Assembly: GCA_951799405.1 (NCBI GenBank)
Contig: OX637342.1
Location: 4,278,001-4,342,000 of the forward strand
Length of the DNA stretch: 64,000 nt
From: Agapetus fuscipes
Lineage: Eukaryota; Arthropoda; Insecta; Trichoptera; Glossosomatidae
Direction: 5' to 3'
The translations under genes were made by a program, and so were the position numbers. Under the pieces are notes generated by a model. That model was not told where the DNA came from. It worked only from the letters and a program-made list of their open reading frames with translations, and ran no database searches. Of the stretch, positions 1-64,000 are shown piece by piece; position 1 is the first letter of the stretch, and every line of letters starts with the position of its first letter.

Positions 1-1395
1 TAAAAAGGAAAAAATGTATGATCTTTTAAATTTCTTGATATTTATTTTAAAAAGAAATACGGAAGTACTCTTACAAATATTTTGGCATTGAAAAGAAAAC
101 CTTGATATTTGAATAATCGGATATAATTTCTTATTTCATAGCTGATATTAAGGTGAGGTTTTTTCATGTGTATATTTTTTAGCATTTTTGTTACAAAAGC
201 GAAGAAAAATCATTAATTTTTTTTGCATGATTGGCATGTCAAAGATGTGTAATATATGATCGGAATTCTTAGAATTATAACAAAGAAGGTGGAACTGAAG
301 CACCTCATGGAAGAAAGATGAAACCCTGCTGGCAGAAGGCATCGAACCAAACATAAGCCTTCATCATTTGTATGTGTCAAAAGTTGAACGTGTCCGGGAG
401 AAAAAAATTGATGAACGAGCAATATTCTTACTAGAAAAAAAGATAAATTATTTCCTCATAATATTGTTACAAATTGCTTGGGTAAAACTTCGATTAAATT
501 TATTTTAGGATTGATTCACAGTCTTTTGTAATATCTCGCTCAATGATTTAGGTACCAATCCTCCCTTCAAAGCACTGCGATCTGTATTTATAGGTGACTA
601 AGGGCTACTCTGGTATACACCAGACCATGTCAAAATCGTCTCGAGCAGAAGCTTCGAGCAAATACTAGCATGTACATTATACAACCATCTCAATGCTTAC
701 ATTTACAGACACACACTCACAAGTAAGTAAAAACACAAAGTAACGTAATCATAGGTAAACATACACAGACATAAAATTATACATTCGTAATAATATTGTT
801 TAAAAACACCGTTAAAAATTTGCTATCATTTCATCTATGTACTTTCAAATAAGTATGGAAAGTTTTTCATATATTGTAGTGAAAATTTCGCAATAACTTC
901 TCAAAGAAAATACGTTATACTTATTTCGCATGAAAAAACGTTACACTTTATTAACTTTCTTTTATTGAGTAAATCATTTATGTAAAGTAGGTATTAGTTT
1001 TTTTTTCAATTTTGCGTATTTCGTTCCCAGAGGAGTATTATTAAAAACCTGTACCTAAAGTATAAAACTCTATTTCAAAGCAGAACTTTAAGTTTTACCA
1101 AAAATGTGTGGAAGCTAAAACGAGGCCCAGAGTGGTTCTTTACTTTCTGTATACTTTTAGTAAGCGCTATAGTTGAGTTAATTCGTAAAATCTTACACTT
1201 ATGGTACTGGGGTCCAATTTTGCTAGCACACTTAAAGTAAAGTAAGCAACAGAATTTAAGCAATCTACATACTCGTATATAGAGTTTTCACCAATACACA
1301 TACATTTTACGCACACTCCCAGATTTTTGTGTGCCCAATGTTTTCCAAAGTTAATTTTAATAAGTAGGGAAAACGATTTTGTACCACTGGTGGTT
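1..1395. other. No recognised feature
   Basis: AT-rich sequence with only short open frames on both strands. No splice-flanked coding segment, RNA gene or repeat family shared with the rest of the window was recognised. It lies beyond the 3' end of the minus-strand CUB gene. Confidence 0.5.
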
Positions 1396-1722
1396 GTCCG
1401 GTCGATAGTTGGAAGAGTGCTTGCATTCCATGCCGTGAGCCCGGGTTTAAATCCCACCGAGGGTGTCAGAAATGATTTCCCGTTTCGGTGTTTATTTCAA
1501 ACCCCAAAATAAAATACCGGCAAGGCTTACTTAGCTTTCACAAGAATTGAGTACCAGCTCCCTCGGGAGCTGGGACACCCCCACTTAAACTCAAGTGGTT
1601 TGCGTAAGGCCAGCCCCCTTACATGTAAAAGTAAATAGGTTTCACTTGCCACATGCGAAACCCTTCGGAGATAACGCGGTAAGAAGGTACACTATATGTG
1701 TGGCTTAGTTGCGTTTTTTTTT
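1396..1722 (+). repeat. SINE-1 copy, tRNA-headed, full length
   Basis: About 325 bp beginning with a tRNA-like head (GGTCGATAGTT, then a B-box-like segment ending in CCCACCGAGGG), followed by a body shared with copies at 29971, 38938, 41833, 51390, 52918/54233 and 61594, and ending TTAGTTGCG plus a T-run. The A-box is degraded compared with the 29971 copy. An open frame through it is only the SINE read through, not a gene. Confidence 0.8.
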
Positions 1723-2039
1723 GCGTGGTGAACAAAATAAACAACTGTCAGCGAGAGCGAATGCTTGTGATTGTTTTTTAGAAAATAATGCGGGAAACTG
1801 CCGCTAACGATATTTTTTGTATGCTTCACAATTTCCTTACAATGCAATGTCACTTTGGCATGACTCTATTTAGTGTTTTGACGCGGTTGCTGTGTCAGCA
1901 TGTCATTGTTTTTCTATAGCACTGCTGCCAACCCTCACTGTCGATGCGATCTGTCACTCATTGTAGGACCAAGTTCGTATCAATGCAAGCAATAAACCAT
2001 TTTTTAAGTTTATAATTTATTTATTTTTTTACTTTCAAA
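1723..2039. other. No recognised feature
   Basis: Unique-looking AT-rich sequence between a SINE and a LINE 3' end; nothing coding seen. Confidence 0.4.
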
Positions 2040-2217
2040 GCCGTTGCGGGACCGTCCACCTGGAACCAGCTTCCTCCTGAAGTGCGCGCCAAGGAAGGGA
2101 TCGAGAGCTTTAAGAAGGGAATGAAGACCCATTTCTTCACCGCCGCGTCAAGCCTGAAAGCGCCCTTGCAGTGACAGTGGTCACGAAACGGCACTATAAA
2201 AATCATCATCATCATCT
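2040..2217 (+). mobile_element. LINE 3' end with (ATC)n tail
   Basis: A 44-codon open segment ends in TGA at 2172-2174 and reads WNQLPPEVR, then ESFKKGMKTHFF, the pattern W-N-x-L-P-x-x-x-R...F-K-x-x-[LM]-K-T-H seen at the C-terminus of many LINE reverse-transcriptase proteins. The 3' UTR contains CACGAAACGGC and an (ATC)n tail at about 2203-2217. It is a 5'-truncated retrocopy. A related 3' end with the same CACGAAACGGC and ATC tail lies at 10383-10478, and an antisense one at 12330-12412. Confidence 0.65.
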
Positions 2218-2453
2218 ATCCAAGGGATGATCGCAAAAGTGACAGTCACTGAAATCTTGTCCCTGGAGTATGGAGGACGTGATATAAGAAATGTAATTAC
2301 TAGAAGCTATCGCATTACGGGAATAATACGAACGAGATTCAATTTTGTATGAAGCAAGAGGCTCCCGTGGGAGAGTGCTACGAAGGATAAAAATATGTGC
2401 TTCAATATGGCTTAAGCCAAGAAAGTGCTTTTTCGAAAACAATTTGTTTTGTT

Positions 2454-2522
2454 TTGCTTTTTTTTTTTAAATAGATTTGTGAAGAGGAATGCTATTCACC
2501 AACCCATTCTGCCTGGCGACCA
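2454..2522 (-). repeat. SINE-3 tail fragment
   Basis: T-run followed by sequence matching the 3' part of SINE-3 (compare 11955-12178), including the segment AATAGATTTGTG. The matching head of a SINE-3 copy lies at 3130-3275 in the same orientation. The two pieces are probably one SINE split by the LINE-A copy between them, although some sequence is missing at the junction. Confidence 0.55.
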
Positions 2523-2591
2523 GAAACAGATATTACTTAATATCATCAAATAATAATTCATTATTGTTTATTTTAATCAGTTATTGATTAA

Positions 2592-3126
2592 ATCTAATCT
2601 AATCTAATCTAAGCTGCAAAGATATATATCATTTAAGATTTATACTAAATGCATTCCCACAAGCAGATATGTATAATTTCGCGCTAACACATGCCGCATG
2701 TGGACCTACAATATAAAAACCCAATCTCAAATGAACATAAGCCTTGCAACTCTTGCCGTCCTTCCCTGAAACAGGGGTGACATTGGCAAAGTGAACCAAT
2801 TTTTATATTATGGGTGGTCAGCCGCATAACAACCTATAAGTCAAGGAACATACATGACAAATTACATTTTTTAAAATCAAAGAATAAAAATAACAATATA
2901 TACATGGACATAAAAAACTAAATCATAAAACCAAATTCACTTTAACAAACCCTAGCCGCCAACATCACAGATCAACCGCCATTTCTTTCTATCCTTGCAT
3001 ACTTCTTTCATTTCCTCCAGAGTCATAACCTTCTTCATACAAGCTCTTCTTTTATTATGACTCTGGATATTCCATTCATTCGCAATTTCGGATATTTGGT
3101 CCATCCATACCTTTCTCGGTTCTTTT
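2592..3126 (-). mobile_element. LINE-A 3' fragment: C-terminus plus 3' UTR
   Basis: On the minus strand, coding sequence reading KVWMDQISEIANEW...KEVCKDRKKWRLIC ends in TAG (2954-2952), matching the C-terminus of the longer copy at 53047-53865. It is followed by an AT-rich spacer, the conserved roughly 250-bp LINE-A tail with palindrome CACATGCCGCATGTG, and a TTAGA-type microsatellite (TCTAA repeats on the plus strand, 2592-2611). It is 5'-truncated. The intact C-terminal frame suggests a moderately young copy. Confidence 0.8.
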
Positions 3127-3129
3127 TTT

Positions 3130-3275
3130 TTCTAATTAAAAATTACCCAATAACATCTGTTAAGCCAGGGTTAAAGTTATGGTCAAATGACCCAAGCGGG
3201 GAACGAACCAACGTTATTTCAATCCAAACACGCTAGTACGATCGGCCCCCTCGGCCATAACACCGACATTCTTAT
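3130..3275 (-). repeat. SINE-3 head fragment
   Basis: Antisense copy of the tRNA-like 5' part of SINE-3, with a B-box-like AACGAACC segment and the CTCGGCCATAACACCGAC start. It may belong with the tail fragment at 2454-2522. It resembles a tRNA only in the promoter boxes and is not called as a tRNA gene. Confidence 0.5.
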
Positions 3276-3768
3276 TTGTCGCAATTTCTTGACGGATTTG
3301 TCTGAAGAAACGTAAAAAAATGCCTTTGACGTTAAACTTCTAAAATTAAAAATGATTTTCTGAGTAACAATTAAGAAATTAATTTGTAGGCAAAAAAAGC
3401 AGTCCAGGCATAATAATATGATAAGTGTAACATTTTTTGCTCAAATACGGAAGGCAGACCGACGTCCAAACACAAGGAGGATTTCCTTTCTCTTAGGGTA
3501 GATTTTTTATTTACCATCGATGAACAGACAAAAATTGAGCATCAGAACCGTTTAAAATAGTGTGCCCTAGAACGTCCTCTTAATGTAAAAAAGTTTTTGT
3601 TGTAATCAGTTTCCAGGCAACCATCAATTAAATCTTTAAAAAAGAAACCCTTTTTTCTCCCGAAAATCCCGTTTTTTTGTAATCTCTTTTTGACGTACGA
3701 GTATGATTCTCATATCTAATATCTCATTTTTCGTTGTACACATATTTCATAGAACGTTGTTTAAAATA
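3276..3768. other. No recognised feature
   Basis: No coding segment or family member of the window's repeats recognised. Confidence 0.4.
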
Positions 3769-4376
3769 TAAATCTAAATCTAAGCTGCAAAGATATGTAT
3801 CATTTGAGATTCATATTAAATGCACTCCCACAATCAGACACGCATAATTTCGCGCTCACACATGCCGCATGTGGACATACAATATAAAAAACCCCAATCT
3901 CAAATGAACATAAGCCCTGCAACGGCTGCAACTCTTGCCGACCTTCCCTGAAACAGGGGTGACATTGGCAAAGTTAACCATTTTTACAGTATGGGTGGTC
4001 AACCTCATACCAACCTATCAGTCAAGGAATACAAGCAATTAAATACATTCAAATATATAAAACAAATGAACACTAAACAATTAAATAGTAAAAAATTAAA
4101 ACCTACAAAACATATTCATTAAAAAATTTTTTTTTAAAAGCCTCAGCTTTAACCACCAGCATTGCAGATCCACCGCCATCCAGAGTCATAACCTTTTTCA
4201 TACAAGCTCTCTTTTTATTATGTCTCTGGATATCCCATTCATCGCTATTTCGAAAATTTGGTCCATCCATACCTTTCTCGGTCTTCCTCTCCCACGACAT
4301 TCATCAATTCTTGCAGCATATACTTTCTTCGTCAGTCTTTCCTCATTCATTTTCTCCATGTGTCCAAACCATCTAA
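3769..4376 (-). mobile_element. LINE-A 3' fragment with internal deletion
   Basis: Tail repeat (3769-4030), AT-rich spacer and C-terminal coding sequence on the minus strand up to about 4376. Compared with the copy at 53 kb it lacks about 40 nt near the end of the frame (the stretch encoding EMKEVCKDRKKW), so the frame is broken and the last residues are read out of phase. 5'-truncated pseudogene. Confidence 0.75.
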
Positions 4377-5578
4377 CTATGGAACATTGTAACTATGAAA
4401 AAACACCGCCTATGTCTTTTAAATTATTGATCATTGTGTGGAACATTTTTGTTTTTTTTTCAAAATTACATTAAACGTAGATATTTCTTAACTTTAACAA
4501 ACACACATAACAAAGGTCATTATTGTTGGTACTTATCCCAGATTTTTTTCTTTCAACTTTTTTTCTATGAACACAAAGCAATACATTTTTTTCTTTTGCG
4601 AATTTAATTTCCTGTCTCTGTTCGCATGATCTCTCTCCATTCCGAATACATGTGTCACACAAACGGAGAATCTTTGTACGAACAAAATATGTACACGTCA
4701 TATTTCTTCCTCGATTGACTTAATATTTTCATAAATCATATTCTACTCATTCTTTGACAAAATTTACGACACATAGAAGAAATAAACCATCGATGAGAAT
4801 CAATTGCAGATAATAAAATAAAGTTTTTTGTATCAATAAATAAACATATATTTTTATTGTTTTTATAAAGATTACAAATCAAAAGATAATTGGCTTCTCT
4901 TCTTCTTCTTCAACAGCCTTTTTTAGTGCACTTCTGGACTAATACTTCCTTCTATATTAATAATAATCCTGTGGACGCTTTTCAGTTGGCTTCTGTGCTC
5001 AATTTTTTATTTTTCATTTCGAGGATTTCAAAATGTTACCTCGTTTGCCAGGCAGGTTGGCGACTACCTGTTGGTTTGCAACGACTATTTTATTTCATCC
5101 CTACCCTGCAGACAAGTCAGGCAAGCATTCTCCATCCGCCATCGGACGCGTTGTTTACGGGTATGCAGGTAGTTTTTTAATTTTTGACAAAAAAAAAGCG
5201 CTTTTATTTGACCTAAAGGTTGAATTAAAAAAAAAGTGTTTGACCTAAAAAAATATTCATTAAAATTACAATTTCTATGGTATTTTTCATTCATAAGAAA
5301 AAACACATTTTTCTCAATTTTGTGTACGTTCTTTTATTTGCTTATAGTATCGTCATTACTCAAAACTTATTTATTGAAGTTTTTTATTACAAAAATAAAT
5401 ACAGCGTATTTTTTAATAAGTTTCAACGCGATATAATAAAAAAATATAAATACTAAAATATATTACTTAATGTGAAAATACTGAAACAAAAAAAATCCAT
5501 TTTTTTTTTTTATCTGGAGCAAGTCTAGACTTGTGAAATTAAAAATATGGATTGATGAAATGCATTTTGAAAATGCGT
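4377..5578. other. 3' flank of the CUB gene, no recognised feature
   Basis: AT-rich and largely homopolymeric. The plus-strand frames at 4890-5440 are rich in Phe, Leu, Ser and Lys, lack splice context and look like chance. Confidence 0.45.
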
Positions 5579-5584
5579 TTTATT
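5579..5584 (-). terminator. Polyadenylation signal of the CUB gene
   Basis: AATAAA on the minus strand begins only four nucleotides after the TGA stop (5591-5589). If used, the 3' UTR is only a few tens of nucleotides long. Confidence 0.6.
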
Positions 5585-5588
5585 TTCT

Positions 5589-5701
5589 TCAGTGTTGTTT
5601 TTGAGCGATGCAAGGATTTTGAGTGTAGAATAATTTAAACCCTCTGCCTGTGACGTTGCCGTTTGTTCTGAAGACGAACACAATGGGACCCGAGCTCAAT
5701 T
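5589..5701 (-). CDS. CUB gene exon 7, terminal
   Basis: Acceptor TTTTTGTTTCAG precedes 5701. Phase 1 entry: the G from exon 6 plus AA gives Glu540. It encodes LSSGPIVFVFRTNG, then GRGFKLFYTQNPCIAQKQH and TGA. The closing YTQNPC is typical of the last strand of this CUB family and contains Cys570. Confidence 0.88.
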
Positions 5702-8700
5702 CTGAAACAAAAATAAACACAAGTGAAAAGACATGTAATGTAGAAATGTGCATGTAAAAAAACCTGTGGACTCAGGTATTTTTTTTTCTTTTTCATTTTA
5801 TAGATACGAAAGATTTTTTTTTGCTGCTACTTCTTCGTACATTTGTAAAGACACTAAGGTAAACAGTTCTGATTTAGCAATGCCGCTAACTGCATACGTT
5901 TCACAGTGCTGTGAAACAGGAAAAATCCCTGACTATCGGGAATATTCTTTTTTATTTACCGTGGGTTACCCTTTAGATTGTTATGAGGCTGAACACAAAG
6001 AAAAGGGAAAACAAAAATACAGGTAATGAAAAATATACTTTAGAGAATACAAAAAATAAGAAATACATGAGATAAAAGAGGAAAAACACACAAAGAAAAA
6101 AATAAACAAAATGCATGTCAATTGGTGCACGGAAAAGAAGCAGAAGAAAATGGAAGAAAACATAGAAGATGGATTTTTTTTACTTTGCAGAGTCCATGGT
6201 GGCACCTTCATGATGAAAATAATATGTATTAACTATTATTATATGTATTGATAAAATAATGTAATTAACAGATCAACACTAAAAAATAAAATAATATGTT
6301 TTTAAGTGCTAGCAAAACCTGGGAAAATAGTATGAGAGCACGAGATTTGTACTTGTTGGAAGGTTTCGATCAAACCAGTATCAATCACCACTTCTTTTCA
6401 GTGTCTGAAAACAAAGGCAAGATAACACATAACACAACACTACCAAGCTAACAGCCCTGCTACAAAGAATCAAGACATCAACCGCCACATTACCAGCACC
6501 TCACAAGTGTCATAGATCTCTAGATTTCTGAAATTTAGAGAGTCTTTTACACAGGATTCCTTAAAAATTTGCTTTCTCTGAGAAACAATCAACTGGGTCT
6601 TGCTTGAGAAATTGGGGCTTACCAGTAACAGGAGCGTTCATCGTGAAGTCCTCCGTGATGCTGGCGTCGTTGAGTCTTTCTCCACACAGGCGCACCCCAT
6701 TGATGATGATGAAGTCATCTGGACAGTTGAAGATCTCGGCTCCTGCCTGACCAGGTGGGATTAAAGGTACTCCGTCTGAAAAGATATTCTCGCAGTCATC
6801 AAAATCATTGGATTATTTAAAATAATGATTAGTTTTTCAGCGTTGAATATGAAATGACACTAGTAAAATTTAGAATGTTTTAAAAATATATGAAGGAAAA
6901 ATCAATGGAGCAGGAAGAGGAGGTGGTTCTGAAGGGACCATGTAGTCCGTAGAACGAAGGAAGGAAAGCCCGAGTCGTGGCACAGGAGATACCGGACGGC
7001 CAGCGTCTACTAGGTCGCCCTCCGAAAAGATGGAAGAACAGCTGGTATTTTGCATCACAGGAAGCCACAATAAACAGATCCTAGATCTACATATAACAAG
7101 AGGAAGAAGTAACAAATCACTTAATTTTTTTCTTGGAAAAAGTTTTTTTTTGTCTCTGTGTAAAGCAAATTAAAATGACATTGACCATGAAAAATTCTTG
7201 CATAATCTTTACTATACTATTTACATTTTTTTATACAATTTTTTTAAAACAAATGTATTCAGACATGCGTCAAATTGAAATCGGTAAGTTGAATAATTAT
7301 AAAAATTAAATTATCTTTATATGTGTTGGAAGCAAGTGCAGTTTCATATCCTTTGAATAATTTTGCAGATTTAACCAATTTTAGTTTTATAAAAATGACA
7401 GGGTTCTCAGATTTGGTACTAATCCTTTACTCCAATATATTTTTCTCTACAAAGTGCGTTAAAATAAATACTAACAGCTAGATTTTAGGGGATGAACCCT
7501 TGTCAAAGTTTTTAGGTTGTTTCAAGATCTTAAACCGCGATTCTCTCATGACATCTTGACAATTGGAGATAAACCAGATTTACAAATGTATGGACAATTC
7601 TATGTACATTAAATATTTTATTTCCACTTCCTACATTTCAAATAATATTTGATTATTTGGACAGTAACTTGAAAATAAAATATATTTTTGCAACTCTCTG
7701 TGTTGTTGAAGTATCCCTTGAGATTTGGTCTGAAGCAAGTCGGAGCAGAATAGCAATGAGAAGTCACGTAGATATCAAAATCGAAGTATTTGATAAAGGT
7801 AAAAGTACTTAAGGAAAAATTGTACAATTGAAGTAATTCTGTGGTAAAAAAAGAATTAAATTTGATGATATATTTCAATGAGAATATTTAAAGAGAAACG
7901 GACACATGAAATAAAAGTGCCTACGTAGATCTTATATCTAAAGATCTAATCTAATCTAATCATTTAAGATTTATATTAAGTGCATTCCCACAAGCAGACA
8001 TGTATAATTTCGCACTAACACATGCCGCATGTGGGCCTACATTATAAGAACCCATCTCAAATGAACATAAGCCCTGCAACTCTTGCCGTCCTTCCCTGAG
8101 ACAGGGGTGACAGTGGCAAAGTGAACCATTTTTTACAGTATGGGTGGTCAGCCTCATACCAACCTATAAGTCAAGGAATACAAGTAATAAATAACATTTA
8201 AGTATAAAAAAAAAATAAACACTGATCACTGGACAAAAACGCAGACAGCCGATAGGAGGTCAAGACCCATCAAGAATTTGTCTTGTTGGTGAAGAAAATA
8301 TTATATTGTAAAGATTCCTCTATGTCAATTTCACATCCGTGGTCTCAAGTACGTATATATTATTAAAATAAACAGAAAATGTATAAATATGCCAACTCTC
8401 TTTTGTGTACTTTCAAGATAATGATATTCTTATCCCTTTCGCGCATGCCAGCTTAATATGGCGGGGGAATGAGAGGGGATCAGGTAAATACAATTGCCAA
8501 TGTAAAACGTGATGCTAAATGCCGGGTCCACACACCGCGAGCAGTTCGCCGAGCTTATTTTCTTTCGTCATGGAATGTTGCGCGTCAAGCAGCAATAAAA
8601 ACACAAGAAGAAAAACAACAATTGTGTCATGAAAAACCTTTCTTAATTTTCTTTATTCGTATTGTACCATATTGTAGTTTTATTTTTTATTTTACGAGTA

Positions 8701-11700
8701 CATTCTTTGAGAAAAGCTTTTCCCCATTTTACACTTTCTAGTAAACGGCCCATTGAATTTGATTTTTTTTTATCGGTATAGTCCATTTTTATATTATCTA
8801 TTTTTTAATATCAAAACGAGCCAAAATCATGCTTTTAAAGACTTCAGAATTAACATCCTTTTACAAAAACAAATCATTATCTAACCAAATCAAACTTTCT
8901 TGGTATTTAAATTGGTAGGTATAAAAATAATTGAGTTTCATTAGAAAACAATCTATACAAAAAACGATTTGTTTATAAGTATTCTTACCAAAAATCATGC
9001 ATAAAATTATGTTAAAAGCAATCATGAAATGAAGCATATTCCGTCATAACAGGGCTTGTTTAGCCTATCCACCATTTAATACAAAGATGACCTTTCAATA
9101 ACATTGTCTTAAGAATCACATTCTACACAATCTGAGCTAAAAAACATAAAACGCGATAGCGTTAAGTTATTTAAAATGTATTTGTACAATCAATTACCAT
9201 TTTTCATAAGACACATTGGTCCAGTACACAAACAGACATTGCTCATGTGAAATTACCTCTGATGAACGTTAGATAACCAAGCACTAAGTGGACGAATTTC
9301 GTTGACGAACCGATTTTGGAAAACTTCGCAATGTGTAGTGCAGACAAAAAATATTTCCCCTACATTTGAATATTTAAGCAATACGCATTTTCCATTCACA
9401 ACTTCAACCCGCGACTCCATCTTGGATTCAAATTTTATGAAGTCTTTTCTGACCTCAAATAACATGTATTAACTTAAGAAGTACATTTCTTTACAGTCAT
9501 GAGAATGATTTCTTCCGTTTTCTCAAATTGCCCTTTCCTGTAATTGAACGATGTGAAAAAGAGGTTTTTATTTCTTTCAAGGGGAAGCCCCGAGATTTTC
9601 TCGTGAGAGTGGACCAAATGAAAGTGTGTATTTTTTTTTCATTCACCGAGCAATCTACGAAAAGTCGTCACGAGGGAGTTTTTCATGAGTGAAAACCTAA
9701 GCGGAAAAAAATAAACTTTTTCGCAAAAATAATTTTATTCGTGTTTCAGGGAAAGGCGGCAAAATTGCAGAGCTGGCTGAATGTGAAAAATGTTAGAATG
9801 TGAGATGTCAGAAAAAAACCGAAATATTGGATGTATTTATTATGTTACCCATCAACAGAAATGGTTTGAGATATTGCCGTATAGGCGGTATACCCTTGTA
9901 CGTTTAGGGTTTACCTTATGTAGCAGATACCTACAGTTGCAGAATGTGTATGCGCAGACATACATACATATGTGCCTTCATATGTGAATATGAAGTGTAG
10001 AGTTTAAAATTTAATATCGATGTGTATTTGCATTTTAGAAGATTTAATTTTATTGATTGTAGAGGCATTCACTGTATAATCATTCATCTTAAAATAATGA
10101 AATCTTAAAAGATAAGAAATAAAATAACTTTGTTTTTGATTACGCCGAGTATATTTAGTTCTGACCGGTTTTGTAAACAATCCTTTTGTATCCTTAATTA
10201 GTTCCTAACTAATTATTTAGCCACTTTAGGATGCAAACGGATTATTATTTACCCTTTTCAAATCCAATATCAATCGCCATTTCCTCTCAGTGTCTCAAAA
10301 CACAACGCAACACACACGACAGCACTGCGCAGCTAACTGCCCTGCAGCCGGACAAGAACAACTGCCACATCATCAACACCTCTGTGGCACTATAATTTTT
10401 GCTTTTCAGCGCCCTTGGAGTGACTACATCACGAAACGGCGCTATAAAGAAATCATCAACTCATCATCATCATCATAACTAGTGTCATAGACCCCTAGAG
10501 TCTCTTGAATCTAGGGAGTCTCCCCCACAGGCTTTCTTAAAAAAACGGTCATAAAACTGAATATACTCGCCGGTGCCGTAATCAAAAACTTTTTTTTTTT
10601 TTATCTTTTAGAAGATTTATGTTATTTTTTGTTTGCTTTAATTTTAAATATACTCGCCGGTGCCGTAATCAAAAACTTTTTTTTTTTTTTATCTTTTAGA
10701 AGATTTATGTTATTTTTTGTTTGCTTTAAGGATGACTGAACCTTTCAGATTTATATTGTAACTGGTAGCTTAAAGACAATGGTTTTGACTTTATATTCCG
10801 TGATCTGTGGTTTTGACTGTTTTTTGAAATTTAAAAAATAAGTTTCCCTGGAGATTCGTACCTGGTGCCTTTTGATACAAAGCTCATGGGAATTATCAAC
10901 AGACTATTACCGGTCTAGAAAGCGTCAGCAGATCTTATTGTATATATTTGAAGATTGAACGCAATAAAATATGGTGTCGTGTAAACAGCTGATCTCTGTA
11001 CCATACAAAATGTGTCTGGCTGGTATCCACATCACCCCCTTAGTGCTTGTTTGTCTTATGTCCAACAGAGGTTATTTCATACTGAAAATACTTTGTAAAA
11101 ATCTTACAAATTAGTATGACGCTGACCACCTATACTGTAAAAATGATTAACTTTGCTAATGTCATCTCTCTTTCGGGTACGTTGACAAAAGTTGCAGGAA
11201 GTAGCAGGATTGCAGGAAACTACTAAAAACAACTCTCATATAATCTTGTTTAACATTTTTTTCTTAGCTTAGCTCGAGTAGAATATGATTTAAAAGACAA
11301 TTTCATTTATAGGTTATCTTTGAATCAAATGATAGATAAGCCTAACGAGCACTGGAGGAGCGAAATATCTTTTTGCTTTTTTTTTGGTTGCCAAAAACGC
11401 TAGTCATCTTAGACCTGTGAAGTCGACGTGTCGAAGGAAATTTGGAATGATCTGACCCTAATGCAGGTTGTAAGCATGCTTTATATTTGGTTTTGAAAAT
11501 GTAACTCACCCAAGTCGTAATTTAAAATTTGGAACTCGTTCTGCTCGTTCTCACTGGCTGTGGAGTACGTGACGCTGCATGTCCCGCTCGCGCGCGCTAT
11601 GCAAATGGCGTAATTCAAATTATTCTGGAAAAACAAACAAAATAATTACATTTTTGTTTTCTTGCGCCAATGTTTTGGAGGTGTCCGTTTTTTGCTTGCT

Positions 11701-14700
11701 TTTCCAATTGTAGCTTTTTGAAAAAAAAATAAGGTAGTAAACATTTTCTTAAAAATGTTGAAGAATCTTCCGATTGTATTTTTGCTTCTCTTTCCATGCT
11801 GTAAAAACTGGTTCGTTTTTGCCAATGCCACCCCAGTTTCAGGGCCGGATGGCAGAAATTGCAAGTCTTATGTTCATGTGAGCTTTTGTTTATTTGCATG
11901 CACACATGCATAATGTGTAGGCGCGAACCTACATGTGCCCGTCTGTGGGAATGCATTTTTTTTTTTTTTTTTTTTAAATAGATTTGTGGAAAGGAATACA
12001 ATCCACCAACCTATTTGGCCTGGCCAGTTGTCTTCATGCGAAAGCAGAAGCTTGTGTGCATGCAACGGCATCTGTTGAACCAGGGTCGAAGTTATCGTCG
12101 CGGGATTCGAACCAGCGTTATCCGGTTCCAAATAACCTGTCTTGATCCCCGCGGCCAAATCACCGACTTAATCTAAGCCTTAAATTAACATATCTGTACA
12201 ACTTAGATTATATAGTACGATGGCATCACTTTTATCAGTCGTGAAATTTAGAGTAGTAGATCAAAGATTAATGGTGTAGTTGTCAGGAAGTAGACTTAAT
12301 TTAAAAAAAATTATCAGCTCAATAAAAGATCGATGTTGATGATAAGTTGATGATTTCTTTATAGTCTCGTTTCGTGACGTAGTCACTCCAAGGGGGCTTA
12401 AATCCAGGGGGGCATTCCAACCTCGAAACTTGTGATGCTTAGGAGGTGATGATAATCAATGCACTAGGACTCATCATTGTAAATAAATAAAACATTGAAA
12501 TTGATAATAGTTAGAAATCCAGGCACATTTTGAATTCATTTGAAAATGCTTCATTTCAAAATAAAATATCACTTCAATGAACTTTTTTCATAAAATACAA
12601 ATAAAATATAATAAATTCTCAACCCTTCTCGAAAAGAAAAGAAAAATCCGGTTTGAAAATGAAATTTAAAAATTCTCTTTTTTTTTAATGCCGACAGTAT
12701 TTTCGGGAGAGCTTTTCAGTGTTCGGGGGTAGACACGTTGGCAACTCGTGTAGCTGTCAGAGTGACAGGCGGACAAAAAAGGGTTTGGCAGCAACAGCAG
12801 CCTTAGGGGCTCCAAATAAAAGGTGCCACAGAAACAGCAACAAATCCCAACGTCTTGTTAGAGGGCTAAATATTTCTTTAGATGAAATTTTGAGAACAAA
12901 ATGCTTTACGACTGAGTTTTTTGGACTAAAATTTCAAATTAGCCGCATGAGAATAAAGGCGGTAATAGTTATTTATGCCACTGCCTAGTAATGATAGTCA
13001 TTGTACGCGAGTGCTAGTTTGTGCCATGAGGCGCAGCCGAATGGCACAATAGACAGCAAGAGTGTTACAAAGACTAATTACGTGCAGTGGCATACAATAC
13101 TTTTTCTACGACCATGAAATAAATAACAAAATAGTAGATAATAATCATTATACTGTACTCGTCCATTTGAAGTAATTAAAGCCCCACCTTTGTCAAACCG
13201 TGTAATTTATCATTCCCCTCGATTATATAATTTATTCTGCAAAGATATATTACATTTGGGATTCATTTTAAATTATGCCCACAAGCAGACACATATAAGA
13301 TTGCGCTGATACATGCCGCATATAAGGTTTAACATTCAAACCCAAAACTCAAATAAACATAAACCCTGCAACCACTGAAGCAGGGGTGTCATTGGCAAAG
13401 TGAACTAAGTTTTTACAGCATAGATGGTCAACCTCATACCGACCTATTAGCCAAGTAACTGTTTAAGTTTGTTTTTTTTTGCGGTGAAAATATCTTGCAT
13501 TATTTTCCTTTCAAGCCTTCTGTTCGAAAAAAGGAAAGCTACAATTTGGAGTATTTTGATAAATAACATTGATGAATTACTACACTATTAACAAATTTTA
13601 TTTGACTCTACGCATATAATATATCCATTTTCATTTAAACAAAGATTGAACATAGTGGTGAGGAACTATTAATAAATTGAAAATATTCATGTAATGGCTG
13701 ACGTTTAAACGTGGTTGCTATGGAAACGGCCAATAATAGTTTGTTTTCGGTCGCTTAGAAGGATAGCCTCATACAAGGTTGATGCTCTTGTCTTGTCTTG
13801 TCTTGTATCCTGCCGCCATTCCTCTAGGGGTGGCCAGTACCTCCTCATAAGTGCCTCCACTTGACTCTGTCCCTGCATACTTCTTTCATCTCATCTAATT
13901 TCATCACTCTTTTCATGCATGCTCTTCTCTTGTTTCCACTCTGTAAATTCCATTCATTCGCAATCTCACTTATCTGATCAATCCATTCTTTTCTAGGTCT
14001 TCCCCTTCCACGCTTACCTATGACATTCCCTTTATACACTCTTTTTGTCAGTCGGTCTTCATTCATCCTTTCAATATGTCCAAACCATCGCATCACACTT
14101 CTTTGAACTTTCACTTTCACGCTTTCTTTTACTCCGCATTCATTCAGAACCCATTCGTTTCTCACTCTATCTTTCAGTGTTTTTCCTGTCATACTTCTCA
14201 AATGAGCCATTTCTACGGTGCATACCTTATTTACTTCTCTTTCATTCACCGTCCATGACTCGCTTCCATACATCAGGGTCGGCAACAATATACAATTGTG
14301 TACCGCCATTTTCATTTTCTTTGGTATCCTTTTATTCTTCGCTATTCTACCAAACGCTCCTATCACGCATCTTCCTTTGCTGGCACGCTTCTCTAATTCC
14401 TTCGTCATCTTACCATTCGCCTCAAACTTGCTTCCTAAATAGTCAAACTCATTCACTACTTCAACTTTTTTTCCATTCAAATTAACTGTAAGTTCCTCAC
14501 ATACTTCATTCCTGTCAAAAACTAATATTTTTGTCTTATTCGCATTCACTTTCAAGCTATTTTTACAAAACGCATCATTCAGTTTGGTTAACATCGTTTG
14601 GAGTTCCTCCGCCGAGTCAGCTAAAACTATAGCATCATCAGCATAAAGAAGTACTCCAACTCTTGTTTCACCCACTTTCACTCCGCTCTCTGATATTCCA

Positions 14701-17700
14701 GCTTCTTTTATGCAACTGTCCATGATTATATTATATTATATTAAATTCAAAATTCAAAAATGGTAAATGGAAATTCAAAAATGGTTCTATTTCTGACAAT
14801 GCGCATGCGCACATTTTCATTTCAACACCGTTATCAGTTGCGTAATGTAACATTACGCAACGGGTGTGGAAATGTATGTCTTTATGATTGCGTTAGCCGT
14901 TTTGTAATTAGTAAATTACCAAATGGGAGTAGAAAAACTGTTTTTTTTTAATTAGATAAATATATAGAAACACAGGGAATCTTTATGATATTATTTCTGT
15001 ACATTTATATCAACTTCAAAAAATTCTAGATTTACTTTTTGATTCCTTACACGGATGAAATGTCTTATTCAGAAATCTATAGTCTATGATCTAAGCTGCA
15101 AATATATATTCACATTTCAAATTCATTTTAAATGTACACCCACAAACAGCTACTTGTAAATACGCGTTTACAAATGGTGCATGTGTACTTACAAATTACA
15201 AACAAACCTCAAATGAACATAAACCCTGCATCTTTTGTCGACCTTCCCTGAAATAGGGGTCACACTGGAAAAGTGAACCTTTTTTTGTACAGCATGGATG
15301 GTTAGCCTAATACCGACCTATAAAAAAAAAATTAAATTAGGCTGATTTATTTGGTGAGCGCTGTTTTTGTGTGTATAAAGGTTTATGAATTTTTCAAGAC
15401 AGCGAAGAGCAAATTTGAAAATATAAATGATATATTTTATGTGCTCCGCCGGGATTCGAACCCACGACCTTCCAGTTACGAGTCCGAAGTGTTACCACCT
15501 GGACTACGGACCGGTCAAATATCTATCTATCTATAATCTATAATCTAAGCTGCAAGGATATGTAAGCATTTAAGGCTCATATGAGATGCATGACTACAGA
15601 CAGGCACATGTAGGTTCGCGCCTACACATTCTGCATGTGTGCATACAAATAAAGAAAACCTCACATGGACATAAACCTTGCAACTCCTGCCGCCGTTCCC
15701 TGAACCGGGGTGGCATTGGCAAAAGTAAACCGATTTTTACAGCACGGGTGGTCAGCCTCGTACCAACCTATCAGTCAAGGAGCCTATAAAATCAATAATC
15801 AGGTATTAACAAGTTATTTTATAAATATTTAAATGTCTTCTTTTCTTGCAGGTTGATATAATAGCGATTATATGTAGCATACCAAGTGCCATGGGATCGT
15901 CTCAAGCTTTGTCGAAGAACTTTCTCGAAACTTCTAGAGCAGTGGTTCCCAATCTTTTAATTTCACGTACCACTAATGAAATTTCAAATCAGTGGCGTAC
16001 CACTGAAGTGCAAGAGTTAAAAAAATCATTCAAATGGTAAAGTAATAAAAACTGCAACTGTTAATGAAAACATTATGCTTATTTATTTATTATAGAAAAA
16101 AAATACAATACTCTTAGTGCAGGGGTGTCCAACATTAGTATTTTTGTAATCGTGGCGGGACAGGCCTGTCTTAGTCTGAAAAATGGTGCTGCATGTTCGA
16201 AACAAAAGAGGAAATATTTGGCTCAGTTGTACTAACTTTAAGCGCGAAATTGAAAAACGTTTTATCTTATTATTTACTATGTATTTCCTATGGCCATGGC
16301 TTCTCGCGTACCACCTTAAGAAGCGTCGCGTACCACTGGTGGTACGCGTACCATAGTTTGGGAACCACTGTTCTAGAGTTTCATTTTATAACAATACTTC
16401 AAGATCTAGCGAATTCGATGTATTGAAAAAATATGGAGTTTTGCTGTCGTCAATAAATAAAAACTTGTTGAATGCTAAAATTATGTTAAAAATCAGAGCA
16501 AAATATAAAGACAATGCTTTTTTCGTTTTGTTAAAAGTAATTTCTACATAATACGTCAAGAATTTTTCGTAAATTATTGATATTGGGAAGAAATAACATT
16601 CAATAAAAAAATTAGAGCTTTGAACAGTGTCAAAAATGGAACAGAAAAAAAAGAGTTTTTTTTAAAATCCGCAATATTTTTTTACACCTTTTTAATAGGC
16701 ATTTCTGCGAAACTATTTTATTATAAATAAAACTTTATTTCACAATTTTCTTTATCACGAGGTAAAGCTTAAATAATTAAATTTATACTTGAGACATACT
16801 CATTACTCAAGCTCTGTGTAATACAAAGTAAAATAGACATCATATTTGGTTCTGAAGAATCTTTGAAAGATAATTGTTTATATCATGTTTATTTCTTAAG
16901 ATTTTTTGCAAGATTAGTTTCCAGATTTTTTTAAAATAGAACATAAGCAAAATATCAGATGAAAAACAAAGCCTTTGATTTTCAATAAAACTCAATTGGA
17001 AAATGAAAGAAGTGGATAAAAAAGTAATTGTAAAATAACGAACTATTCATCCTTGCTCACCGCACAACAAGGATGTCGCTTGTGTGCATTGGTTAAGATA
17101 CCAATAAAACGTCAAGAATTAAGTAAATTCGTCAATAACGGATATTCTGTAATAGCTTGACGAATTGCTTTTTTCTTAAAAATATATATTTTTTCAACAT
17201 CAGCAAAACCGCACAAGAGTGTCTCTTGAGTACGTTGATTATTATAAAACAAAATAAACGTCAAGATTCAAGTAAAAATACCGGGTATTCTAAAAAATAG
17301 ATTGATGAATTGCTAATATATATTTTTTACAAAATCAGCATATCAGCCATACTGTAAAAAGATTGTTCACTTTGCCAATGTCATCCCTGTTTCAGGGAAG
17401 GTCCGGGTATTCTCAAATAGGTTGATGAGTTGCTTTTTTCTTAAATATATATTTTTACAAAATCAGCGTAAAGAATCGGAAGTCTCATCACCACGGTAAT
17501 GCTTACCTACCGAAAATCGGTAATATTTGTATGAAGACCTGCCAATCCAAGATGGCCGCAAGTGAACAGCTGATTAATGTTCATACAAATATTACCGATA
17601 TTCGGTAGGTAAGAATTAGCGTGGTGATGAGACTTCCATCCCTTTGTGAATGCCTTACATAGTACCCCGGAGCCCTGTACCCCGGTATGTTGCCGCTCCT

Positions 17701-20700
17701 CTTGTAGTTGAAGGTCTCCAGGGTCGCTTGCCGATCCGTGTAGTACTGCAGGCAGCCTGGGGGCGCGCCCCCTTCGGATAACTGGCAGACGCCCACCTGG
17801 AGGAGGCGGGGGGCTGGGGAGGCGGTGAGCAGAGACAGGTAGAAGGGGCCGGACACATCGCCTACTTCCACGTAAACTGAAAGAAAAATCAGACTGATGT
17901 TAGGAAGACAATCTCAAGTGAAATTACTCCTTTTTTATTGATTGTAGAGGCATTAACTTTGTAATCGTTCATCATTAAAGATAAAAGAAAAACAGCTTTG
18001 TTTTCGATTACGTGAGTAGCTTTATATATTTTTATACCACAACCGGTTTCGCAAACATCCGTTATAGTATTAATTGAACCACCTGACGATGCAAACGGAT
18101 GTTTGCGAAACTAGTTGTGGTATAAAAATATATATACTCACGTAATCGAAAACAAAGCTGTTTTTCTTTTATCCGAAACTACTCCTTATTAATGAGAAGA
18201 AATGTATTGACCTTTTTTTGTATGCTATCCAATTTTATTGAACATTTTTATGGCTGCATCATCGATCAACCCCAAATATACAGATGAAAGATTTGAGACA
18301 TTTTGTGTGCCAAAAAAGTGTGCGCCATACTAACTACACCTTGTCAATTGGGAGAATCTGCGAAATGATTCAAAGCGTTTACAATTTTGCTTGGGTTAAA
18401 TAATAACAGAACGATTTTTGAGAAATATCAAATGACTGATATCAGTTTGACGTATATCCGAATCAAGACCCGAGCACATTCTTTAATATGCAATAAGTTC
18501 AGCTTTAAATTTAATTTTACAACCATAAATATTTTTAAAGTTTGAATTAGTATTAATGTGTATTTGTGTTTCGACGGTTCATGTCGTTCAAATTAAAACA
18601 ACTCTAATATAAAAAAAAGAGTTATTTATTGGCTTTCCAATTTTTTTTATTTTTTTTATGCCACGAGCGCCTTTAGGACAAAACAGGCCAAAATCTTGTC
18701 GGTTACACCAAAACCATACTTCGATAACGCAATTGTTTGCTTGGGCATAAACAACCAAAAAAAATCATCGTAGAGCTATGGGAGTTAGCGCGTTAGAAAG
18801 AGCGAAAAATTTGAAGTAGCATTCATAAATAATTTTTGACCACAACGTCGTTAATCAGGAGGTAATTTTCAAAAGTGGTCAACTCCAAATTGATAGAAAA
18901 TGAAGTAAGTATACAACATTTTTCTAGGAAGAATTATTTATCGGCTCATATCAATCCTAACAAGCTAAATCCAGCCTAAGCCCCTCAAATCAATAAACAA
19001 TATCAACCTTTCATTCAAAATTAGCCTATTCCAGACCACCTTACTTTCAAACATGGCTAGATCCGTTTTCAGCCAATCACGTCGCTCCTAGCCCCATCCG
19101 CCATATTGCATTCTCCATACATCGAGACGTCAAAAGTAGTCAAATCCGAACCGCTTCCTAAGAAAATTGGTCAAATCCATTTCGCTTTCATTAAAAATGG
19201 TCAAATCCACACCTTGGAAACAAAACTAGTCAAATCCGTTTTTTATTCGGGGCTTTCTCCGTAAATACAAGCATTTACTTTATTTCTGTTGTATTTGATT
19301 TATCCTGAACTCCACATTATTCTAAAGTTACCATTCTAAGCATCACAACGGAGTACATAATGACAGAACACAAAAGTCGTCTTTTCTCAATTTGGCATAA
19401 AGTGGACTTGGCTACTATTGAAAATTACCTCCTGGTTTATGCTTCAATAATATTTTCCGGAAATACACAATAACCAGATTTTGTTATAAGCGGAACACCC
19501 ACCAATAATATTTCATTGATTCTCTAAAAAAAATAAAAATATCACTTTTATACACGAGGAATATATTTCTCAATAAATATTCGAGTAATATGAACTCAAA
19601 CATTTAATAAATATTATTTCATTCACCTAAGTATCTACTTAAATTTCCTGGTGGGCAACATTTTAAGGACAAAGGTTACCACAACACCAAATAATCCAGA
19701 GTTTATTGAATAAAACTCACAATAAAATAAATCGTCTTAGTGTAGAATGTAACGAGATGGATTTGTTTGTTAGGTAAAATGGAACATGAGATTTGAATTT
19801 GAATGAAAAGAAAAAACAAAAGAAGGTAGAAAGAGAGGAGAAGCTTGCCAGGCGGGATAGCCACAAGCCTGTGTAATTAAGAATAAAGAATATTATTGTG
19901 CTGTGGTTAATTGTGTATACATTGTGAAAGAAATAAAAATAAACATATTAAAGTGGCTGTTAATTATTAATTGTGTCAATCAGCAGGACAGAAGAAAAAC
20001 CCTCACATTTTGGCGCCCAACGTAAAAGAAAAATCTGTAAATGAAATTCCTATGAAGAAAATTTTCTCAAACAAAAACAAATGACATTCGATTCCAATAA
20101 ATGACATTGAAAACAATACAATATATGAAATAATTAAAATTGAACAGATTTATGGTTGTGAAAGCATAATGGAAAGCATCAACACGTTTAAAAGCTAGTG
20201 AAGACATCAACTTATACAATTTAAAACAAGAAATTGCAAGTTTTAAAAGGCGGTTTTGAAAATATTGAACGGCTGTTTTGAAAATATTGAAGGCAAGAGA
20301 ATTCAAATTACCTACCTACGTTCGGAAGAAATGAACATTTAAAAATGGAACACCGCGGAAGAATGAAGAATGGATATGAACCAGTTTGTTTCAAATCAGT
20401 TTAGATAAATATATATAGATGGTGTTATATTTAATTTGTATGAAATTTTTTTTTTGAGATGAAATGATTTATTCTCTAATTGCATAAATTGAAAATATAC
20501 AGCAAATGATGAAATCTAAAAAAAATAAATAATAAAAAGGATTTAGAAAGTAACACAATGGAGTCCATAAATTTTGATCCTCTCAAGTTAAAAATATCTT
20601 TTAATGGTGAAAGTGAACCAAATGAATTTATAATAAGGTTAGAAGAATTAGCCAAAGTCTACAAATTAAAATTAGATTATTTGGTAGAGTGTATGCCTAT

Positions 20701-23700
20701 ATTTTTAACAGATTTTCCGTTAACTTGGTACAGAGCAATTAACTGTGAATTTGATTGGAAAATTTTTAAAACCAAATTCTTACAACAATTTGAAAAATAT
20801 GACTTTCAAAGGAATCTTAAGTTAGAAATTTTAAATATGGTACAAGGTCATGATAATGCATCTGTTTATATTTTAAAGGTAAAATCAAAAAATAATTTAT
20901 TAAATAAAAGAATGCATGATAAAGAACTTATGGACATAATAATTTATGGATTGTCAGAAAAATATGCAACTTTACTGACAACATCTGAAATTAAAAATAC
21001 AGAGGAATTATCTACAATATGTAGCAAGTTTGAATCATTTATAAAATTTAATGAATGTAAGAATTTAAATGTAATGAATGACATAAAAGAGAAAAATGTA
21101 ATGCAAAAATGCAATTTTTGTAATAAATTAGGACATGATGAAATAGATTGTTGGACTAAAAATAGAAAATTAGATTACATACAGAATAAATGTAGAAGTT
21201 TCACAAATAATTTAGTATGCCACTTTTGTAATAAAAGAGGACATGTGGAAAGAAATTGTTTTATAAAAAATGGAAATTTTAAAAAACACACAGTAATCTG
21301 TTACTCATGTAAGCGTACAGGACATGTACAAAAAGATTGTTTTGTTAAAAATAAAAAAAGTGATTATACAGACAAAACAAAAATGAACAGAAATATAAAT
21401 ATACAAAACAGAACAAATACGACATACAAAAGTAATTCAAAAAAACTTGTAGATAGTCGGCCTTCAGTACAAACACAAAAATCAGAAATGAAGAGCTGGC
21501 TTAATTTCATTCAAATTTTTAATAAAAATTATCAAATTGCACCACTCATTTTTGCTAAACAATTTGATAAAAGACCATTTTTAACAGTAAATATTGAGAA
21601 CAAAAACTTTACAGGTTTACTAGATTCAGGTGCATCTATTTCTGCAATCAATGAAAAAACATTTGATTATTTTTTACAAAGAAATTACAAAATTATAAAA
21701 ACCCATGAAAGTATCTCGTTAGCAAATGGTAAAAATATAAAAATACTTGGTAAAATAAATTTAGAGGTAAAATGTGACAATCAAATAAAACATGTAGATT
21801 TTTATGTTTTACAAGGTTTACAACAAGACTTAATTTTTGGAATAGATTTTTGGATAAAATTTGAATTAGAACCGAGTTTAATAAGTAAAATTACATATTC
21901 AAATAGCAAAAATATTAGTGAATTAGGTAAAATTACAAATAGAACTAAATTAACAGATAACCAATTACAGCAATTAAAAACAATAGAAAATGATTTCAAG
22001 GACATCTCTTATGAAAAAATAGGCTTAGGATGCACAAACCTCATTGAACACAGAATTCAGACAGAAGGTCCTCCAATAAAACAAAAGTATTATCCACTCA
22101 GTCCAGCAAGACAGAGACAGGTTAACACAGAGTTAGATAAAATGTTAAAAGAAGGTATAGTTGAACAATCCAAATCTTCGTGGTCCAGTCCTGTTGTGAT
22201 TGTAATTAAAAAGGATGGAACGCCTAGATTTTGTTTGGACTCTAGAAGACTCAATGAAGTAACAAAACGAGATAATTATCCCATTCCAAATTTAAATCAA
22301 GTTTTAGCAAATTTACGAAATGCCAAATATATCTCTTCAATAGATTTAAGCAAGGCGTTTTGGCAAATTCCACTAGAAGAATCGTCCAAAGAAAAAACTG
22401 CCTTCGTCGTACCAAATAGAGGGTTGTTTCAATTCACAAAAATGCCGTTCGGTTTAAAAAATTCAAGTTCTGAAACACAGCGTTTATTAGACAAGTTATT
22501 TGGACCTAAATTTGATACTAACATATTTTGTTATATCGATGACTTAATTATTATTAACGAAGATTTCAATTCACATTTAAATTTATTAAAACAAGTTAAA
22601 AATATATTACAAGAAGCAGGGTTAACGGTAAAATTTTCAAAATGTGAATTTTGCAAAGATAGTTTAAAATATTTGGGATACATTATTGATGAAAATGGAT
22701 TAAGGCCAGATTCAAATAAAGTCAAGATTATAGAGGAATATCCTTCACCGAAAAATGTAAAACAACTACGAATGTTTTTAGGTTTGGTAGGATTTTATAG
22801 AAAAGTTATACGAAACTGCAGTGAGATATCATATCCACTAAATAAATTATTGAGAGGTAAAAAAGGTCAGAACAATTTTAATTGGTCAAAAGAATCTGAG
22901 GATGCATTTAATAATTTAAAATTAGCCTTAAGCACAGCCCCTGTATTAATATGTCCGGATTTCACAAAAGATTTTTTTTTACACACTGATGCCAGTAAAA
23001 ATCAAGTAGCTTCAGTATTAAACCAAAATATCAATGGGTCCGAAAAGCCAATAGCATATTTTTCAAGAAGTTTGACAGTTAGAGAACAAAACTATTCGAC
23101 ATCAGAACGTGAGCTTCTTGCCATTGTAGAGTCAATTGAACATTTTCGATCTTATCTAGATGGGATGAAATTCAAGGTAATAACTGATCATATGGCATTA
23201 AAATTCTTGAATAAAATATCAAATCCAACAGGTAGATTAGCAAGATGGGCCATGAGACTTTCACAGTATGAATTTGAGATTGAGCATAGAAAAGGGAAAG
23301 AACATACAGTGCCAGATGTATTATCTAGGATTCCTGGTACTAAAGAAATGGAAGTAATAAATTCAAATATTGCAGATCCTTGGTATAATAATATTGCAGA
23401 AGGATGTACAAAAACACCACACAAATACAAAAAATTCAAAATGGTAGATAATAAATTATTTAAACTAATAAATGATGATAATCCTTTCACAGAGGAATAT
23501 AATTGGAAAGAGATACCTATTATAGACAATAGATTAACTATAATAAAGAATCATCATGATACTGGACATGTAGGTATTTTTAAAACTTATAAATACATAT
23601 CAAGATGTTACTATTGGAAAAATATGTATGCAGATATAAAAAGTTTTATAAATAAATGTCAAAAATGTAAAATGTATAAGCCGAATAATTTACCTCCAGC

Positions 23701-26700
23701 AGGAAAAATGGAAAATAGAAAAAGAGTGGATAGACCGTTAAAAATGCTGAGTATTGATTTGATAGGACCATTACCAAAATCAAGTACGGGCTATATACAT
23801 ATTATATTATCAATAATAGATGTTTTTACCAAATATTGTTGGTTATTTCCTTTAAGAAGAGCTACTACAGAAGAAATAGTAAAATTAATAGAAAATAAAA
23901 TATTTTTAACAGAAGGAGTACCGCAAACGATAATAACAGATAATGGAAAGAATTTAAAGTCTAATGCATTTAAAGATTTTATGTACTCATATGGAGTACA
24001 GAAAATATTTTATACAACTTTATATACTCCCATGTGCAATAATGTAGAGACATATAATAGAACAATAGGATACACATTAGCTATTTTTGTTGAAAATGAA
24101 CAAAGAAAATGGGATACTTTTTTAGATTCAGTACAAAGCATAATAAATAATACAGTCAATTTAGCAACAGGATACACACCTAATGTATTAGCAAGAGGTA
24201 GGGAGATTGTACTAAATGGTGAAATTCATGGTGAAATAGTAAATGATGAAATAGAATCAAAGGAAGATTTAGATAAATATAGAGATTTGCATAAAGATAA
24301 AATGAAGGAATTAAACACATTATACAAAATTGTAACAGAAAATTTATGGGATGCATATAATAAAAATGCAAATTATTATAATAAAGGTAGATCAAATCGT
24401 GTCTATGATCAAGGGGATATTGTATGGCGTAAAAATTTCATACAATCAAATGCAGGGAAATACTTCTGTACAAAGTTGGCTCCAAAATTTGTCAAAGCCA
24501 GAATAGAAAAGAAAGTTAGCAAGATAGTCTATGTATTAAAAGATATAGACACAAATGTTATAAATAAATATCACATCAAGGACATAATCAAATTAGATTA
24601 AAAAAAAAAAAACATATTTTCATGTATATGAAAAATTTGAGGTGATGCATGATACGGTGAAAGTTGATATAAAAGTGATCAGTGAAAGAATGAATTATGA
24701 AATATTGCATGAATGAAGGTATGAAACATTAATTAAACAAAGTATTACATATGAAGGTAAAGTTTTTAAAAAAATTGATGGACTGATAAATTTATTAATG
24801 AAAAATAAATTTGAAATAAATTTAAATATTGGGAAAGATGTGATACATGTTAAAAAAAAAAAAGTTATTTTAATGAATTGATTAATAAACTGGTGAATGT
24901 TTATTATGTATTGTTATTTGATTATTTTGAATTGTTGAATTAAGTATTAAAAAAAAAAAAAAACAAATATTGTTTATAATATTGAATATGAAATTTGTGT
25001 TAAAAAAAAAAATATATTAATTTTAGTATGAAAATAATTGGCATTGTTAAAAAAAATGTATTAATGACTGAATAATGTATCAGAAACAGGTTTTTTTTTT
25101 ATTTTCATATTTTTGAAATTTATCCTTAAAATAAAACAAAATATGTGGCGCCGGCTGAGCATTATGATACATTATTTACTCATTGTAAAAGAAAAAAAAA
25201 ATTGGGAATGTTTTTTTTTTTTATGAGAGGAAGGAGGTGTATTGTAACGAGATGGATTTGTTTGTTAGGTAAAATGGAACATGAGATTTGAATTTGAATG
25301 AAAAGAAAAAACAAAAGAAGGTAGAAAGAGAGGAGAAGCTTGCCAGGCGGGATAGCCACAAGCCTGTGTAATTAAGAATAAAGAATATTATTGTGCTGTG
25401 GTTAATTGTGTATACATTGTGAAAGAAATAAAAGTAAACATATTAAAGTGTGTATGTTATATTATTAATTGTGTCAATCAGCAGGACAGAAGAAAAACCC
25501 TCACAAGAACCAAAGGCGGGAATATAGGTTTTATTTTCAAAATATAAGATAAATGTACGGCAGCATAAAAAATGATATATTCTATGTTTCTTTGTATTCA
25601 TTTAATTTTCAAAAAAATATCTTAGATTGCTGACTTAGTTTCTGTACAGCTTTGTGTGTAAAATCGGTAAATATAAAAAAATAAAAATAAACAACTTAAT
25701 ATGTTTTTTTTTTATCCTTTTGTCTACACGTGTTTGCATTCGTCAATAGAAGCAGTGGCGTAGAGAGAATTTTTTAAGAGTCTTAAATTAAATAAAATCA
25801 CGAAAATTGAGAATTTTTGAAGAGAGAAAAAAAGAAATGTTCTCTTGATGATGGTGTCATAACACTCCAAAGGGGGGGCTCGAGATAATAAACCAACTCA
25901 TCAAGAAAAAGTTTATTTTTTTAAATTATTAATTATGTATTGACACTAATAATAATCTTTCTTCCAGGCCAATCACGCGGAGGGTGCAATACGTGACTAG
26001 CCAAATAAAATAAACAAGTAAAACACAGAAAGAAACCATGGCCAACAATATAACACGCATAGGTATATGAAAATCACATCCAATCAATCATTCCTTGACT
26101 TGGTATGAGGCTGACCACCCATACTGTAAAAGATGGTTCACTTTGCCAATGTCAAAGGAAGGTCGGCAAGAGTAGCAGGGCTTATGTTCATTTGAGATTG
26201 GGTTTTTATATTGTAGGTCCTCAAGCGGCATGTGTTAGCACAAACTTATACTGAGGAGGGTTTGAGTGTCTGCTTGTGGGAATGCATTTAATATGAATCT
26301 CAAATGATACATCTTTGCAACTTAGATTTAGATTAAATTTTAGATTAGGTACGAAATTAAAGATACAGCGATTTAAAAAATATTCGTCGGTATACCAAAC
26401 AAATTTTAAACCTTCTAAATAGATAAACCGATATGAATCGTGTTTTGTCGACCTTTTGTCAATAGAAAGTAGGGAAATATCGGGTTTCAATCTAATCTAA
26501 TCTAATCTAAGTTGCATAGATATGTTACATTGGAGATTCACATTACATGCATTCTCACAACCAGACACGTACAAGTTCGCGCTTGCACATGCCTCATGTG
26601 AACCTACAACATAAAAACCAAATCTCAAATGGACATACACCCTGCAACACTTGCCGTCCTTCCCTGTAACAGGGGTGCCATTGGCAAAGTGAACCATTTT

Positions 26701-29700
26701 TACAGCATGGTTGGTCAGCCGCATACCAACATATAAGTTATGGAACAATCATTGCAAAATAACAACTTGATTGTTATTAATTTGAGAACATACCTTCTGG
26801 CGTAAAATTCACAGAAATTAGCTAAATAGAAATTTGCAGACCTCTGGTACTCTGAGTAAAAAACATCGCGTTTACACTTTGCTATCGTGCTAGCAGAACA
26901 ATTTAAGAAAACTTGATTCTCACAAGAGGCGCAGCTTCATCATTCGTATACTATTTAGTTTCGTGATGGTTGAGTATCTCCGCAATATTAATTGTATACT
27001 CAGAGTACAGTACAGTGATTGAAAGCACTTTTGATTATGATTCACTGTTACTAACGAGGTTAGAATAATAAAGACAAGGTTAACGTGGAAATATTATTGG
27101 TGAATTAAATTAATGAAAAATGAGTTTTAGGTCGGTACAAAGCTAACTACCCATACTGTACAAAATGGTTCACTTTGCAAATGTCACCCTGTTGCTGGGA
27201 AGATTTTGTAGATTTTGTAGTGTTTGTTTGTTTTTCTTTACTGGATGTAATTAATTGCTTGTATTCCTTGACTTATAGGTTGGTATAAGGCTGACCACCT
27301 ATACTAAACAAAATGGTTCACTTTGTCACCACTGTTGCAAGGAAGGTCGGCAAATTTTGCTGGACGTATGTTCATTTAAGGTTTGATTCATGAATTGTAA
27401 GTAAACATGCAGAATTTGTAAACGAGAACTTACACGTATCTGTCTGTGAGCAGGAATTTAATCTGACTCTTAAATGTTAATATATTATCTTTGCACTAAT
27501 AAAAGATTATACATTATAGAACACCTACGGTGGTATTCACACAAAGAAAATCCATGGCTCAGTCGCCACCTAACGGGAATTTTCAATTCTAGAGAGAAAA
27601 AAACGAGATCAGCTACGAATCAAATGTGTTAGTCTCTTTATTAGTCTCTCGAAGTTTTATTATCAAAACTGATAACGCCATGTATGGCTTTATCGTGTGA
27701 TGCGCGTAGGAGGGTTTTTTAACCGCGGTTGTTCTCCATAAACCGCGTTCGAGCGAACTGCCCAGCAAATCTGCCCAGGCAGCTAACCAAAGGAGCAAGG
27801 GGATAGGAATCACGGAATTAATTCAGGACTCACCTTGATCTCCAATGGATGGCTTCTTCGCGAAGCACTGGTCGCGTTTTTCGTGTGTTTCTCCTTCGTT
27901 CGCGCGCGATGTGAGTAGGTACTGTAGACAAGTCTGTCCACTGCCGCGTTCTCACAAGTACTGAAGCTGGAGACTGGTGATTGGGTAAATTGGATAGGTC
28001 AGATTATAGGCACAAGGACAAAGGATTTATGGCCAGCTACCTATAACAAATCTACCTAATAATCCGTCCAAACAAAAACTAATGATAGTATCAAAAAATC
28101 ATAGGGTACCTATATCATACACAAGACGTACTGTGCATTTACATTCACTTATTTAATTACGTACTTGCGTGAGCCTGTCATGCACAGGAGTTTCTCTTGA
28201 AATTGTTATATCGTAGAGATGTCAGATTTCCTCACAAAAACATAAGGTTAATGTTAGATAGCAAGTATACAAAATATGGAAAACTTTTATCAAGAAATAG
28301 AATTTGTAACAATGTATGCTTTAATTTTTACTCGAAAACGTTTAACTTTTAAAAATAAATGTGCTTCGATTTGCAACTAAAACCTATAAAAAACCATATT
28401 TTTTGTGTTGTTATTTTTTTATTATTCTCACATTTTTAGCTTCTATGATCTATAATCTAAGTTGCAAAGATAAATTAATTAATATGAAATGCATTCCCAC
28501 AAGCAGACACGTATAAGTTCTCAGTTAAACATGCCGCATGCGATACAGTACAAAATCCAATCTCAAATTAACATAAGCCCTGCAACTCTTGCCAACCTTC
28601 CCTGAAACAGGGGTGACATTGGAAAAGTGCACCATCTTTTACAGTATGGGTGGTCAGCTTTATACCTATGTATAAGTCAAGGAATTATTCATTATGTTAT
28701 AGTTAATTAACACTTTAAATAAATGCCTAATAAAGATGCCTGATTTTTTTGGAAGCTCACTCCTAAACCGTAGAAAGCATCATCAACAATCAAATGGAAT
28801 ACTCCGAATGTGATCTGATTTCAATTGCCTCTGATATTTAGAGTGCTTCTATATGTAGTTTAGTTTAGTTTCTACGTCACGTGTTCTCTTCACAACAGCC
28901 TGCAGCTTTTCTCGGAAGGACCTTCCCCCATGACATCACACGAACAGGTACATGAACAGTGGGTCTACAGAGAATATGAGCCCTCTAGAGGCAACGAGAT
29001 ATCTACGACCTACGAGCAATAACGTATTAGACTTTGTTGTTCTACGCCGTAGCAGTGGGAGAGAAAATAAGAAATGTTTAACCTCTGTGAAAGACCTTAT
29101 AGGTTGGTCGTTTAACCTTTAAGCCAAGGAACTAATAAGTTGGTTTGAGTAAGGGTATACTGTAAAAAAAGTTAACTTTGCCAACGTCACTCCTGTTTCA
29201 GGGAAAGCAGGCGTATGTTTATTTGAGATTGTGTATTTACGTTTAAGTAGGTACCACATGCATCATGTGTAAACGCAATTTTATACGGATCTACTTATGA
29301 GAATGCAATTAATATGAATCTTAAATGTAATGTAAAACATCTGTGCAATTTTAGATTACAGATCATTAAAGACGTATCAAGAAGTTGTGTGCAGAAAAGA
29401 GACGTGTAGGTACTTTTAACAGCTTGCATGAAATTTGTACAGATTTTTGCGTATGTTTTTCGCAACTACGCATTTTGTTGTTCACGTCGTAGAATACAAA
29501 TATTTACCCTTTTGCTACCACAAACATTAAATTGATTCGCGATCTCACTTCCGGTTTGATTCTCGATGGCAAATATCTCTCCACAATGATAATAAACATT
29601 AGACATTCGCTAACTGTTTTTCTTCTTCTTTCACGAACACGAAGATCGACCTTTGTTTCTTAAAATAAATTTGTAAAGAGGAATGCAATTCATCTCAAAT

Positions 29701-32700
29701 GAACATAAGTCCTGCAACCCTTGCCAAGTTTCCCTGGAACAGAGCGACATTGGCTAAGTGAAGCATTTTTTCAACAGTATGGGTGGTCAGCCTCATATCA
29801 ACCTTTAAGTCAGGAAAGTGACTAATATATCTTAGCGCAGAGACTAAATGTTTATGAAGAAAATTATGCCTAAATAAATAAGATCCGAACTGTCTTTTAT
29901 TACTTTTTCGAAGCACAAAATGTGCTTTTAAAAAACCCGAAAACATTATTTCAATTATGATTATTTTATTGCGCCCAGTCGATAGCTCAGTTGGTAGAGT
30001 GCTTGCATTACATGCCGTGAGCTCGGGCTCGAACCCCACCGAGGGTCTCAGAAATGATTTCCCGTTTCGGTGCTTATTTCAAACCCCGAAATAAAATACC
30101 GGCAAGGTTTACTCAGCCTTCACAAGAAATGAGTACCAGCCCCCTCGGGATCTGGGAGACCCCCACTTCAACTGAAGTGGTTGGCGTAAGGCCGGCCCCC
30201 TTTTCTGTACAAATAAATAGGTTCAACTCGCCACATGCGACCCTTTCGGGGATAACGCGGCAAGAAGTTACACTACATGTGCAGCTTAGTTGCGTTTTTT
30301 TTGTTGCGCAGTTGTTTAATAATGCCAAAATTCATGTTTTATTTTAACAGTGTGACGTCAATTACAGCAAAAGTTTCTGACTTTACTGTTTTCAGATAAC
30401 AAAACGTGACCCATTTCTGACGTCAAAAGAAACGTGATGTGATTGAAGATACACCCGGTAAAACATACAAGCTGATAAAAGGCTAAATATCTATGCTCGT
30501 TTACGGAAGGATTGAAAAAGATTCATAACTGGATGAAACATCTTCAGCCGCGAATTTGAGTCCTTGCATACTTTTTCCATAAATATCAATAATCTGAAAT
30601 TTAAGGTGCAAAGATATCGATTGCCCAGTTCCACACTGTAATAAGTCCGAAATTCACGATTTTGAGTTTTACCTGCTATATTATAAAGGAAGCTCTGTTT
30701 TTTCAATTCAAACAAGTCGATATCGTTATTATTTTCGTCATACACTGGATTATTTCACTATGAAATTTTATACATCCAACTTTATTTTTAATTCCACTTT
30801 GCAATATCTCGAAATAGTTTTGTATGGAAGTGAAATGAAAAAACATTTACAACATTTCGAAACAAAAAACATTTTCCTTTGAAATAAGTTACAGTGAAGA
30901 CACAAAATTAACGTTGATTCAAATAAGTGTTCTTTTTCCTGGCCTATTCAGATGAAACTTTGACAGGCCATATCTCAAAACATTGTATTTTGAAATATTA
31001 CAATGTGGAACTGGGTAAACGACATGCATAACAACATTTTATATATGAGGATAATTTTATACAAGACTAAATAGCACCATTTTAGTTTGTTGTCACACCC
31101 AACCTTTATTTTGTATCAACTGCATAACAACAAGCAGACACAATGTTATTTAATGCTTACTCTGCATGTTTAATTAAAAAAAAAACCTGACATGAACATA
31201 AACCTTGCAAATCCTGCTGCCATTATTTGAAACCGGTGTGGCATTGGCAAAAGAGAATCAAGTTTTACAGCATAAGAGATCAGCGTCATACCAACTTATT
31301 AGTCAAGGAGCCAAACCCGTTATGATAATAATGATTGTCTCATTATATTTGAACATCTTATATTTTTCTTGAAAATTTTACGATCTCTCAAATCCTCAGC
31401 GATAACGCAGCTCATCAAGTAGCATTATTTTTAGTACGGGGAAATTGCGCGTCATAGAAAAATATTAAAGTATTTATTACCTTTATCTTAGTTTTACGAG
31501 TAGGAAGTCTTTCACGACCGATTTATATCTCGTTCGAGTATGAGTAACTTTTCACGGTATAATGCTAATGATAGAAATGGGTTAGTTTTGTGCTGGATGA
31601 AAACACTACCTTGTTCCGTTATTTTCTAGAAATAGAATTTACAGGGTTGATAAATACCTTTTTCTGTATGTTTTTCTTGTAAATCTGTTGAAAGGTTTAT
31701 TTAGGAAACGGAAACAAGAGGCTTTGGCAACCCCTAGTGGGATAGTGACAGAGTTACAGTTACATTAGTAAAGATGATTGAATTGAAGCGTTCGACATGT
31801 GTATTTACCAAAAAATGCTTTGGATCTCTTAGCGTGTTCGGGTCATCAATGAATAAGTCCTCCGACGTATGCGCACCACAAAGGAACTTCTGCCAACCAT
31901 TAAGCAGAGAAAGTTGATGTACCTACTTTGGTCACATTTTGAGAAATGAGAAATACCGTCTTCTTCATCTAATCATTCAGGGTACGATTAGGGGAGAAGA
32001 ACTCAGGGACGCCAAAGCCCATCGTGATTATTGGATATTTTTCCTGTGCTTTTTCATAACGTCAATCATCCCGAAGGCGCTGAATTGTGGTGGAAAAACC
32101 TTCGTCATCTTTTTAACAAAAGCACCAGGTCCTTGTTTGGAGCCGCAGTATTCAAGGTCAAAATAATCATGATGGTGGCCGATCTTCGATAAAAGTGGCA
32201 ACAAAAGAAGAATAAGATTTACGCTGCAGAGTTACTTTACAGGATCTGTTGTCGTGGTCTGTTCGAGCTGACGCTTTCGGTAATCTTTTTGTCCCCTTAG
32301 TGCTTCTTTGTCTTATGTCTATCAGAGGAATTTTCACATGAGCAACGTATGTATGTGTAATAGACCAATGTGTCTTATGAAAACTGAAAATTTATTTTCA
32401 AAATATTTCAAACAATTCTCACAGCATCGTGGTTTACGTTTTTTTTTAGCTCAGATTGTGTAGAATGTGATTCTTTACATAATTTCATTGAAATGCCATA
32501 TTTGAATCAAGTTAGTGCTATGGTCGAGGTACTCAAGTCCCTATTCTAGACTAGCGTATTTGGAACAGAATAACGCTGGTCCGAATCACGCTTGGCCTTT
32601 CGACCATAAATTCAATCCTGGTTCATCAGATGCCATTGCATGCACACAAGCTTTTGCTTTCGCATGAAGACATCCGGCAAGGCAAAAAAGATTTGTGAAT

Positions 32701-35700
32701 TGCATTTCTCTTCACAAACTTAATATAAAAAAGTAAGATAAGCCAAAAAAGCACTGGGGGATGTTTTGGTATAGCACCTTTATAAATTAAACATAATATT
32801 TATAATAAATAAACAAAAACTAAACGTGCATTTAATTTTTCTACGACTTTGGCTTACCGTGTTGATTGTTGTTGATCCCACACAGAATGGGAATGATGCT
32901 GTTGACGTTGTGACCACTCACCACAAACTGGTCATTCACACAGCTGCCATTTGTCGGCGGTTGCAGCTGAAAACACCACAGAACAAAATGTAAATTAAAT
33001 ACTTCATACCAAGCCCAAATGTGCTGGTATTGTCACCATCATATTGTGTTTTGTTAAAATTATCAGAAATACTGTGTGGATCACAGTAGTCTATCTTTCA
33101 CAGTAACACATTGAACCATCAAAAGTAAAGTTTTACAAGATGGCTAGGATTTTCACCACAATCACATAAATTTCACCTTCAGTTTCAATTCTTGTATTTT
33201 TTGTGACAACCCAAAGTCCGCAATGAAGTTCTTTTTATTCCCAATAAACTGACAAACGGAGATCCGAAACATAAATAAAAGTACCACATCCTTGACTTCT
33301 AGGTTGGTAAGGGGCTGACCACACATACTATAAAAAATGGTTGACTTTACAAATGTCATTCCTGTTTCAGGGAAGGTCCAAAAGTTGCAGGGTTTGTGTT
33401 CATTTTGAGATTTTGTTTTTAATTTGTAAGTACACATGCAACATTTGCAAGCGCAAACTTACACGTGTCTGTTTGTGGGCATGCACTTAATATAAGTCTT
33501 AAATGTTAACATATCTCTGCAAATTATATTATAGATTTTATAATACAAAAGTAACTTACCTCCATCTGAACAATGTCTAATCTAAGTTGCTTGACCCCGC
33601 TGTTCGCCTTGTGGATGGTGAGGGTGCAGGACAGCTGGTCCATGGAGGGCTTGGGGAAGCCTGGGTTGGTGAAGGTGGAACAATTGGCAGAGGTCTGGTC
33701 ACCGCAAGAATACTGGACTGTTGACAGAAATGTAATATAGGTACTGTTACGAACTTGGAGTTTCTACGTGCGCATGTACAGGTACAATAGTGTGTGTAGA
33801 ACATTCCAGTATTATCTATGATTTTAGAAGTAAGGTACGTAGGTGGTCTGGTATGAGCGACAGATCTAATGATCTGGAATATGCGAGAAAGATCTCTTTA
33901 GTATCTATACATGGGACTGCAAAGATACGGAGGGGGAATTGTCGCTCAAAACATTTTACCGTGAAGACCAATAAGCAGGGATTATCAATTGTTGTAAATT
34001 GTGAAACAAACCGTCTAAAATAAATTCTGTTAAAATAAATAATTGTAGTTAAATTAAAAGAAAACCCCAGTAAAGTCGTAACAATACCTTTACTAATAAA
34101 TAAATCGTTTTTGTGTTCTTTCAAGTTTGACCATGTTCTATTTGCAGCTCCTACATCTGCTGACGTTTCGCTTTCACGAGCAGAAAGCATCTTCAAGGCG
34201 AGTTTTCAAAGCGCCGTGGTGGTTTTCGTTGTCTTCGCGGACGCGCGTTGGTGTAAACTGGTTGGAAATACGTTGCGTTTACACGAACGCGCGTCCGCGA
34301 AGACAACGAAAACCGCTACGGCACTTTAAAAACTCGCCTTGAAAACGCTTTCTGCTCGTGAAAACGAAACGTCGGCAGATGTAGGAGCTGTAAATAGAAC
34401 ATAGTCAAACCCAAAAGAACACAAAAACGATTTATTTATTATTAATACCGGCCATGAAAGTGAAAGTTTTAAACTTTATTTAATACCTTTACTACTTAGA
34501 TTATATAGGGAGATACATCGTTTATCTAAGTTTAACAGGAGATTCTTGTATATTATAAATTAAATATTTGCATCTACATAATGAGCAACAGAATTGCATA
34601 GTGCATCATCCCAGAAAAGCTATTCAACATATTAAAGTTAAGTAAAGAACTTTCCTAGTTAATAGTTTTAAGCGGCAGTATGAAGAGTAATGGATGTTAT
34701 AATGCCTGCAGGTAATAACTTCTATACTTCAGATCCAATACGGGCCAGATGTGATACTAAGTTTTAAAGTTTGTGTTTCTAATAAAAAACATTATCTTGT
34801 TAGTTTCACACATGCTACAAACAAATTTTTCATCTGTCGGTATCCTAGTGGTTTCTCTTTTTATGAACTTAGCTGATTATGAATTTTGAACTTTTTCTAT
34901 CCGAAAAAATATCACCTTTCGTTATCGTAGGTCAGTAAGAACAAAATATTTGTATGCATCCTACCTAGCAACTCGGCTGTGTGAAATCACAATTTTCCCT
35001 TGGAAGATTGTGGGCTCAATTTTAAGAGGAGCTCAAAACATGCTTTTCACTGGGTTGAAAAATTCATGCGCCCCTACTAAACATTGGTTATTACAGGTTC
35101 ATCCAGCTTTACCAGTAACTCTTGTTTGGGACTTGACGCTTTCTATAGCGACAACCAAGTTTGCAGAAAGCTCTTGTGGTGATTAACACAAAAAAAACGC
35201 TCACTAAATAAAGTATATTCATTAATAAATATTGAAAGGTGACTGAATTCAATTTTGACATGAAAAGAATGAATAAAGCGTTTTTTCTAGACTACAAGGC
35301 ACATACGAATATTAAGTTAAATATACCATCAAGCTTTATTATACGCATTATTGATATGTGAAATGAATATTTATGTCATGAATATGAATGCGTGTCATAA
35401 AAACGTGTACATTAGTGATCAATATTTGTCTCATTAGAATGTGTACAACAAATAAATATTACACGTTTATTGACAAAAGCATTGCTCATATTTAAGTATG
35501 ATAAATTATTTAATTAATCGCAAAATATTATTTGAATGTATTAAGTATAATTGATCATATATTATACTTGGCAACGTTTTGCTGCAACAGTGGTAGAAAC
35601 ATGGAGGGTAGAAAGTTCGGCTGGTACCTAACTATAGCGCTCCTGCACTAGTAACACGAACCAGATGTTTTAACAAAATGCTAAAAAAGAATAACCTGAA

Positions 35701-36931
35701 AAACACACCGTGTTTAAAACCAGCCCCCATTCGCCTATGTCACCCCATGTTTCAGGGAAGGTTCATTTGTGAATTGTGGTTTTATTTTTTAAATTCACAT
35801 GCGGTATGTGAAAGCGCAAGCTTAAACCTACTCGTCTGCTTGTAAGAATAAAGTAATTTAAATTATTTAATAAGTATCCTATTGTTAATCAATCATTGCA
35901 ACTTAACTGCCTTATTCATTTGATTGTTTCCAAATAAAACCCCATTTTTTTGTTTGAGAAAATTGACTTTCAAATGGTTTGAAAGTTTAAACTTTTTAAG
36001 AATAAGGGGGATGTATTATAGATATCTGTTTAAAAATACATTACAATTATTCAAAATTATGCTCACAAATGCAGCATACTCCAAAACCATTGGCACAGGA
36101 TCCCATATCAAGTCCTGAAGCAGCAGAACACTCCAGGGGATGTACACAAGTACCACGAAGCCCCGTACTGGAAACGCATTCAACGTTCTTGAAGTTGACC
36201 ACCTCAAAGATACTTAAAAACCTGCCATTCGGTACCTCCTCAACATCTGACTTCAATTTTTTTGTACCATTAAATTCATTCACAATTTTCCCTTCCCTTC
36301 TTATATCTGAAAAATGTTTTGATTCTTTGTGTATCTTTTGGATGTATTCTTCTTCATTATTTTCATTCGAAAAATGGTTTTCTTCTTTTTGTACCCTTTG
36401 GTTTGTTAATTTTTCTTGTTTTTCTATAACAGGCACTTCAAACATTGTATTTTCAGCATATTCTTTGCGATGCCCACTTTGTAAGATTCTAGCAAAATCC
36501 CACAGGGTATTAAAAATATTAAATTTCTGGAAATGCCTCACCATTCCATCTTTAACTCGGAAAATAGATTTAATGAAATTGTTATCAGTTTTGTTTATTA
36601 GTGTTTTGTCTTGTTTCATTGCCTTTACTATTCCGTTCATAATCCTAGGTTGAAATCGTGGTGTATTGAGTTTCACTGTTTTCTTTCTGTACCTCCTTCC
36701 ACCGATTCGCATTCCATTCAATCTTCCAGGAATTGGTTCCGGTTGGTTTTCTTTAATGTTTGTTTGCGTGGAAGTGGCTAGAATTCCACGAGTATCGGCA
36801 AAGCTGTTATAACCATGGTTTCCTATCGCATAAGATCGGTCAACTTCATAACAAAGGCAGCTCTTTGACGTGAATAAAACCATCAAAAGGGTAGCGAAGC
36901 ATTGTGTTTTTAAATTTGACAGATTGCTCAT
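5589..36931 (-). CDS. Secreted two-CUB-domain protein, seven exons
   Basis: Spliced gene reconstructed by hand: exons 36931-36067, 33717-33560, 32966-32858, 17876-17659, 11624-11510, 6775-6623 and 5701-5589. Every intron is GT-AG, every phase matches, and the sum is 1731 nt, giving 576 residues plus TGA. Residues 1-27 form a signal peptide (hydrophobic core FATLLMVLF). Residues 28-250 are polar and probably disordered, with a basic patch at 79-84. Cys 252, 262, 268, 279, 286 and 287 form a six-cysteine motif ending GFGVCC. A first CUB-like domain follows (Cys 293, 301, 319, 350, 370; CSTFTNPGFP, QLRLDI) and a second (Cys 419, 458, 466, 506, 519, 570), ending GFKLFYTQNPC. This order is known from uncharacterised secreted arthropod CUB proteins; the binding partner is unknown. 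It is likely extracellular. An ATG-less extension to 36979 was rejected because that codon is TTG. Confidence 0.88.
6381..6560 (+). repeat. Repeat family R4 copy
   Basis: Shares the order ATCAATCACCACTTC, CAGTGTCTGAAAAC, AGTGTCATAGA and the final CTAGATT/AGGGAGTC-like pair with 10262-10545 and, antisense, 59695-59785. In this copy the segment carrying a LINE tail at 10383-10478 is absent. The family could be a SINE or LINE 3' region; it is not identified. Confidence 0.45.
6623..6775 (-). CDS. CUB gene exon 6
   Basis: 153 nt with acceptor ATCTTTTCAG and donor GTAAGC, phase 1 to phase 1. Encodes Asp489 (split) to Thr539, reading GVPLIPPGQAGAEIFNC, PDDFIIINGVRLCGERLN and SITEDFTMNAPVT. It contributes Cys506 and Cys519 of the second CUB domain. 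It is clearly richer in GC than the surrounding intron. Confidence 0.88.
6890..7115 (+). mobile_element. LINE 3' end remnant with purine tail
   Basis: Plus-strand segment reading GRPPKRWKNSW, then QEATINRS, followed by a purine-rich tail (AACAAGAGGAAGAAG, 7097-7111). This G-R-P-x-x-R-W pattern and the tail are typical of the C-terminal end of insect LINEs. Frames are broken. The minus-strand open frames over the same region are shadows. Confidence 0.5.
7116..7942. other. Intron sequence, no recognised feature
   Basis: Intron 5 sequence between a LINE remnant and a LINE-A tail is not in play here; this is intron sequence between exons 5 and 6 of the CUB gene. AT-rich, with nothing coding and no repeat family recognised. 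Confidence 0.4.
7943..8205 (-). repeat. LINE-A tail copy
   Basis: TCTAA repeats, then the tail with palindrome CACATGCCGCATGTG, the hairpin CCCTGAGACAGGGG and the CAACCTATAAGTCAAGG end, then about 35 bp of the AT-rich spacer shared with the 3769 copy. It starts inside the 3' UTR, so no coding sequence remains. Confidence 0.75.
8206..10067. other. Intron sequence, no recognised feature
   Basis: AT-rich sequence of intron 5. The plus-strand frame at 8469-8741 and the minus-strand frame at 9253-9465 have no supporting splice signals or recognisable domains. Confidence 0.4.
10068..10260 (+). repeat. Degraded relative of the 17936-18174 foldback
   Basis: Begins TGATTGTAGAGGCATT exactly like the element at 17936 and continues through TTTGATTACG, ACCGGTTTTG and GATGCAAACGGAT, but the second inverted arm is largely eroded. 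Confidence 0.5.
10262..10545 (+). repeat. Repeat R4 containing a LINE tail segment
   Basis: Outer parts match R4 at 6381. The segment 10383-10478 reads SDYITKRRYKEIINSS and ends in (ATC)n, the 3' end of the LINE seen at 2040-2217. Either R4 is that LINE's 3' UTR, or the LINE tail was inserted into it. Confidence 0.45.
10564..10735 (+). repeat. 87-bp tandem duplication
   Basis: Two adjacent copies, starting at 10564 and 10651, both running from TACTCGCCGGTGCCGTAATC through a T-run to GTTTGCTTTAA. They differ mainly in the T-run length and so look recent. The ATTACG part resembles the 10068/17936 family in reverse orientation. Confidence 0.85.
11115..11210 (+). repeat. LINE-A tail fragment, degraded
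   Basis: CTGACCACCTATACTGTAAA, ACTTTGCTAATGTCAT and AAAGTTGCAGG in family order. It is short and diverged. The rest of 10736-11503 holds nothing recognised. Confidence 0.5.
11510..11624 (-). CDS. CUB gene exon 5
   Basis: 115 nt with acceptor TTTTTCCAG and donor GTGAGT. It enters in phase 0 and leaves in phase 1. Encodes NNLNYAICIARASGTCSVTY, then STASENEQNEF and LNYDL (residues 451-488). The NYAICI strand and Cys458/Cys466 belong to the second CUB domain. Confidence 0.88.
11825..12225 (+). repeat. Old LINE-A tail split by a SINE-3 insertion
   Basis: Tail sequence at about 11825-11954 (TGCCACCCCAGTTTCAGGG, ACACATGCATAATGTG, GTGGGAATGCAT) resumes at about 12179-12225 (AACATATCTGTACAACTTAG). 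The intervening 11955-12178 is an antisense SINE-3, so the SINE is the younger insertion. Confidence 0.6.
11955..12178 (-). repeat. SINE-3 copy, near full length
   Basis: On the minus strand it begins AGTCGGTGATTTGGCCGCGG and has the B-box-like GGTTCGAATCCCGC and a body containing CAACAGATGC and CATGAAGACAA. It ends in AAATCTATTT plus an A-run. The long D-to-T distance suggests derivation from a class II (Leu- or Ser-type) tRNA. The open frame across it is the SINE read through. Confidence 0.65.
12330..12412 (-). mobile_element. LINE tail fragment, antisense
   Basis: Contains the reverse complement of CACGAAACGAG and of the GGAGTGACTAC segment found at 10425-10440. It is the 3' end of the (ATC)n-tailed LINE family. 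Confidence 0.45.
12413..13231. other. Intron sequence, no recognised feature
   Basis: Includes a plus-strand open frame (12719-12988) without an ATG start or recognisable domain and with no splice support. Nothing else seen. Confidence 0.4.
13232..13458 (-). repeat. LINE-A tail copy, diverged
   Basis: TCTGCAAAGATATATTACATT through CCGACCTATTAGCCAAG. The central palindrome is broken (CATGCCGCATATA) and part of the CTTGCCGACC region is missing, so the copy is old. Confidence 0.65.
13787..14724 (-). mobile_element. LINE-C reverse-transcriptase fragment with (CAAGA)n tail
   Basis: A 292-codon minus-strand frame (14723-13845) covers the RT palm motif VLLYADDAIVLAD near its start, then the thumb region, then RWFGHIERMNEDRL and GRGRPRKEWIDQI toward the C-terminus. 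The downstream 3' end GGCCACCCCTAGAGGAATGG leads to (CAAGA)n at 13788-13807. The element is 5'-truncated just before the YADD motif, so the protein lacks endonuclease and most of the RT. It is paralogous to LINE-A and LINE-B. Plus-strand frames over it (14045-14485) are shadows. Confidence 0.8.
14725..15087. other. Intron sequence, no recognised feature
   Basis: AT-rich. The LINE-C truncation point is followed by a short TATAT-rich stretch (14724-14745). Nothing else recognised. Confidence 0.4.
15088..15324 (-). repeat. LINE-A tail copy, diverged
   Basis: AAGCTGCAAATATATATTC to CCGACCTATA. The palindrome is degraded to CAAATGGTGCATGTG. It abuts the SINE-2 copy that follows. Confidence 0.6.
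15325..15518 (-). repeat. SINE-2 copy, tRNA-headed
   Basis: On the minus strand it starts ACCGGTCCGTAGTCCAGG. The A-box TAGTCCAGGTGG is 15506-15495 and the B-box with GTTCGAATCCC is 15463-15451. The body contains TTGAAAAATTCATAAACC. Copies lie at 52580-52885 and 59785-60020; this one lacks about 120 bp present in the 52.6-kb copy. The cloverleaf is poor, so it is not called as a tRNA. Confidence 0.7.
15519..15785 (-). repeat. LINE-A tail copy
   Basis: TCTATAATCTAAGCTGCAAG to CCAACCTATCAGTCAAGG. The hairpin reads CCCTGAACCGGGG, a subfamily variant also seen at 31125 and 49940. A frame at 15586 is only the repeat. Confidence 0.65.
15932..16378 (+). mobile_element. hAT-type non-autonomous DNA element
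   Basis: The body is 15940-16370 with terminal inverted repeats CAGTGGTTCCCAA and TTGGGAACCACTG, flanked by a perfect 8-bp duplication TTCTAGAG (15932-15939 and 16371-16378). Both properties fit the hAT superfamily. There is no transposase. Internal CAGGGGTGTCCAAC (about 16121) looks like the end of another hAT element. The TACCACTGGTGGTACG core near the right end is palindromic. Confidence 0.85.
16379..17057. other. Intron sequence, no recognised feature
   Basis: AT-rich intron 4 sequence; nothing coding or repeated recognised. Confidence 0.4.
17058..17470 (+). repeat. Degenerate tandem repeat, about 150-bp units
   Basis: Three unit ends share TATTCT...GATGAATTGC...AATATATATTTTTnCAAAATCAGC at about 17140-17205, 17282-17340 and 17405-17466. 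The first two units also share ACCGCACAA and AAACGTCAAGA. The third is interrupted by a short LINE-A tail piece. Confidence 0.55.
17341..17403 (+). repeat. LINE-A tail fragment
   Basis: CCATACTGTAAAAAG, TTCACTTTGCCAATGTCATC and CCCTGTTTCAGGGAAGGTC in family order. A 60-bp piece inside the tandem array. Confidence 0.6.
17478..17638. mobile_element. Inverted-repeat MITE next to exon 4 donor
   Basis: 161 bp with two arms of about 58 bp: GGAAGTCTCATCACCACG on the left, CGTGGTGATGAGACTTCC on the right, and a roughly 45-bp centre. ATC on both sides may be the target duplication. The right end is only 20 bp from the last base of exon 4 (17659), inside intron 4. Confidence 0.8.
17659..17876 (-). CDS. 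CUB gene exon 4
   Basis: 218 nt with acceptor TTTCTTTCAG and donor GTAAGG, phase 1 in and phase 0 out. Encodes Val378 (split) to Tyr450: YVEVGDVSGPFYLSLLTA closes the first CUB domain; VGVCQL, GAPPGCLQYYTD and TFNYKRSG open the second. CLQYYT followed by F-N-Y is a hallmark of this family. The exon is distinctly GC-rich. Confidence 0.9.
17936..18174. mobile_element. Foldback MITE
   Basis: Arms 17980-about 18070 and about 18085-18174 are near-perfect inverted repeats (AGAAAAACAGCTTTGTTTTC against GAAAACAAAGCTGTTTTTCT). A 5' flank TGATTGTAGAGGCATT is shared with 10068. The RNA would form a hairpin of about 85 bp. Confidence 0.75.
18175..18855. other. Intron sequence, no recognised feature
   Basis: Intron 3 sequence of the CUB gene; nothing recognised. 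Confidence 0.4.
18856..19434. mobile_element. TIR DNA element with 30-bp internal motif series
   Basis: Ends CAGGAGGTAATTTTCAA and TTGAAAATTACCTCCTG form terminal inverted repeats. Inside, (A/G)GTCAAATCC recurs at 19138, 19169, 19199 and 19229, a spacing of 30-31 bp, and the left end has GGTCAACTCC. No transposase frame. The superfamily is unassigned because no target duplication was clear. Confidence 0.65.
19744..19747 (+). other. Target-site duplication AGAA, left
   Basis: AGAA directly before the 5' LTR, matched by AGAA at 25506-25509 after the 3' LTR. A 4-bp duplication is usual for Ty3/gypsy integrases. Confidence 0.85.
19748..20007 (+). repeat. 5' LTR of Ty3/gypsy element
   Basis: 260 bp, TGTAACGAG...CCTCACA. 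It matches the 3' LTR apart from one substitution (AAAATAAAC against AAAGTAAAC) and one short indel-rich patch near the end, which indicates a recent insertion. Confidence 0.92.
20011..20023 (+). other. Primer-binding site
   Basis: TGGCGCCCAACGT, three bases after the LTR, matches the complement of the 3' end of lysine tRNAs of the type used by several retroelements; the match ends after 13 nt. The primer identity is an inference from this match. Confidence 0.7.
20558..24601 (+). CDS. gag-pol: Gag-pol polyprotein of Ty3/gypsy element
   Basis: 1347 residues in a single uninterrupted frame with ATG start. Gag occupies about the first 180 residues and is followed by three CCHC zinc knuckles starting at Cys185, Cys221 and Cys248. 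Aspartic protease: LLDSGASISAI with Asp356. Reverse transcriptase with the active-site motif YIDD (659-662). RNase H with HTDAS (Asp811). Integrase has the HHCC zinc site (around His999-His1004, Cys1034, Cys1037) and the catalytic triad Asp1067, Asp1128 and Glu1164, with exactly 35 residues between the second Asp and the Glu. Gag and pol share one frame, so no frameshift is needed. All catalytic residues looked for are present, so it may be a competent copy. No chromodomain was recognised at the C-terminus. Confidence 0.95.
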   Translation: MESINFDPLKLKISFNGESEPNEFIIRLEELAKVYKLKLDYLVECMPIFLTDFPLTWYRAINCEFDWKIFKTKFLQQFEKYDFQRNLKLEILNMVQGHDNASVYILKVKSKNNLLNKRMHDKELMDIIIYGLSEKYATLLTTSEIKNTEELSTICSKFESFIKFNECKNLNVMNDIKEKNVMQKCNFCNKLGHDEIDCWTKNRKLDYIQNKCRSFTNNLVCHFCNKRGHVERNCFIKNGNFKKHTVICYSCKRTGHVQKDCFVKNKKSDYTDKTKMNRNINIQNRTNTTYKSNSKKLVDSRPSVQTQKSEMKSWLNFIQIFNKNYQIAPLIFAKQFDKRPFLTVNIENKNFTGLLDSGASISAINEKTFDYFLQRNYKIIKTHESISLANGKNIKILGKINLEVKCDNQIKHVDFYVLQGLQQDLIFGIDFWIKFELEPSLISKITYSNSKNISELGKITNRTKLTDNQLQQLKTIENDFKDISYEKIGLGCTNLIEHRIQTEGPPIKQKYYPLSPARQRQVNTELDKMLKEGIVEQSKSSWSSPVVIVIKKDGTPRFCLDSRRLNEVTKRDNYPIPNLNQVLANLRNAKYISSIDLSKAFWQIPLEESSKEKTAFVVPNRGLFQFTKMPFGLKNSSSETQRLLDKLFGPKFDTNIFCYIDDLIIINEDFNSHLNLLKQVKNILQEAGLTVKFSKCEFCKDSLKYLGYIIDENGLRPDSNKVKIIEEYPSPKNVKQLRMFLGLVGFYRKVIRNCSEISYPLNKLLRGKKGQNNFNWSKESEDAFNNLKLALSTAPVLICPDFTKDFFLHTDASKNQVASVLNQNINGSEKPIAYFSRSLTVREQNYSTSERELLAIVESIEHFRSYLDGMKFKVITDHMALKFLNKISNPTGRLARWAMRLSQYEFEIEHRKGKEHTVPDVLSRIPGTKEMEVINSNIADPWYNNIAEGCTKTPHKYKKFKMVDNKLFKLINDDNPFTEEYNWKEIPIIDNRLTIIKNHHDTGHVGIFKTYKYISRCYYWKNMYADIKSFINKCQKCKMYKPNNLPPAGKMENRKRVDRPLKMLSIDLIGPLPKSSTGYIHIILSIIDVFTKYCWLFPLRRATTEEIVKLIENKIFLTEGVPQTIITDNGKNLKSNAFKDFMYSYGVQKIFYTTLYTPMCNNVETYNRTIGYTLAIFVENEQRKWDTFLDSVQSIINNTVNLATGYTPNVLARGREIVLNGEIHGEIVNDEIESKEDLDKYRDLHKDKMKELNTLYKIVTENLWDAYNKNANYYNKGRSNRVYDQGDIVWRKNFIQSNAGKYFCTKLAPKFVKARIEKKVSKIVYVLKDIDTNVINKYHIKDIIKLD
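25225..25238 (+). other. Polypurine tract
   Basis: GAGAGGAAGGAGGT ends four bases before the 3' LTR and would prime plus-strand DNA synthesis. Confidence 0.8.
25243..25505 (+). repeat. 3' LTR of Ty3/gypsy element
   Basis: 263 bp, TGTAACGAG...CCTCACA, followed by the second AGAA at 25506-25509. It includes AATAAAG and AAATAAAAG stretches that could serve as polyadenylation signals. Confidence 0.92.
25510..26092. other. Intron sequence, no recognised feature
   Basis: AT-rich intron 3 sequence. Confidence 0.4.
26093..26347 (+). repeat. LINE-A tail copy
   Basis: CCTTGACTTGGTATGAGGC to CTTAGATTTAGATTAAATTT. It lacks the first half of the hairpin (TGTCAAAGGAAGG), so the CCCTGTTTCAGGG element is deleted. 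It ends in the TTTAGA microsatellite. Confidence 0.7.
26489..26746 (-). repeat. LINE-A tail copy
   Basis: Four TCTAA units at the 3' end, then the full tail. The palindrome is CACATGCCTCATGTG. Subfamily wording (ACATTGGAGATTCACATTAC, CATGGTTGGTCAGCC) is shared with 56199-56465. Confidence 0.7.
27125..27205 (+). repeat. LINE-A tail fragment
   Basis: TAGGTCGGTACAAAGCTAAC, then TACTGTACAAAATGG, TTTGCAAATGTCACCC. Degraded, about 80 bp. Confidence 0.5.
27268..27520 (+). repeat. LINE-A tail copy, diverged
   Basis: Starts TCCTTGACTTATAGGTTGG, the common left edge of the family, and runs to ATCTTTGCACTAATAAAAG. Internal region strongly diverged. Confidence 0.6.
27834..27950 (-). CDS. Possible cassette exon inside intron 3
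   Basis: A GC-rich island in AT-rich intron. On the minus strand an open segment reads GQTCLQYLLTSRANEGE, then KRDQCFAKKPSIGDQ, and ends G|GTGAGT at 27834, the same phase-1 donor position that exon 3 uses. Upstream acceptors are weak (TGTCTACAG, or TTGTGAG giving phase 1). Inserting it between exons 3 and 4 would keep the frame but would interrupt the first CUB domain. It may equally be chance or an old insertion. Confidence 0.22.
28440..28682 (-). repeat. LINE-A tail copy
   Basis: TCTATAATCTAAGTTGCAAAG to CTATGTATAAGTCAAGG. Palindrome variant CATGCCGCATGCG. Confidence 0.7.
28683..29127. other. Intron sequence, no recognised feature
   Basis: Nothing recognised. Confidence 0.35.
29128..29368 (+). 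repeat. LINE-A tail copy, diverged
   Basis: AATAAGTTGGTTTGAG through CCTGTTTCAGGGAAAG to GTGCAATTTTAGATTAC. Confidence 0.55.
29655..29817 (-). repeat. Joined SINE-3 tail and LINE-A tail fragments
   Basis: 29655-29690 carries the AATTTGTAAAGAGGAATGCA end of SINE-3. From about 29694 the sequence is LINE-A tail (TCAAATGAACATAAG to CAACCTTTAAGTCAGG), lacking its microsatellite end. Confidence 0.5.
29971..30306 (+). repeat. SINE-1 copy, best preserved
   Basis: Near-complete tRNA-like head: A-box TAGCTCAGTTGG (29983-29994) and B-box GGCTCGAACCC (30026-30036). The body includes the imperfect palindrome CCACTTCAACTGAAGTGG and ends TTAGTTGCG plus a T-run. Pol III transcription from the internal boxes is plausible. 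Open frames on both strands here (30054-30347, 30328-30113) are the SINE itself. Confidence 0.85.
30307..31124. other. Intron sequence, no recognised feature
   Basis: Nothing recognised; short frames only. Confidence 0.4.
31125..31313 (-). repeat. LINE-A tail copy, 3' truncated
   Basis: ACATGAACATAAACCTTGCA, CGGTGTGGCATTGGC and CCAACTTATTAGTCAAGG. Member of the CCGGTG subfamily. Confidence 0.6.
31715..31768 (+). mobile_element. LINE-B 3' end only
   Basis: GGCAACCCCTAGTGGGATAG, then ACAGAGTTACAGTTACATT: the last codons, stop and (GTTACA)n tail of LINE-B as at 40307 and 42338. Extremely 5'-truncated. Confidence 0.65.
31820..32200 (+). mobile_element. LINE-D remnant with frameshifts
   Basis: In changing frames it reads ELLPTIKQRKLMYL-like sequence, NEKYRLLHLIIQGTIRG, and FKVKIIMMVADLR then TAA. 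These are in the order known for the C-terminal part of a widespread insect LINE protein (R-K-L-x-Y-x-G-H-I, I-Q-G-K-I-x-G, K-V-K-I-A-x-M-I-A-N). It is clearly a pseudogene. Not closely related to LINE-A, -B or -C. Confidence 0.6.
32545..32735 (+). repeat. SINE-3 copy
   Basis: AACGCTGGTCCGAATCACGC (B-box), CCTGGTTCATCAGATGCC, ACACAAGCTTTTGCTTTCGC and ATTTGTGAATTGCATTTCTC match the 11955 copy in sense orientation. Confidence 0.6.
32858..32966 (-). CDS. CUB gene exon 3
   Basis: 109 nt with acceptor GTTTTCAG and donor GTAAGC, phase 0 in and phase 1 out. Encodes residues 342-377: LQPPTNGSCVNDQFVVSGHN and PILCGINNNQH. The C-x-x-D-x-F-x-V-S-G and CG-x-N-x-x-Q-H motifs are diagnostic for the first CUB domain of this family. 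Confidence 0.9.
33289..33541 (+). repeat. LINE-A tail copy beside exon 2
   Basis: CCTTGACTTCTAGGTTGG to TCTCTGCAAATTATATTATAG. Its 3' end lies 18 bp from the last base of exon 2 (33560), just inside intron 2. Confidence 0.7.
33560..33717 (-). CDS. CUB gene exon 2
   Basis: 158 nt with acceptor TTTCTGTCAACAG and donor GTAAGT, phase 1 in and phase 0 out. The T of exon 1 plus TC gives Phe289. Encodes QYSCGDQTSANCSTF, TNPGFPKPSMDQLSCTLTI and KQLRLDIVQME. These are the first strands of CUB domain 1 with Cys293, 301 and 319. The pyrimidine tract is short compared with the other introns. Confidence 0.9.
33745..34084 (+). mobile_element. Solo LTR candidate, family S
   Basis: 340 bp from TGTTACGAAC to CGTAACA, flanked by GTAC and ATAC (3 of 4 bases agree). 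Shares segments (ACTGTTAC start, AATATGCGAGAA / GAACATGCAAGAA, TTGTGAAACAA) in order with 45865-46178. No internal retroelement sequence follows. Its left edge is 27 bp from the exon 2 acceptor. Confidence 0.55.
34159..34199 (-). ncRNA. Hammerhead-like module, left arm
   Basis: Minus strand: stem I GCC, core TTGAAGA (C3 changed to T), stem II GCTTTC/GAAAGC with a 7-nt loop, GAA, self-complementary ACGT, then C. Stem I pairing is imperfect here because the partner is AGC. Confidence 0.45.
34336..34376 (+). ncRNA. Hammerhead-like module, right arm
   Basis: Plus strand: stem I GCC/GGC, core TTGAAAA (degraded), stem II GCTTTC/GAAAAC with one mismatch, GAA, ACGT, C. Mirror of the 34159 copy; probably inactive because of core changes. 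Confidence 0.4.
34444..35729. other. Intron 1 sequence, no recognised feature
   Basis: AT-rich; no coding or family repeat recognised. Confidence 0.4.
35730..35860 (+). repeat. LINE-A tail fragment
   Basis: ATGTCACCCCATGTTTCAGG, CACATGCGGTATGTG and CTCGTCTGCTTGTAAGAAT. Confidence 0.55.
36067..36931 (-). CDS. CUB gene exon 1: signal peptide, spacer, Cys motif
   Basis: ATG at 36931 in the context AAAATGAGC; the donor GTGAGC leaves in phase 1 after Ile288. Encodes the signal peptide (1-27), a Lys-, Glu- and Asn-rich spacer of about 220 residues, and the cysteine motif CVSSTGLRGTC...CANGFGVCC. The open frame continues upstream to 36979 only through a TTG codon, so 36931 is preferred because a good secretion signal follows it. 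Reading past the donor gives CEHNFE and stop, an intron artefact. The spacer is AT-rich, unlike exons 2-6. Confidence 0.88.
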
Positions 36932-37310
36932 TTTCCCCTTTTTTGGTGAAATATTTTCCGAAATGAAGCTCAAAAACAAATTTCGATGATTTTAATTCCC
37001 TCGCAGGTGGGTTATTATTTAAATTAAAATTGCCCCAGGGGGTCCGGCCTCTTATTCGTTTAACCGGAAAATCCCGAAGTAAATGAACACGAAATCATTA
37101 TTAAATTAATTCCGTTAAAATTCATTAACTCAGAATTATTTGCGTCTTTTTACACAATAGGTATTTGAGCTTACTTCAAGCTCTCACAAACAGTTAATTT
37201 CAAGAAAACACTTTCATTACACGAACGCACTTTTAACTTTATTTATTTTAAGACTGATTGTTGCTATTTTCATACAACGTTACAATTATTTATTTCTAAA
37301 GGAACTTCTT
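36932..37310 (-). promoter_or_regulatory. 5' flank of the CUB gene
   Basis: No clear TATA box. The only arthropod-type initiator on the correct strand is TCAGTC at 37257-37252, about 325 bp upstream of the ATG, with no matching DPE. Transcription start is unresolved. Confidence 0.25.
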
Positions 37311-38160
37311 GTTCATAAATACAACGGAAATAAATATGAATTTATGAAATGACTTCTAGTTCACAGTTTTTTTCTTAGAAATATAATTATTAATTTCTAA
37401 GGGAAATTATTGCTCACAAGTAAAACACACATTAATATTGATTAATTCAATGAATTCTTGTTCACGGTTTTTAAAAATGGATTCAATAATTGATTAATTC
37501 AAGAATTTATTGTAAACCGTTTACCATTTCCAACACTACTGATAATGCATTAAAAAATTTCTAGTTCACACTTTTATACATTAAACATCAATTGATTTAA
37601 AAAATAACTTCTCGTTCACAGTTTCACATGACGAATACTATCATTAATTCATAAGAGGGTTTATTTTTCCTAGTTTCATAAAACTAACATTACTTTTGGA
37701 TAATAATAAAATGTTAATATTTAATATTATAGTTCAAATTTAAAATTATATGTACACGAATATCAATTCATTAAATGATTTATTTTTCACAGTTTTATAC
37801 TCCAAATATTTTTGTATTTATTCATAATTGATTTATTGTTAACATTTTTTACATTTCGGATTTATAAATTAATTCATAAAAGGATTTCGCGTTCACAGTT
37901 TTACATAAGACAGCAATTTGTAATTTATAAAATGATTTATTGTTACAACTTTTACACTACAAACATCTCTATTTTAATTTATCAAAGGACTTCTCGTTCA
38001 CAGTTTTATATCATGAAAATGATTAATATATAAGTGGATTTATCGTTCACAATTTATAATACTAACATCAACTATTTATTAAAAAAAAAAATTCTTGTTC
38101 ACACTTTTGTATAACGTACATCAATATTGATTTATCAAACGCCTTCTCTTTCACAGTTTC
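37311..38160. repeat. Degenerate minisatellite, about 52-bp period
   Basis: The motif TTCTNGTTCACAGTTTTA or a recognisable variant recurs at about 37311, 37359, 37412, 37460, 37512, 37564, 37614, 37667, 37732, 37786, 37838, 37891, 37942, 37996, 38045, 38097 and 38149. Spacings are 45-54 bp apart from one of 65. Between motifs the units share TTAATTTATNAAA and AACATCAAT. About 17 units; AT-rich; no coding potential. It lies upstream of the CUB gene. Confidence 0.8.
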
Positions 38161-38424
38161 AAAAAATTAAAATGATTATAAATTCACACAACCTGATTAG
38201 ACAGTGGCGTCTCATCGATATTAATCTAGTTACAGAGACAGTGGCGATAGCACTGTCGGGCATCTAGATTTTCTCGGTTCTTTACACATCTGGAAATATA
38301 GAAATGCGACACTTTTCACACTTGGCTGAGCATTTTATAACAACCTAGTCCTACATATATAAACGCTATAATTTTAGCTTAACATCTTTTCATATACATC
38401 ATAATCTGTACTTTTATTCAAAAT

Positions 38425-38500
38425 TCAAAATCTATTATCTATAATGTTAGTTGCAAAAAAAAAAAAAATCATATTAAATGCATGCTCACAGAAACAGGGA
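38425..38500 (-). repeat. LINE-A tail fragment
   Basis: TCTATAATGTTAGTTGCAAA then TTAAATGCATGCTCACAG; truncated 3' part only. Confidence 0.45.
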
Positions 38501-38518
38501 TTTGATATAATATAGTAA

Positions 38519-38768
38519 TATATAATCTATAATCTAAGTTGCGAGGATATATTCATTTAAAACTCTCAGATGCATGCCCACAAACAAGCACGTGTTGTTC
38601 GCGCTTACAAATGCTGAATGTGTACTTACAAATAAAATCCAAACTTCAAATGAACTTAAGCCCTACAACTTTTGCCGACCTTCCCTGACATAGGGGTGAC
38701 ATTGGCAAAGTGAACCATTTTTTACAGTATGGGTGGTCAGCCTCATACCAACCTTTAAGTCACGGAAT
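38519..38768 (-). repeat. LINE-A tail copy
   Basis: TATAATCTATAATCTAAG to CCAACCTTTAAGTCACGG. Palindrome degraded (CAAATGCTGAATGTG). Confidence 0.7.
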
Positions 38769-38795
38769 TGTGCTTTGCTTAATATACAATATTAT

Positions 38796-38920
38796 TATAG
38801 GTTAGTATGACTCTCAAATGCAGCATGTGTAAGCGCGAACTTATACGCATCTGTTTATGGAAATGCATTTCATTTATGAATCTTAAATATAATACATCCT
38901 TGCATATTAATAATACATTA
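38796..38920 (+). repeat. LINE-A tail, internally deleted
   Basis: TATAGGTTAGTATGAC jumps directly to CTCAAATGCAGCATGTGTAA and continues to CATCCTTGCA, so the hairpin region is missing. Confidence 0.5.
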
Positions 38921-38937
38921 AACAATTTTATTATACG

Positions 38938-39273
38938 CAACGCAACGCAAACGCAACTAAGCTACACATATAGTGTAACTTCTTGCCGCGTTATCCCCGA
39001 AGGGGTCGCATGTGGCGAGTTGAACCTATTTATTTTTACAGGTAAGGGGGCCGGCCTTACGCCAACCACTTCAGTTGAAGTGGAGGTTTCCCAGCTCCCG
39101 AGAGTGCTGGTACTCATTTCTTGTGAAGGCTGAGTAAACCTTGCCGGTATTTTATTTACGGGTTTGAAATAAACACCGAAACGGGAAATCATTTCTGACA
39201 CCCTCGGTGGGATTCGAACCCGAGCTTTCGGCATGGAATGCAAGCACTCTACCACCTGAGCTATCGACCGGAC
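38938..39273 (-). repeat. SINE-1 copy
   Basis: Antisense, from the ACGCAACTAAGC end (38938) to the tRNA-like head GGTCGATAGCTCAGG at 39273. Body complete. Frames at 38807-39133 and 39255-38962 are SINE-derived. Confidence 0.8.
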
Positions 39274-39772
39274 TAATTATACATTTCTAAATATAAATTA
39301 ATTTAACATTAAAACATAGTACAAAATCCTCTCTTCATTATTAAAGCCCTTAATCTAAAAGTCCTCTTAAATAATTACGCGCCCACAGACTGCCCCCAGC
39401 ACATGAGCAAAATGTACTTCAATTAAGAAAGCTTTTAGTGTACCTGAAACATCTGTGTTCCATATAATAACACAACATTATATCCTCGATTTCAACACGA
39501 ATTGATGTAACACTTAACAAAGTGTCCTACAAAAATGAATCCTAACGTAATCAGCTATAAGAATTATTCTTGTGTTGTGTGTTATATTTCAATTTGACCG
39601 AAAACCTTTGAAGCAGTTATTTACTTTTAAAGTTGTCATTGTATACCAAGGAGCTTAAAATTTATACTCATGTGTGTGTTCCCTTTTCACAATGCAATTT
39701 TCTTTCCTTTCTCTTCAAAATAGTAGCATTGGCCTTTATTACCTACCCTAAAGTAGTAAAAAAGTGCGTGAA
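39274..39772. other. No recognised feature
   Basis: Nothing recognised. Confidence 0.35.
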
Positions 39773-40194
39773 CTGGAGGAAATGAAAGAAGTGTGTAAGA
39801 ACAGAAAGAAATTGCGGTGGATCTGTAATGTTGGCGGCTAGGGTTTATAAAATTGGAATTTGTTTTCTGTTTTAGTTTTGATGTCCATAGATATTATTAT
39901 TTATTGATTTATAAAATGTAATTTGTCGTGTTTGTTCCTTGACTTATAGGTTGATATGCAGCTGACTACCCATGCTGTAAAAATGGTTGACTTTGCCAAT
40001 GTCACCCCTATCTTAGGGAAGGAGGGAAAGAGTTGCAGGGTGTATGTCCATTTGAGATTTAGTTTTTATGTTGTAGGTTCACATGAGGTAGGTATGTGAA
40101 AGTGCGAACTTGTATGTGTCTGGTTGTGAAAATGCATGTAATGTGAATCTCCAATGTAACCTGTGAATGTAACATATCTTTGCAACCTAGATAA
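39773..40194 (+). mobile_element. LINE-A 3' end
   Basis: The last 22 codons (LEEMKEVCKNRKKL, then WICNVGG) end in TAG at 39839-39841, followed by an AT-rich spacer, then the tail from TTGACTTATAGGTTGATATG (about 39942) to the CTAGATAAGATTAG end. Confidence 0.75.
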
Positions 40195-40244
40195 GATTAG
40201 AACACATTTCGAATGCGTGAATACAAAAACAATAAATGGGTGAA

Positions 40245-40585
40245 AGGCAAATGCAAGTTGAAAGAGTATTTGAAAGTTAAGGCACAAAAGAATATGATGA
40301 GATGGTTTGGAGTTTGGACACGTAGAAAGAACGGATGATAAAAAACTTACAAAGTGTGTATACAGAGGAAACGTAGAAAAGAAAAGAGGAAAGGGAAGAC
40401 CGAGAGAAGTATGGCTGGATCAGATTGGTAAAATTGTGAAAGAATCTAATATACAAAGCGAATGTAAAAGAAGGAAATGTTTGAATGAATTAAAAGAGAA
40501 ATGCAAGGATAGGAAAAAATTGAAGCAAATCCGCAGAAGCTCTGGATACACCTAGTGGAATAGCGACAGAGTTACAGTTACATTT
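40245..40585 (+). mobile_element. LINE-B C-terminal fragment with (GTTACA)n tail
   Basis: Frame 40307-40555 reads EFGHVERTDDKKLTK, then KGRPREVWLDQIGKI and ends SSGYT then TAG. The preceding MRWF is offset by a frameshift near 40305. The tail GCGACAGAGTTACAGTTAC ends at about 40585. Compare the fuller copy at 42305. Confidence 0.7.
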
Positions 40586-41832
40586 TGAAAATTAAATCCC
40601 TCGCTAGAAGTGCTGTTCTATATTCTATACATTTTCAATTAACGCAGTCGAGGGGAATGTAGACGATATTTTACGTTCGCGATACAGATCTTTTTTAAGT
40701 GAACAATCTAGATAAGTACATAAGTAAAAAAAACAGTTTTGATCTCAACGATGCGCGATGTATTGAATACTGATACAAAATATATTTATATTTCTTGTAC
40801 AGTGAAATCAATATTATTTGAAGCCGCCTACATCTGAGATCTCGATTGCATGAAAGCCTTTTCAGAGTTGTAAGAAATAATAAAGGGTACTTTTGTTGCG
40901 CTGAAAATTTTAAGGCAAGAAATTACTTGAAAAACAAAAATAAACCTGAAATTTTACCTTCAGACATAAAAAAGCTACAAATTATATAATTTTATTATGC
41001 CTTAAGTGCTCATTGTAAAAATGATTAAGATTTTTATTACCCCGAGCAAAAAGGAAAATATATTAAAATTGATGAAAAGTTTTTTCGGCTGTTTTTCTTT
41101 GTTATTTCTCCTTCCCGCCAAAATATTTTTCGTTCGCAGGTGCCGAGGATTGCTGTGCAGTACTTAAGCAAAATAAAATCAACCTTAAAAAAAAAAACTG
41201 AATTATGCCATGTTCTTTCTGCAAGCGAAAACATATTTTCAGTATACATATTTTAAGAGTGTTTTTTCCTTGGTTTTGGGTGGAGTTTATATCACTCGGA
41301 CTTTCCTCTGTCAATACAATATCCATGTGCTTGGTCGACTAAGGTTTTTCCTGAATAATTTCTTGGAATTTCTTTTGCAGATGTATATTATGTTCGCAAT
41401 GTGTAAATACTGAACTACTGCGTAAGCATAAAAAAATGTATGAAAAATACAGCAGCAATTTTAGTGAGCGTTTAAGTTTTCATACATTTTCTCTGTCTGC
41501 AATGGTTGAGTTTTAACATTTTTTTGTACACTCAAATAACTGCTCAGTAAAAGGAAATATTCAGTTTGGACGATAGATGGAGGTTTGAAAATTTGCTTGG
41601 AAGGTTTTATTAAAAAACGTAAGGCTTTATATACCGGTGAATGGTAATTGAAAGTTACATATTTTATTTACGTTTTCTTACTATTGCTCCTTGGTTATAA
41701 TTCATTCAGAAGTTTTTCATACTTTCAGTTAGAAATAAGTTATGTATGGTTGTTAATGTGTGTTTTAAATTTGAATGGTTCATCAAAAAAAAGTATCATG
41801 ACTTTTAAACTGACAAAAAATGGTCAATGAAT
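40586..41832. other. No recognised feature
   Basis: AT-rich; several Phe- and Leu-rich frames without start context or splice sites. Nothing supported. Confidence 0.4.
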
Positions 41833-42100
41833 AGTCTGGTCGATAGCTCAGCTGGCAGAGAGCTTGCATTCCATGCCGAGAGCTTGGGCTTGAATCTCAC
41901 TGGGGGTGTCAGAAAGGATATCCCCGTTTCGATGTTTATTTCAAATCCAAAATAAAATGCCAGCGAAATTTACTCCGCGTGGTAGGCGTAAAGCCAGCCC
42001 CTTTCCAGTAAAAATAAATAAGTTCCACTTGCCACATGTCATTCCTTTGTGAAAAACGCGGCAAGAAGATACGCTATATGAGTAGGTTAGTAACGTTATT
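41833..42100 (+). repeat. SINE-1 copy, truncated body
   Basis: GGTCGATAGCTCAGCTGGCAG head with an intact A-box, CTTGAATCTCAC B-box variant, body with an internal deletion of about 60 bp, and the end GTAGGTTAGTAACG. Confidence 0.7.
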
Positions 42101-42304
42101 GTAGAAGGTTTGAAATATTGATCAGAATTTGTAAAAAAAACAACGGAGCATTTTTTTATGCCAAGGGTACATGATGCCTTAATCTGCGCTGTACATCTTG
42201 ATATTAACTTAAATCTACCGTGCGTGGTATTTGTATCATTTTTATTTTTTCAAACTTCTTCTTACAGTGCTTAAATCAGCTTTAAACACATTAAAGGGGT
42301 TTTT

Positions 42305-42738
42305 AGAGACAGTGAACGATAGCGAAATGAGTAAAGTATGTACGGTGGAAATGAAGCATTTGAGAAGCATGACAGGAAAAACTCTGAGGGATATAGAGCT
42401 AGGAATGAATGGGTAAAAAAAGAATGTAATTTGAAAGAGTATGTGAAAGTTAAGGTACAAAAGAATGTGATGAGATGGTTTGGGCATGTGGGAAGAATGA
42501 ATGATGATAGACTGACAAAGTATGTATGTATACAAAGAAAAGTATGGAGTGATAAGATTGAGGAGACTGTGAAAGAATGGGATATACAAAGTGAGCGTAA
42601 AAGAAGAAAATGCATGAAAAAGGTGATGGATATGAGTGAATTGAAAGAGGTATGTAAGGATAGGAAAAAATGGAGGCAGCTCTGCAGAGGCTCTAGCCAC
42701 CCCTAGCGGAATGGCGACAGAGTAACAGTTACAGTTAC
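42305..42738 (+). mobile_element. LINE-B C-terminal fragment, frameshifted
   Basis: The first frame reads SEMSKVCTVEMKHLRSMTGK. After a 2-nt shift near 42390 the frame 42338-42706 continues ARNEWVKKECNLKEYVKVKV, RWFGHVGRMNDDRLT and KKWRQLCRGSSHP, then TAG within CACCCCTAGCGG. Tail ACAGAGTAACAGTTACAGTTACAG. The GRGRP segment present in LINE-A and LINE-C is deleted here. Confidence 0.75.
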
Positions 42739-43429
42739 AGAGACGGGCTGTGCTTAAGCGCATTGGTAAATAGAACGACACTGACTACTTGTTTAAAAAT
42801 AAATATTTAAGTTTTAGTGCCGTTTATAACTATAGCACGACACGTGGAAAAATCTCATGAATTCACTGTGAGAAATTTCACGTAAATCTAAGGCAAAGCA
42901 CATTCTAGAAATTTGCATTTTTTCTGTTTATCCTTTTAACGATTTTATTATCTAATCTTAAACATTTCTGATATTGTGTGGAGATAGTCTTTGACTTCAA
43001 AGCATTCCCTACTGGCCCAAATACTTGAATGTTTCGCAAACTCCTTTACAAATTTCCATCAGATTTTAGGAGATATTCTGTGCATTCAATCTACCTGAAA
43101 AATCTTTTGACTGAAAAGCATTTTATTTGAAATCTTGCAATCTCTCTCTCTATACTTTTGGGTGTTTTTAGTTTTCTCAGATTTTACTTGAAAAAAGGTT
43201 TACAAAAATTAGATAGTTTGGAATTCTATAAAATATTTATATAAACTACTCGTCTTTCCAGGGCTTGTTTGGTTTATCTACCATTTGATTCAAAGATGAC
43301 CATTCAATGAAATTGTTTTATAAATCACGTATGGATCGGACGTGAGAGTATGGATTTATCAAATAAGCGTTATTGCAAAAAAATGGAATCGGCAGAGTGA
43401 GAAAATCTTCATGGAGATAACATAGTAAA
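42739..43429. other. No recognised feature
   Basis: Nothing recognised. Confidence 0.35.
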
Positions 43430-43487
43430 GACCCATCTGCGGAGGTACTGGCCACCCCTAGCGGAATAGCGGCTGGAGACAAAACAA
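43430..43487 (+). mobile_element. LINE-C 3' end only
   Basis: GGAGGTACTGGCCACCCCTA, GCGGAATAGCGGC, then AGACAAAACAAGAAA matches the 3' end at 13787-13850 in the opposite orientation. Confidence 0.6.
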
Positions 43488-43892
43488 GAAAATACTACCT
43501 TTTGAGCTATTGACTTCATTTACACTTCAAAACAACTTGCGAGTATGTTCTCTGTTTTTCCCATATGAATATTTTAACCTTGAAAACAAATAAAAACAAA
43601 GCTTCAGTAAACAAATAAAAAAATAAAAAATATGTTTTACACAAAATATGTATTGAAGAAGCATAACATCCCGATAGACAAATACTCTAAGTATAAAAGG
43701 TCACGTATAAACTGGACAATAGAGTTTTTTTTTTAAATATATGGAAACCAAAACGCTCACTAGAAGTGTGGATTTTATTTCCGTATATACTTTTAAAACG
43801 CTTTGGTTGAGTTTTCACGTAGGAGTCTTTCTCAATAAATAACTTTGGAAGCGAGAACGCGTAAAACGCCGGTGATTTGTGGGAAGGCAGGG

Positions 43893-43925
43893 TATAAATC
43901 GTGCTCTCAGACACTGCAGTCAGTC
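43893..43925 (+). promoter_or_regulatory. Core promoter candidate: TATA plus initiator
   Basis: TATAAAT at 43893-43899 and initiator TCAGTC at 43920-43925 (A+1 at 43922), so the TATA box starts 29 bp upstream of +1, the standard spacing. The surrounding 200 bp is noticeably GC-richer than the neighbourhood. Confidence 0.55.
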
Positions 43926-44085
43926 TAGTGGAAAAGTCGGCGTCACACTTAGCGAGAGCCGTGGAAAGTCTCGAGTGTGTACAGATCTTTTCCCGGTAGC
44001 CGTAATGGATCTCGCGTTCGAGAAAGTGCGGTACGATTTTCTCGTAAAATGGAAACTCGAAAACATTCATTTTGATTTAAAGTTA
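43922..44085 (+). CDS. Candidate first exon of an unidentified gene
   Basis: From the predicted start site, 83 nt of leader lead to ATG at 44005 (G at -3 and G at +4). Twenty-seven codons follow, MDLAFEKVRYDF...HFDLKL, ending at a strong donor GTAAGT (44086-44091) in phase 0. No signal peptide or known domain. No downstream exon was securely found; a segment near 51865 following CCGCAG is compatible in phase only. It could also be a promoter fragment carried by a repeat. Confidence 0.35.
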
Positions 44086-44251
44086 GTAAGTGTATTTTTC
44101 ACTTGTAAGTTAAGTAGGGGGTTTTCACTTTATTTTAAATTTACAAGTGAAGACTTACAATGTCAATTGTAACTCAGTCGATCTTTTTTTTTTCATTATT
44201 AGTTTGTTATTCAAAGTTGATAATTCATTTTATATTTTTGTTAGTTGACTA

Positions 44252-44462
44252 ATGGGGTATTATGAGGCTGACCACTAATCCTGTAAAAATGTTACAATTT
44301 GCCAAAGTCACCCCTGTTTCAGGGAAGCGCGGCCAAAACTGGACCACAACGTTTTATCAAAAATGTATGGAAACTAAATCCTCACCTATGGTTGTTGTGT
44401 AAGTGCAAATTTACATGTGTCTGTTTGTGAATATGCATCAAGTATTAATCTTAACTGTTCAC
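44252..44462 (+). repeat. LINE-A tail copy with short insertion
   Basis: ATGAGGCTGACCACTAATCC to CACCCCTGTTTCAGGGAAG, then an unrelated segment (about 44330-44402), then GTGCAAATTTACATGTGTC onward. Confidence 0.5.
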
Positions 44463-44467
44463 CTGAA

Positions 44468-44745
44468 ATGCAGGGTCTTTCAGTCATGCATGCTTCCAGT
44501 ACGCACCTATGACTTGGAACCAAAAAGGCTCACTCGGCATAGCGCCAACAGGCTGAGGAGGTGCCAAAGAGCCATTGAAAAGAGGATGCTGGGAATCAGT
44601 TTCAGAGACAGGGTTCTACTCCAGGGGATCCGTAGACTCACTGGTGTCACTGATGCCATGTAGCGAGTAGCTGGTCAGTGGTCACGTTGCAAGACAAGAC
44701 CATTACAGGTGGCCGAAAAAGATCGTCCAGTGGCAGCCTATTACA
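44468..44745 (+). mobile_element. LINE-E fragment
   Basis: The frame reads LPVRTYDLEPKRLT, then RRCQRAIEKRMLGISFRDRV, then IRRLTGVTDA and a stop where the family normally continues. The R-A-M-E-R-x-M-L-G-I-S-L-x-D-R-I pattern is widespread in metazoan LINE proteins. Pseudogene. Confidence 0.65.
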
Positions 44746-44879
44746 GATATTATACTTTTCTCAAGTTCACCATAAAAAAGGGCATTTGATCTTTTTTCCA
44801 TAAGCAATTCAGTCCCAAAATAAGTTGAAATGACAGGTGAGAAATTTATAATTAAGACTTGGCATTTCTCTCACGACTA

Positions 44880-45021
44880 CTTACTTACTTTACTTTCTTC
44901 GGCTCATAAGCCTTGAAGGCTCAGGGCCTCCCGCACCACAATCCTCCAGGACTCTCTGTCTTGTGCTGCTTCCCTCCATGGTCCCCTCACTCCCAGAACT
45001 TCGGCATCGGCTTCAACGTTC
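44880..45021 (-). mobile_element. LINE-F 3' end with target duplication
   Basis: On the minus strand the frame reads AAQDRESWRIVVREALSLQG then TGA..., followed by AAAGTAAAGTAAGTAAGTAG, a (TAAG)n tail. A perfect 14-bp duplication TTCTCTCACGACTA flanks it (44866-44879 and 45022-45035), typical of target-primed LINE insertion. Confidence 0.8.
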
Positions 45022-45035
45022 TTCTCTCACGACTA

Positions 45036-45864
45036 TTGTAACAATAATAATCACGTCTCGCTACTGAATGAAGTTTTCATCTAATTAATACTAAGTCAGT
45101 CTGTTCTTGCCTCGTTGGGTATTCGGTACCCCAAGATTAACTCAATCTTTTCGTTCACCAAAAAATAAATGTAAACATAAACGCCCATTGGAGAGACTGT
45201 TAAATATATAAGCATTGTTTAATAAACGCTATGGTTAAGTGAGAACGTAGAGTTGTATACTTGGATTTTCCGGGCAGACAACCGTGAAATGACGAGTTGA
45301 TCAGACAAGTGATAAAATGATCAGCAAGCGGAAATAGAAGTAGTAAAATACTGGAAAATTGAGACTTGTTAAGAGGATATAGTCCGCAAACAATCAACTC
45401 AAATCAACATGTTTATTTATCAACCTTTACCTATTTTATGATGTTGATAGATTGCATCCAAGTTGATTTAGTTTGTTAGGTATTTTTAAGTTTAAATTTT
45501 GAGTATTACTTTGTAAAAAACACAGTTTTTTTTCACAGTTTTTGAAACTTAAATTGTCTAAGCGCTTTCAGACTTTATTCGTCTGTCTTCAGAAGATTAC
45601 TGTGATTTTTAGGCAGCTTTAAGGCTACTCTTTGAACTTAAATCAAGTCTATTCCCCAGGTGATTCAAAGTTAGCTTATGTGACTTTAAGCTGGGAAAAA
45701 ACCTGGATGACTTTTATAGAATTATCTTGTTAATTTAGTATTAAATATTTCCTTTGAAATTGAAAAGAAAAGTACAAAAAATTGCAGCTTTCGATATATC
45801 CAGAGTTCATAGTAGTAGAGCCATGTTTATAAGAAGTTCAGGTAGATACAATTTTTGTTAGTAC
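45036..45864. other. No gene recognised; one hammerhead-like motif
   Basis: At 45560-45592 (minus) the order CTGAAGA, C, AGAC/GTCT stem, GAA, self-complementary AGCGCT, T is seen. It is a degenerate hammerhead-like module with weak stem I. Otherwise nothing. Confidence 0.35.
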
Positions 45865-46178
45865 TGTTACAAACTATGGATTCATTGTACGTGAGCCTAA
45901 GCACGCTGTTTGTGTATCGAACACTCTGGTATAGTGTGAAACAAAGCTCTAGTTTAATCCATTATGGAAGTATCTACCATGTTCTCGAACATGCAAGAAT
46001 CGTCTCTGCCGCACATATACATACGAGCAAAGATTCTGTGGGACAGACAGAATTGCTTATACCATTGTTACGCGAAGACTGTAAGTGGACTGAAGAGTGA
46101 ACAGTACATTGTAACCTATATTGTGAATAATAATTCTTGTGCAATTTAATTGAAAGAGCCTCAAGTCAAACCTGTACA
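45865..46178 (+). mobile_element. Solo LTR candidate, family S
   Basis: TGTTACAAAC to CCTGTACA, 314 bp, diverged relative of 33745-34084. Flanked by GTAC on the left and GCAC on the right. The plus-strand frames 45855-46149 lie within it and are not genes. Confidence 0.45.
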
Positions 46179-46179
46179 G

Positions 46180-46265
46180 CACAAATGCAGCATGTTTGTT
46201 TTTAAGCGTTAACTTACAAGTATCTGCTTAAGTATGCGCATGGATAGTGAACATTAAATATTTGT
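46180..46265 (+). repeat. LINE-A tail fragment
   Basis: AAATGCAGCATGTTTG, AGCGTTAACTTACAAGTATC and TGCTTAAGTATGCGCATGG; the 3' half only. Confidence 0.35.
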
Positions 46266-46962
46266 AAACCTCTTGAAAGGTAATGCTTTTTTATGCTAGC
46301 CATTTTTTTCTGGTGAAATATTAAGTTCTTGGGTGACCTCTGTATAAAAGCCATATTAAAAATCTCATCAATTCTACTGGCCAAGAAAAAGAGTCTTTTT
46401 TTATTTTAGAACTTTACGTGACTGATTTTTCCCTTTGGCTGGAAGAATAACTTTAAAGACGATTAAGATGAAAAATATTAATAATTTAATTTTTTGAAAA
46501 AAATGACTCATTCTTTTCCTTATTAATTATACGAAGATAAATTACGTCTAAAATTGCCTGAAAACGTTTTCAGTAATTTTCGAAAGTCTTTACGCTTATC
46601 GTAATCACAGAGAATGTTCGGGAAAACTTTTGGAAACTTCAGAAAGCTCTCTTTAAAAAAAACTTGATTTACAACAGAAACCCCCTTTAAGCCTTTTAAT
46701 TCCATTAAAAAACCCATTAAATTCCTTTGGGGCCGATATTATTATTTACATCAATTTCACCCTTTGAAAAATTGATGAAAACTCGACTTATGAAAACTCA
46801 ATCTAAGGATTAATACGGTTTTAGAATGAGACAATTTAAAATTTAGGATTGAAATTAATATTTTAATATTTTTTAGGGTTTGGTAGTTCACACAGTGAAA
46901 GTCCATTGTATAATTAATTAAATAATACACTGTTTTAATTCACTAAATTTAAAAAAAAAAAA
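46266..46962. other. No recognised feature
   Basis: The stretch 46880-46945 shares CACAGTGAAAGTCCATT and TGTTTTAATTCACTAA with the MITE at 47540 and is probably a broken relative. Confidence 0.35.
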
Positions 46963-46998
46963 GTCAAACGTTTTCGCCTAAAAAGGCATCATCAGGAC
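46963..46998 (-). ncRNA. Hammerhead-like module
   Basis: Minus strand: stem I GTC/GAC, core CTGATGA intact, one extra T, stem II GCCT/AGGC with a 4-nt T loop, GAA, self-complementary AACGTT, then T at the cleavage position. All three helices pair. Confidence 0.55.
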
Positions 46999-47539
46999 AA
47001 TGACAATTACAAATCAAAATTAAATTCACTTCTTCTTCATCTCCCTTCACATTAAATAGACAATATATTTAGGTATAACTGTAAATTCAAATTAATAAAG
47101 ATTTAAAAATATAAATGTTTAACCAAATTGTAAAATATATAATAAAATTGTAAATGTTAGGTTTAAATTTAAAGTCAAATTAATAAAACCAATATAAATG
47201 TTTAACTAATATGGCAAACCAAATAGTAAAATTGTACAATGTATAGTAAATTGTAAAATGTTTAAGTATAAATTTACAGTCAACTTAAATAAAATTCAAA
47301 TATAATTATCAACTAAAATTGTAAATTGTAAAAATAATTGTAAAGTTCATAATATAAATTGTCAAATGTATAAATTAACCCATAAAATGTATAACCCAAA
47401 TAACGAAAATATAATATAAATTGTTTAATGCATATATAAACTAAAAAGCATAATGACAATCAAAATTTCTTTAAATAAATTATTAAAGTTAATAATATTT
47501 TTTAGTGTTGATCTGTTAACACAGTGAAAGTCCATTTTT

Positions 47540-47877
47540 ATAAATATTTAAAAATATAAATGGTAAAACATTGTTTTAATTCACTAACATATTTTATTTT
47601 TATTGTATTCAAATTTTTAATTTCATTATACCTAACAATAATACATTTTTGAATCTTACATTTGTGTTTAAAAAAAAAAAAATTTTGTCTATGAATTTTG
47701 CTTTTGTTTTGGAAAAAAAGTTGTTTTGAAAATTGTTTTGAAAATTATTTTATAAAAATATATTTGTAACCATTCTGCTCTTGAAGATGCCTCATTAGGC
47801 GAAAATATTCGAGCATAAACAAATAAAATAAAGTGAATTAAAACAATGTTTTACCATTTATATTTTTAAATATTTAT
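47540..47877. mobile_element. MITE with 46-bp terminal inverted repeats
   Basis: ATAAATATTTAAAAATATAA ... at the left is matched in reverse at 47832-47877; both ends continue through GGTAAAACATTGTTTTAATT. 338 bp, AT-rich, no frame. Contains the hammerhead-like module at 47776-47815. Confidence 0.75.
47776..47815 (+). ncRNA. Hammerhead-like module, 5-bp stem I
   Basis: Stem I TGCTC/GAGCA (5 bp), core TTGAAGA (C3 changed to T), extra T, stem II GCCT/AGGC with CATT loop, GAA, self-complementary AATATT, then C. The AATATT in place of AACGTT keeps complementarity. The C3 change probably abolishes activity. Confidence 0.55.
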
Positions 47878-48099
47878 TAAAGTTAATTATTACTGTAACA
47901 ATGGAGAGACTAATATTTTAAAGTTAAATTGGTGTAATGAGTGGAAAAGATACTAAAATTATTCTGAAAGATTGACTTTGTACTAAAACAGACTTAATTT
48001 AACGTTTTGTCAAATTTTACGTGTTGAATTATATACAAAAAACATATTGCTATGTACAGCAGACGAAATGAATGCTTAAATACATTTTTACTAGTCGCG

Positions 48100-48215
48100 T
48101 TAAGTCGCTCGAATTGGCGTTATTGAAATAATGGCAAATTCGAACCACGCCTGCGCCGTGTCCTATCAATAATAATTTTGACCCTGATTCAACAGATGCT
48201 ATTGGCTAATAATTT
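48100..48215 (+). repeat. SINE-3 fragment
   Basis: GGCGTTATTGAAATAATGGC, AAATTCGAACCACGCC (B-box) and GATTCAACAGATGCTATTGG. Confidence 0.45.
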
Positions 48216-48218
48216 ATT

Positions 48219-48774
48219 AGTAATTGTTATGTTATTTTACTAAATAACATATAAAAGAGCAATCTCGAAGTGTGCAGTATGTTTTGTGGGCCGAACGGAG
48301 CCGAACGGTCACGAAAGCGGCCGAACTGTGCCGTGTGACCTAATGGGGCCGTCGGTTATCAGTTCCCGGCAAGATGTCAACCAATTCAGACGTCGCGTCG
48401 GCGACCAAGCACCAAGCGGTGCAAGAGGGGGCATTACAATGGAACTTCCTCCTCCCCATCTACTTGGATTTCCTGCCAGCAAGGCACCCGCCTTGTGGAT
48501 CAGAGGCATAGGAGACATAGTGCATAGGAGCGCCCACCCAGGGGCTCCAACGTGTGAAGGCGTCCGCCTCGTGAGCCACCGCTAGCCTGGGGCGCTGCCC
48601 CAGGCCATTCAGTTCGGAACTCCAGTCAACAGAGTAGGGAGTGTTTTAGTGACAAGTTCAGGTCGAGCCATTCCCTTATTTCACTTTTTCCCCCAAATTA
48701 GTAAAGTAAATAAACCCTTATTTGTTCATGTTAAACTTATCTTTTACTATAAAGCCTTCCCAAAATACAAGTAA
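48219..48774 (+). mobile_element. Possible solo LTR, GC-rich
   Basis: AGTAA occurs at 48219-48223 and 48770-48774 and could be a 5-bp target duplication around a 546-bp body ending ATACA. The body has TATAAAAG (48250-48257), a GC-rich stretch with a strong hairpin in GGGGCGCTGCCCC (about 48592-48604), and AATAAA near 48710. The upstream part would be unusually short for a U3. Alternatively it is a host promoter with a first exon ending at the donor GTAAGT (48832). The 99-codon plus-strand frame has no recognisable domain. Confidence 0.35.
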
Positions 48775-48969
48775 GCAACTCAAGGAAAGAACCCCACGCC
48801 CTGAGAGTGTTGCTGATGAGAGCTAGCCGGAGTAAGTATCCTGTAGGTACATCCTGGAGATACCTTTCAATCCATTAAACATAACATAATCCATTAAAAT
48901 ATTAAAAAACAATTGGAAACTGATAATGTTATAATATACCTGTTTCTGGCCAGGCTGGTGAATTGTATT

Positions 48970-49233
48970 CTAAATCTAATCTTAATCTAAGTCACAAAGA
49001 AATACATCATTTGAGATTCATATTAAATGCATTCCCACAAGCAGACACGCACAATTTTGCGCTAACACATGCCGCATGTGGACCTACAACAATATAAAAA
49101 TCCAATCTGAAATGAACATAAGCCCTGCAACTCTTGCCTACCCTCGCTGAAACAGAGGTGACATTGGCAAAGTGAACCATATTTTTACAGTATGGGTGGT
49201 CAGCCTCATACCAACCTATAAGTCAAGGAATAT
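48970..49233 (-). repeat. LINE-A tail copy, well preserved
   Basis: TCTAATCTTAATCTAAG to CCAACCTATAAGTCAAGG. Intact CACATGCCGCATGTG palindrome. Confidence 0.75.
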
Positions 49234-49851
49234 AACTATTCACAAATCTATTTAAAAAAAAGTAAAGACGGCTAAAACCTACTGTATAAATTTAATTTTG
49301 TTAAATGTTTCGAAATTTTCTTTCTTGCTTTATTATTTTATTTTAGCGTTTTAATAATTTTTTAAAGTTTGTACTCACAACAACAAAACATTAAGAAAGA
49401 TATAAAAAATACTTATAGACTTTGACATCAATGAATCTATTTTTAACTTAATTTTATATAACTAACGATCTAACTTTATTTTAGTTTGATTCAACATAAA
49501 CGACAACAAAGTTAAATGTTTTGATGCTTTTTTACAAGAAAACTAACTTCTCAATCCCCTGAGAGCCTTCAAACAGGGGAGAGAATACAGATCTTTCAGC
49601 ATCCGCGAACTAAATTATTTGTTTTATGATGAAGCCAGAAGGCAGATTATTTTCTTCGTGGAGCTTTCAAATAGAAATTTCCAGACCTGATGTTTTGAAT
49701 ATCAAACTGTTGGGAGACAATGCCCATGAATATTTATAGCAGTTCACATTTTGATACACAGTTTAAAACGGGATTTGGAAAAAACGGCAGTGGCGAAGTC
49801 TCCTTATTTCCGTGAGCCAACAAAATAACAAGTATTGCAAAATAATTAGGC
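49234..49851. other. No recognised feature
   Basis: Nothing recognised. Confidence 0.35.
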
Positions 49852-49899
49852 TGTACCTGATGGTGATCGTGATCGTGAGTGATCGAAAACGTTAGTATA
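49852..49899 (+). ncRNA. Hammerhead-like module, 5-bp stem I
   Basis: Stem I TGTAC/GTATA (5 bp including one G-T), core CTGATGG (A9 changed to G), extra T, stem II GATC/GATC with a longer loop, GAA, AACGTT, then A. Both helices differ in sequence from the other copies but still pair. Confidence 0.5.
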
Positions 49900-49939
49900 A
49901 TAATAAATTAAAAAGTTTTTTAATAGAATAAAGATTGTA

Positions 49940-50090
49940 AAGACATGTATACATACAAAATAAATCAAGCCTCACATGAACATACACTTTGCAAGTCCTG
50001 CCGCCATTCCCTGAAAACGGGGTGGCACTGAAAGAAGTGAACATGTTTTCACAGCAGGGGTCATCCTTATATCAATCTATAAGTCATGTC
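49940..50090 (-). repeat. LINE-A tail copy, 3' truncated
   Basis: CTCACATGAACATACACTTT, CCCTGAAAACGGGGTGGCAC and TCAATCTATAAGTCATG. Confidence 0.6.
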
Positions 50091-50190
50091 GGCTGGATAC
50101 ATGAACAATAATTAATGAATTAAAAGTTGAAAGATTTGTGTATTGACATTGCGAAGATTAATTTTAAAAGAAAACACAAAGTTTTTCTTC

Positions 50191-50302
50191 ACGAGTTGAT
50201 TTTATTTCCTCGAGCGCTTACGATGCTATCATGTCATTATCAGGACAATAAGAGGGCGGTTGTGATAACATCGGAAGCGCTCGAAGGAATAAATCAACTC
50301 GT
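50191..50302. mobile_element. Small foldback element
   Basis: CGAGTTGATTTTATTTCC, CGAGCGCTTACGATG against CATCGGAAGCGCTCG and GGAATAAATCAACTCG. The centre contains a TTATCAGGAC segment reminiscent of the hammerhead-like modules but without a complete core. Confidence 0.65.
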
Positions 50303-50380
50303 AAAGGAACATTTTATTTTTTATTTAGTTATTAAAAAATCTTGTTTTATTTTCACTTTTTTTATTATTTATATAAAGGA

Positions 50381-50419
50381 CACGAACGTTTTCGACTACT
50401 TCGTAGTCATCATCAGGTG
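50381..50419 (-). ncRNA. Hammerhead-like module, intact core
   Basis: Minus strand: stem I CAC/GTG, core CTGATGA intact, extra T, stem II GACTAC/GTAGTC with a GAA loop, GAA, AACGTT, then C. Beyond stem I, TTTAT and ATAAA could extend the helix after an internal loop. Best-preserved copy. Confidence 0.6.
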
Positions 50420-50477
50420 ATAAAAAAATTATAATATTAAAATTATAATTATAATTATAAAATTATAATGTTTTTAC

Positions 50478-50516
50478 CACCTGATGATGACTACGAAGTA
50501 GTCGAAAACGTTCGCG
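50478..50516 (+). ncRNA. Hammerhead-like module, right arm
   Basis: Same stem II, core and AACGTT as the copy at 50381; stem I is CAC/GCG, with one A-C mismatch. Confidence 0.5.
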
Positions 50517-50693
50517 TCCTTTATATAAATAATAAAAAAAGTGAAAATAAAACAAGATTTTTTAATAACTAAATAAAGATGAATTTTCACAGTGTTAATG
50601 CACCAACCATCCAAAAATTTATTTTTTAATTTTACATGATTAATTTACCACAATTAATTTTATTGAATTTTGTTTTAATTATACAGTTTTTTA

Positions 50694-50737
50694 GGTTCTT
50701 TCGAACAGTTACGCCCATGGGAATGCTGTTTCATCAG
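50694..50737 (-). ncRNA. Weak hammerhead-like module
   Basis: Core CTGATGA, stem II AACAG/CTGTT, C, GAAA; the following AGAACC is not self-complementary and stem I is not found. Kept as a possible diverged relative. Confidence 0.25.
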
Positions 50738-50962
50738 CGCTACGCTACTGTTGTGTTAGGGTAAAGCCTGTTTATCAATTATTCAGGTCAGAGGTTGTTT
50801 GAATGATTTTGAGACGCTGAAAATCTCATTATACAGTCTATTGTGTCACTCACAAGTCACGGCGGGCACAAATGATTCGCCTTTACATTTGCTAACTTCA
50901 ATTAATGCTCGCGAAAAGTTGGCACAATTTGAATTTTGATTTTACAAGAATTTTCACCGTCA

Positions 50963-51185
50963 TTTCCTTAACTAGTACGTTGATATGAGACTGACCACCC
51001 TCACTGTCGACAATGGTTCACTTTGCCAAGGCCGGCAAGAGTTGAAGGGCTTATGTTCATTTGAAAATGGGTTTCTATGCTGTAATTCCACATGCGGCAT
51101 GTGTAAGTGTGGACTTATTGATTGTGAGAATGCATATTATACGAATATTAAATGTAATATATCTTTGCAACTTAGATCATAGATT
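50963..51185 (+). repeat. LINE-A tail copy
   Basis: TCCTTAACTAGTACGTTGAT to GCAACTTAGATCATAG. The palindrome is intact as CACATGCGGCATGTG; the CCCTGTTTCAGGG hairpin is deleted. Confidence 0.65.
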
Positions 51186-51199
51186 ATAGATTGATCAAC

Positions 51200-51385
51200 A
51201 TGATTTCCTTGACTAAGCGGTTGGTATAAGACTGAGCCCCCGTCCAGTACAAAATTGTTTCACTTCTGCCAATGTCACCTCAGTTTCATATACAGGCGAC
51301 AGGAGTTGCAAGGATTACGTTCATACGAGGTTTGATCATGTAGCATGTGTCAGCGCAAACTTACACGCGTCTGCTAGATGGTGTG
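51200..51385 (+). repeat. LINE-A tail copy, diverged
   Basis: TTTCCTTGACTAAGCGGTTG to CACGCGTCTGCTAGATGG, directly followed by the T-run end of a SINE-1. Confidence 0.5.
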
Positions 51386-51389
51386 AAAA

Positions 51390-51600
51390 AAAAAACTAAG
51401 CCACATCTATAGTGTAACTTTTTGCCGCGTTATCTTTGAAGGGTTTCGCATTTTGCGAGTGGAACCTGTTTATTTTAACAGCTAAGGGGGCCGGCCGCTA
51501 GCCACTTCACTGAAGTAGGGGTTTTCCAGCTTTCGAGGTGGCTGTTATTCATTTCTTGTGAAGGCTGAGTATGCCTTGCCGGTATTTTATTTTGGAGAAG
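51390..51600 (-). repeat. SINE-1 copy lacking the tRNA head
   Basis: ACTAAGCCACATCTATAG to TGCCGGTATTTTATTTTGG; stops before the tRNA-like part. Confidence 0.65.
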
Positions 51601-51844
51601 TCATTTCAGTATTAAAAACATTTTTTTTCGATATATCTTTATTGACTTTGACGTGTAACCTAACGTTTAACCGAAGGGCTTAAAATAGCAACAAAAACCC
51701 CTTACATGCAAATAAAAAAATAATTAAAAGTCCCGTGTAAACATTGTTATTGAATGTAAGACCGCAGAAAAACTGGGAGCCTCACGTAATGAGTAAATGC
51801 AAAACAAAAACAATTTATATTTAAATTTCGGGACTCACCTCAAA

Positions 51845-51898
51845 AGTTTTTCAGTTTTTCCGCAGGAGGCTGCGGTGGCGCTTTCCCCGTCATCTGAA
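51845..51898 (-). CDS. Possible microexon, unassigned
   Basis: On the minus strand, acceptor CACCCCCTTTTCAG and donor GTGAGT enclose 54 nt; one frame reads DGESATAASCGKTEKLL. On the opposite strand the same region follows TTTTTCCGCAG and opens EAAVALSPSS. Both are plausible splice contexts, so the strand is undecided. No partner exon is known. Confidence 0.18.
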
Positions 51899-51933
51899 AA
51901 GGGGGTGAAAATAACAGAGAGTGGAAATAGCAG

Positions 51934-51967
51934 TCAGTGTGCGTTGCCCCGCGGTGACGAGCGGACG
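51934..51967 (+). promoter_or_regulatory. Core promoter candidate: initiator plus DPE
   Basis: TCAGT at 51934-51938 (A+1 at 51936) and GGACG at 51963-51967, which is +28 to +32, the exact DPE position and a match to its R-G-W-Y-V consensus. The region is GC-rich and TATA-less. Many insect LINEs and host genes use this promoter type, so the owner is uncertain. Confidence 0.4.
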
Positions 51968-52299
51968 CGTACAGAGGGGTGCTACTCCCTTATTTTCTAA
52001 ACGAAAACGATCTCGTAAAATTTATAAACTTTAAAAAAGAAACACCTCACCTGAAAGTGTCGTATTTGATAAAGATTTAAATTGATTAATAAAAATAACG
52101 GTTAAAAATTAGGTACAGAATAAAATTTTCATGTGAAATATTTAAAATTAGCGTTTAATAAACAGTGAAATAAATATGATTTGAATGAAGTAAGGTAAGA
52201 AAATCATTGATCCAAAAGTCGATCGTATTGAAACCATGCATATATTTTTTTTTGTTTTCTTCTATTTTAATCAATAATCTTTATAGATTTTTTTAGAGC
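51968..52299. other. No recognised feature
   Basis: AT-rich beyond 52010; nothing recognised. Confidence 0.3.
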
Positions 52300-52505
52300 A
52301 AATATGAATTCACATTTATACAGACAAGTGTAAATTCACGTTGACACAACCAGCATACATTTTTACTTAGAAAAATACAAATTTCCAATAACCACCCTGC
52401 AAATTTTGCCGACCTTCCCTGAAACAGGGGTGACATTGCCAAAGTGAACCAATTGTTACAGAATGTGTGGTGAGCCTCAAATCATACTGCAATTAAGTCA
52501 GAAAA
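52300..52505 (-). repeat. LINE-A tail copy, diverged
   Basis: ATATGAATTCACATTTATAC to TGCAATTAAGTCAG; the hairpin CCCTGAAACAGGGG is retained. Confidence 0.55.
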
Positions 52506-52579
52506 TAATCAACTTTGAAAATTGAAAAAAATGTCCGTCTTTGCTTTAAACTTTACGACTTGTACGACTTTAAGATCTA

Positions 52580-52885
52580 TTACAAAAATTAAATTAGGCT
52601 GATTTATTTGGTGAGCGCTGTTTTTGTGTGTATCACACCTCAAGAGCCCTCTGCGAGCTTGGTCGTCGCTGTGGAAAGCGCCAATTCTCAAGCAAGACCC
52701 AGTTGTTGTAAGACTGGATGGACCTTTTGATGACCGGTCTTTGGTAAAGGTTTATGAATTTTTCAACCCAGCGAAGAGCAAATTTGAAAATATAAATTGT
52801 ATATTTTTTGTGCTCCGCCGGGATTCGAACCCACGACCTTCCAGTTACGAGTCCGAAGTGTTACCACCTGGACTACGGACCGGTG
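52580..52885 (-). repeat. SINE-2 copy, longest form
   Basis: Head at the right (GGTCCGTAGTCCAGGTGG reading from 52885), B-box near 52822-52834, then a body with an extra block (52631-52745, containing GAGCTTGGTCGTCGC) also present at 59785 but not at 15325. Confidence 0.65.
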
Positions 52886-52917
52886 CTATGATCTTCTACT
52901 GCGTATATCCTTTACTC

Positions 52918-53046
52918 ATAAAAACGCAACTAAGCTACACATATAGCACAACTTCCTCCCTCGTTCTCCCTGAAAGGCTCACATTTTGCAAGTGAACTTA
53001 TTTATTTTGAAAGTTAGAGGCTGGCACTCATTTCTTGTAAAGGCTA
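52918..53046 (-). repeat. SINE-1, 3' half, split by LINE-A
   Basis: From AAACGCAACTAAGC to TTCTTGTAAAGGCT. The other half continues at 54233 (GCTGAGTAAAC). The LINE-A at 53047-54232 lies exactly between, with GGCT/AGCT as a possible short duplication. Confidence 0.7.
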
Positions 53047-54232
53047 CTGTATGCAGATGATGCAGTTCTTGTATCTGATTCTGCAGTAGAATTGCAAACA
53101 ATGCTCTCTAGATTGAATGAAGCTTTGTTAGGTAACCATTTGAAGTTGAATGCAAGTAAGACGAAAGTATTGATTTTTGAAAGAGATGATGAAAATATGA
53201 ATTATGAATTTAAAATTAATGGAATGAATGTTGATGTCGTAAATGAGTTTGTATACCTGGGAAGTAAGTTTGAAAAAGATGGAAGAATGATCGGTGAATT
53301 TGAAAGAAGAATAATGAAAGGCAGGTGCGTACTGGGTGCTACCGCTAGCATCGCCAAGAACCAGAATCTTTCAAAAAATGTTCGACTGGCGGTGCACGGT
53401 GGTATACTAGTGCCCACTCTGATATATGGAAGTGAAGCCTGGACGGTGAGTGAAAGTGAGATTAGTAAAGTCCATACAGTAGAAATGGACTACTTAAGAA
53501 GTATGATTGGGAAAAGACGGAGTGATAGGGTAAGGAATGATTTTGTTAGAGAGGAATGTGGTGTAAGAGAAAGTGTGAAAGTAAAGATTAAAAGAAGTAT
53601 GCTTAGATGGTTTGGACATTTGGAGAGAATGAATGAGGAAAGACTGACGAAGAAAGTATATGCTGCGAGAATTGATGGATGTCGTGGAAGAGGAAGACCG
53701 AGAAAGGTATGGATGGACCAAATTTTCGAAATAGCGAATGAATGGGATATCCAGAGTCATAATAAAAGGAGAGCTTGTATAAAAAAGGTTATGGCTCTGG
53801 ATGAAATGAAAGAAGTATGCAAGGATCGAAAGAAATGGCGGTTGATCTGTAATGCTGGCGGTTAAAGCTAAGGCTTTTAAATTTAAAAAATATGTGTTGT
53901 AGCTTTTTAATTTTTTACTGTTTAATTGCTTAGAATTTATTTGTTTTATATATTTGATTGTATCAATTGCATGTACTCCTTGATTGATAGGTTGGTATGC
54001 GGCTGACCACCCATACTGTAAAAAATGGTTCACTTTGCCAATGTCACCCCTGCTTCAGGGAAGGTCGGCAAGAGTTGCAGGGCTTATGTTCATTTGAGAT
54101 TGGGGTTTTTATATTGTAGGTCCACATGCAGCATGTGTAAGCGCGAAATTATGCATGTCTGCTTGTGGGAATGCATTTAATATGAATCTCAAATGATACA
54201 TATCTTTGCAGCTTAGATTTAGATTTAGATTT
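53047..54232 (+). mobile_element. LINE-A, longest copy: RT palm to 3' tail
   Basis: An uninterrupted frame (53047-53865) begins LYADDAVLVSDS, the RT catalytic motif, then TMLSRLNEAL, GSEAWTVSESEISKVH, KRSMLRWFGHLERMNEERL, GRGRPRKVWMDQI and ends LICNAGG then TAA. The 3' UTR has an AT-rich spacer, the conserved tail (about 53965-54220) and TTAGATTTAGATTT. It is 5'-truncated at the YADD motif and so lacks endonuclease and most of the polymerase. This copy shows that the abundant tail repeat in the window is a LINE 3'UTR. Confidence 0.85.
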
Positions 54233-54365
54233 TTAGCTGAGTAAACTTTCGGGCTTAAAATAAACAGCAACAGGGAAAATCATTTCTGATACCTCGGTGG
54301 GATTCAAATCCTAGCTCTCTGCGTGGAATGCAAGCACTCTACAGACTAAGCTATCGACCGGACTA
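54233..54365 (-). repeat. SINE-1, 5' half with tRNA head
   Basis: Continues the SINE split at 53046 and ends with the antisense head CTAAGCTATCGACCGG. Confidence 0.7.
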
Positions 54366-54537
54366 TCACAGGAGAGAATTTCAATATGAAAACAAAAAAC
54401 AAAAGCATCATTACTAAATTTAAAAATAGGTATTTTTAGTTTCCAATAAAGGAGGTTATCGTTTTCTGAATGTCTGAACAGCTTCAAATCAAAACATGGA
54501 TTAAAAGAAAACTCCAAAACAAGGATTCGATGTAGAC

Positions 54538-54608
54538 ATCCTCGGATTCAAACTTAAACCTCTTGATCTTAGAACAGGTGCGTAACCCGTTAAGCTATCG
54601 ACCGGGCT
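54538..54608 (-). repeat. tRNA-like SINE head fragment
   Basis: Antisense TTAAGCTATCGACCGGG A-box side and CGGATTCAAACTTAAAC; related to SINE-1 but with a different anticodon arm. Confidence 0.4.
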
Positions 54609-54859
54609 GTTGGTATAATTATATTGATATCTCTAAGTCCTGGCGTAGGTTACAGCTATTAATAATGCCATTATGTGTTTCTGGGAATTCGATATGTAAC
54701 AATCTGATGAATTATATAAGAAGCCTATTAGCAAAAGTCCACATATTCCATTAACATTGTTTCTTCGAGTGGGACACATTTATTTTCACAGGAGTTATAA
54801 TGGAGACAACCCTACATCAAACACTAAGCTTCAGGTGTAGTTTTACTTTAGTTCTTCTG

Positions 54860-55235
54860 TAATCTATAATAAGAGTGGCAAAGATAAATAATATTTACGA
54901 TTCATACCGAATACACGCCCGCAAGCAGATACGTATGCTCAAATCCTTCTCATACTCGTCCTGTATAATATGTCTCAGAAAGACTCACCGCACATGGACG
55001 CTCATGCAAAGCTATATATATTTTCTCAAGTAGTGGAAGGCCTTCTCGTGAAGTAAAATCAACGGCACGACAAAACAAGAACCTATGGTTCAGAGTCGTG
55101 CCTAAAACTCTAAAATTAAGTGTTGCGATGTGCCTAATTTTGCGCTTACAAATGCTACGTGTGTACTCACAAAACCATTGCAACCTTGGCTGAACTTCCC
55201 TGAAACAGGGGTGACATTCTAATCTTATCTAAGTT
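54860..55235 (-). repeat. LINE-A tail interrupted by a 200-bp insertion
   Basis: Tail at 54860-54936 and again at about 55132-55235. The inserted block (54937-55131) encodes no recognised product. Confidence 0.5.
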
Positions 55236-55553
55236 GCAAAACATCAGTAACATAAGAGATTCACATTATATGCATTTTAACAAAACAGACATGTATAAGT
55301 TCGCGCTTAAACATGCCGCATGTAGTCCTACAATATAAAAACCCGAATCTCAAATGAACATACACCCTGCAACTCCTGCTGACCTTCCCTGATACAGGAG
55401 TGACATTGGCAAAGTGAACCATTTTCTACAGCATGGGTGGTCAGCCGTATATCAAACTGTAAGTCAAGGAAATTACACAACAAATTTCATTTTTAAAATC
55501 AACAAATTATAGTATGTATGCACATCAAAAACTAACAGAAAACAAATTCTAAT
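55216..55553 (-). repeat. LINE-A tail plus spacer
   Basis: TCTAATCTTATCTAAGTTGC to CAAACTGTAAGTCAAGG, then the AT-rich spacer of the 2592 subfamily (ATTTTTAAAATCAACAAATT). Confidence 0.7.
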
Positions 55554-55632
55554 AACATTGGTAAAGTGAATTATTTTTTACAGCACAGGCGGCCAGTTTC
55601 ATGTTAATCTATAACTCAACTCGTCAAGGAAT
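55554..55632 (-). repeat. LINE-A tail fragment
   Basis: AACATTGGTAAAGTGAATTA to CTCGTCAAGGAATCC. Confidence 0.45.
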
Positions 55633-56047
55633 CCTAAGTTTTTTGTCTGTATCTGAGTAAACCATGCCTATACTAAATTTTTTATTGAAAGAAAACACCG
55701 AAACGAAAAAACAGATCAGCCTACACCCTTTAGGGAAATTGAACCTTAGTCCTCAGGTTTTGAACGCAAAAATATCGGCAGAAGATACTCTTTTCAATTT
55801 CTTATTGAATTTTTCATGTCAGAGAATCGTGAAGATAATGGTCTTAGACTGTAACCGACATGAAATCCGATTGTAAGTTTAAATTGAATTTTTCACTCCC
55901 CGAAGTTGATGCGTACCTACAAATAGGTTTTCGTCCTGCGTACATGATTATATTCTCGTTTTTGTCAACGTATTGCCGACAGGTTTAATATACTTAATAT
56001 TAGTTAGAAGCTCTGCAACCTAAAAATATGATTTACGTAACTGTATC
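55633..56047. other. No recognised feature
   Basis: A 70-codon plus-strand frame (55664-55876) has no recognisable domain or splice context; nothing else seen. Confidence 0.3.
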
Positions 56048-56465
56048 TGTTATCCTTTGACTTATAGGTTGGTGTGTGGCTGACCACCCATAAATAATGT
56101 ATAATTTAAGTGACAAGGATACATTAACAATTCAAATTCATATTAAATGCATCCCCACAAACAGACACGTGTAATTTCGCATTTACAAATACTGCATGTC
56201 TAATCTAATCTTATCTTAGTTGCAAAGATATGCAACATTGGGGATTCGCATAACATGTATTATTACAAGCAGACACGTACAAGTTCGCACTTGCGTATGC
56301 CGCATGTGAACCTACAACATAAAAACCAAATCTCAAATGGACATACACCATGCAACTCCTGCCGACCTTCCCTGAAATAGGGGTGAAATTGGCAAAATGA
56401 ACCATTTCTACAGCATGGTTGGTCAGCCGCATACGCAATACCGCATACCAACTTATAAGTCAAGG
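56048..56465. repeat. Cluster of three LINE-A tail pieces
   Basis: 56048-56092 is the left edge in sense; 56095-56198 is an antisense 3' half; 56199-56465 is a full antisense copy beginning TCTAATCTAATC. The mosaic suggests repeated insertion into or recombination between tails. Confidence 0.6.
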
Positions 56466-56533
56466 AATATGTGTACATATTAATTAAAATGCAAACCTCA
56501 AATTAACGTAAGCCCTGTAACTATTGCCTTTAA

Positions 56534-57234
56534 GAGCCCTACATACCCTAAATCTGCCGTTTTTGTTTCTTACACTTTATGGTCTTAGCAAAATAGTTAC
56601 AGTAATAATAAAAATCAAGCTTGTTTATTAAATTTTTATCTTAATTATAAAGTTTGAATAAAATATATAACTTAAAAATTGCGACCACAAAAAAAATATT
56701 TAAAAAAAATACGTTTTTTTCAATTCTGTAGCTACTTTCTCGTTTGTGCTATGTTTTGGAAATATTTTTTTTCTTTTTATTTATAGAACTATACATTGTT
56801 TAGTGTAGTATCAGAACAGTTTTTTTATAATGTCAATAGTTTTTGAGTAAATGTGGAAAAACTGTGTTCTTCGATTTAATTTAAATTTAATTCATCAAGT
56901 AGTTTTAGTTTTTCCATATTTACTCAAAAACTGTTGACATTATAAAAAAACTGTTCCGATACTACACTAAACAATGTATAGTTCTATAAATAGAAAGAAA
57001 AAAAATATTTCCAAAACATAGCATACACGAGAAAGTAGCTACAGAAGTGAAAAAAACGTATTTGTTTAAATATTTTTTTGTGGTCGCAATTTTTAAGTTA
57101 TATATTTTGCTTAAACTTTATAATTAAGATAAAAAATTAATAAACATGCTTGATTTTTTTCATTACTGTCACTTTTTTGCTAAGACCATAAAGTGTAAGA
57201 TACAAAAACGGCAGATTTAGGGTATGTAGGGCTC
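56534..57234. mobile_element. Large foldback element flanked by TTAA
   Basis: Two arms of about 345 bp, GAGCCCTACATACCCTAAAT against its reverse complement, with a short centre near 56885. TTAA flanks both ends (56530-56533 and 57235-57238). The RNA would be an almost uninterrupted long hairpin. No frame. A block of about 55 bp (CCGTTTTTGTTTC...TTACAG...ATCAAG) recurs in 62376-62614. Confidence 0.85.
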
Positions 57235-57262
57235 TTAACCTTTGCCCATATTTTTTTTTGTG

Positions 57263-57295
57263 TTACCCTACATGTGTAGCTTAGTTGCTTTTTAA
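57263..57295 (+). repeat. SINE-1 3' end fragment
   Basis: TACCCTACATGTGTAGCTTA then GTTGC; only the tail. Confidence 0.4.
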
Positions 57296-57915
57296 GGTGG
57301 AAAGCTTTAGAGGAAAATTGAGAAGTGCATCTTTGAAGTGCAAGTAAAATACAAAATGGTTTTTGTCAGTCTTGAGTTCTAGGCTGCTCATGATATAACA
57401 GCTATTGCATATTCGAGTATATATCACCGCACCTGGTAGTCCCCTTGGTAAACCGGTAAGATGACTGAAATGTGAGACATCTCATCATAGTAGTTTCCAT
57501 TAATCATTCATTATTGTTACAGCCTGAATAATATTGTTAAATGCTGAAATAGATTAATGTTGTTATTGATGCGGCAATTAGTGGTTAACGTTGATGAATA
57601 TTGTTGCAAAATTTATTCGCGAAAATGTACAATATACTCAGCAGAAATTTTTATATTAGGTAATTTTTTTAAGCAGGCAAACATCACAGGCTGATGTGAT
57701 AGGTTTTTTTGCAATCAATTACGAAATATGAGGTACACTTTTAATTGTTGGTATACTGTTAAGAATTGCGGGTTCATTTTAATAAAAAACTTCGGTGAAT
57801 TTCTTTGCAGAACTTATTTAAAAAAAAAACGGTTCACGTATATATACGTACACAGAGTGCTTTTTGTACTGTATTGCTCGACAGATGAGACACAAGTCTT
57901 CTTTCAAAGAATCTT
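57296..57915. other. No recognised feature
   Basis: Nothing recognised. Confidence 0.35.
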
Positions 57916-58100
57916 GGTCTCTGTTAGGCTTAAGTTGAAATTACCGTCGTTTGACATATTTATAATTATAATAACTACACAGTTAAAAAAAATACCCGTA
58001 TATAAGACGAACATTATAAAAGAACTTACATTATTTTCGACGTTGCGTTAGCGACGTAGCTAACGCTAACGAAACGTCGAGAATGGTGTAAGTTCTCATA
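57916..58100 (+). repeat. Repeat R5 copy with palindromic end
   Basis: GTTAGGCTTAAGTTG...TTTGACATATTTA...GAACTTACA then GTTAGC/GCTAAC repeats and GAAACGTC. Matches 60306-60455. The end resembles the stem II and stem III part of the hammerhead-like modules. Confidence 0.5.
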
Positions 58101-58345
58101 GTAGCTTATTTTGAGATTAATTTTCAGCACAGATAGAGACGTTTATGCTAAGAAAAAAAAGTGAAGTGACATATTTTAGAAAAAAAAATATCTCGTACTT
58201 AAATATTTGTGCATCTGAAAGAAGCGAAAAACTTCAAGAGCTGCAATTCAGATCTAAAATCAGTAAACACTGCAAAATTGGTACTATATTGTTCTGTTAC
58301 TCTTGATATTCCACATTTGAAAATTATTTTAAAATAAATCACTTT

Positions 58346-58586
58346 GATGCTGGAGTGATGCTTTCCGGGATCTGTTGCCGTGGTCTGTGGGAAATGGAGC
58401 TTCCGGACGTTTCACCTATTTCTACGATGGGCTTCATCAGCGTGAAGTATGATGATGATGATGATCTTGATGAGAACTGTGATGAAGAAGCTGGAGCTGA
58501 GCTGAGGAGAAGGAAGCTGGAGCAACCGGAAGCTCCAGCTCCCACAGACCACGGCAACAGATCCCGGAAAGCATCACTCCAGCATC
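58346..58586. mobile_element. MITE with 62-bp inverted arms
   Basis: GATGCTGGAGTGATGCTTTC against GAAAGCATCACTCCAGCATC; arms 58346-58407 and 58525-58586. The frame through it (58355-58603) contains an Asp-rich run produced by GAT repeats. A partial hammerhead-like module lies at 58405-58440 (minus): CTGATGA, stem, GAA, ACGT, C. Confidence 0.75.
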
Positions 58587-58606
58587 ATCAGCCGGCCGTG
58601 TAAGCC

Positions 58607-59521
58607 TTAATGATAGAACGTCCAGTGGTCTGTCCTGCCGGAAGGTGCTTCCGGAAGGACGTGCCGGCGGTCTCGGGTCCTGCCAGTAGTACTCATTTTA
58701 TCGTTAAATTTGTATGGACTTTCCTCACTGGTCCTGCCGGCAGGCCCGACTCGCCGTGCGTAACGAATGCGGGTAGAAGTAGACAACCTTTTGATGACAT
58801 TCTAGTTATGCTTATAATTCCAACAATAAGTTATGGTATAATTCTAACAAAAGTATAGTAACATGTAATTGGAGGTTGAAAATTGTATTGGAGTACTTAA
58901 AAGTGAGTGTGAGATATGTGTATGGGTGTTTTGTATATTTCAGAAAAAAATGGGTGTATAAAATAAGGTGAATAATAAAGAACTGCTCATATTTATTTTG
59001 CTATTTATTTATTCCTACACAAACAAGATTTAGTAATAAACTGCGTATTAGTAAATACTGCGTTGTCAAAATGTCCAAACAAAATTTCTTTAGGAACGGT
59101 TGAAACTTTTCGATCTATGTCCCAAAACACCCATACAAAGTTGTTTTTTACTTTTCTTACTGTGTCAGAACAATGATATGTATTTTTTTTACAAATACAA
59201 AAATGTATTTTGAAACAATAACTACCATCGTAGTCGTCCCCAAAATGTTCACGACCCCACGTGTTTTCGCCATTGTGTTCATAGAAGAATGTCGCTTTAG
59301 CGCGAAAGCGCACCCCACGTCTTATACTCGCAGCCATTTAGGCCCAACTGATCGTATCGGCATGATTTAAAATTTCGCTAAGAGCCAATGAGATGCACTA
59401 TGTATCAAAAAAAATTACGTCCTGCTACTAGGCCTAGAAGTCCTCAAATAAACAGAAAACGCGCGTCCTACCGGTAGGACGTAGAGTCCCGCGAGTAGGA
59501 CGCTGGACTTTCTATCATTAA
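58607..59521. mobile_element. TTAA-flanked TIR DNA element
   Basis: TTAA at 58607-58610 and 59518-59521 enclose TGATAGAACGTCCAG and CTGGACTTTCTATCA. Both subterminal regions carry several variants of GTCCTRCCGG in both orientations (58640-58750 and 59425-59500), plausible transposase sites. A minus-strand frame (59337-59005, 110 residues, contains YEHNGENTWGREHFGDDYDG) is unrecognised. The TTAA target is like piggyBac, but the ends do not match the usual piggyBac start. Confidence 0.6.
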
Positions 59522-59532
59522 ACTCTTATTAT

Positions 59533-59687
59533 AAACCACTTTGCCAATGTCACGCTTGCTGGAGTAAAGGTCAGTAGGAGTTGCCGGGCTGATGTTCATT
59601 TGAAATCTGGCATTTTATTTAGTAAGCACGCATGCCATTTATAAGCATAAATTATACGTGTCTGCTTGTTGACATGCTTTTCATATT
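59533..59687 (+). repeat. LINE-A tail fragment
   Basis: ACTTTGCCAATGTCACGC to GTCTGCTTGTTGACATGC. Confidence 0.55.
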
Positions 59688-59694
59688 TTTTTTT

Positions 59695-59790
59695 TTTTTT
59701 TTTTTAAGAAAATCCTGTGCGGGAGACTCCCTAGATTCTGAAGACTCTAGGGGTCTATGACACTTGTTGTAGTGCCGCAGAGGTGTACGA
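59695..59790 (-). repeat. Repeat R4 copy
   Basis: Antisense match to 10480-10540 (AGACTCCCTAGATTC, AGGGGTCTATGACACTTG) preceded by a T-run. Confidence 0.5.
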
Positions 59791-60020
59791 GCTTGGTCGT
59801 CGCTACAAAGCGCCAATACTCAAGCAAGACCCAGTTGCTGTAAGGCTGGATGGACCCTTGGTGACCGGTCATTGGTAAAGGCTTATGAATTCTTCAACCC
59901 AGCGAAGAGCACATTCGAAATATTAATGGTATTTTTTGTGTGCTCCGCCGGGATCCGAATCCACAACCTTCCAAATATTTACGAGTCCGAAGTGTTGCCA
60001 CAACGGACTACGGACCGGTC
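59785..60020 (-). repeat. SINE-2 copy
   Basis: GAGCTTGGTCGTCGCTACAA to the head CGGACTACGGACCGG; the B-box is altered (GGGATCCGAATCC). Confidence 0.65.
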
Positions 60021-60225
60021 CGAAATATGAATTTCATATGTCAAATTTTTTTTTTGGCTAAGATTAAAAATGATATATTACACAATTGAACACAACAGAG
60101 TACCTACTTAAACCGTTTTACAATAATCCATTGTAGGATGTCAGTTCGCAATATTAAAACCTTCTAAAAATCTTCTTTCAAAAGACTCTGTGTTCCACAC
60201 TTCCTTTGAGGTTTCATCATAAAAT

Positions 60226-60765
60226 GACACAGTGACAAAACGATACATGGCATGACGACACATGACATAACGACGCATGGCAGAACGACACATGACAGAA
60301 ATCACAATGAAAGTTGTTAGGTTTAGATTGGAATTACGGTCGATTGACATATTTACAAGAACAGTTAAACTTTATTTATCAGATATTAGATGAATCGATG
60401 TAAGAGAACTTACACTCTTGTCGACGTTTCGTTAGCGACGTAGCTAAAGTCTTTAGACTTAACGTTTATTATTATTGTAAATATTACAATAACAGTACAT
60501 CACATGACAAAATATCACAATATACCTAATAAAAAACATACCATAAACGGTACGTGAAGAAACATCACACAAATAACCATCACAAACATTTATTTTGCTT
60601 CCACACGCCATATGCGACTTGTTTTAGTAATGTATTTACTGCGTTGTTTTTTTATAATGAAGTTTTGTAATGTTGTTATGTCACTGTGATGTTCTGTCAT
60701 GTGTTGTTCTGTCATGTATAGTTCTGTCATGTGTTATTCTGTCATGTGTCGTTTTGTCACTGTGC
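60226..60765. repeat. Palindromic pair of 15-bp minisatellites
   Basis: 60226-60300 has a leader ACACAGTGACAAAAC, then four 15-bp units of the type CGACACATGACAGAA. 60676-60765 has six 15-bp units in the opposite orientation (GTTCTGTCATGTGTT) with the leader at its outer end. The arrays face each other across about 375 bp, which includes the R5 copy at 60306-60455. Minus-strand frames translate the arrays as pentapeptide repeats (THDRT). Confidence 0.8.
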
Positions 60766-61164
60766 CGTTCTACACTGTCACCTCCTTTGACATCTTTCCA
60801 CGCGACGCTCATTTCATGTGCTTCAACTGTATTATCCTCTTGAAGCACCAAATATCCTTCAATTTCCTGCTCTTCCTTTCTCGAGTAACCCAAAAATCAA
60901 ACGCAGCAAAACTTCATGAAAGTGGTTCTCGAATGTTCAACACTTCACGTTTTTCAGTCAGCCTATGACACACGGGTTTATCGCCAAAAGGAATTAAAGA
61001 CACTTGAAACTTCCGATCACAAGATTCTTTTTAACTTTGAAAAAGTCCAAAAAATAATCTTTTGTCTTCAAAGGTATCCTTGCACGAGTGCATTTGGAGA
61101 TTTTATACACGTTCTTTCATGATTCAGTAGATGATTTTTAATTCCACAATTTGGAAGAATCGTC
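60766..61164. other. No recognised feature
   Basis: The minus-strand frame that enters array 2 (60893-60681) starts with a non-repetitive part reading GYLVLQEDNTVEAHEMS, then VAWKDVKGGD. It looks protein-like, but no homology is recognised and no splice context supports it. Confidence 0.3.
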
Positions 61165-61580
61165 AAAATTTCATTGTCTTATAGGTTGGTATTAGGCTGA
61201 CTACCCAAACTGTAAAAAATGGTTCACTGTGGCAATGTCACGCCTACTTTCGGGAAGGCCGACAAAAGTTGCAGGGTTTATATTAATTTGAGGTTAGGAT
61301 ATTAATTTGTTAGTAGACATGCAGCAACTGTAAGAGCCCGTTCCCACTTGTCGGGTGTCGGATCCGAGGTTCCAGTTGCAGAACATTTCGGACAAAATCG
61401 GTTTCCGACAAGTGTGAATAGCTCCATACATAATGTTCTGCGACTGTAACCTCCGATTAGTATACGGATCCGACACCCGACAAGTAGGAACGGGCTCTAA
61501 GTCCAAATTTACACGTGCCTGTTTGTGAGCATACATTTAATATTAATTTCAAATGCTAATATATCTTTGCAGCTTAGACG
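61165..61580 (+). repeat. LINE-A tail with nested MITE
   Basis: TCTTATAGGTTGGTATTAGG to TTTGCAGCTTAGACG, interrupted at 61331-61500. Confidence 0.65.
61331..61500. mobile_element. MITE with TAA duplication
   Basis: GAGCCCGTTCC...GGAACGGGCTC (61334-61497) with TAA on both sides. The inner arms share TTGTCGGGTGTCGGATCCG. The 3-bp TAA target is compatible with the PIF/Harbinger group. Inserted into a LINE-A tail, so it is younger than that copy. Confidence 0.75.
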
Positions 61581-61593
61581 AAAGAACTTAAGT

Positions 61594-61745
61594 CCAGCCT
61601 TTAGTTCAGTTGATAGAATGTTAGCGTTTCATACCAGAGGTATAGGGTTGTATTGCCAACAAGAGTTTCAAAAATGATTTCCCATTTCGGTGTTTATTTC
61701 AAAATCCATTATCAAAAAACCATGAAGGTTTACTCCATTAGTCGG
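61594..61745 (+). repeat. SINE-1 5' half, diverged
   Basis: TTTAGTTCAGTTGATAGAAT head and ATTTCCCATTTCGGTGTTTA body. Confidence 0.55.
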
Positions 61746-61935
61746 AAAGGATCGTCCAATACTGACCGAGGATGTCCAAGCGGGGAGTATGGAGACCTCA
61801 AATTAGAAGGCTGGATGACATTAAGAGAACTGCAGGCAGAGAATGGCTGAATACAGCAGCCGATAGAAAGGCATGAAGAAGATTTTGAGGCCCATTTCCA
61901 AGAGTGAACTGAAAAAGGTGAAGGAAGAAAAGGTA
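61746..61935 (+). mobile_element. LINE-G C-terminal remnant
   Basis: One frame reads REWLNTAADRKA before a stop in place of the expected Trp. The W-x-x-x-A-x-D-R-x-x-W pattern is common at LINE C-termini. Pseudogene. Confidence 0.4.
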
Positions 61936-62375
61936 GATTAATTTAATTTAAAAAACCATCACTAGGTTCTTGTTTATTTTTAGAAGTGTACTTAAGATCT
62001 CAGCCAAAATTAAACGAAAAAAACTTCTTCGGCTGAAGCTTTTGTTTTAGGCGAGGCTTGTAAAATAATTTGAGATAAAAATCAACACTCGATTACTTAT
62101 CTTGGTGAGAAATTCTCTCTTGTTATTGGCAATAATGGTGCCAGTAATTAATCACGATCAGCTGTGAGATTGCAAGGACAGCCCGCATACTTATAACGCG
62201 CAAAGATAAGACAGTATGCTGTGTGTAAGACACTTGTTTAGTAGAGCTGGTTAGTGGCGTGTGTCACCAGAAAACAATATTTATTTTATTTTTTGGATAT
62301 ATAAATAAAATAGGCTCTATACTGTGAAAAATCATCTCAAAGGCGCTCGACAAAAGACAGGTTGACAAGTGACCT
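61936..62375. other. No recognised feature
   Basis: Nothing recognised. Confidence 0.3.
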
Positions 62376-62614
62376 GTACCCTTAGTACGAGTTGCAAAAC
62401 TTGAGTAAAGTAAAGTTTACTGAAAGTATTAAAGAGTGATTTTCTCCAAAATCGGCCGTTTTTGTTTCTAACACTTAATGGTCTTAGCAAAAGAGTTACA
62501 GGGATGAAGAAAATCAAGTTCAAACAAACAAAAACGGCAGATTTTGGGGAAAGCCACTCTTTAATACTTTTCGTAAACACTTTACTCAAGTTTTGCAACT
62601 CGTACTCAAGGTAC
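62376..62614. mobile_element. Foldback element
   Basis: GTACCCTTAGTACGAGTTGC against GCAACTCGTACTCAAGGTAC; arms of about 95 bp. The centre repeats the CCGTTTTTGTTTCTAACACT block of the 56534 element. Confidence 0.75.
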
Positions 62615-62754
62615 TGTACTATTGGTTGAATTTGAAATAGTAAAAAAAATATACACAAACGAATAATCGAGAAAGAAGTACCTAGATGTGAACAACTAGA
62701 TATATTCTTTTAAAATGCAAGTGTAAAAATTTACTAATTGAATGGTTTTCTATA

Positions 62755-62875
62755 AAGATTGATTCACTTTTCACCAATTTCAATCCGCGTTTCAGGAAAG
62801 TTTGGCAAGAGTTTCAGAGCTAATTTTCATTTGAGCTTAAGTTTATCTTGTAAGTTTGTATGCAACATGAGTTAG
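62755..62875 (+). repeat. LINE-A tail fragment, old
   Basis: GATTCACTTTTCACC, CGTTTCAGGAAAGTTTGGC and TTTCATTTGAGCTTAAG in family order. Confidence 0.45.
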
Positions 62876-62965
62876 ATCAAGTTTATCCGCATTAAATTGT
62901 ATCTTTAAATATTTTATATGGTTTGCGTTTACACTGTGAAAATTCATATTTGAAACCCCATCAAT

Positions 62966-63007
62966 TGTACCTGATGATGATTGTAAGAGATTGAAAACGT
63001 TTATGTT
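62966..63007 (+). ncRNA. Hammerhead-like module
   Basis: Stem I TGTAC, with one C-A mismatch to its partner ATGTT; core CTGATGA intact; extra T; stem II GATT/GATT (pairs as G-U, A-U, U-A, U-G), GAA, AACGTT, then T. Resembles the 49852 copy after C-to-T changes. Confidence 0.45.
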
Positions 63008-63430
63008 TATTAATAACTTGAGTAAAAATAACAATGTTTTAAAAGTTTTTTTTTAGTTCTATAAAATTAAGTAAAGATCGATTTTTTAGTAATAATAATA
63101 ATGAACTAGATTTACATGCGCCTTTTTGTGATTTACATCACTAAAAAGGCGCAAAATCTTACAATATATTTTCAACAGAGGTATAGATTTAAAGACCCTT
63201 GATAATGGTGGGTGCTTCACTCAGGGAGAAATGATTTCCTTTATTTTTTAAATTACATCATATTCTGTTTTGAGAGCAGTGTTTTTTTTCTTGTAATTAG
63301 TCACTTGTAATTAACATCTTGTAATTCTTTCCTACTTCCTAAGCTTGATATCCGTGGCAACATATAATTGGCCATGTTTTTTGTAATTGCTATTATTTAT
63401 TTCTTATGTAACGCTGTTTGTTGTCCTGCT

Positions 63431-63470
63431 AAAAAAAAAAAAAAAAAAAAAAAATAATAATAATAAATGC
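63431..63470 (+). repeat. A-run followed by AAT repeats
   Basis: About 23 A residues, then (AAT)n. May be the tail of a retrocopy, but no recognisable body precedes it. Confidence 0.5.
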
Positions 63471-64000
63471 AAAATTATGAAAGAACGCAAGATAGAGGGC
63501 TACTATAAACAATATGCCTTTTTTTTGTCGCTCCATGGGATTTTACTAACAGTGCGTTTATTTATTTTTTCATTGTACTGTCCCAGGATTTGTAATCTGA
63601 ACAAACTATTAAGGGGCGGATTAACGAGGCTTGGCCGGCTTGTCAGAACCAGAAAACAGCGTTCTCACACCGAAAAAAAACCAGAGCCCTCTCTGACCCA
63701 GATGGACCCGACAAAAGAAATCATTTCATTCGGCTGCCGAAGATTTGGCCGATATCGATTTGAAGGGATGTATTACTGGGGCGAAGGAGAATGTGAAAAG
63801 AAGTGAATGGAAGGTGGATCTGATGAAAGAAGAGCAAGAAAACAGCGTTCTAGCTGAGGGTTTGTTTGATTCTCACCAATTTTATCGCACTCTGACGCGT
63901 TGACTTGAGAAAATGTCTGGACCAGGAGTTTGCTATATTAGATAGATGAAAATACATTTCTGAATGAATACAAAATAATTTGATTGTTAGGTTTAGGATG
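63471..64000. other. No recognised feature
   Basis: A 139-codon plus-strand frame ends at 63806 and begins at a non-ATG-supported run; its second half (IISFGCRRFGRYRFEG) is GC-richer but unrecognised. A nearby direct repeat AAAACAGCGTTCT occurs at 63655 and 63840. Confidence 0.3.

Follow-up and report, generated by a model that had tools for sequence, protein, structure and literature searches.

The window analysed here, a stretch of 64,000 nucleotides (64 kb) of contig OX637342.1 of Agapetus fuscipes, contains hammerhead (HHR) modules, of which 7/11 sit in head-to-head mirror pairs with their 5' ends facing inward. The following features were found (positions are those of the window; pairs are given without strand):

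10091..10716: E8, decayed E1 relative whose copies are inverted; one of the arms keeps a remnant of ACCGGT
17933..18174: E1, two HHR-bearing ends of the Penelope-like element (PLE) type, paired head to head; the left arm is long (tail) and the right arm is short
17920-17932 and 18175-18187: E1 duplication GAAAYTACTCCTT, 12/13 match
18078..18121, plus strand: E1 hammerhead module; 5 bp in stem I, 6 bp in stem II, ACTAGT as stem III
34096..34481: E2, head-to-head pair with a short arm on the left and a long one on the right
34083-34095 and 34482-34494: E2 13-bp duplication AATACCTTTACTA
34155..34201, minus strand: E2 left-arm hammerhead module, core TTGAAGA
34334..34380, plus strand: E2 right-arm decayed hammerhead module, core TTGAAAA; E 3.6
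45555..45597, minus strand: weak hammerhead-like module; stem III AGCGCT, extra nucleotide C
46961..47000, minus strand: hammerhead module of a single, apparently older arm adjoining E3
47494..47873: E3, head-to-head pair with a long arm on the left and a short one on the right
47480-47493 and 47874-47887: E3 14-bp duplication TTATTAAAGTTAAT; boundary less sure, AT-rich
47776..47815, plus strand: E3 hammerhead module
49852..49899, plus strand: single hammerhead module, core CTGATGG
50167..50326: E5, decayed head-to-head pair; AGCGCT in each arm
50324..50617: E4, head-to-head pair with a short arm on the left and a long one on the right, 96% complementary to each other
50313-50323 and 50618-50628: E4 duplication TTTATTTTTTA
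50379..50421, minus strand: E4 left-arm hammerhead module
50476..50518, plus strand: E4 right-arm hammerhead module, stem I down to 1 bp
58021..58096: E7, small palindrome; two 3' HHR halves, GAAACGTC and GCAACGTC, joining in stem II
58345..58587: E6, decayed head-to-head pair; HHR at 58399-58445, minus strand, with GAAACGTC
62966..63007, plus strand: single hammerhead module; tail-like stretch just upstream on the opposite strand, 62906-62951

The module at 18078-18121 is the best-formed of the window; both this module and the head-to-head pair context had been overlooked in an earlier, sequence-only reading of this DNA. The other arm of E1 carries ACCGGT and lacks the 5' half of its module, and the two arms are cut off at different 5' points. 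In the left arm of E2 an ATG begins the frame from A9, and no stop interrupts the 60 codons that were read, ~31 of which lie within the element. An HHR was not recognised in the left arm of E3 or seen in the right arm of E6. A search of the window revealed no convincing target duplication for E5, E6, E9 and the single 46995 and 45592 modules, and weak candidates only for E7 and the 49857 module. Rfam microRNA matches at E4 and at 56800-56970 scored under the gathering thresholds and seem to reflect no more than a fold-back shape; microRNA precursors were therefore rejected.

A strict descriptor of the module (CTGANGA, one nucleotide, stem II of at least 4 bp, GAA, a palindromic stem III starting with A, non-G) gave 6 matches in the 64-kb window vs 0 in each of 200 dinucleotide shuffles. 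When one core mismatch was permitted, 9 matches were obtained vs a shuffle mean of 0.1. This confirms that the modules are beyond chance. All six strict matches have a single nucleotide before stem II (none were found at 0 or 2 nt), and this nucleotide is present in 10/10 aligned modules, as the sequence-only reading had asserted for every copy. Across these ten, T, G, A and G in the core are unvarying, as are GAA and the A that follows it. An exact core is found at 18083, 46995, 50416, 50481, 62971 and 45592, and a variant core in the remaining window modules: TTGAAGA at 47776 and 34159, TTGAAAA at 34336 and CTGATGG at 49852. Of the eight modules originally regarded as good, exact CTGANGA is thus confined to 46963, 50381, 50478 and 62966, with variant cores in 47776, 34159, 34336 and 49852. 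Stem I ranges from 0 to 5 bp in the modules and is weak or absent in some, with 0 bp at 62966 and 34159 and 1 bp at 50478. Four further modules had been listed as weaker. Here 45560 passed the strict descriptor and 58405, with a 3-bp stem II, the looser scan only, but 60423 proved to be a 3' half only and 50694 was absent from the strict and looser lists.

As a background, pattern scans of prokaryote and viral contigs for the core plus CGAAAACGTT gave 0, 24, 0 and 81 loci, and these 105 loci were taken as the chance level; no viral or prokaryote relatives of the modules were found by these scans. A stem II of at least 4 bp was present in 5/100 background occurrences (stem II 4-5 bp, stem I 0-1 bp) vs 3/3 in the window. 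The covariance-model check proposed earlier came out negative, as no Rfam hammerhead family matched in the window even at E up to 10. The same search up to E 10 likewise failed to match L199, a coding PLE locus with RT and GIY-YIG, and because of this the missing match is not counted as refutation. The exact-core modules have the core CUGANGA ... GAA with A15.1-U16.1 and H17 of the minimal type I hammerhead. We regard the modules as minimal hammerhead motifs of type I that belong to PLEs, a published kind; any cleavage after position 17 would be accomplished by an RNA dimer.

Minimal hammerhead motifs in PLEs were reportedly described by Cervera and De la Pena in 2014 and by Lunse, Weinberg and Breaker in 2017. 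They are said to share with the present modules the type I layout, a reduced or lacking stem III, the location in the terminal repeats (pLTRs), thousands of dispersed copies and a proposed dimer cleavage, but they stem from other hosts and families, and the extra nucleotide may set the modules described here apart. An extra core nucleotide near A9 and stem II was reportedly found by De la Pena and Flores in 2001 in the hammerhead of the Chrysanthemum chlorotic mottle viroid, which is a viroid RNA and not a retroelement.

The link with PLEs was provided by loci elsewhere in the genome. In L199 (430-1869) RVT_1 (8.4e-13) and GIY-YIG (4.2e-6) lie in one 480-aa frame that has an identical HHR on either side. 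An HHR match at E <=1 on either strand was present in 16/16 GIY-YIG loci, and in 14/16 GIY-YIG is followed on the same strand by an HHR at a distance of 167-386 nt (E <=0.04 in 13 loci, 0.46 in L212). The 47776 module is identical over 40/40 nt to modules 272-305 nt downstream of GIY-YIG in L201, L202, L204 and L206. In seven GIY-YIG loci modules are present on both sides, and in 6/7 of these a duplication delimits a short arm and a long arm (98/139, 88/135, 90/145, 89/137, 93/146 and 87/138 nt; the L211 lengths rest on the second-longest duplication candidate). The elements have RT and GIY-YIG in one frame (L199), pLTRs at their ends as expected of direct and/or inverted PLE repeats (downstream and two-sided modules), and a target duplication, mostly of 10-13 bp, with a tail that measures ~41-55 nt by these boundaries and corresponds to the optional 30-40 bp tail of PLEs. 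On the basis of these sequences PLE membership can be regarded as settled for the E3 family, whose window module is identical to those of the four loci; E1, E2 and E4 have the same geometry only. Within the window 0/66 stop-to-stop ORFs of at least 85 aa showed GIY-YIG, and the window copies are element ends only. The mobile-element-borne hammerhead family with some decayed copies that was postulated earlier is thus substantiated by RT and GIY-YIG with modules in the terminal repeats, and the element is Penelope-like.

Pairs were then read genome-wide for one family, E4, from which all head-to-head statistics come. The exact E4 32-mer has 110 genome copies (reversed control 0), and among the 100 matches listed 14 close opposite-strand pairs occur, all in -,+ order. 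Reading of 86 insertions gave 62 head-to-head pairs and 24 for which a partner was not found. Neighbouring arms <700 nt apart were head to head in 61/80 cases (loci overlap). Exactly one arm carried an additional AC-rich tail of ~40 nt in 57/62 head-to-head pairs: one long and one short arm were present in 32/34 pairs of the first set and in 25/28 of the second, which was fetched after the one-tail rule had been noticed. Duplications of at least 9 bp flanked 27/34 pairs vs 30/1310 mismatched pairings in the first set and 22/28 pairs vs 89/1084 in the second, and the one-tail state was found in 48/49 pairs with such a duplication. The rule was broken in 5/62 pairs. The one long/long exception has a 10-bp low-complexity duplication, and the four short/short exceptions are without a 9-bp duplication; in L125, which is among these four, the landmark match of the right arm seems to be spurious. 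The within-pair arm distance was under that of all 5000 permutations, and both arms of a pair tend to come from one source. The target motif, with A at -4 (22/27 in the first set, 11/21 in the second), T at +4 (23/27 and 16/21) and GTTT (11/27 and 3/21), repeats only roughly across the sets.

Inverted pairs and an optional tail have been published before, and the near-strict one-tail rule looks new. In Adineta vaga, Penelope elements also have head-to-head inverted pLTRs, one of them with an optional 31-bp tail, and target duplications of 8-10 bp (PMC3846280); in contrast, duplications are mostly of 10-13 bp here, ORF-less pairs are common, and the asymmetry was counted and used against self-priming. 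In PAc, the Poseidon of Anolis carolinensis, the HHR lies where the pLTR meets the ORF, which begins at stem II; RT starts internally, two RT start sites define the tail, and both target strands are cut and extended (PMC11167929). The E4-family paired copies differ from it in being short (153-1137 bp between landmarks) and in that each insertion appears to use both starts once, as a near-strict rule. With PAc in vitro, RT start did not differ between the strands (PMC11167929), a result that does not predict a strict rule.

The PLE insertion route is poorly known, and its later steps were left for validation by the 2024 in vitro study (PMC11167929). The mirror-image pairing of ends is a footprint of how PLEs may insert, and dozens of short mirror-pair insertions with two readable ends each make the route testable in one genome by the single tail per insertion, the duplications at both ends and the one-source arms. 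In the route that we propose, element RNA would pair with a second copy via its self-complementary stem III and would be cleaved after position 17 as a dimer, perhaps with the help of the element protein. The RT/GIY-YIG protein, perhaps itself a dimer, would cut both target strands ~10-13 bp apart, at a site between an A-rich and a T-rich half-site. Each freed 3' end would then prime the copying of RNA from the same source, with one RT start ~86-98 nt past the ribozyme A9 and the other at ~131-146 nt (the tail), after which both cDNAs would join at their 5' ends. The one-tail and common-source pattern fits an insertion in which RT starts twice, once on each target strand, from two different sites of the template. 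It is very probable that the modules belong to the pLTRs of several PLE families and that the window pairs are short insertions of two head-to-head ends, brought about by the route proposed above as one joint explanation. Those of its parts that are read from sequence are the module pattern, the E3-family PLE membership, the pairing of ends in mirror image, the duplication of the target and the one-tail rule in its near-strict form. A stronger statement, on which our opinion is evenly balanced, is that every normal insertion would consist of two coordinated RT starts from same-source RNA, one per cut strand, of which one is obligatorily the inner and the other lies ~40 nt further out. The ends of the complex would then be non-equivalent, which would replace self-priming and, if true, explain why animal PLEs stand head to head and have one tail only.

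Self-priming, in which the PLE cDNA end folds back and copies itself into a head-to-head pair, was proposed for the Adineta vaga elements on the basis of palindromes at the junction and an antisense template (PMC3846280). It would explain variants common to both arms of one insertion and the centring of E7 on the stem II hairpin itself. In its simple form it fits the one-tail and common-source pattern poorly, as by our reasoning the fold-back of one cDNA should repeat the tail or enter the flank. The 49/62 pairs with duplications of at least 9 bp at their outer ends also argue against it, as do the differing 5' truncation points of the two arms in E1 and in several genome pairs, and we consider it unlikely.

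Under a second alternative, the stem pairing would be a relic of DNA-level palindromes that never formed a ribozyme. The covarying stems noted earlier were confirmed in part: compensatory variation of stem II across families is strong (97.5% of cells paired; covariation 1.07 vs 0.36), and stem III changes in sequence while its self-complementarity mostly stays, with self-pairing in 8/9 hexamers of a hand-made list (reached by 17/20000 shuffles). The latter is what selection for dimer pairing would predict. Both stems, and the unvarying core and GAA positions of the ten aligned modules, make a relic quite improbable, even though core variants have been amplified (TTGAAGA in four identical modules adjoining GIY-YIG, CCGAAGA in three) and the PAc hammerhead is inactive without protein (PMC11167929). 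The amplified variants imply that full ribozyme activity is unlikely to be strictly required for spread. Catalytic mutants still insert in vitro (PMC11167929), with which the altered-core copies accord.

A still more doubtful identity for the modules is that of metazoan retrozymes, which are non-autonomous and spread by small hammerhead-made circular RNAs. The elements are short, non-coding and HHR-bearing, and retrozymes coexist with PLEs, but PMC7229834 and PMC7761336 describe them as few-hundred-bp tandem repeats with canonical type I hammerheads, whereas here stem III is minimal and close copies are mostly head to head. Foldback (MITE-like) DNA transposons with the motif in their arms by chance are scarcely credible. 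Near-perfect inverted repeats, duplications and the microRNA-like fold-back shape of E4 would suit them, but the arm ends are variable, one arm exceeding the other by ~40 nt; 5' truncation of arms at the centre occurs, and RT/GIY-YIG matches are flanked by these modules too.

With PLE ends as the preferred reading, the stem III of E1 deserves mention. Over their common stretch the E1 arms differ solely in a 4-nt indel, in one terminal base and in stem III, where one arm has CCGG and the other CTAG. This difference is no more than suggestive of two templates, and it is weakened by the fact that two CpG transitions would also turn CCGG into CTAG. A two-template reading of E1 is moreover at odds with the usual common source of arms. 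When the stem III centre of E4-type copies was left free, a search that conditions on intact neighbouring bases, CG was kept in 97 among the 100 matches listed, with TG, CT and CC once each and TA in none. CpG is only slightly depleted in the window (0.87).

Seven of the eleven candidate minimal hammerhead modules (18083, 34196, 34339, 47781, 50416, 50481 and 58440) were found, by comparison of the window with itself, in head-to-head inverted pairs in which the 5' side of the ribozyme faces inward. The outer ends of the four pairs E1-E4 were placed by duplications of 11-14 bp, a duplication score of at least 10 being reached in 5 of 400 random loci. In each of these pairs the shorter arm measured about 86-95 nt from A9 of the hammerhead numbering and the longer arm about 131-137 nt. 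Because the arm-length ranges were derived from E2-E4, only E1 (match) and E6 (no match) are independent among the five pairs scored. By eye, the right arm of E6 (58345-58587) starts near the predicted cleavage site of its left-arm module, and E7 (58021-58096), a small palindrome of two 3' hammerhead halves, is centred on its own stem II hairpin; each is a single case.

A 32-mer from E4 occurred exactly 110 times in the host assembly (618 Mb, 148 contigs) and its reversed control not at all. From the 100 copies listed, 86 insertions could be read: 37 in a first set of loci (L106-L148), one in the window and 48 in a second set (L149-L196). With landmarks tolerating two errors, 62 were paired head to head; for the other 24, made up of 4 first-set and 20 second-set insertions, no partner was recognised. 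In the first set with the window, 32 of 34 pairs joined a long to a short arm (binomial 3.5e-8 against one half) and two were short/short. The second set, fetched after the first-set count and scored with identical landmarks, gave 25 mixed pairs out of 28, with two short/short and one long/long. Duplications of at least 9 bp were present in 27/34 pairs of the first set, compared with 30/1310 mismatched pairings, and in 22/28 of the second, compared with 89/1084; 48 of the 49 insertions with such a duplication were mixed. The long arms carried an AC-rich stretch, CACAGTGTTAATGCACCAACCATCC or a close variant of it. Close neighbouring arms were ordered -+ in 61 cases, -- in 10, ++ in 7 and +- in 2 (overlapping loci counted twice). 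Most E4-type copies have T at position 17, where the window pair has C; the C version was found in 5 copies and a slightly different pattern with T in 107.

Within pairs the edit distances summed to 188, below every one of 5000 permutations (mean 247, minimum 203), in a test that covered all 34 pairs of the first set, including some whose arms are truncated. Both arms therefore usually derive from one source element, or from one RNA copied twice. Of the first 27 target sites, oriented by arm type, 22 had A at -4 and 23 had T at +4. The 21 sites of the second set had A at -4 in 11, at -3 in 16 and at -2 in 17, and T at +3 in 18 and at +4 in 16. The exact motif was not repeated between the two sets; an A-rich half before the duplication and a T-rich half after it recur in both.

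That the family is borne by a mobile element, as the sequence-only reading proposed, was borne out by Penelope-like elements (PLEs) of the host. A Pfam search, in which 150 of 973 candidates were scored, gave at least 16 GIY-YIG matches (best E 3.2e-6), and the module covariance model matched at E <=1 in all 16 loci. In 14 of them a module lay on the same strand as GIY-YIG, 167-386 nt downstream of it (in L212 at E 0.46 only); L197, with a doubtful downstream module (E 0.99), was excluded from this count, and L198 had no module downstream on that strand. The window module 47776-47815 (40 nt, core TTGAAGA) is identical to modules downstream of GIY-YIG in L201, L202, L204 and L206, and in L199 reverse transcriptase (RT) and GIY-YIG share a single frame that is flanked on either side by identical modules. 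Modules flank GIY-YIG on both sides in seven loci, six of which have a duplication yielding a short (87-98 nt) and a long (135-146 nt) arm, L211 being counted via its second-longest duplication candidate. L209, with two modules unlike each other, had no duplication giving such a combination. No GIY-YIG was found among 66 window ORFs of at least 85 aa. The amplification of modules with TTGAAGA and CCGAAGA cores argues against cleavage being strictly required.

Minimal PLE hammerheads and their action as dimers are already published: they were reportedly described by Cervera and De la Pena in 2014 and by Lunse in 2017, and are taken up in PMC6155905, PMC7761336 and PMC7229834. PMC3846280 describes head-to-head terminal repeats, one of which may bear a tail, and proposes self-priming as their cause. 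In PMC11167929 both target strands were cleaved and extended, RT had two start sites that did not differ between the strands, and the hammerhead was assisted by protein; its catalytic mutants remained able to insert. A literature search, with most subscription papers outside its reach, returned neither a counted rule of one tail per pair nor a two-start account of the pairs. As a ribozyme finding the predicted modules are ordinary; as an insertion footprint they are informative.

The modules exceed chance: a strict descriptor found six in the 64-kb window and none in 200 dinucleotide shuffles, and nine with one core mismatch tolerated (shuffle mean 0.1). The sequence-only reading had counted too many, since those at 34159, 34336, 47776 and 49852 have variant cores, and had overlooked 18078-18121. 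Its single extra nucleotide before stem II was confirmed, offsets 0 and 2 giving no strict module in the window. A covariance model of ten modules recovered all ten at E <=0.002, by construction, together with one chance-like match at 3297 (E 1.3); the decayed 34336 copy scored E 3.6. As a background level, in prokaryote and viral contigs a stem II of at least 4 bp accompanied 5 of 100 occurrences of the core plus CGAAAACGTT.

The proposed covariation holds for stem II, which was paired in 97.5% of 40 cells in the ten modules, with a covariation score of 1.07 that 0/500 shuffles reached (their mean was 0.36); modules were picked partly by stem II, so that the dinucleotide shuffles are the cleaner control. 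Sliding the partner out of register lowered pairing to 20-38%. Weaker measures, four pairs changed on both sides and nine further pair types, were equalled in 88/500 and 18/500 shuffles. The stem III hexamers of the window and GIY-YIG loci (AACGTT, AATATT, ACTAGT, ACCGGT, AGCGCT, AGTACT, AATGTT, AGTGCT and AACGCT) were compiled by hand as distinct six-nt types, excluding the 4-nt ACGT and the 8-nt AACGCGTT. Eight of the nine self-pair fully with G-U allowed, six as strict palindromes, a level matched by 17/20000 re-pairings of hexamer halves; the window hexamers were mostly found via the palindrome rule. When six modules were folded alone, four formed stem II as drawn, 49852 formed it in a shifted register and 34154 did not form it. 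None gave the complete three-stem fold, in line with a reading in which a second copy would provide stem III.

The extra nucleotide is T in eight of ten aligned modules, 58440 having A and 45592 having C instead, and A9, this nucleotide and the first G of stem II spell ATG in 7 of 11 frames. We infer that the offset may couple the predicted ribozyme to a start codon. The ATG frame of the left arm of E2 has no stop in the 60 codons read and may run further, although the element itself ends after about 31 codons. In the E3 and E4 families a stop follows within 3-4 codons.

The window also holds other repeats:
20513-24598: apparent LTR retrotransposon in an AT-rich stretch; its gag-pol-like open frame (1362 aa) matches protease, RT, RNase H and integrase
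13848-14735 and 53041-53862: fragments with RT matches, taken for LINE remains
56530-57238 and 62376-62614: two large palindromes that have a stretch around AAACAAAAACGGCAGATTT in common
49944-50086, 15634-15777, 55319-55466 and 31165-31305, among others: dispersed repeat, roughly 145 bp long, for which the window contains about twenty matches

No hammerhead was seen in the two palindromes, which may belong to a different kind of fold-back family. The dispersed repeat, possibly a SINE, adjoins the 3' side of the 49852 module.
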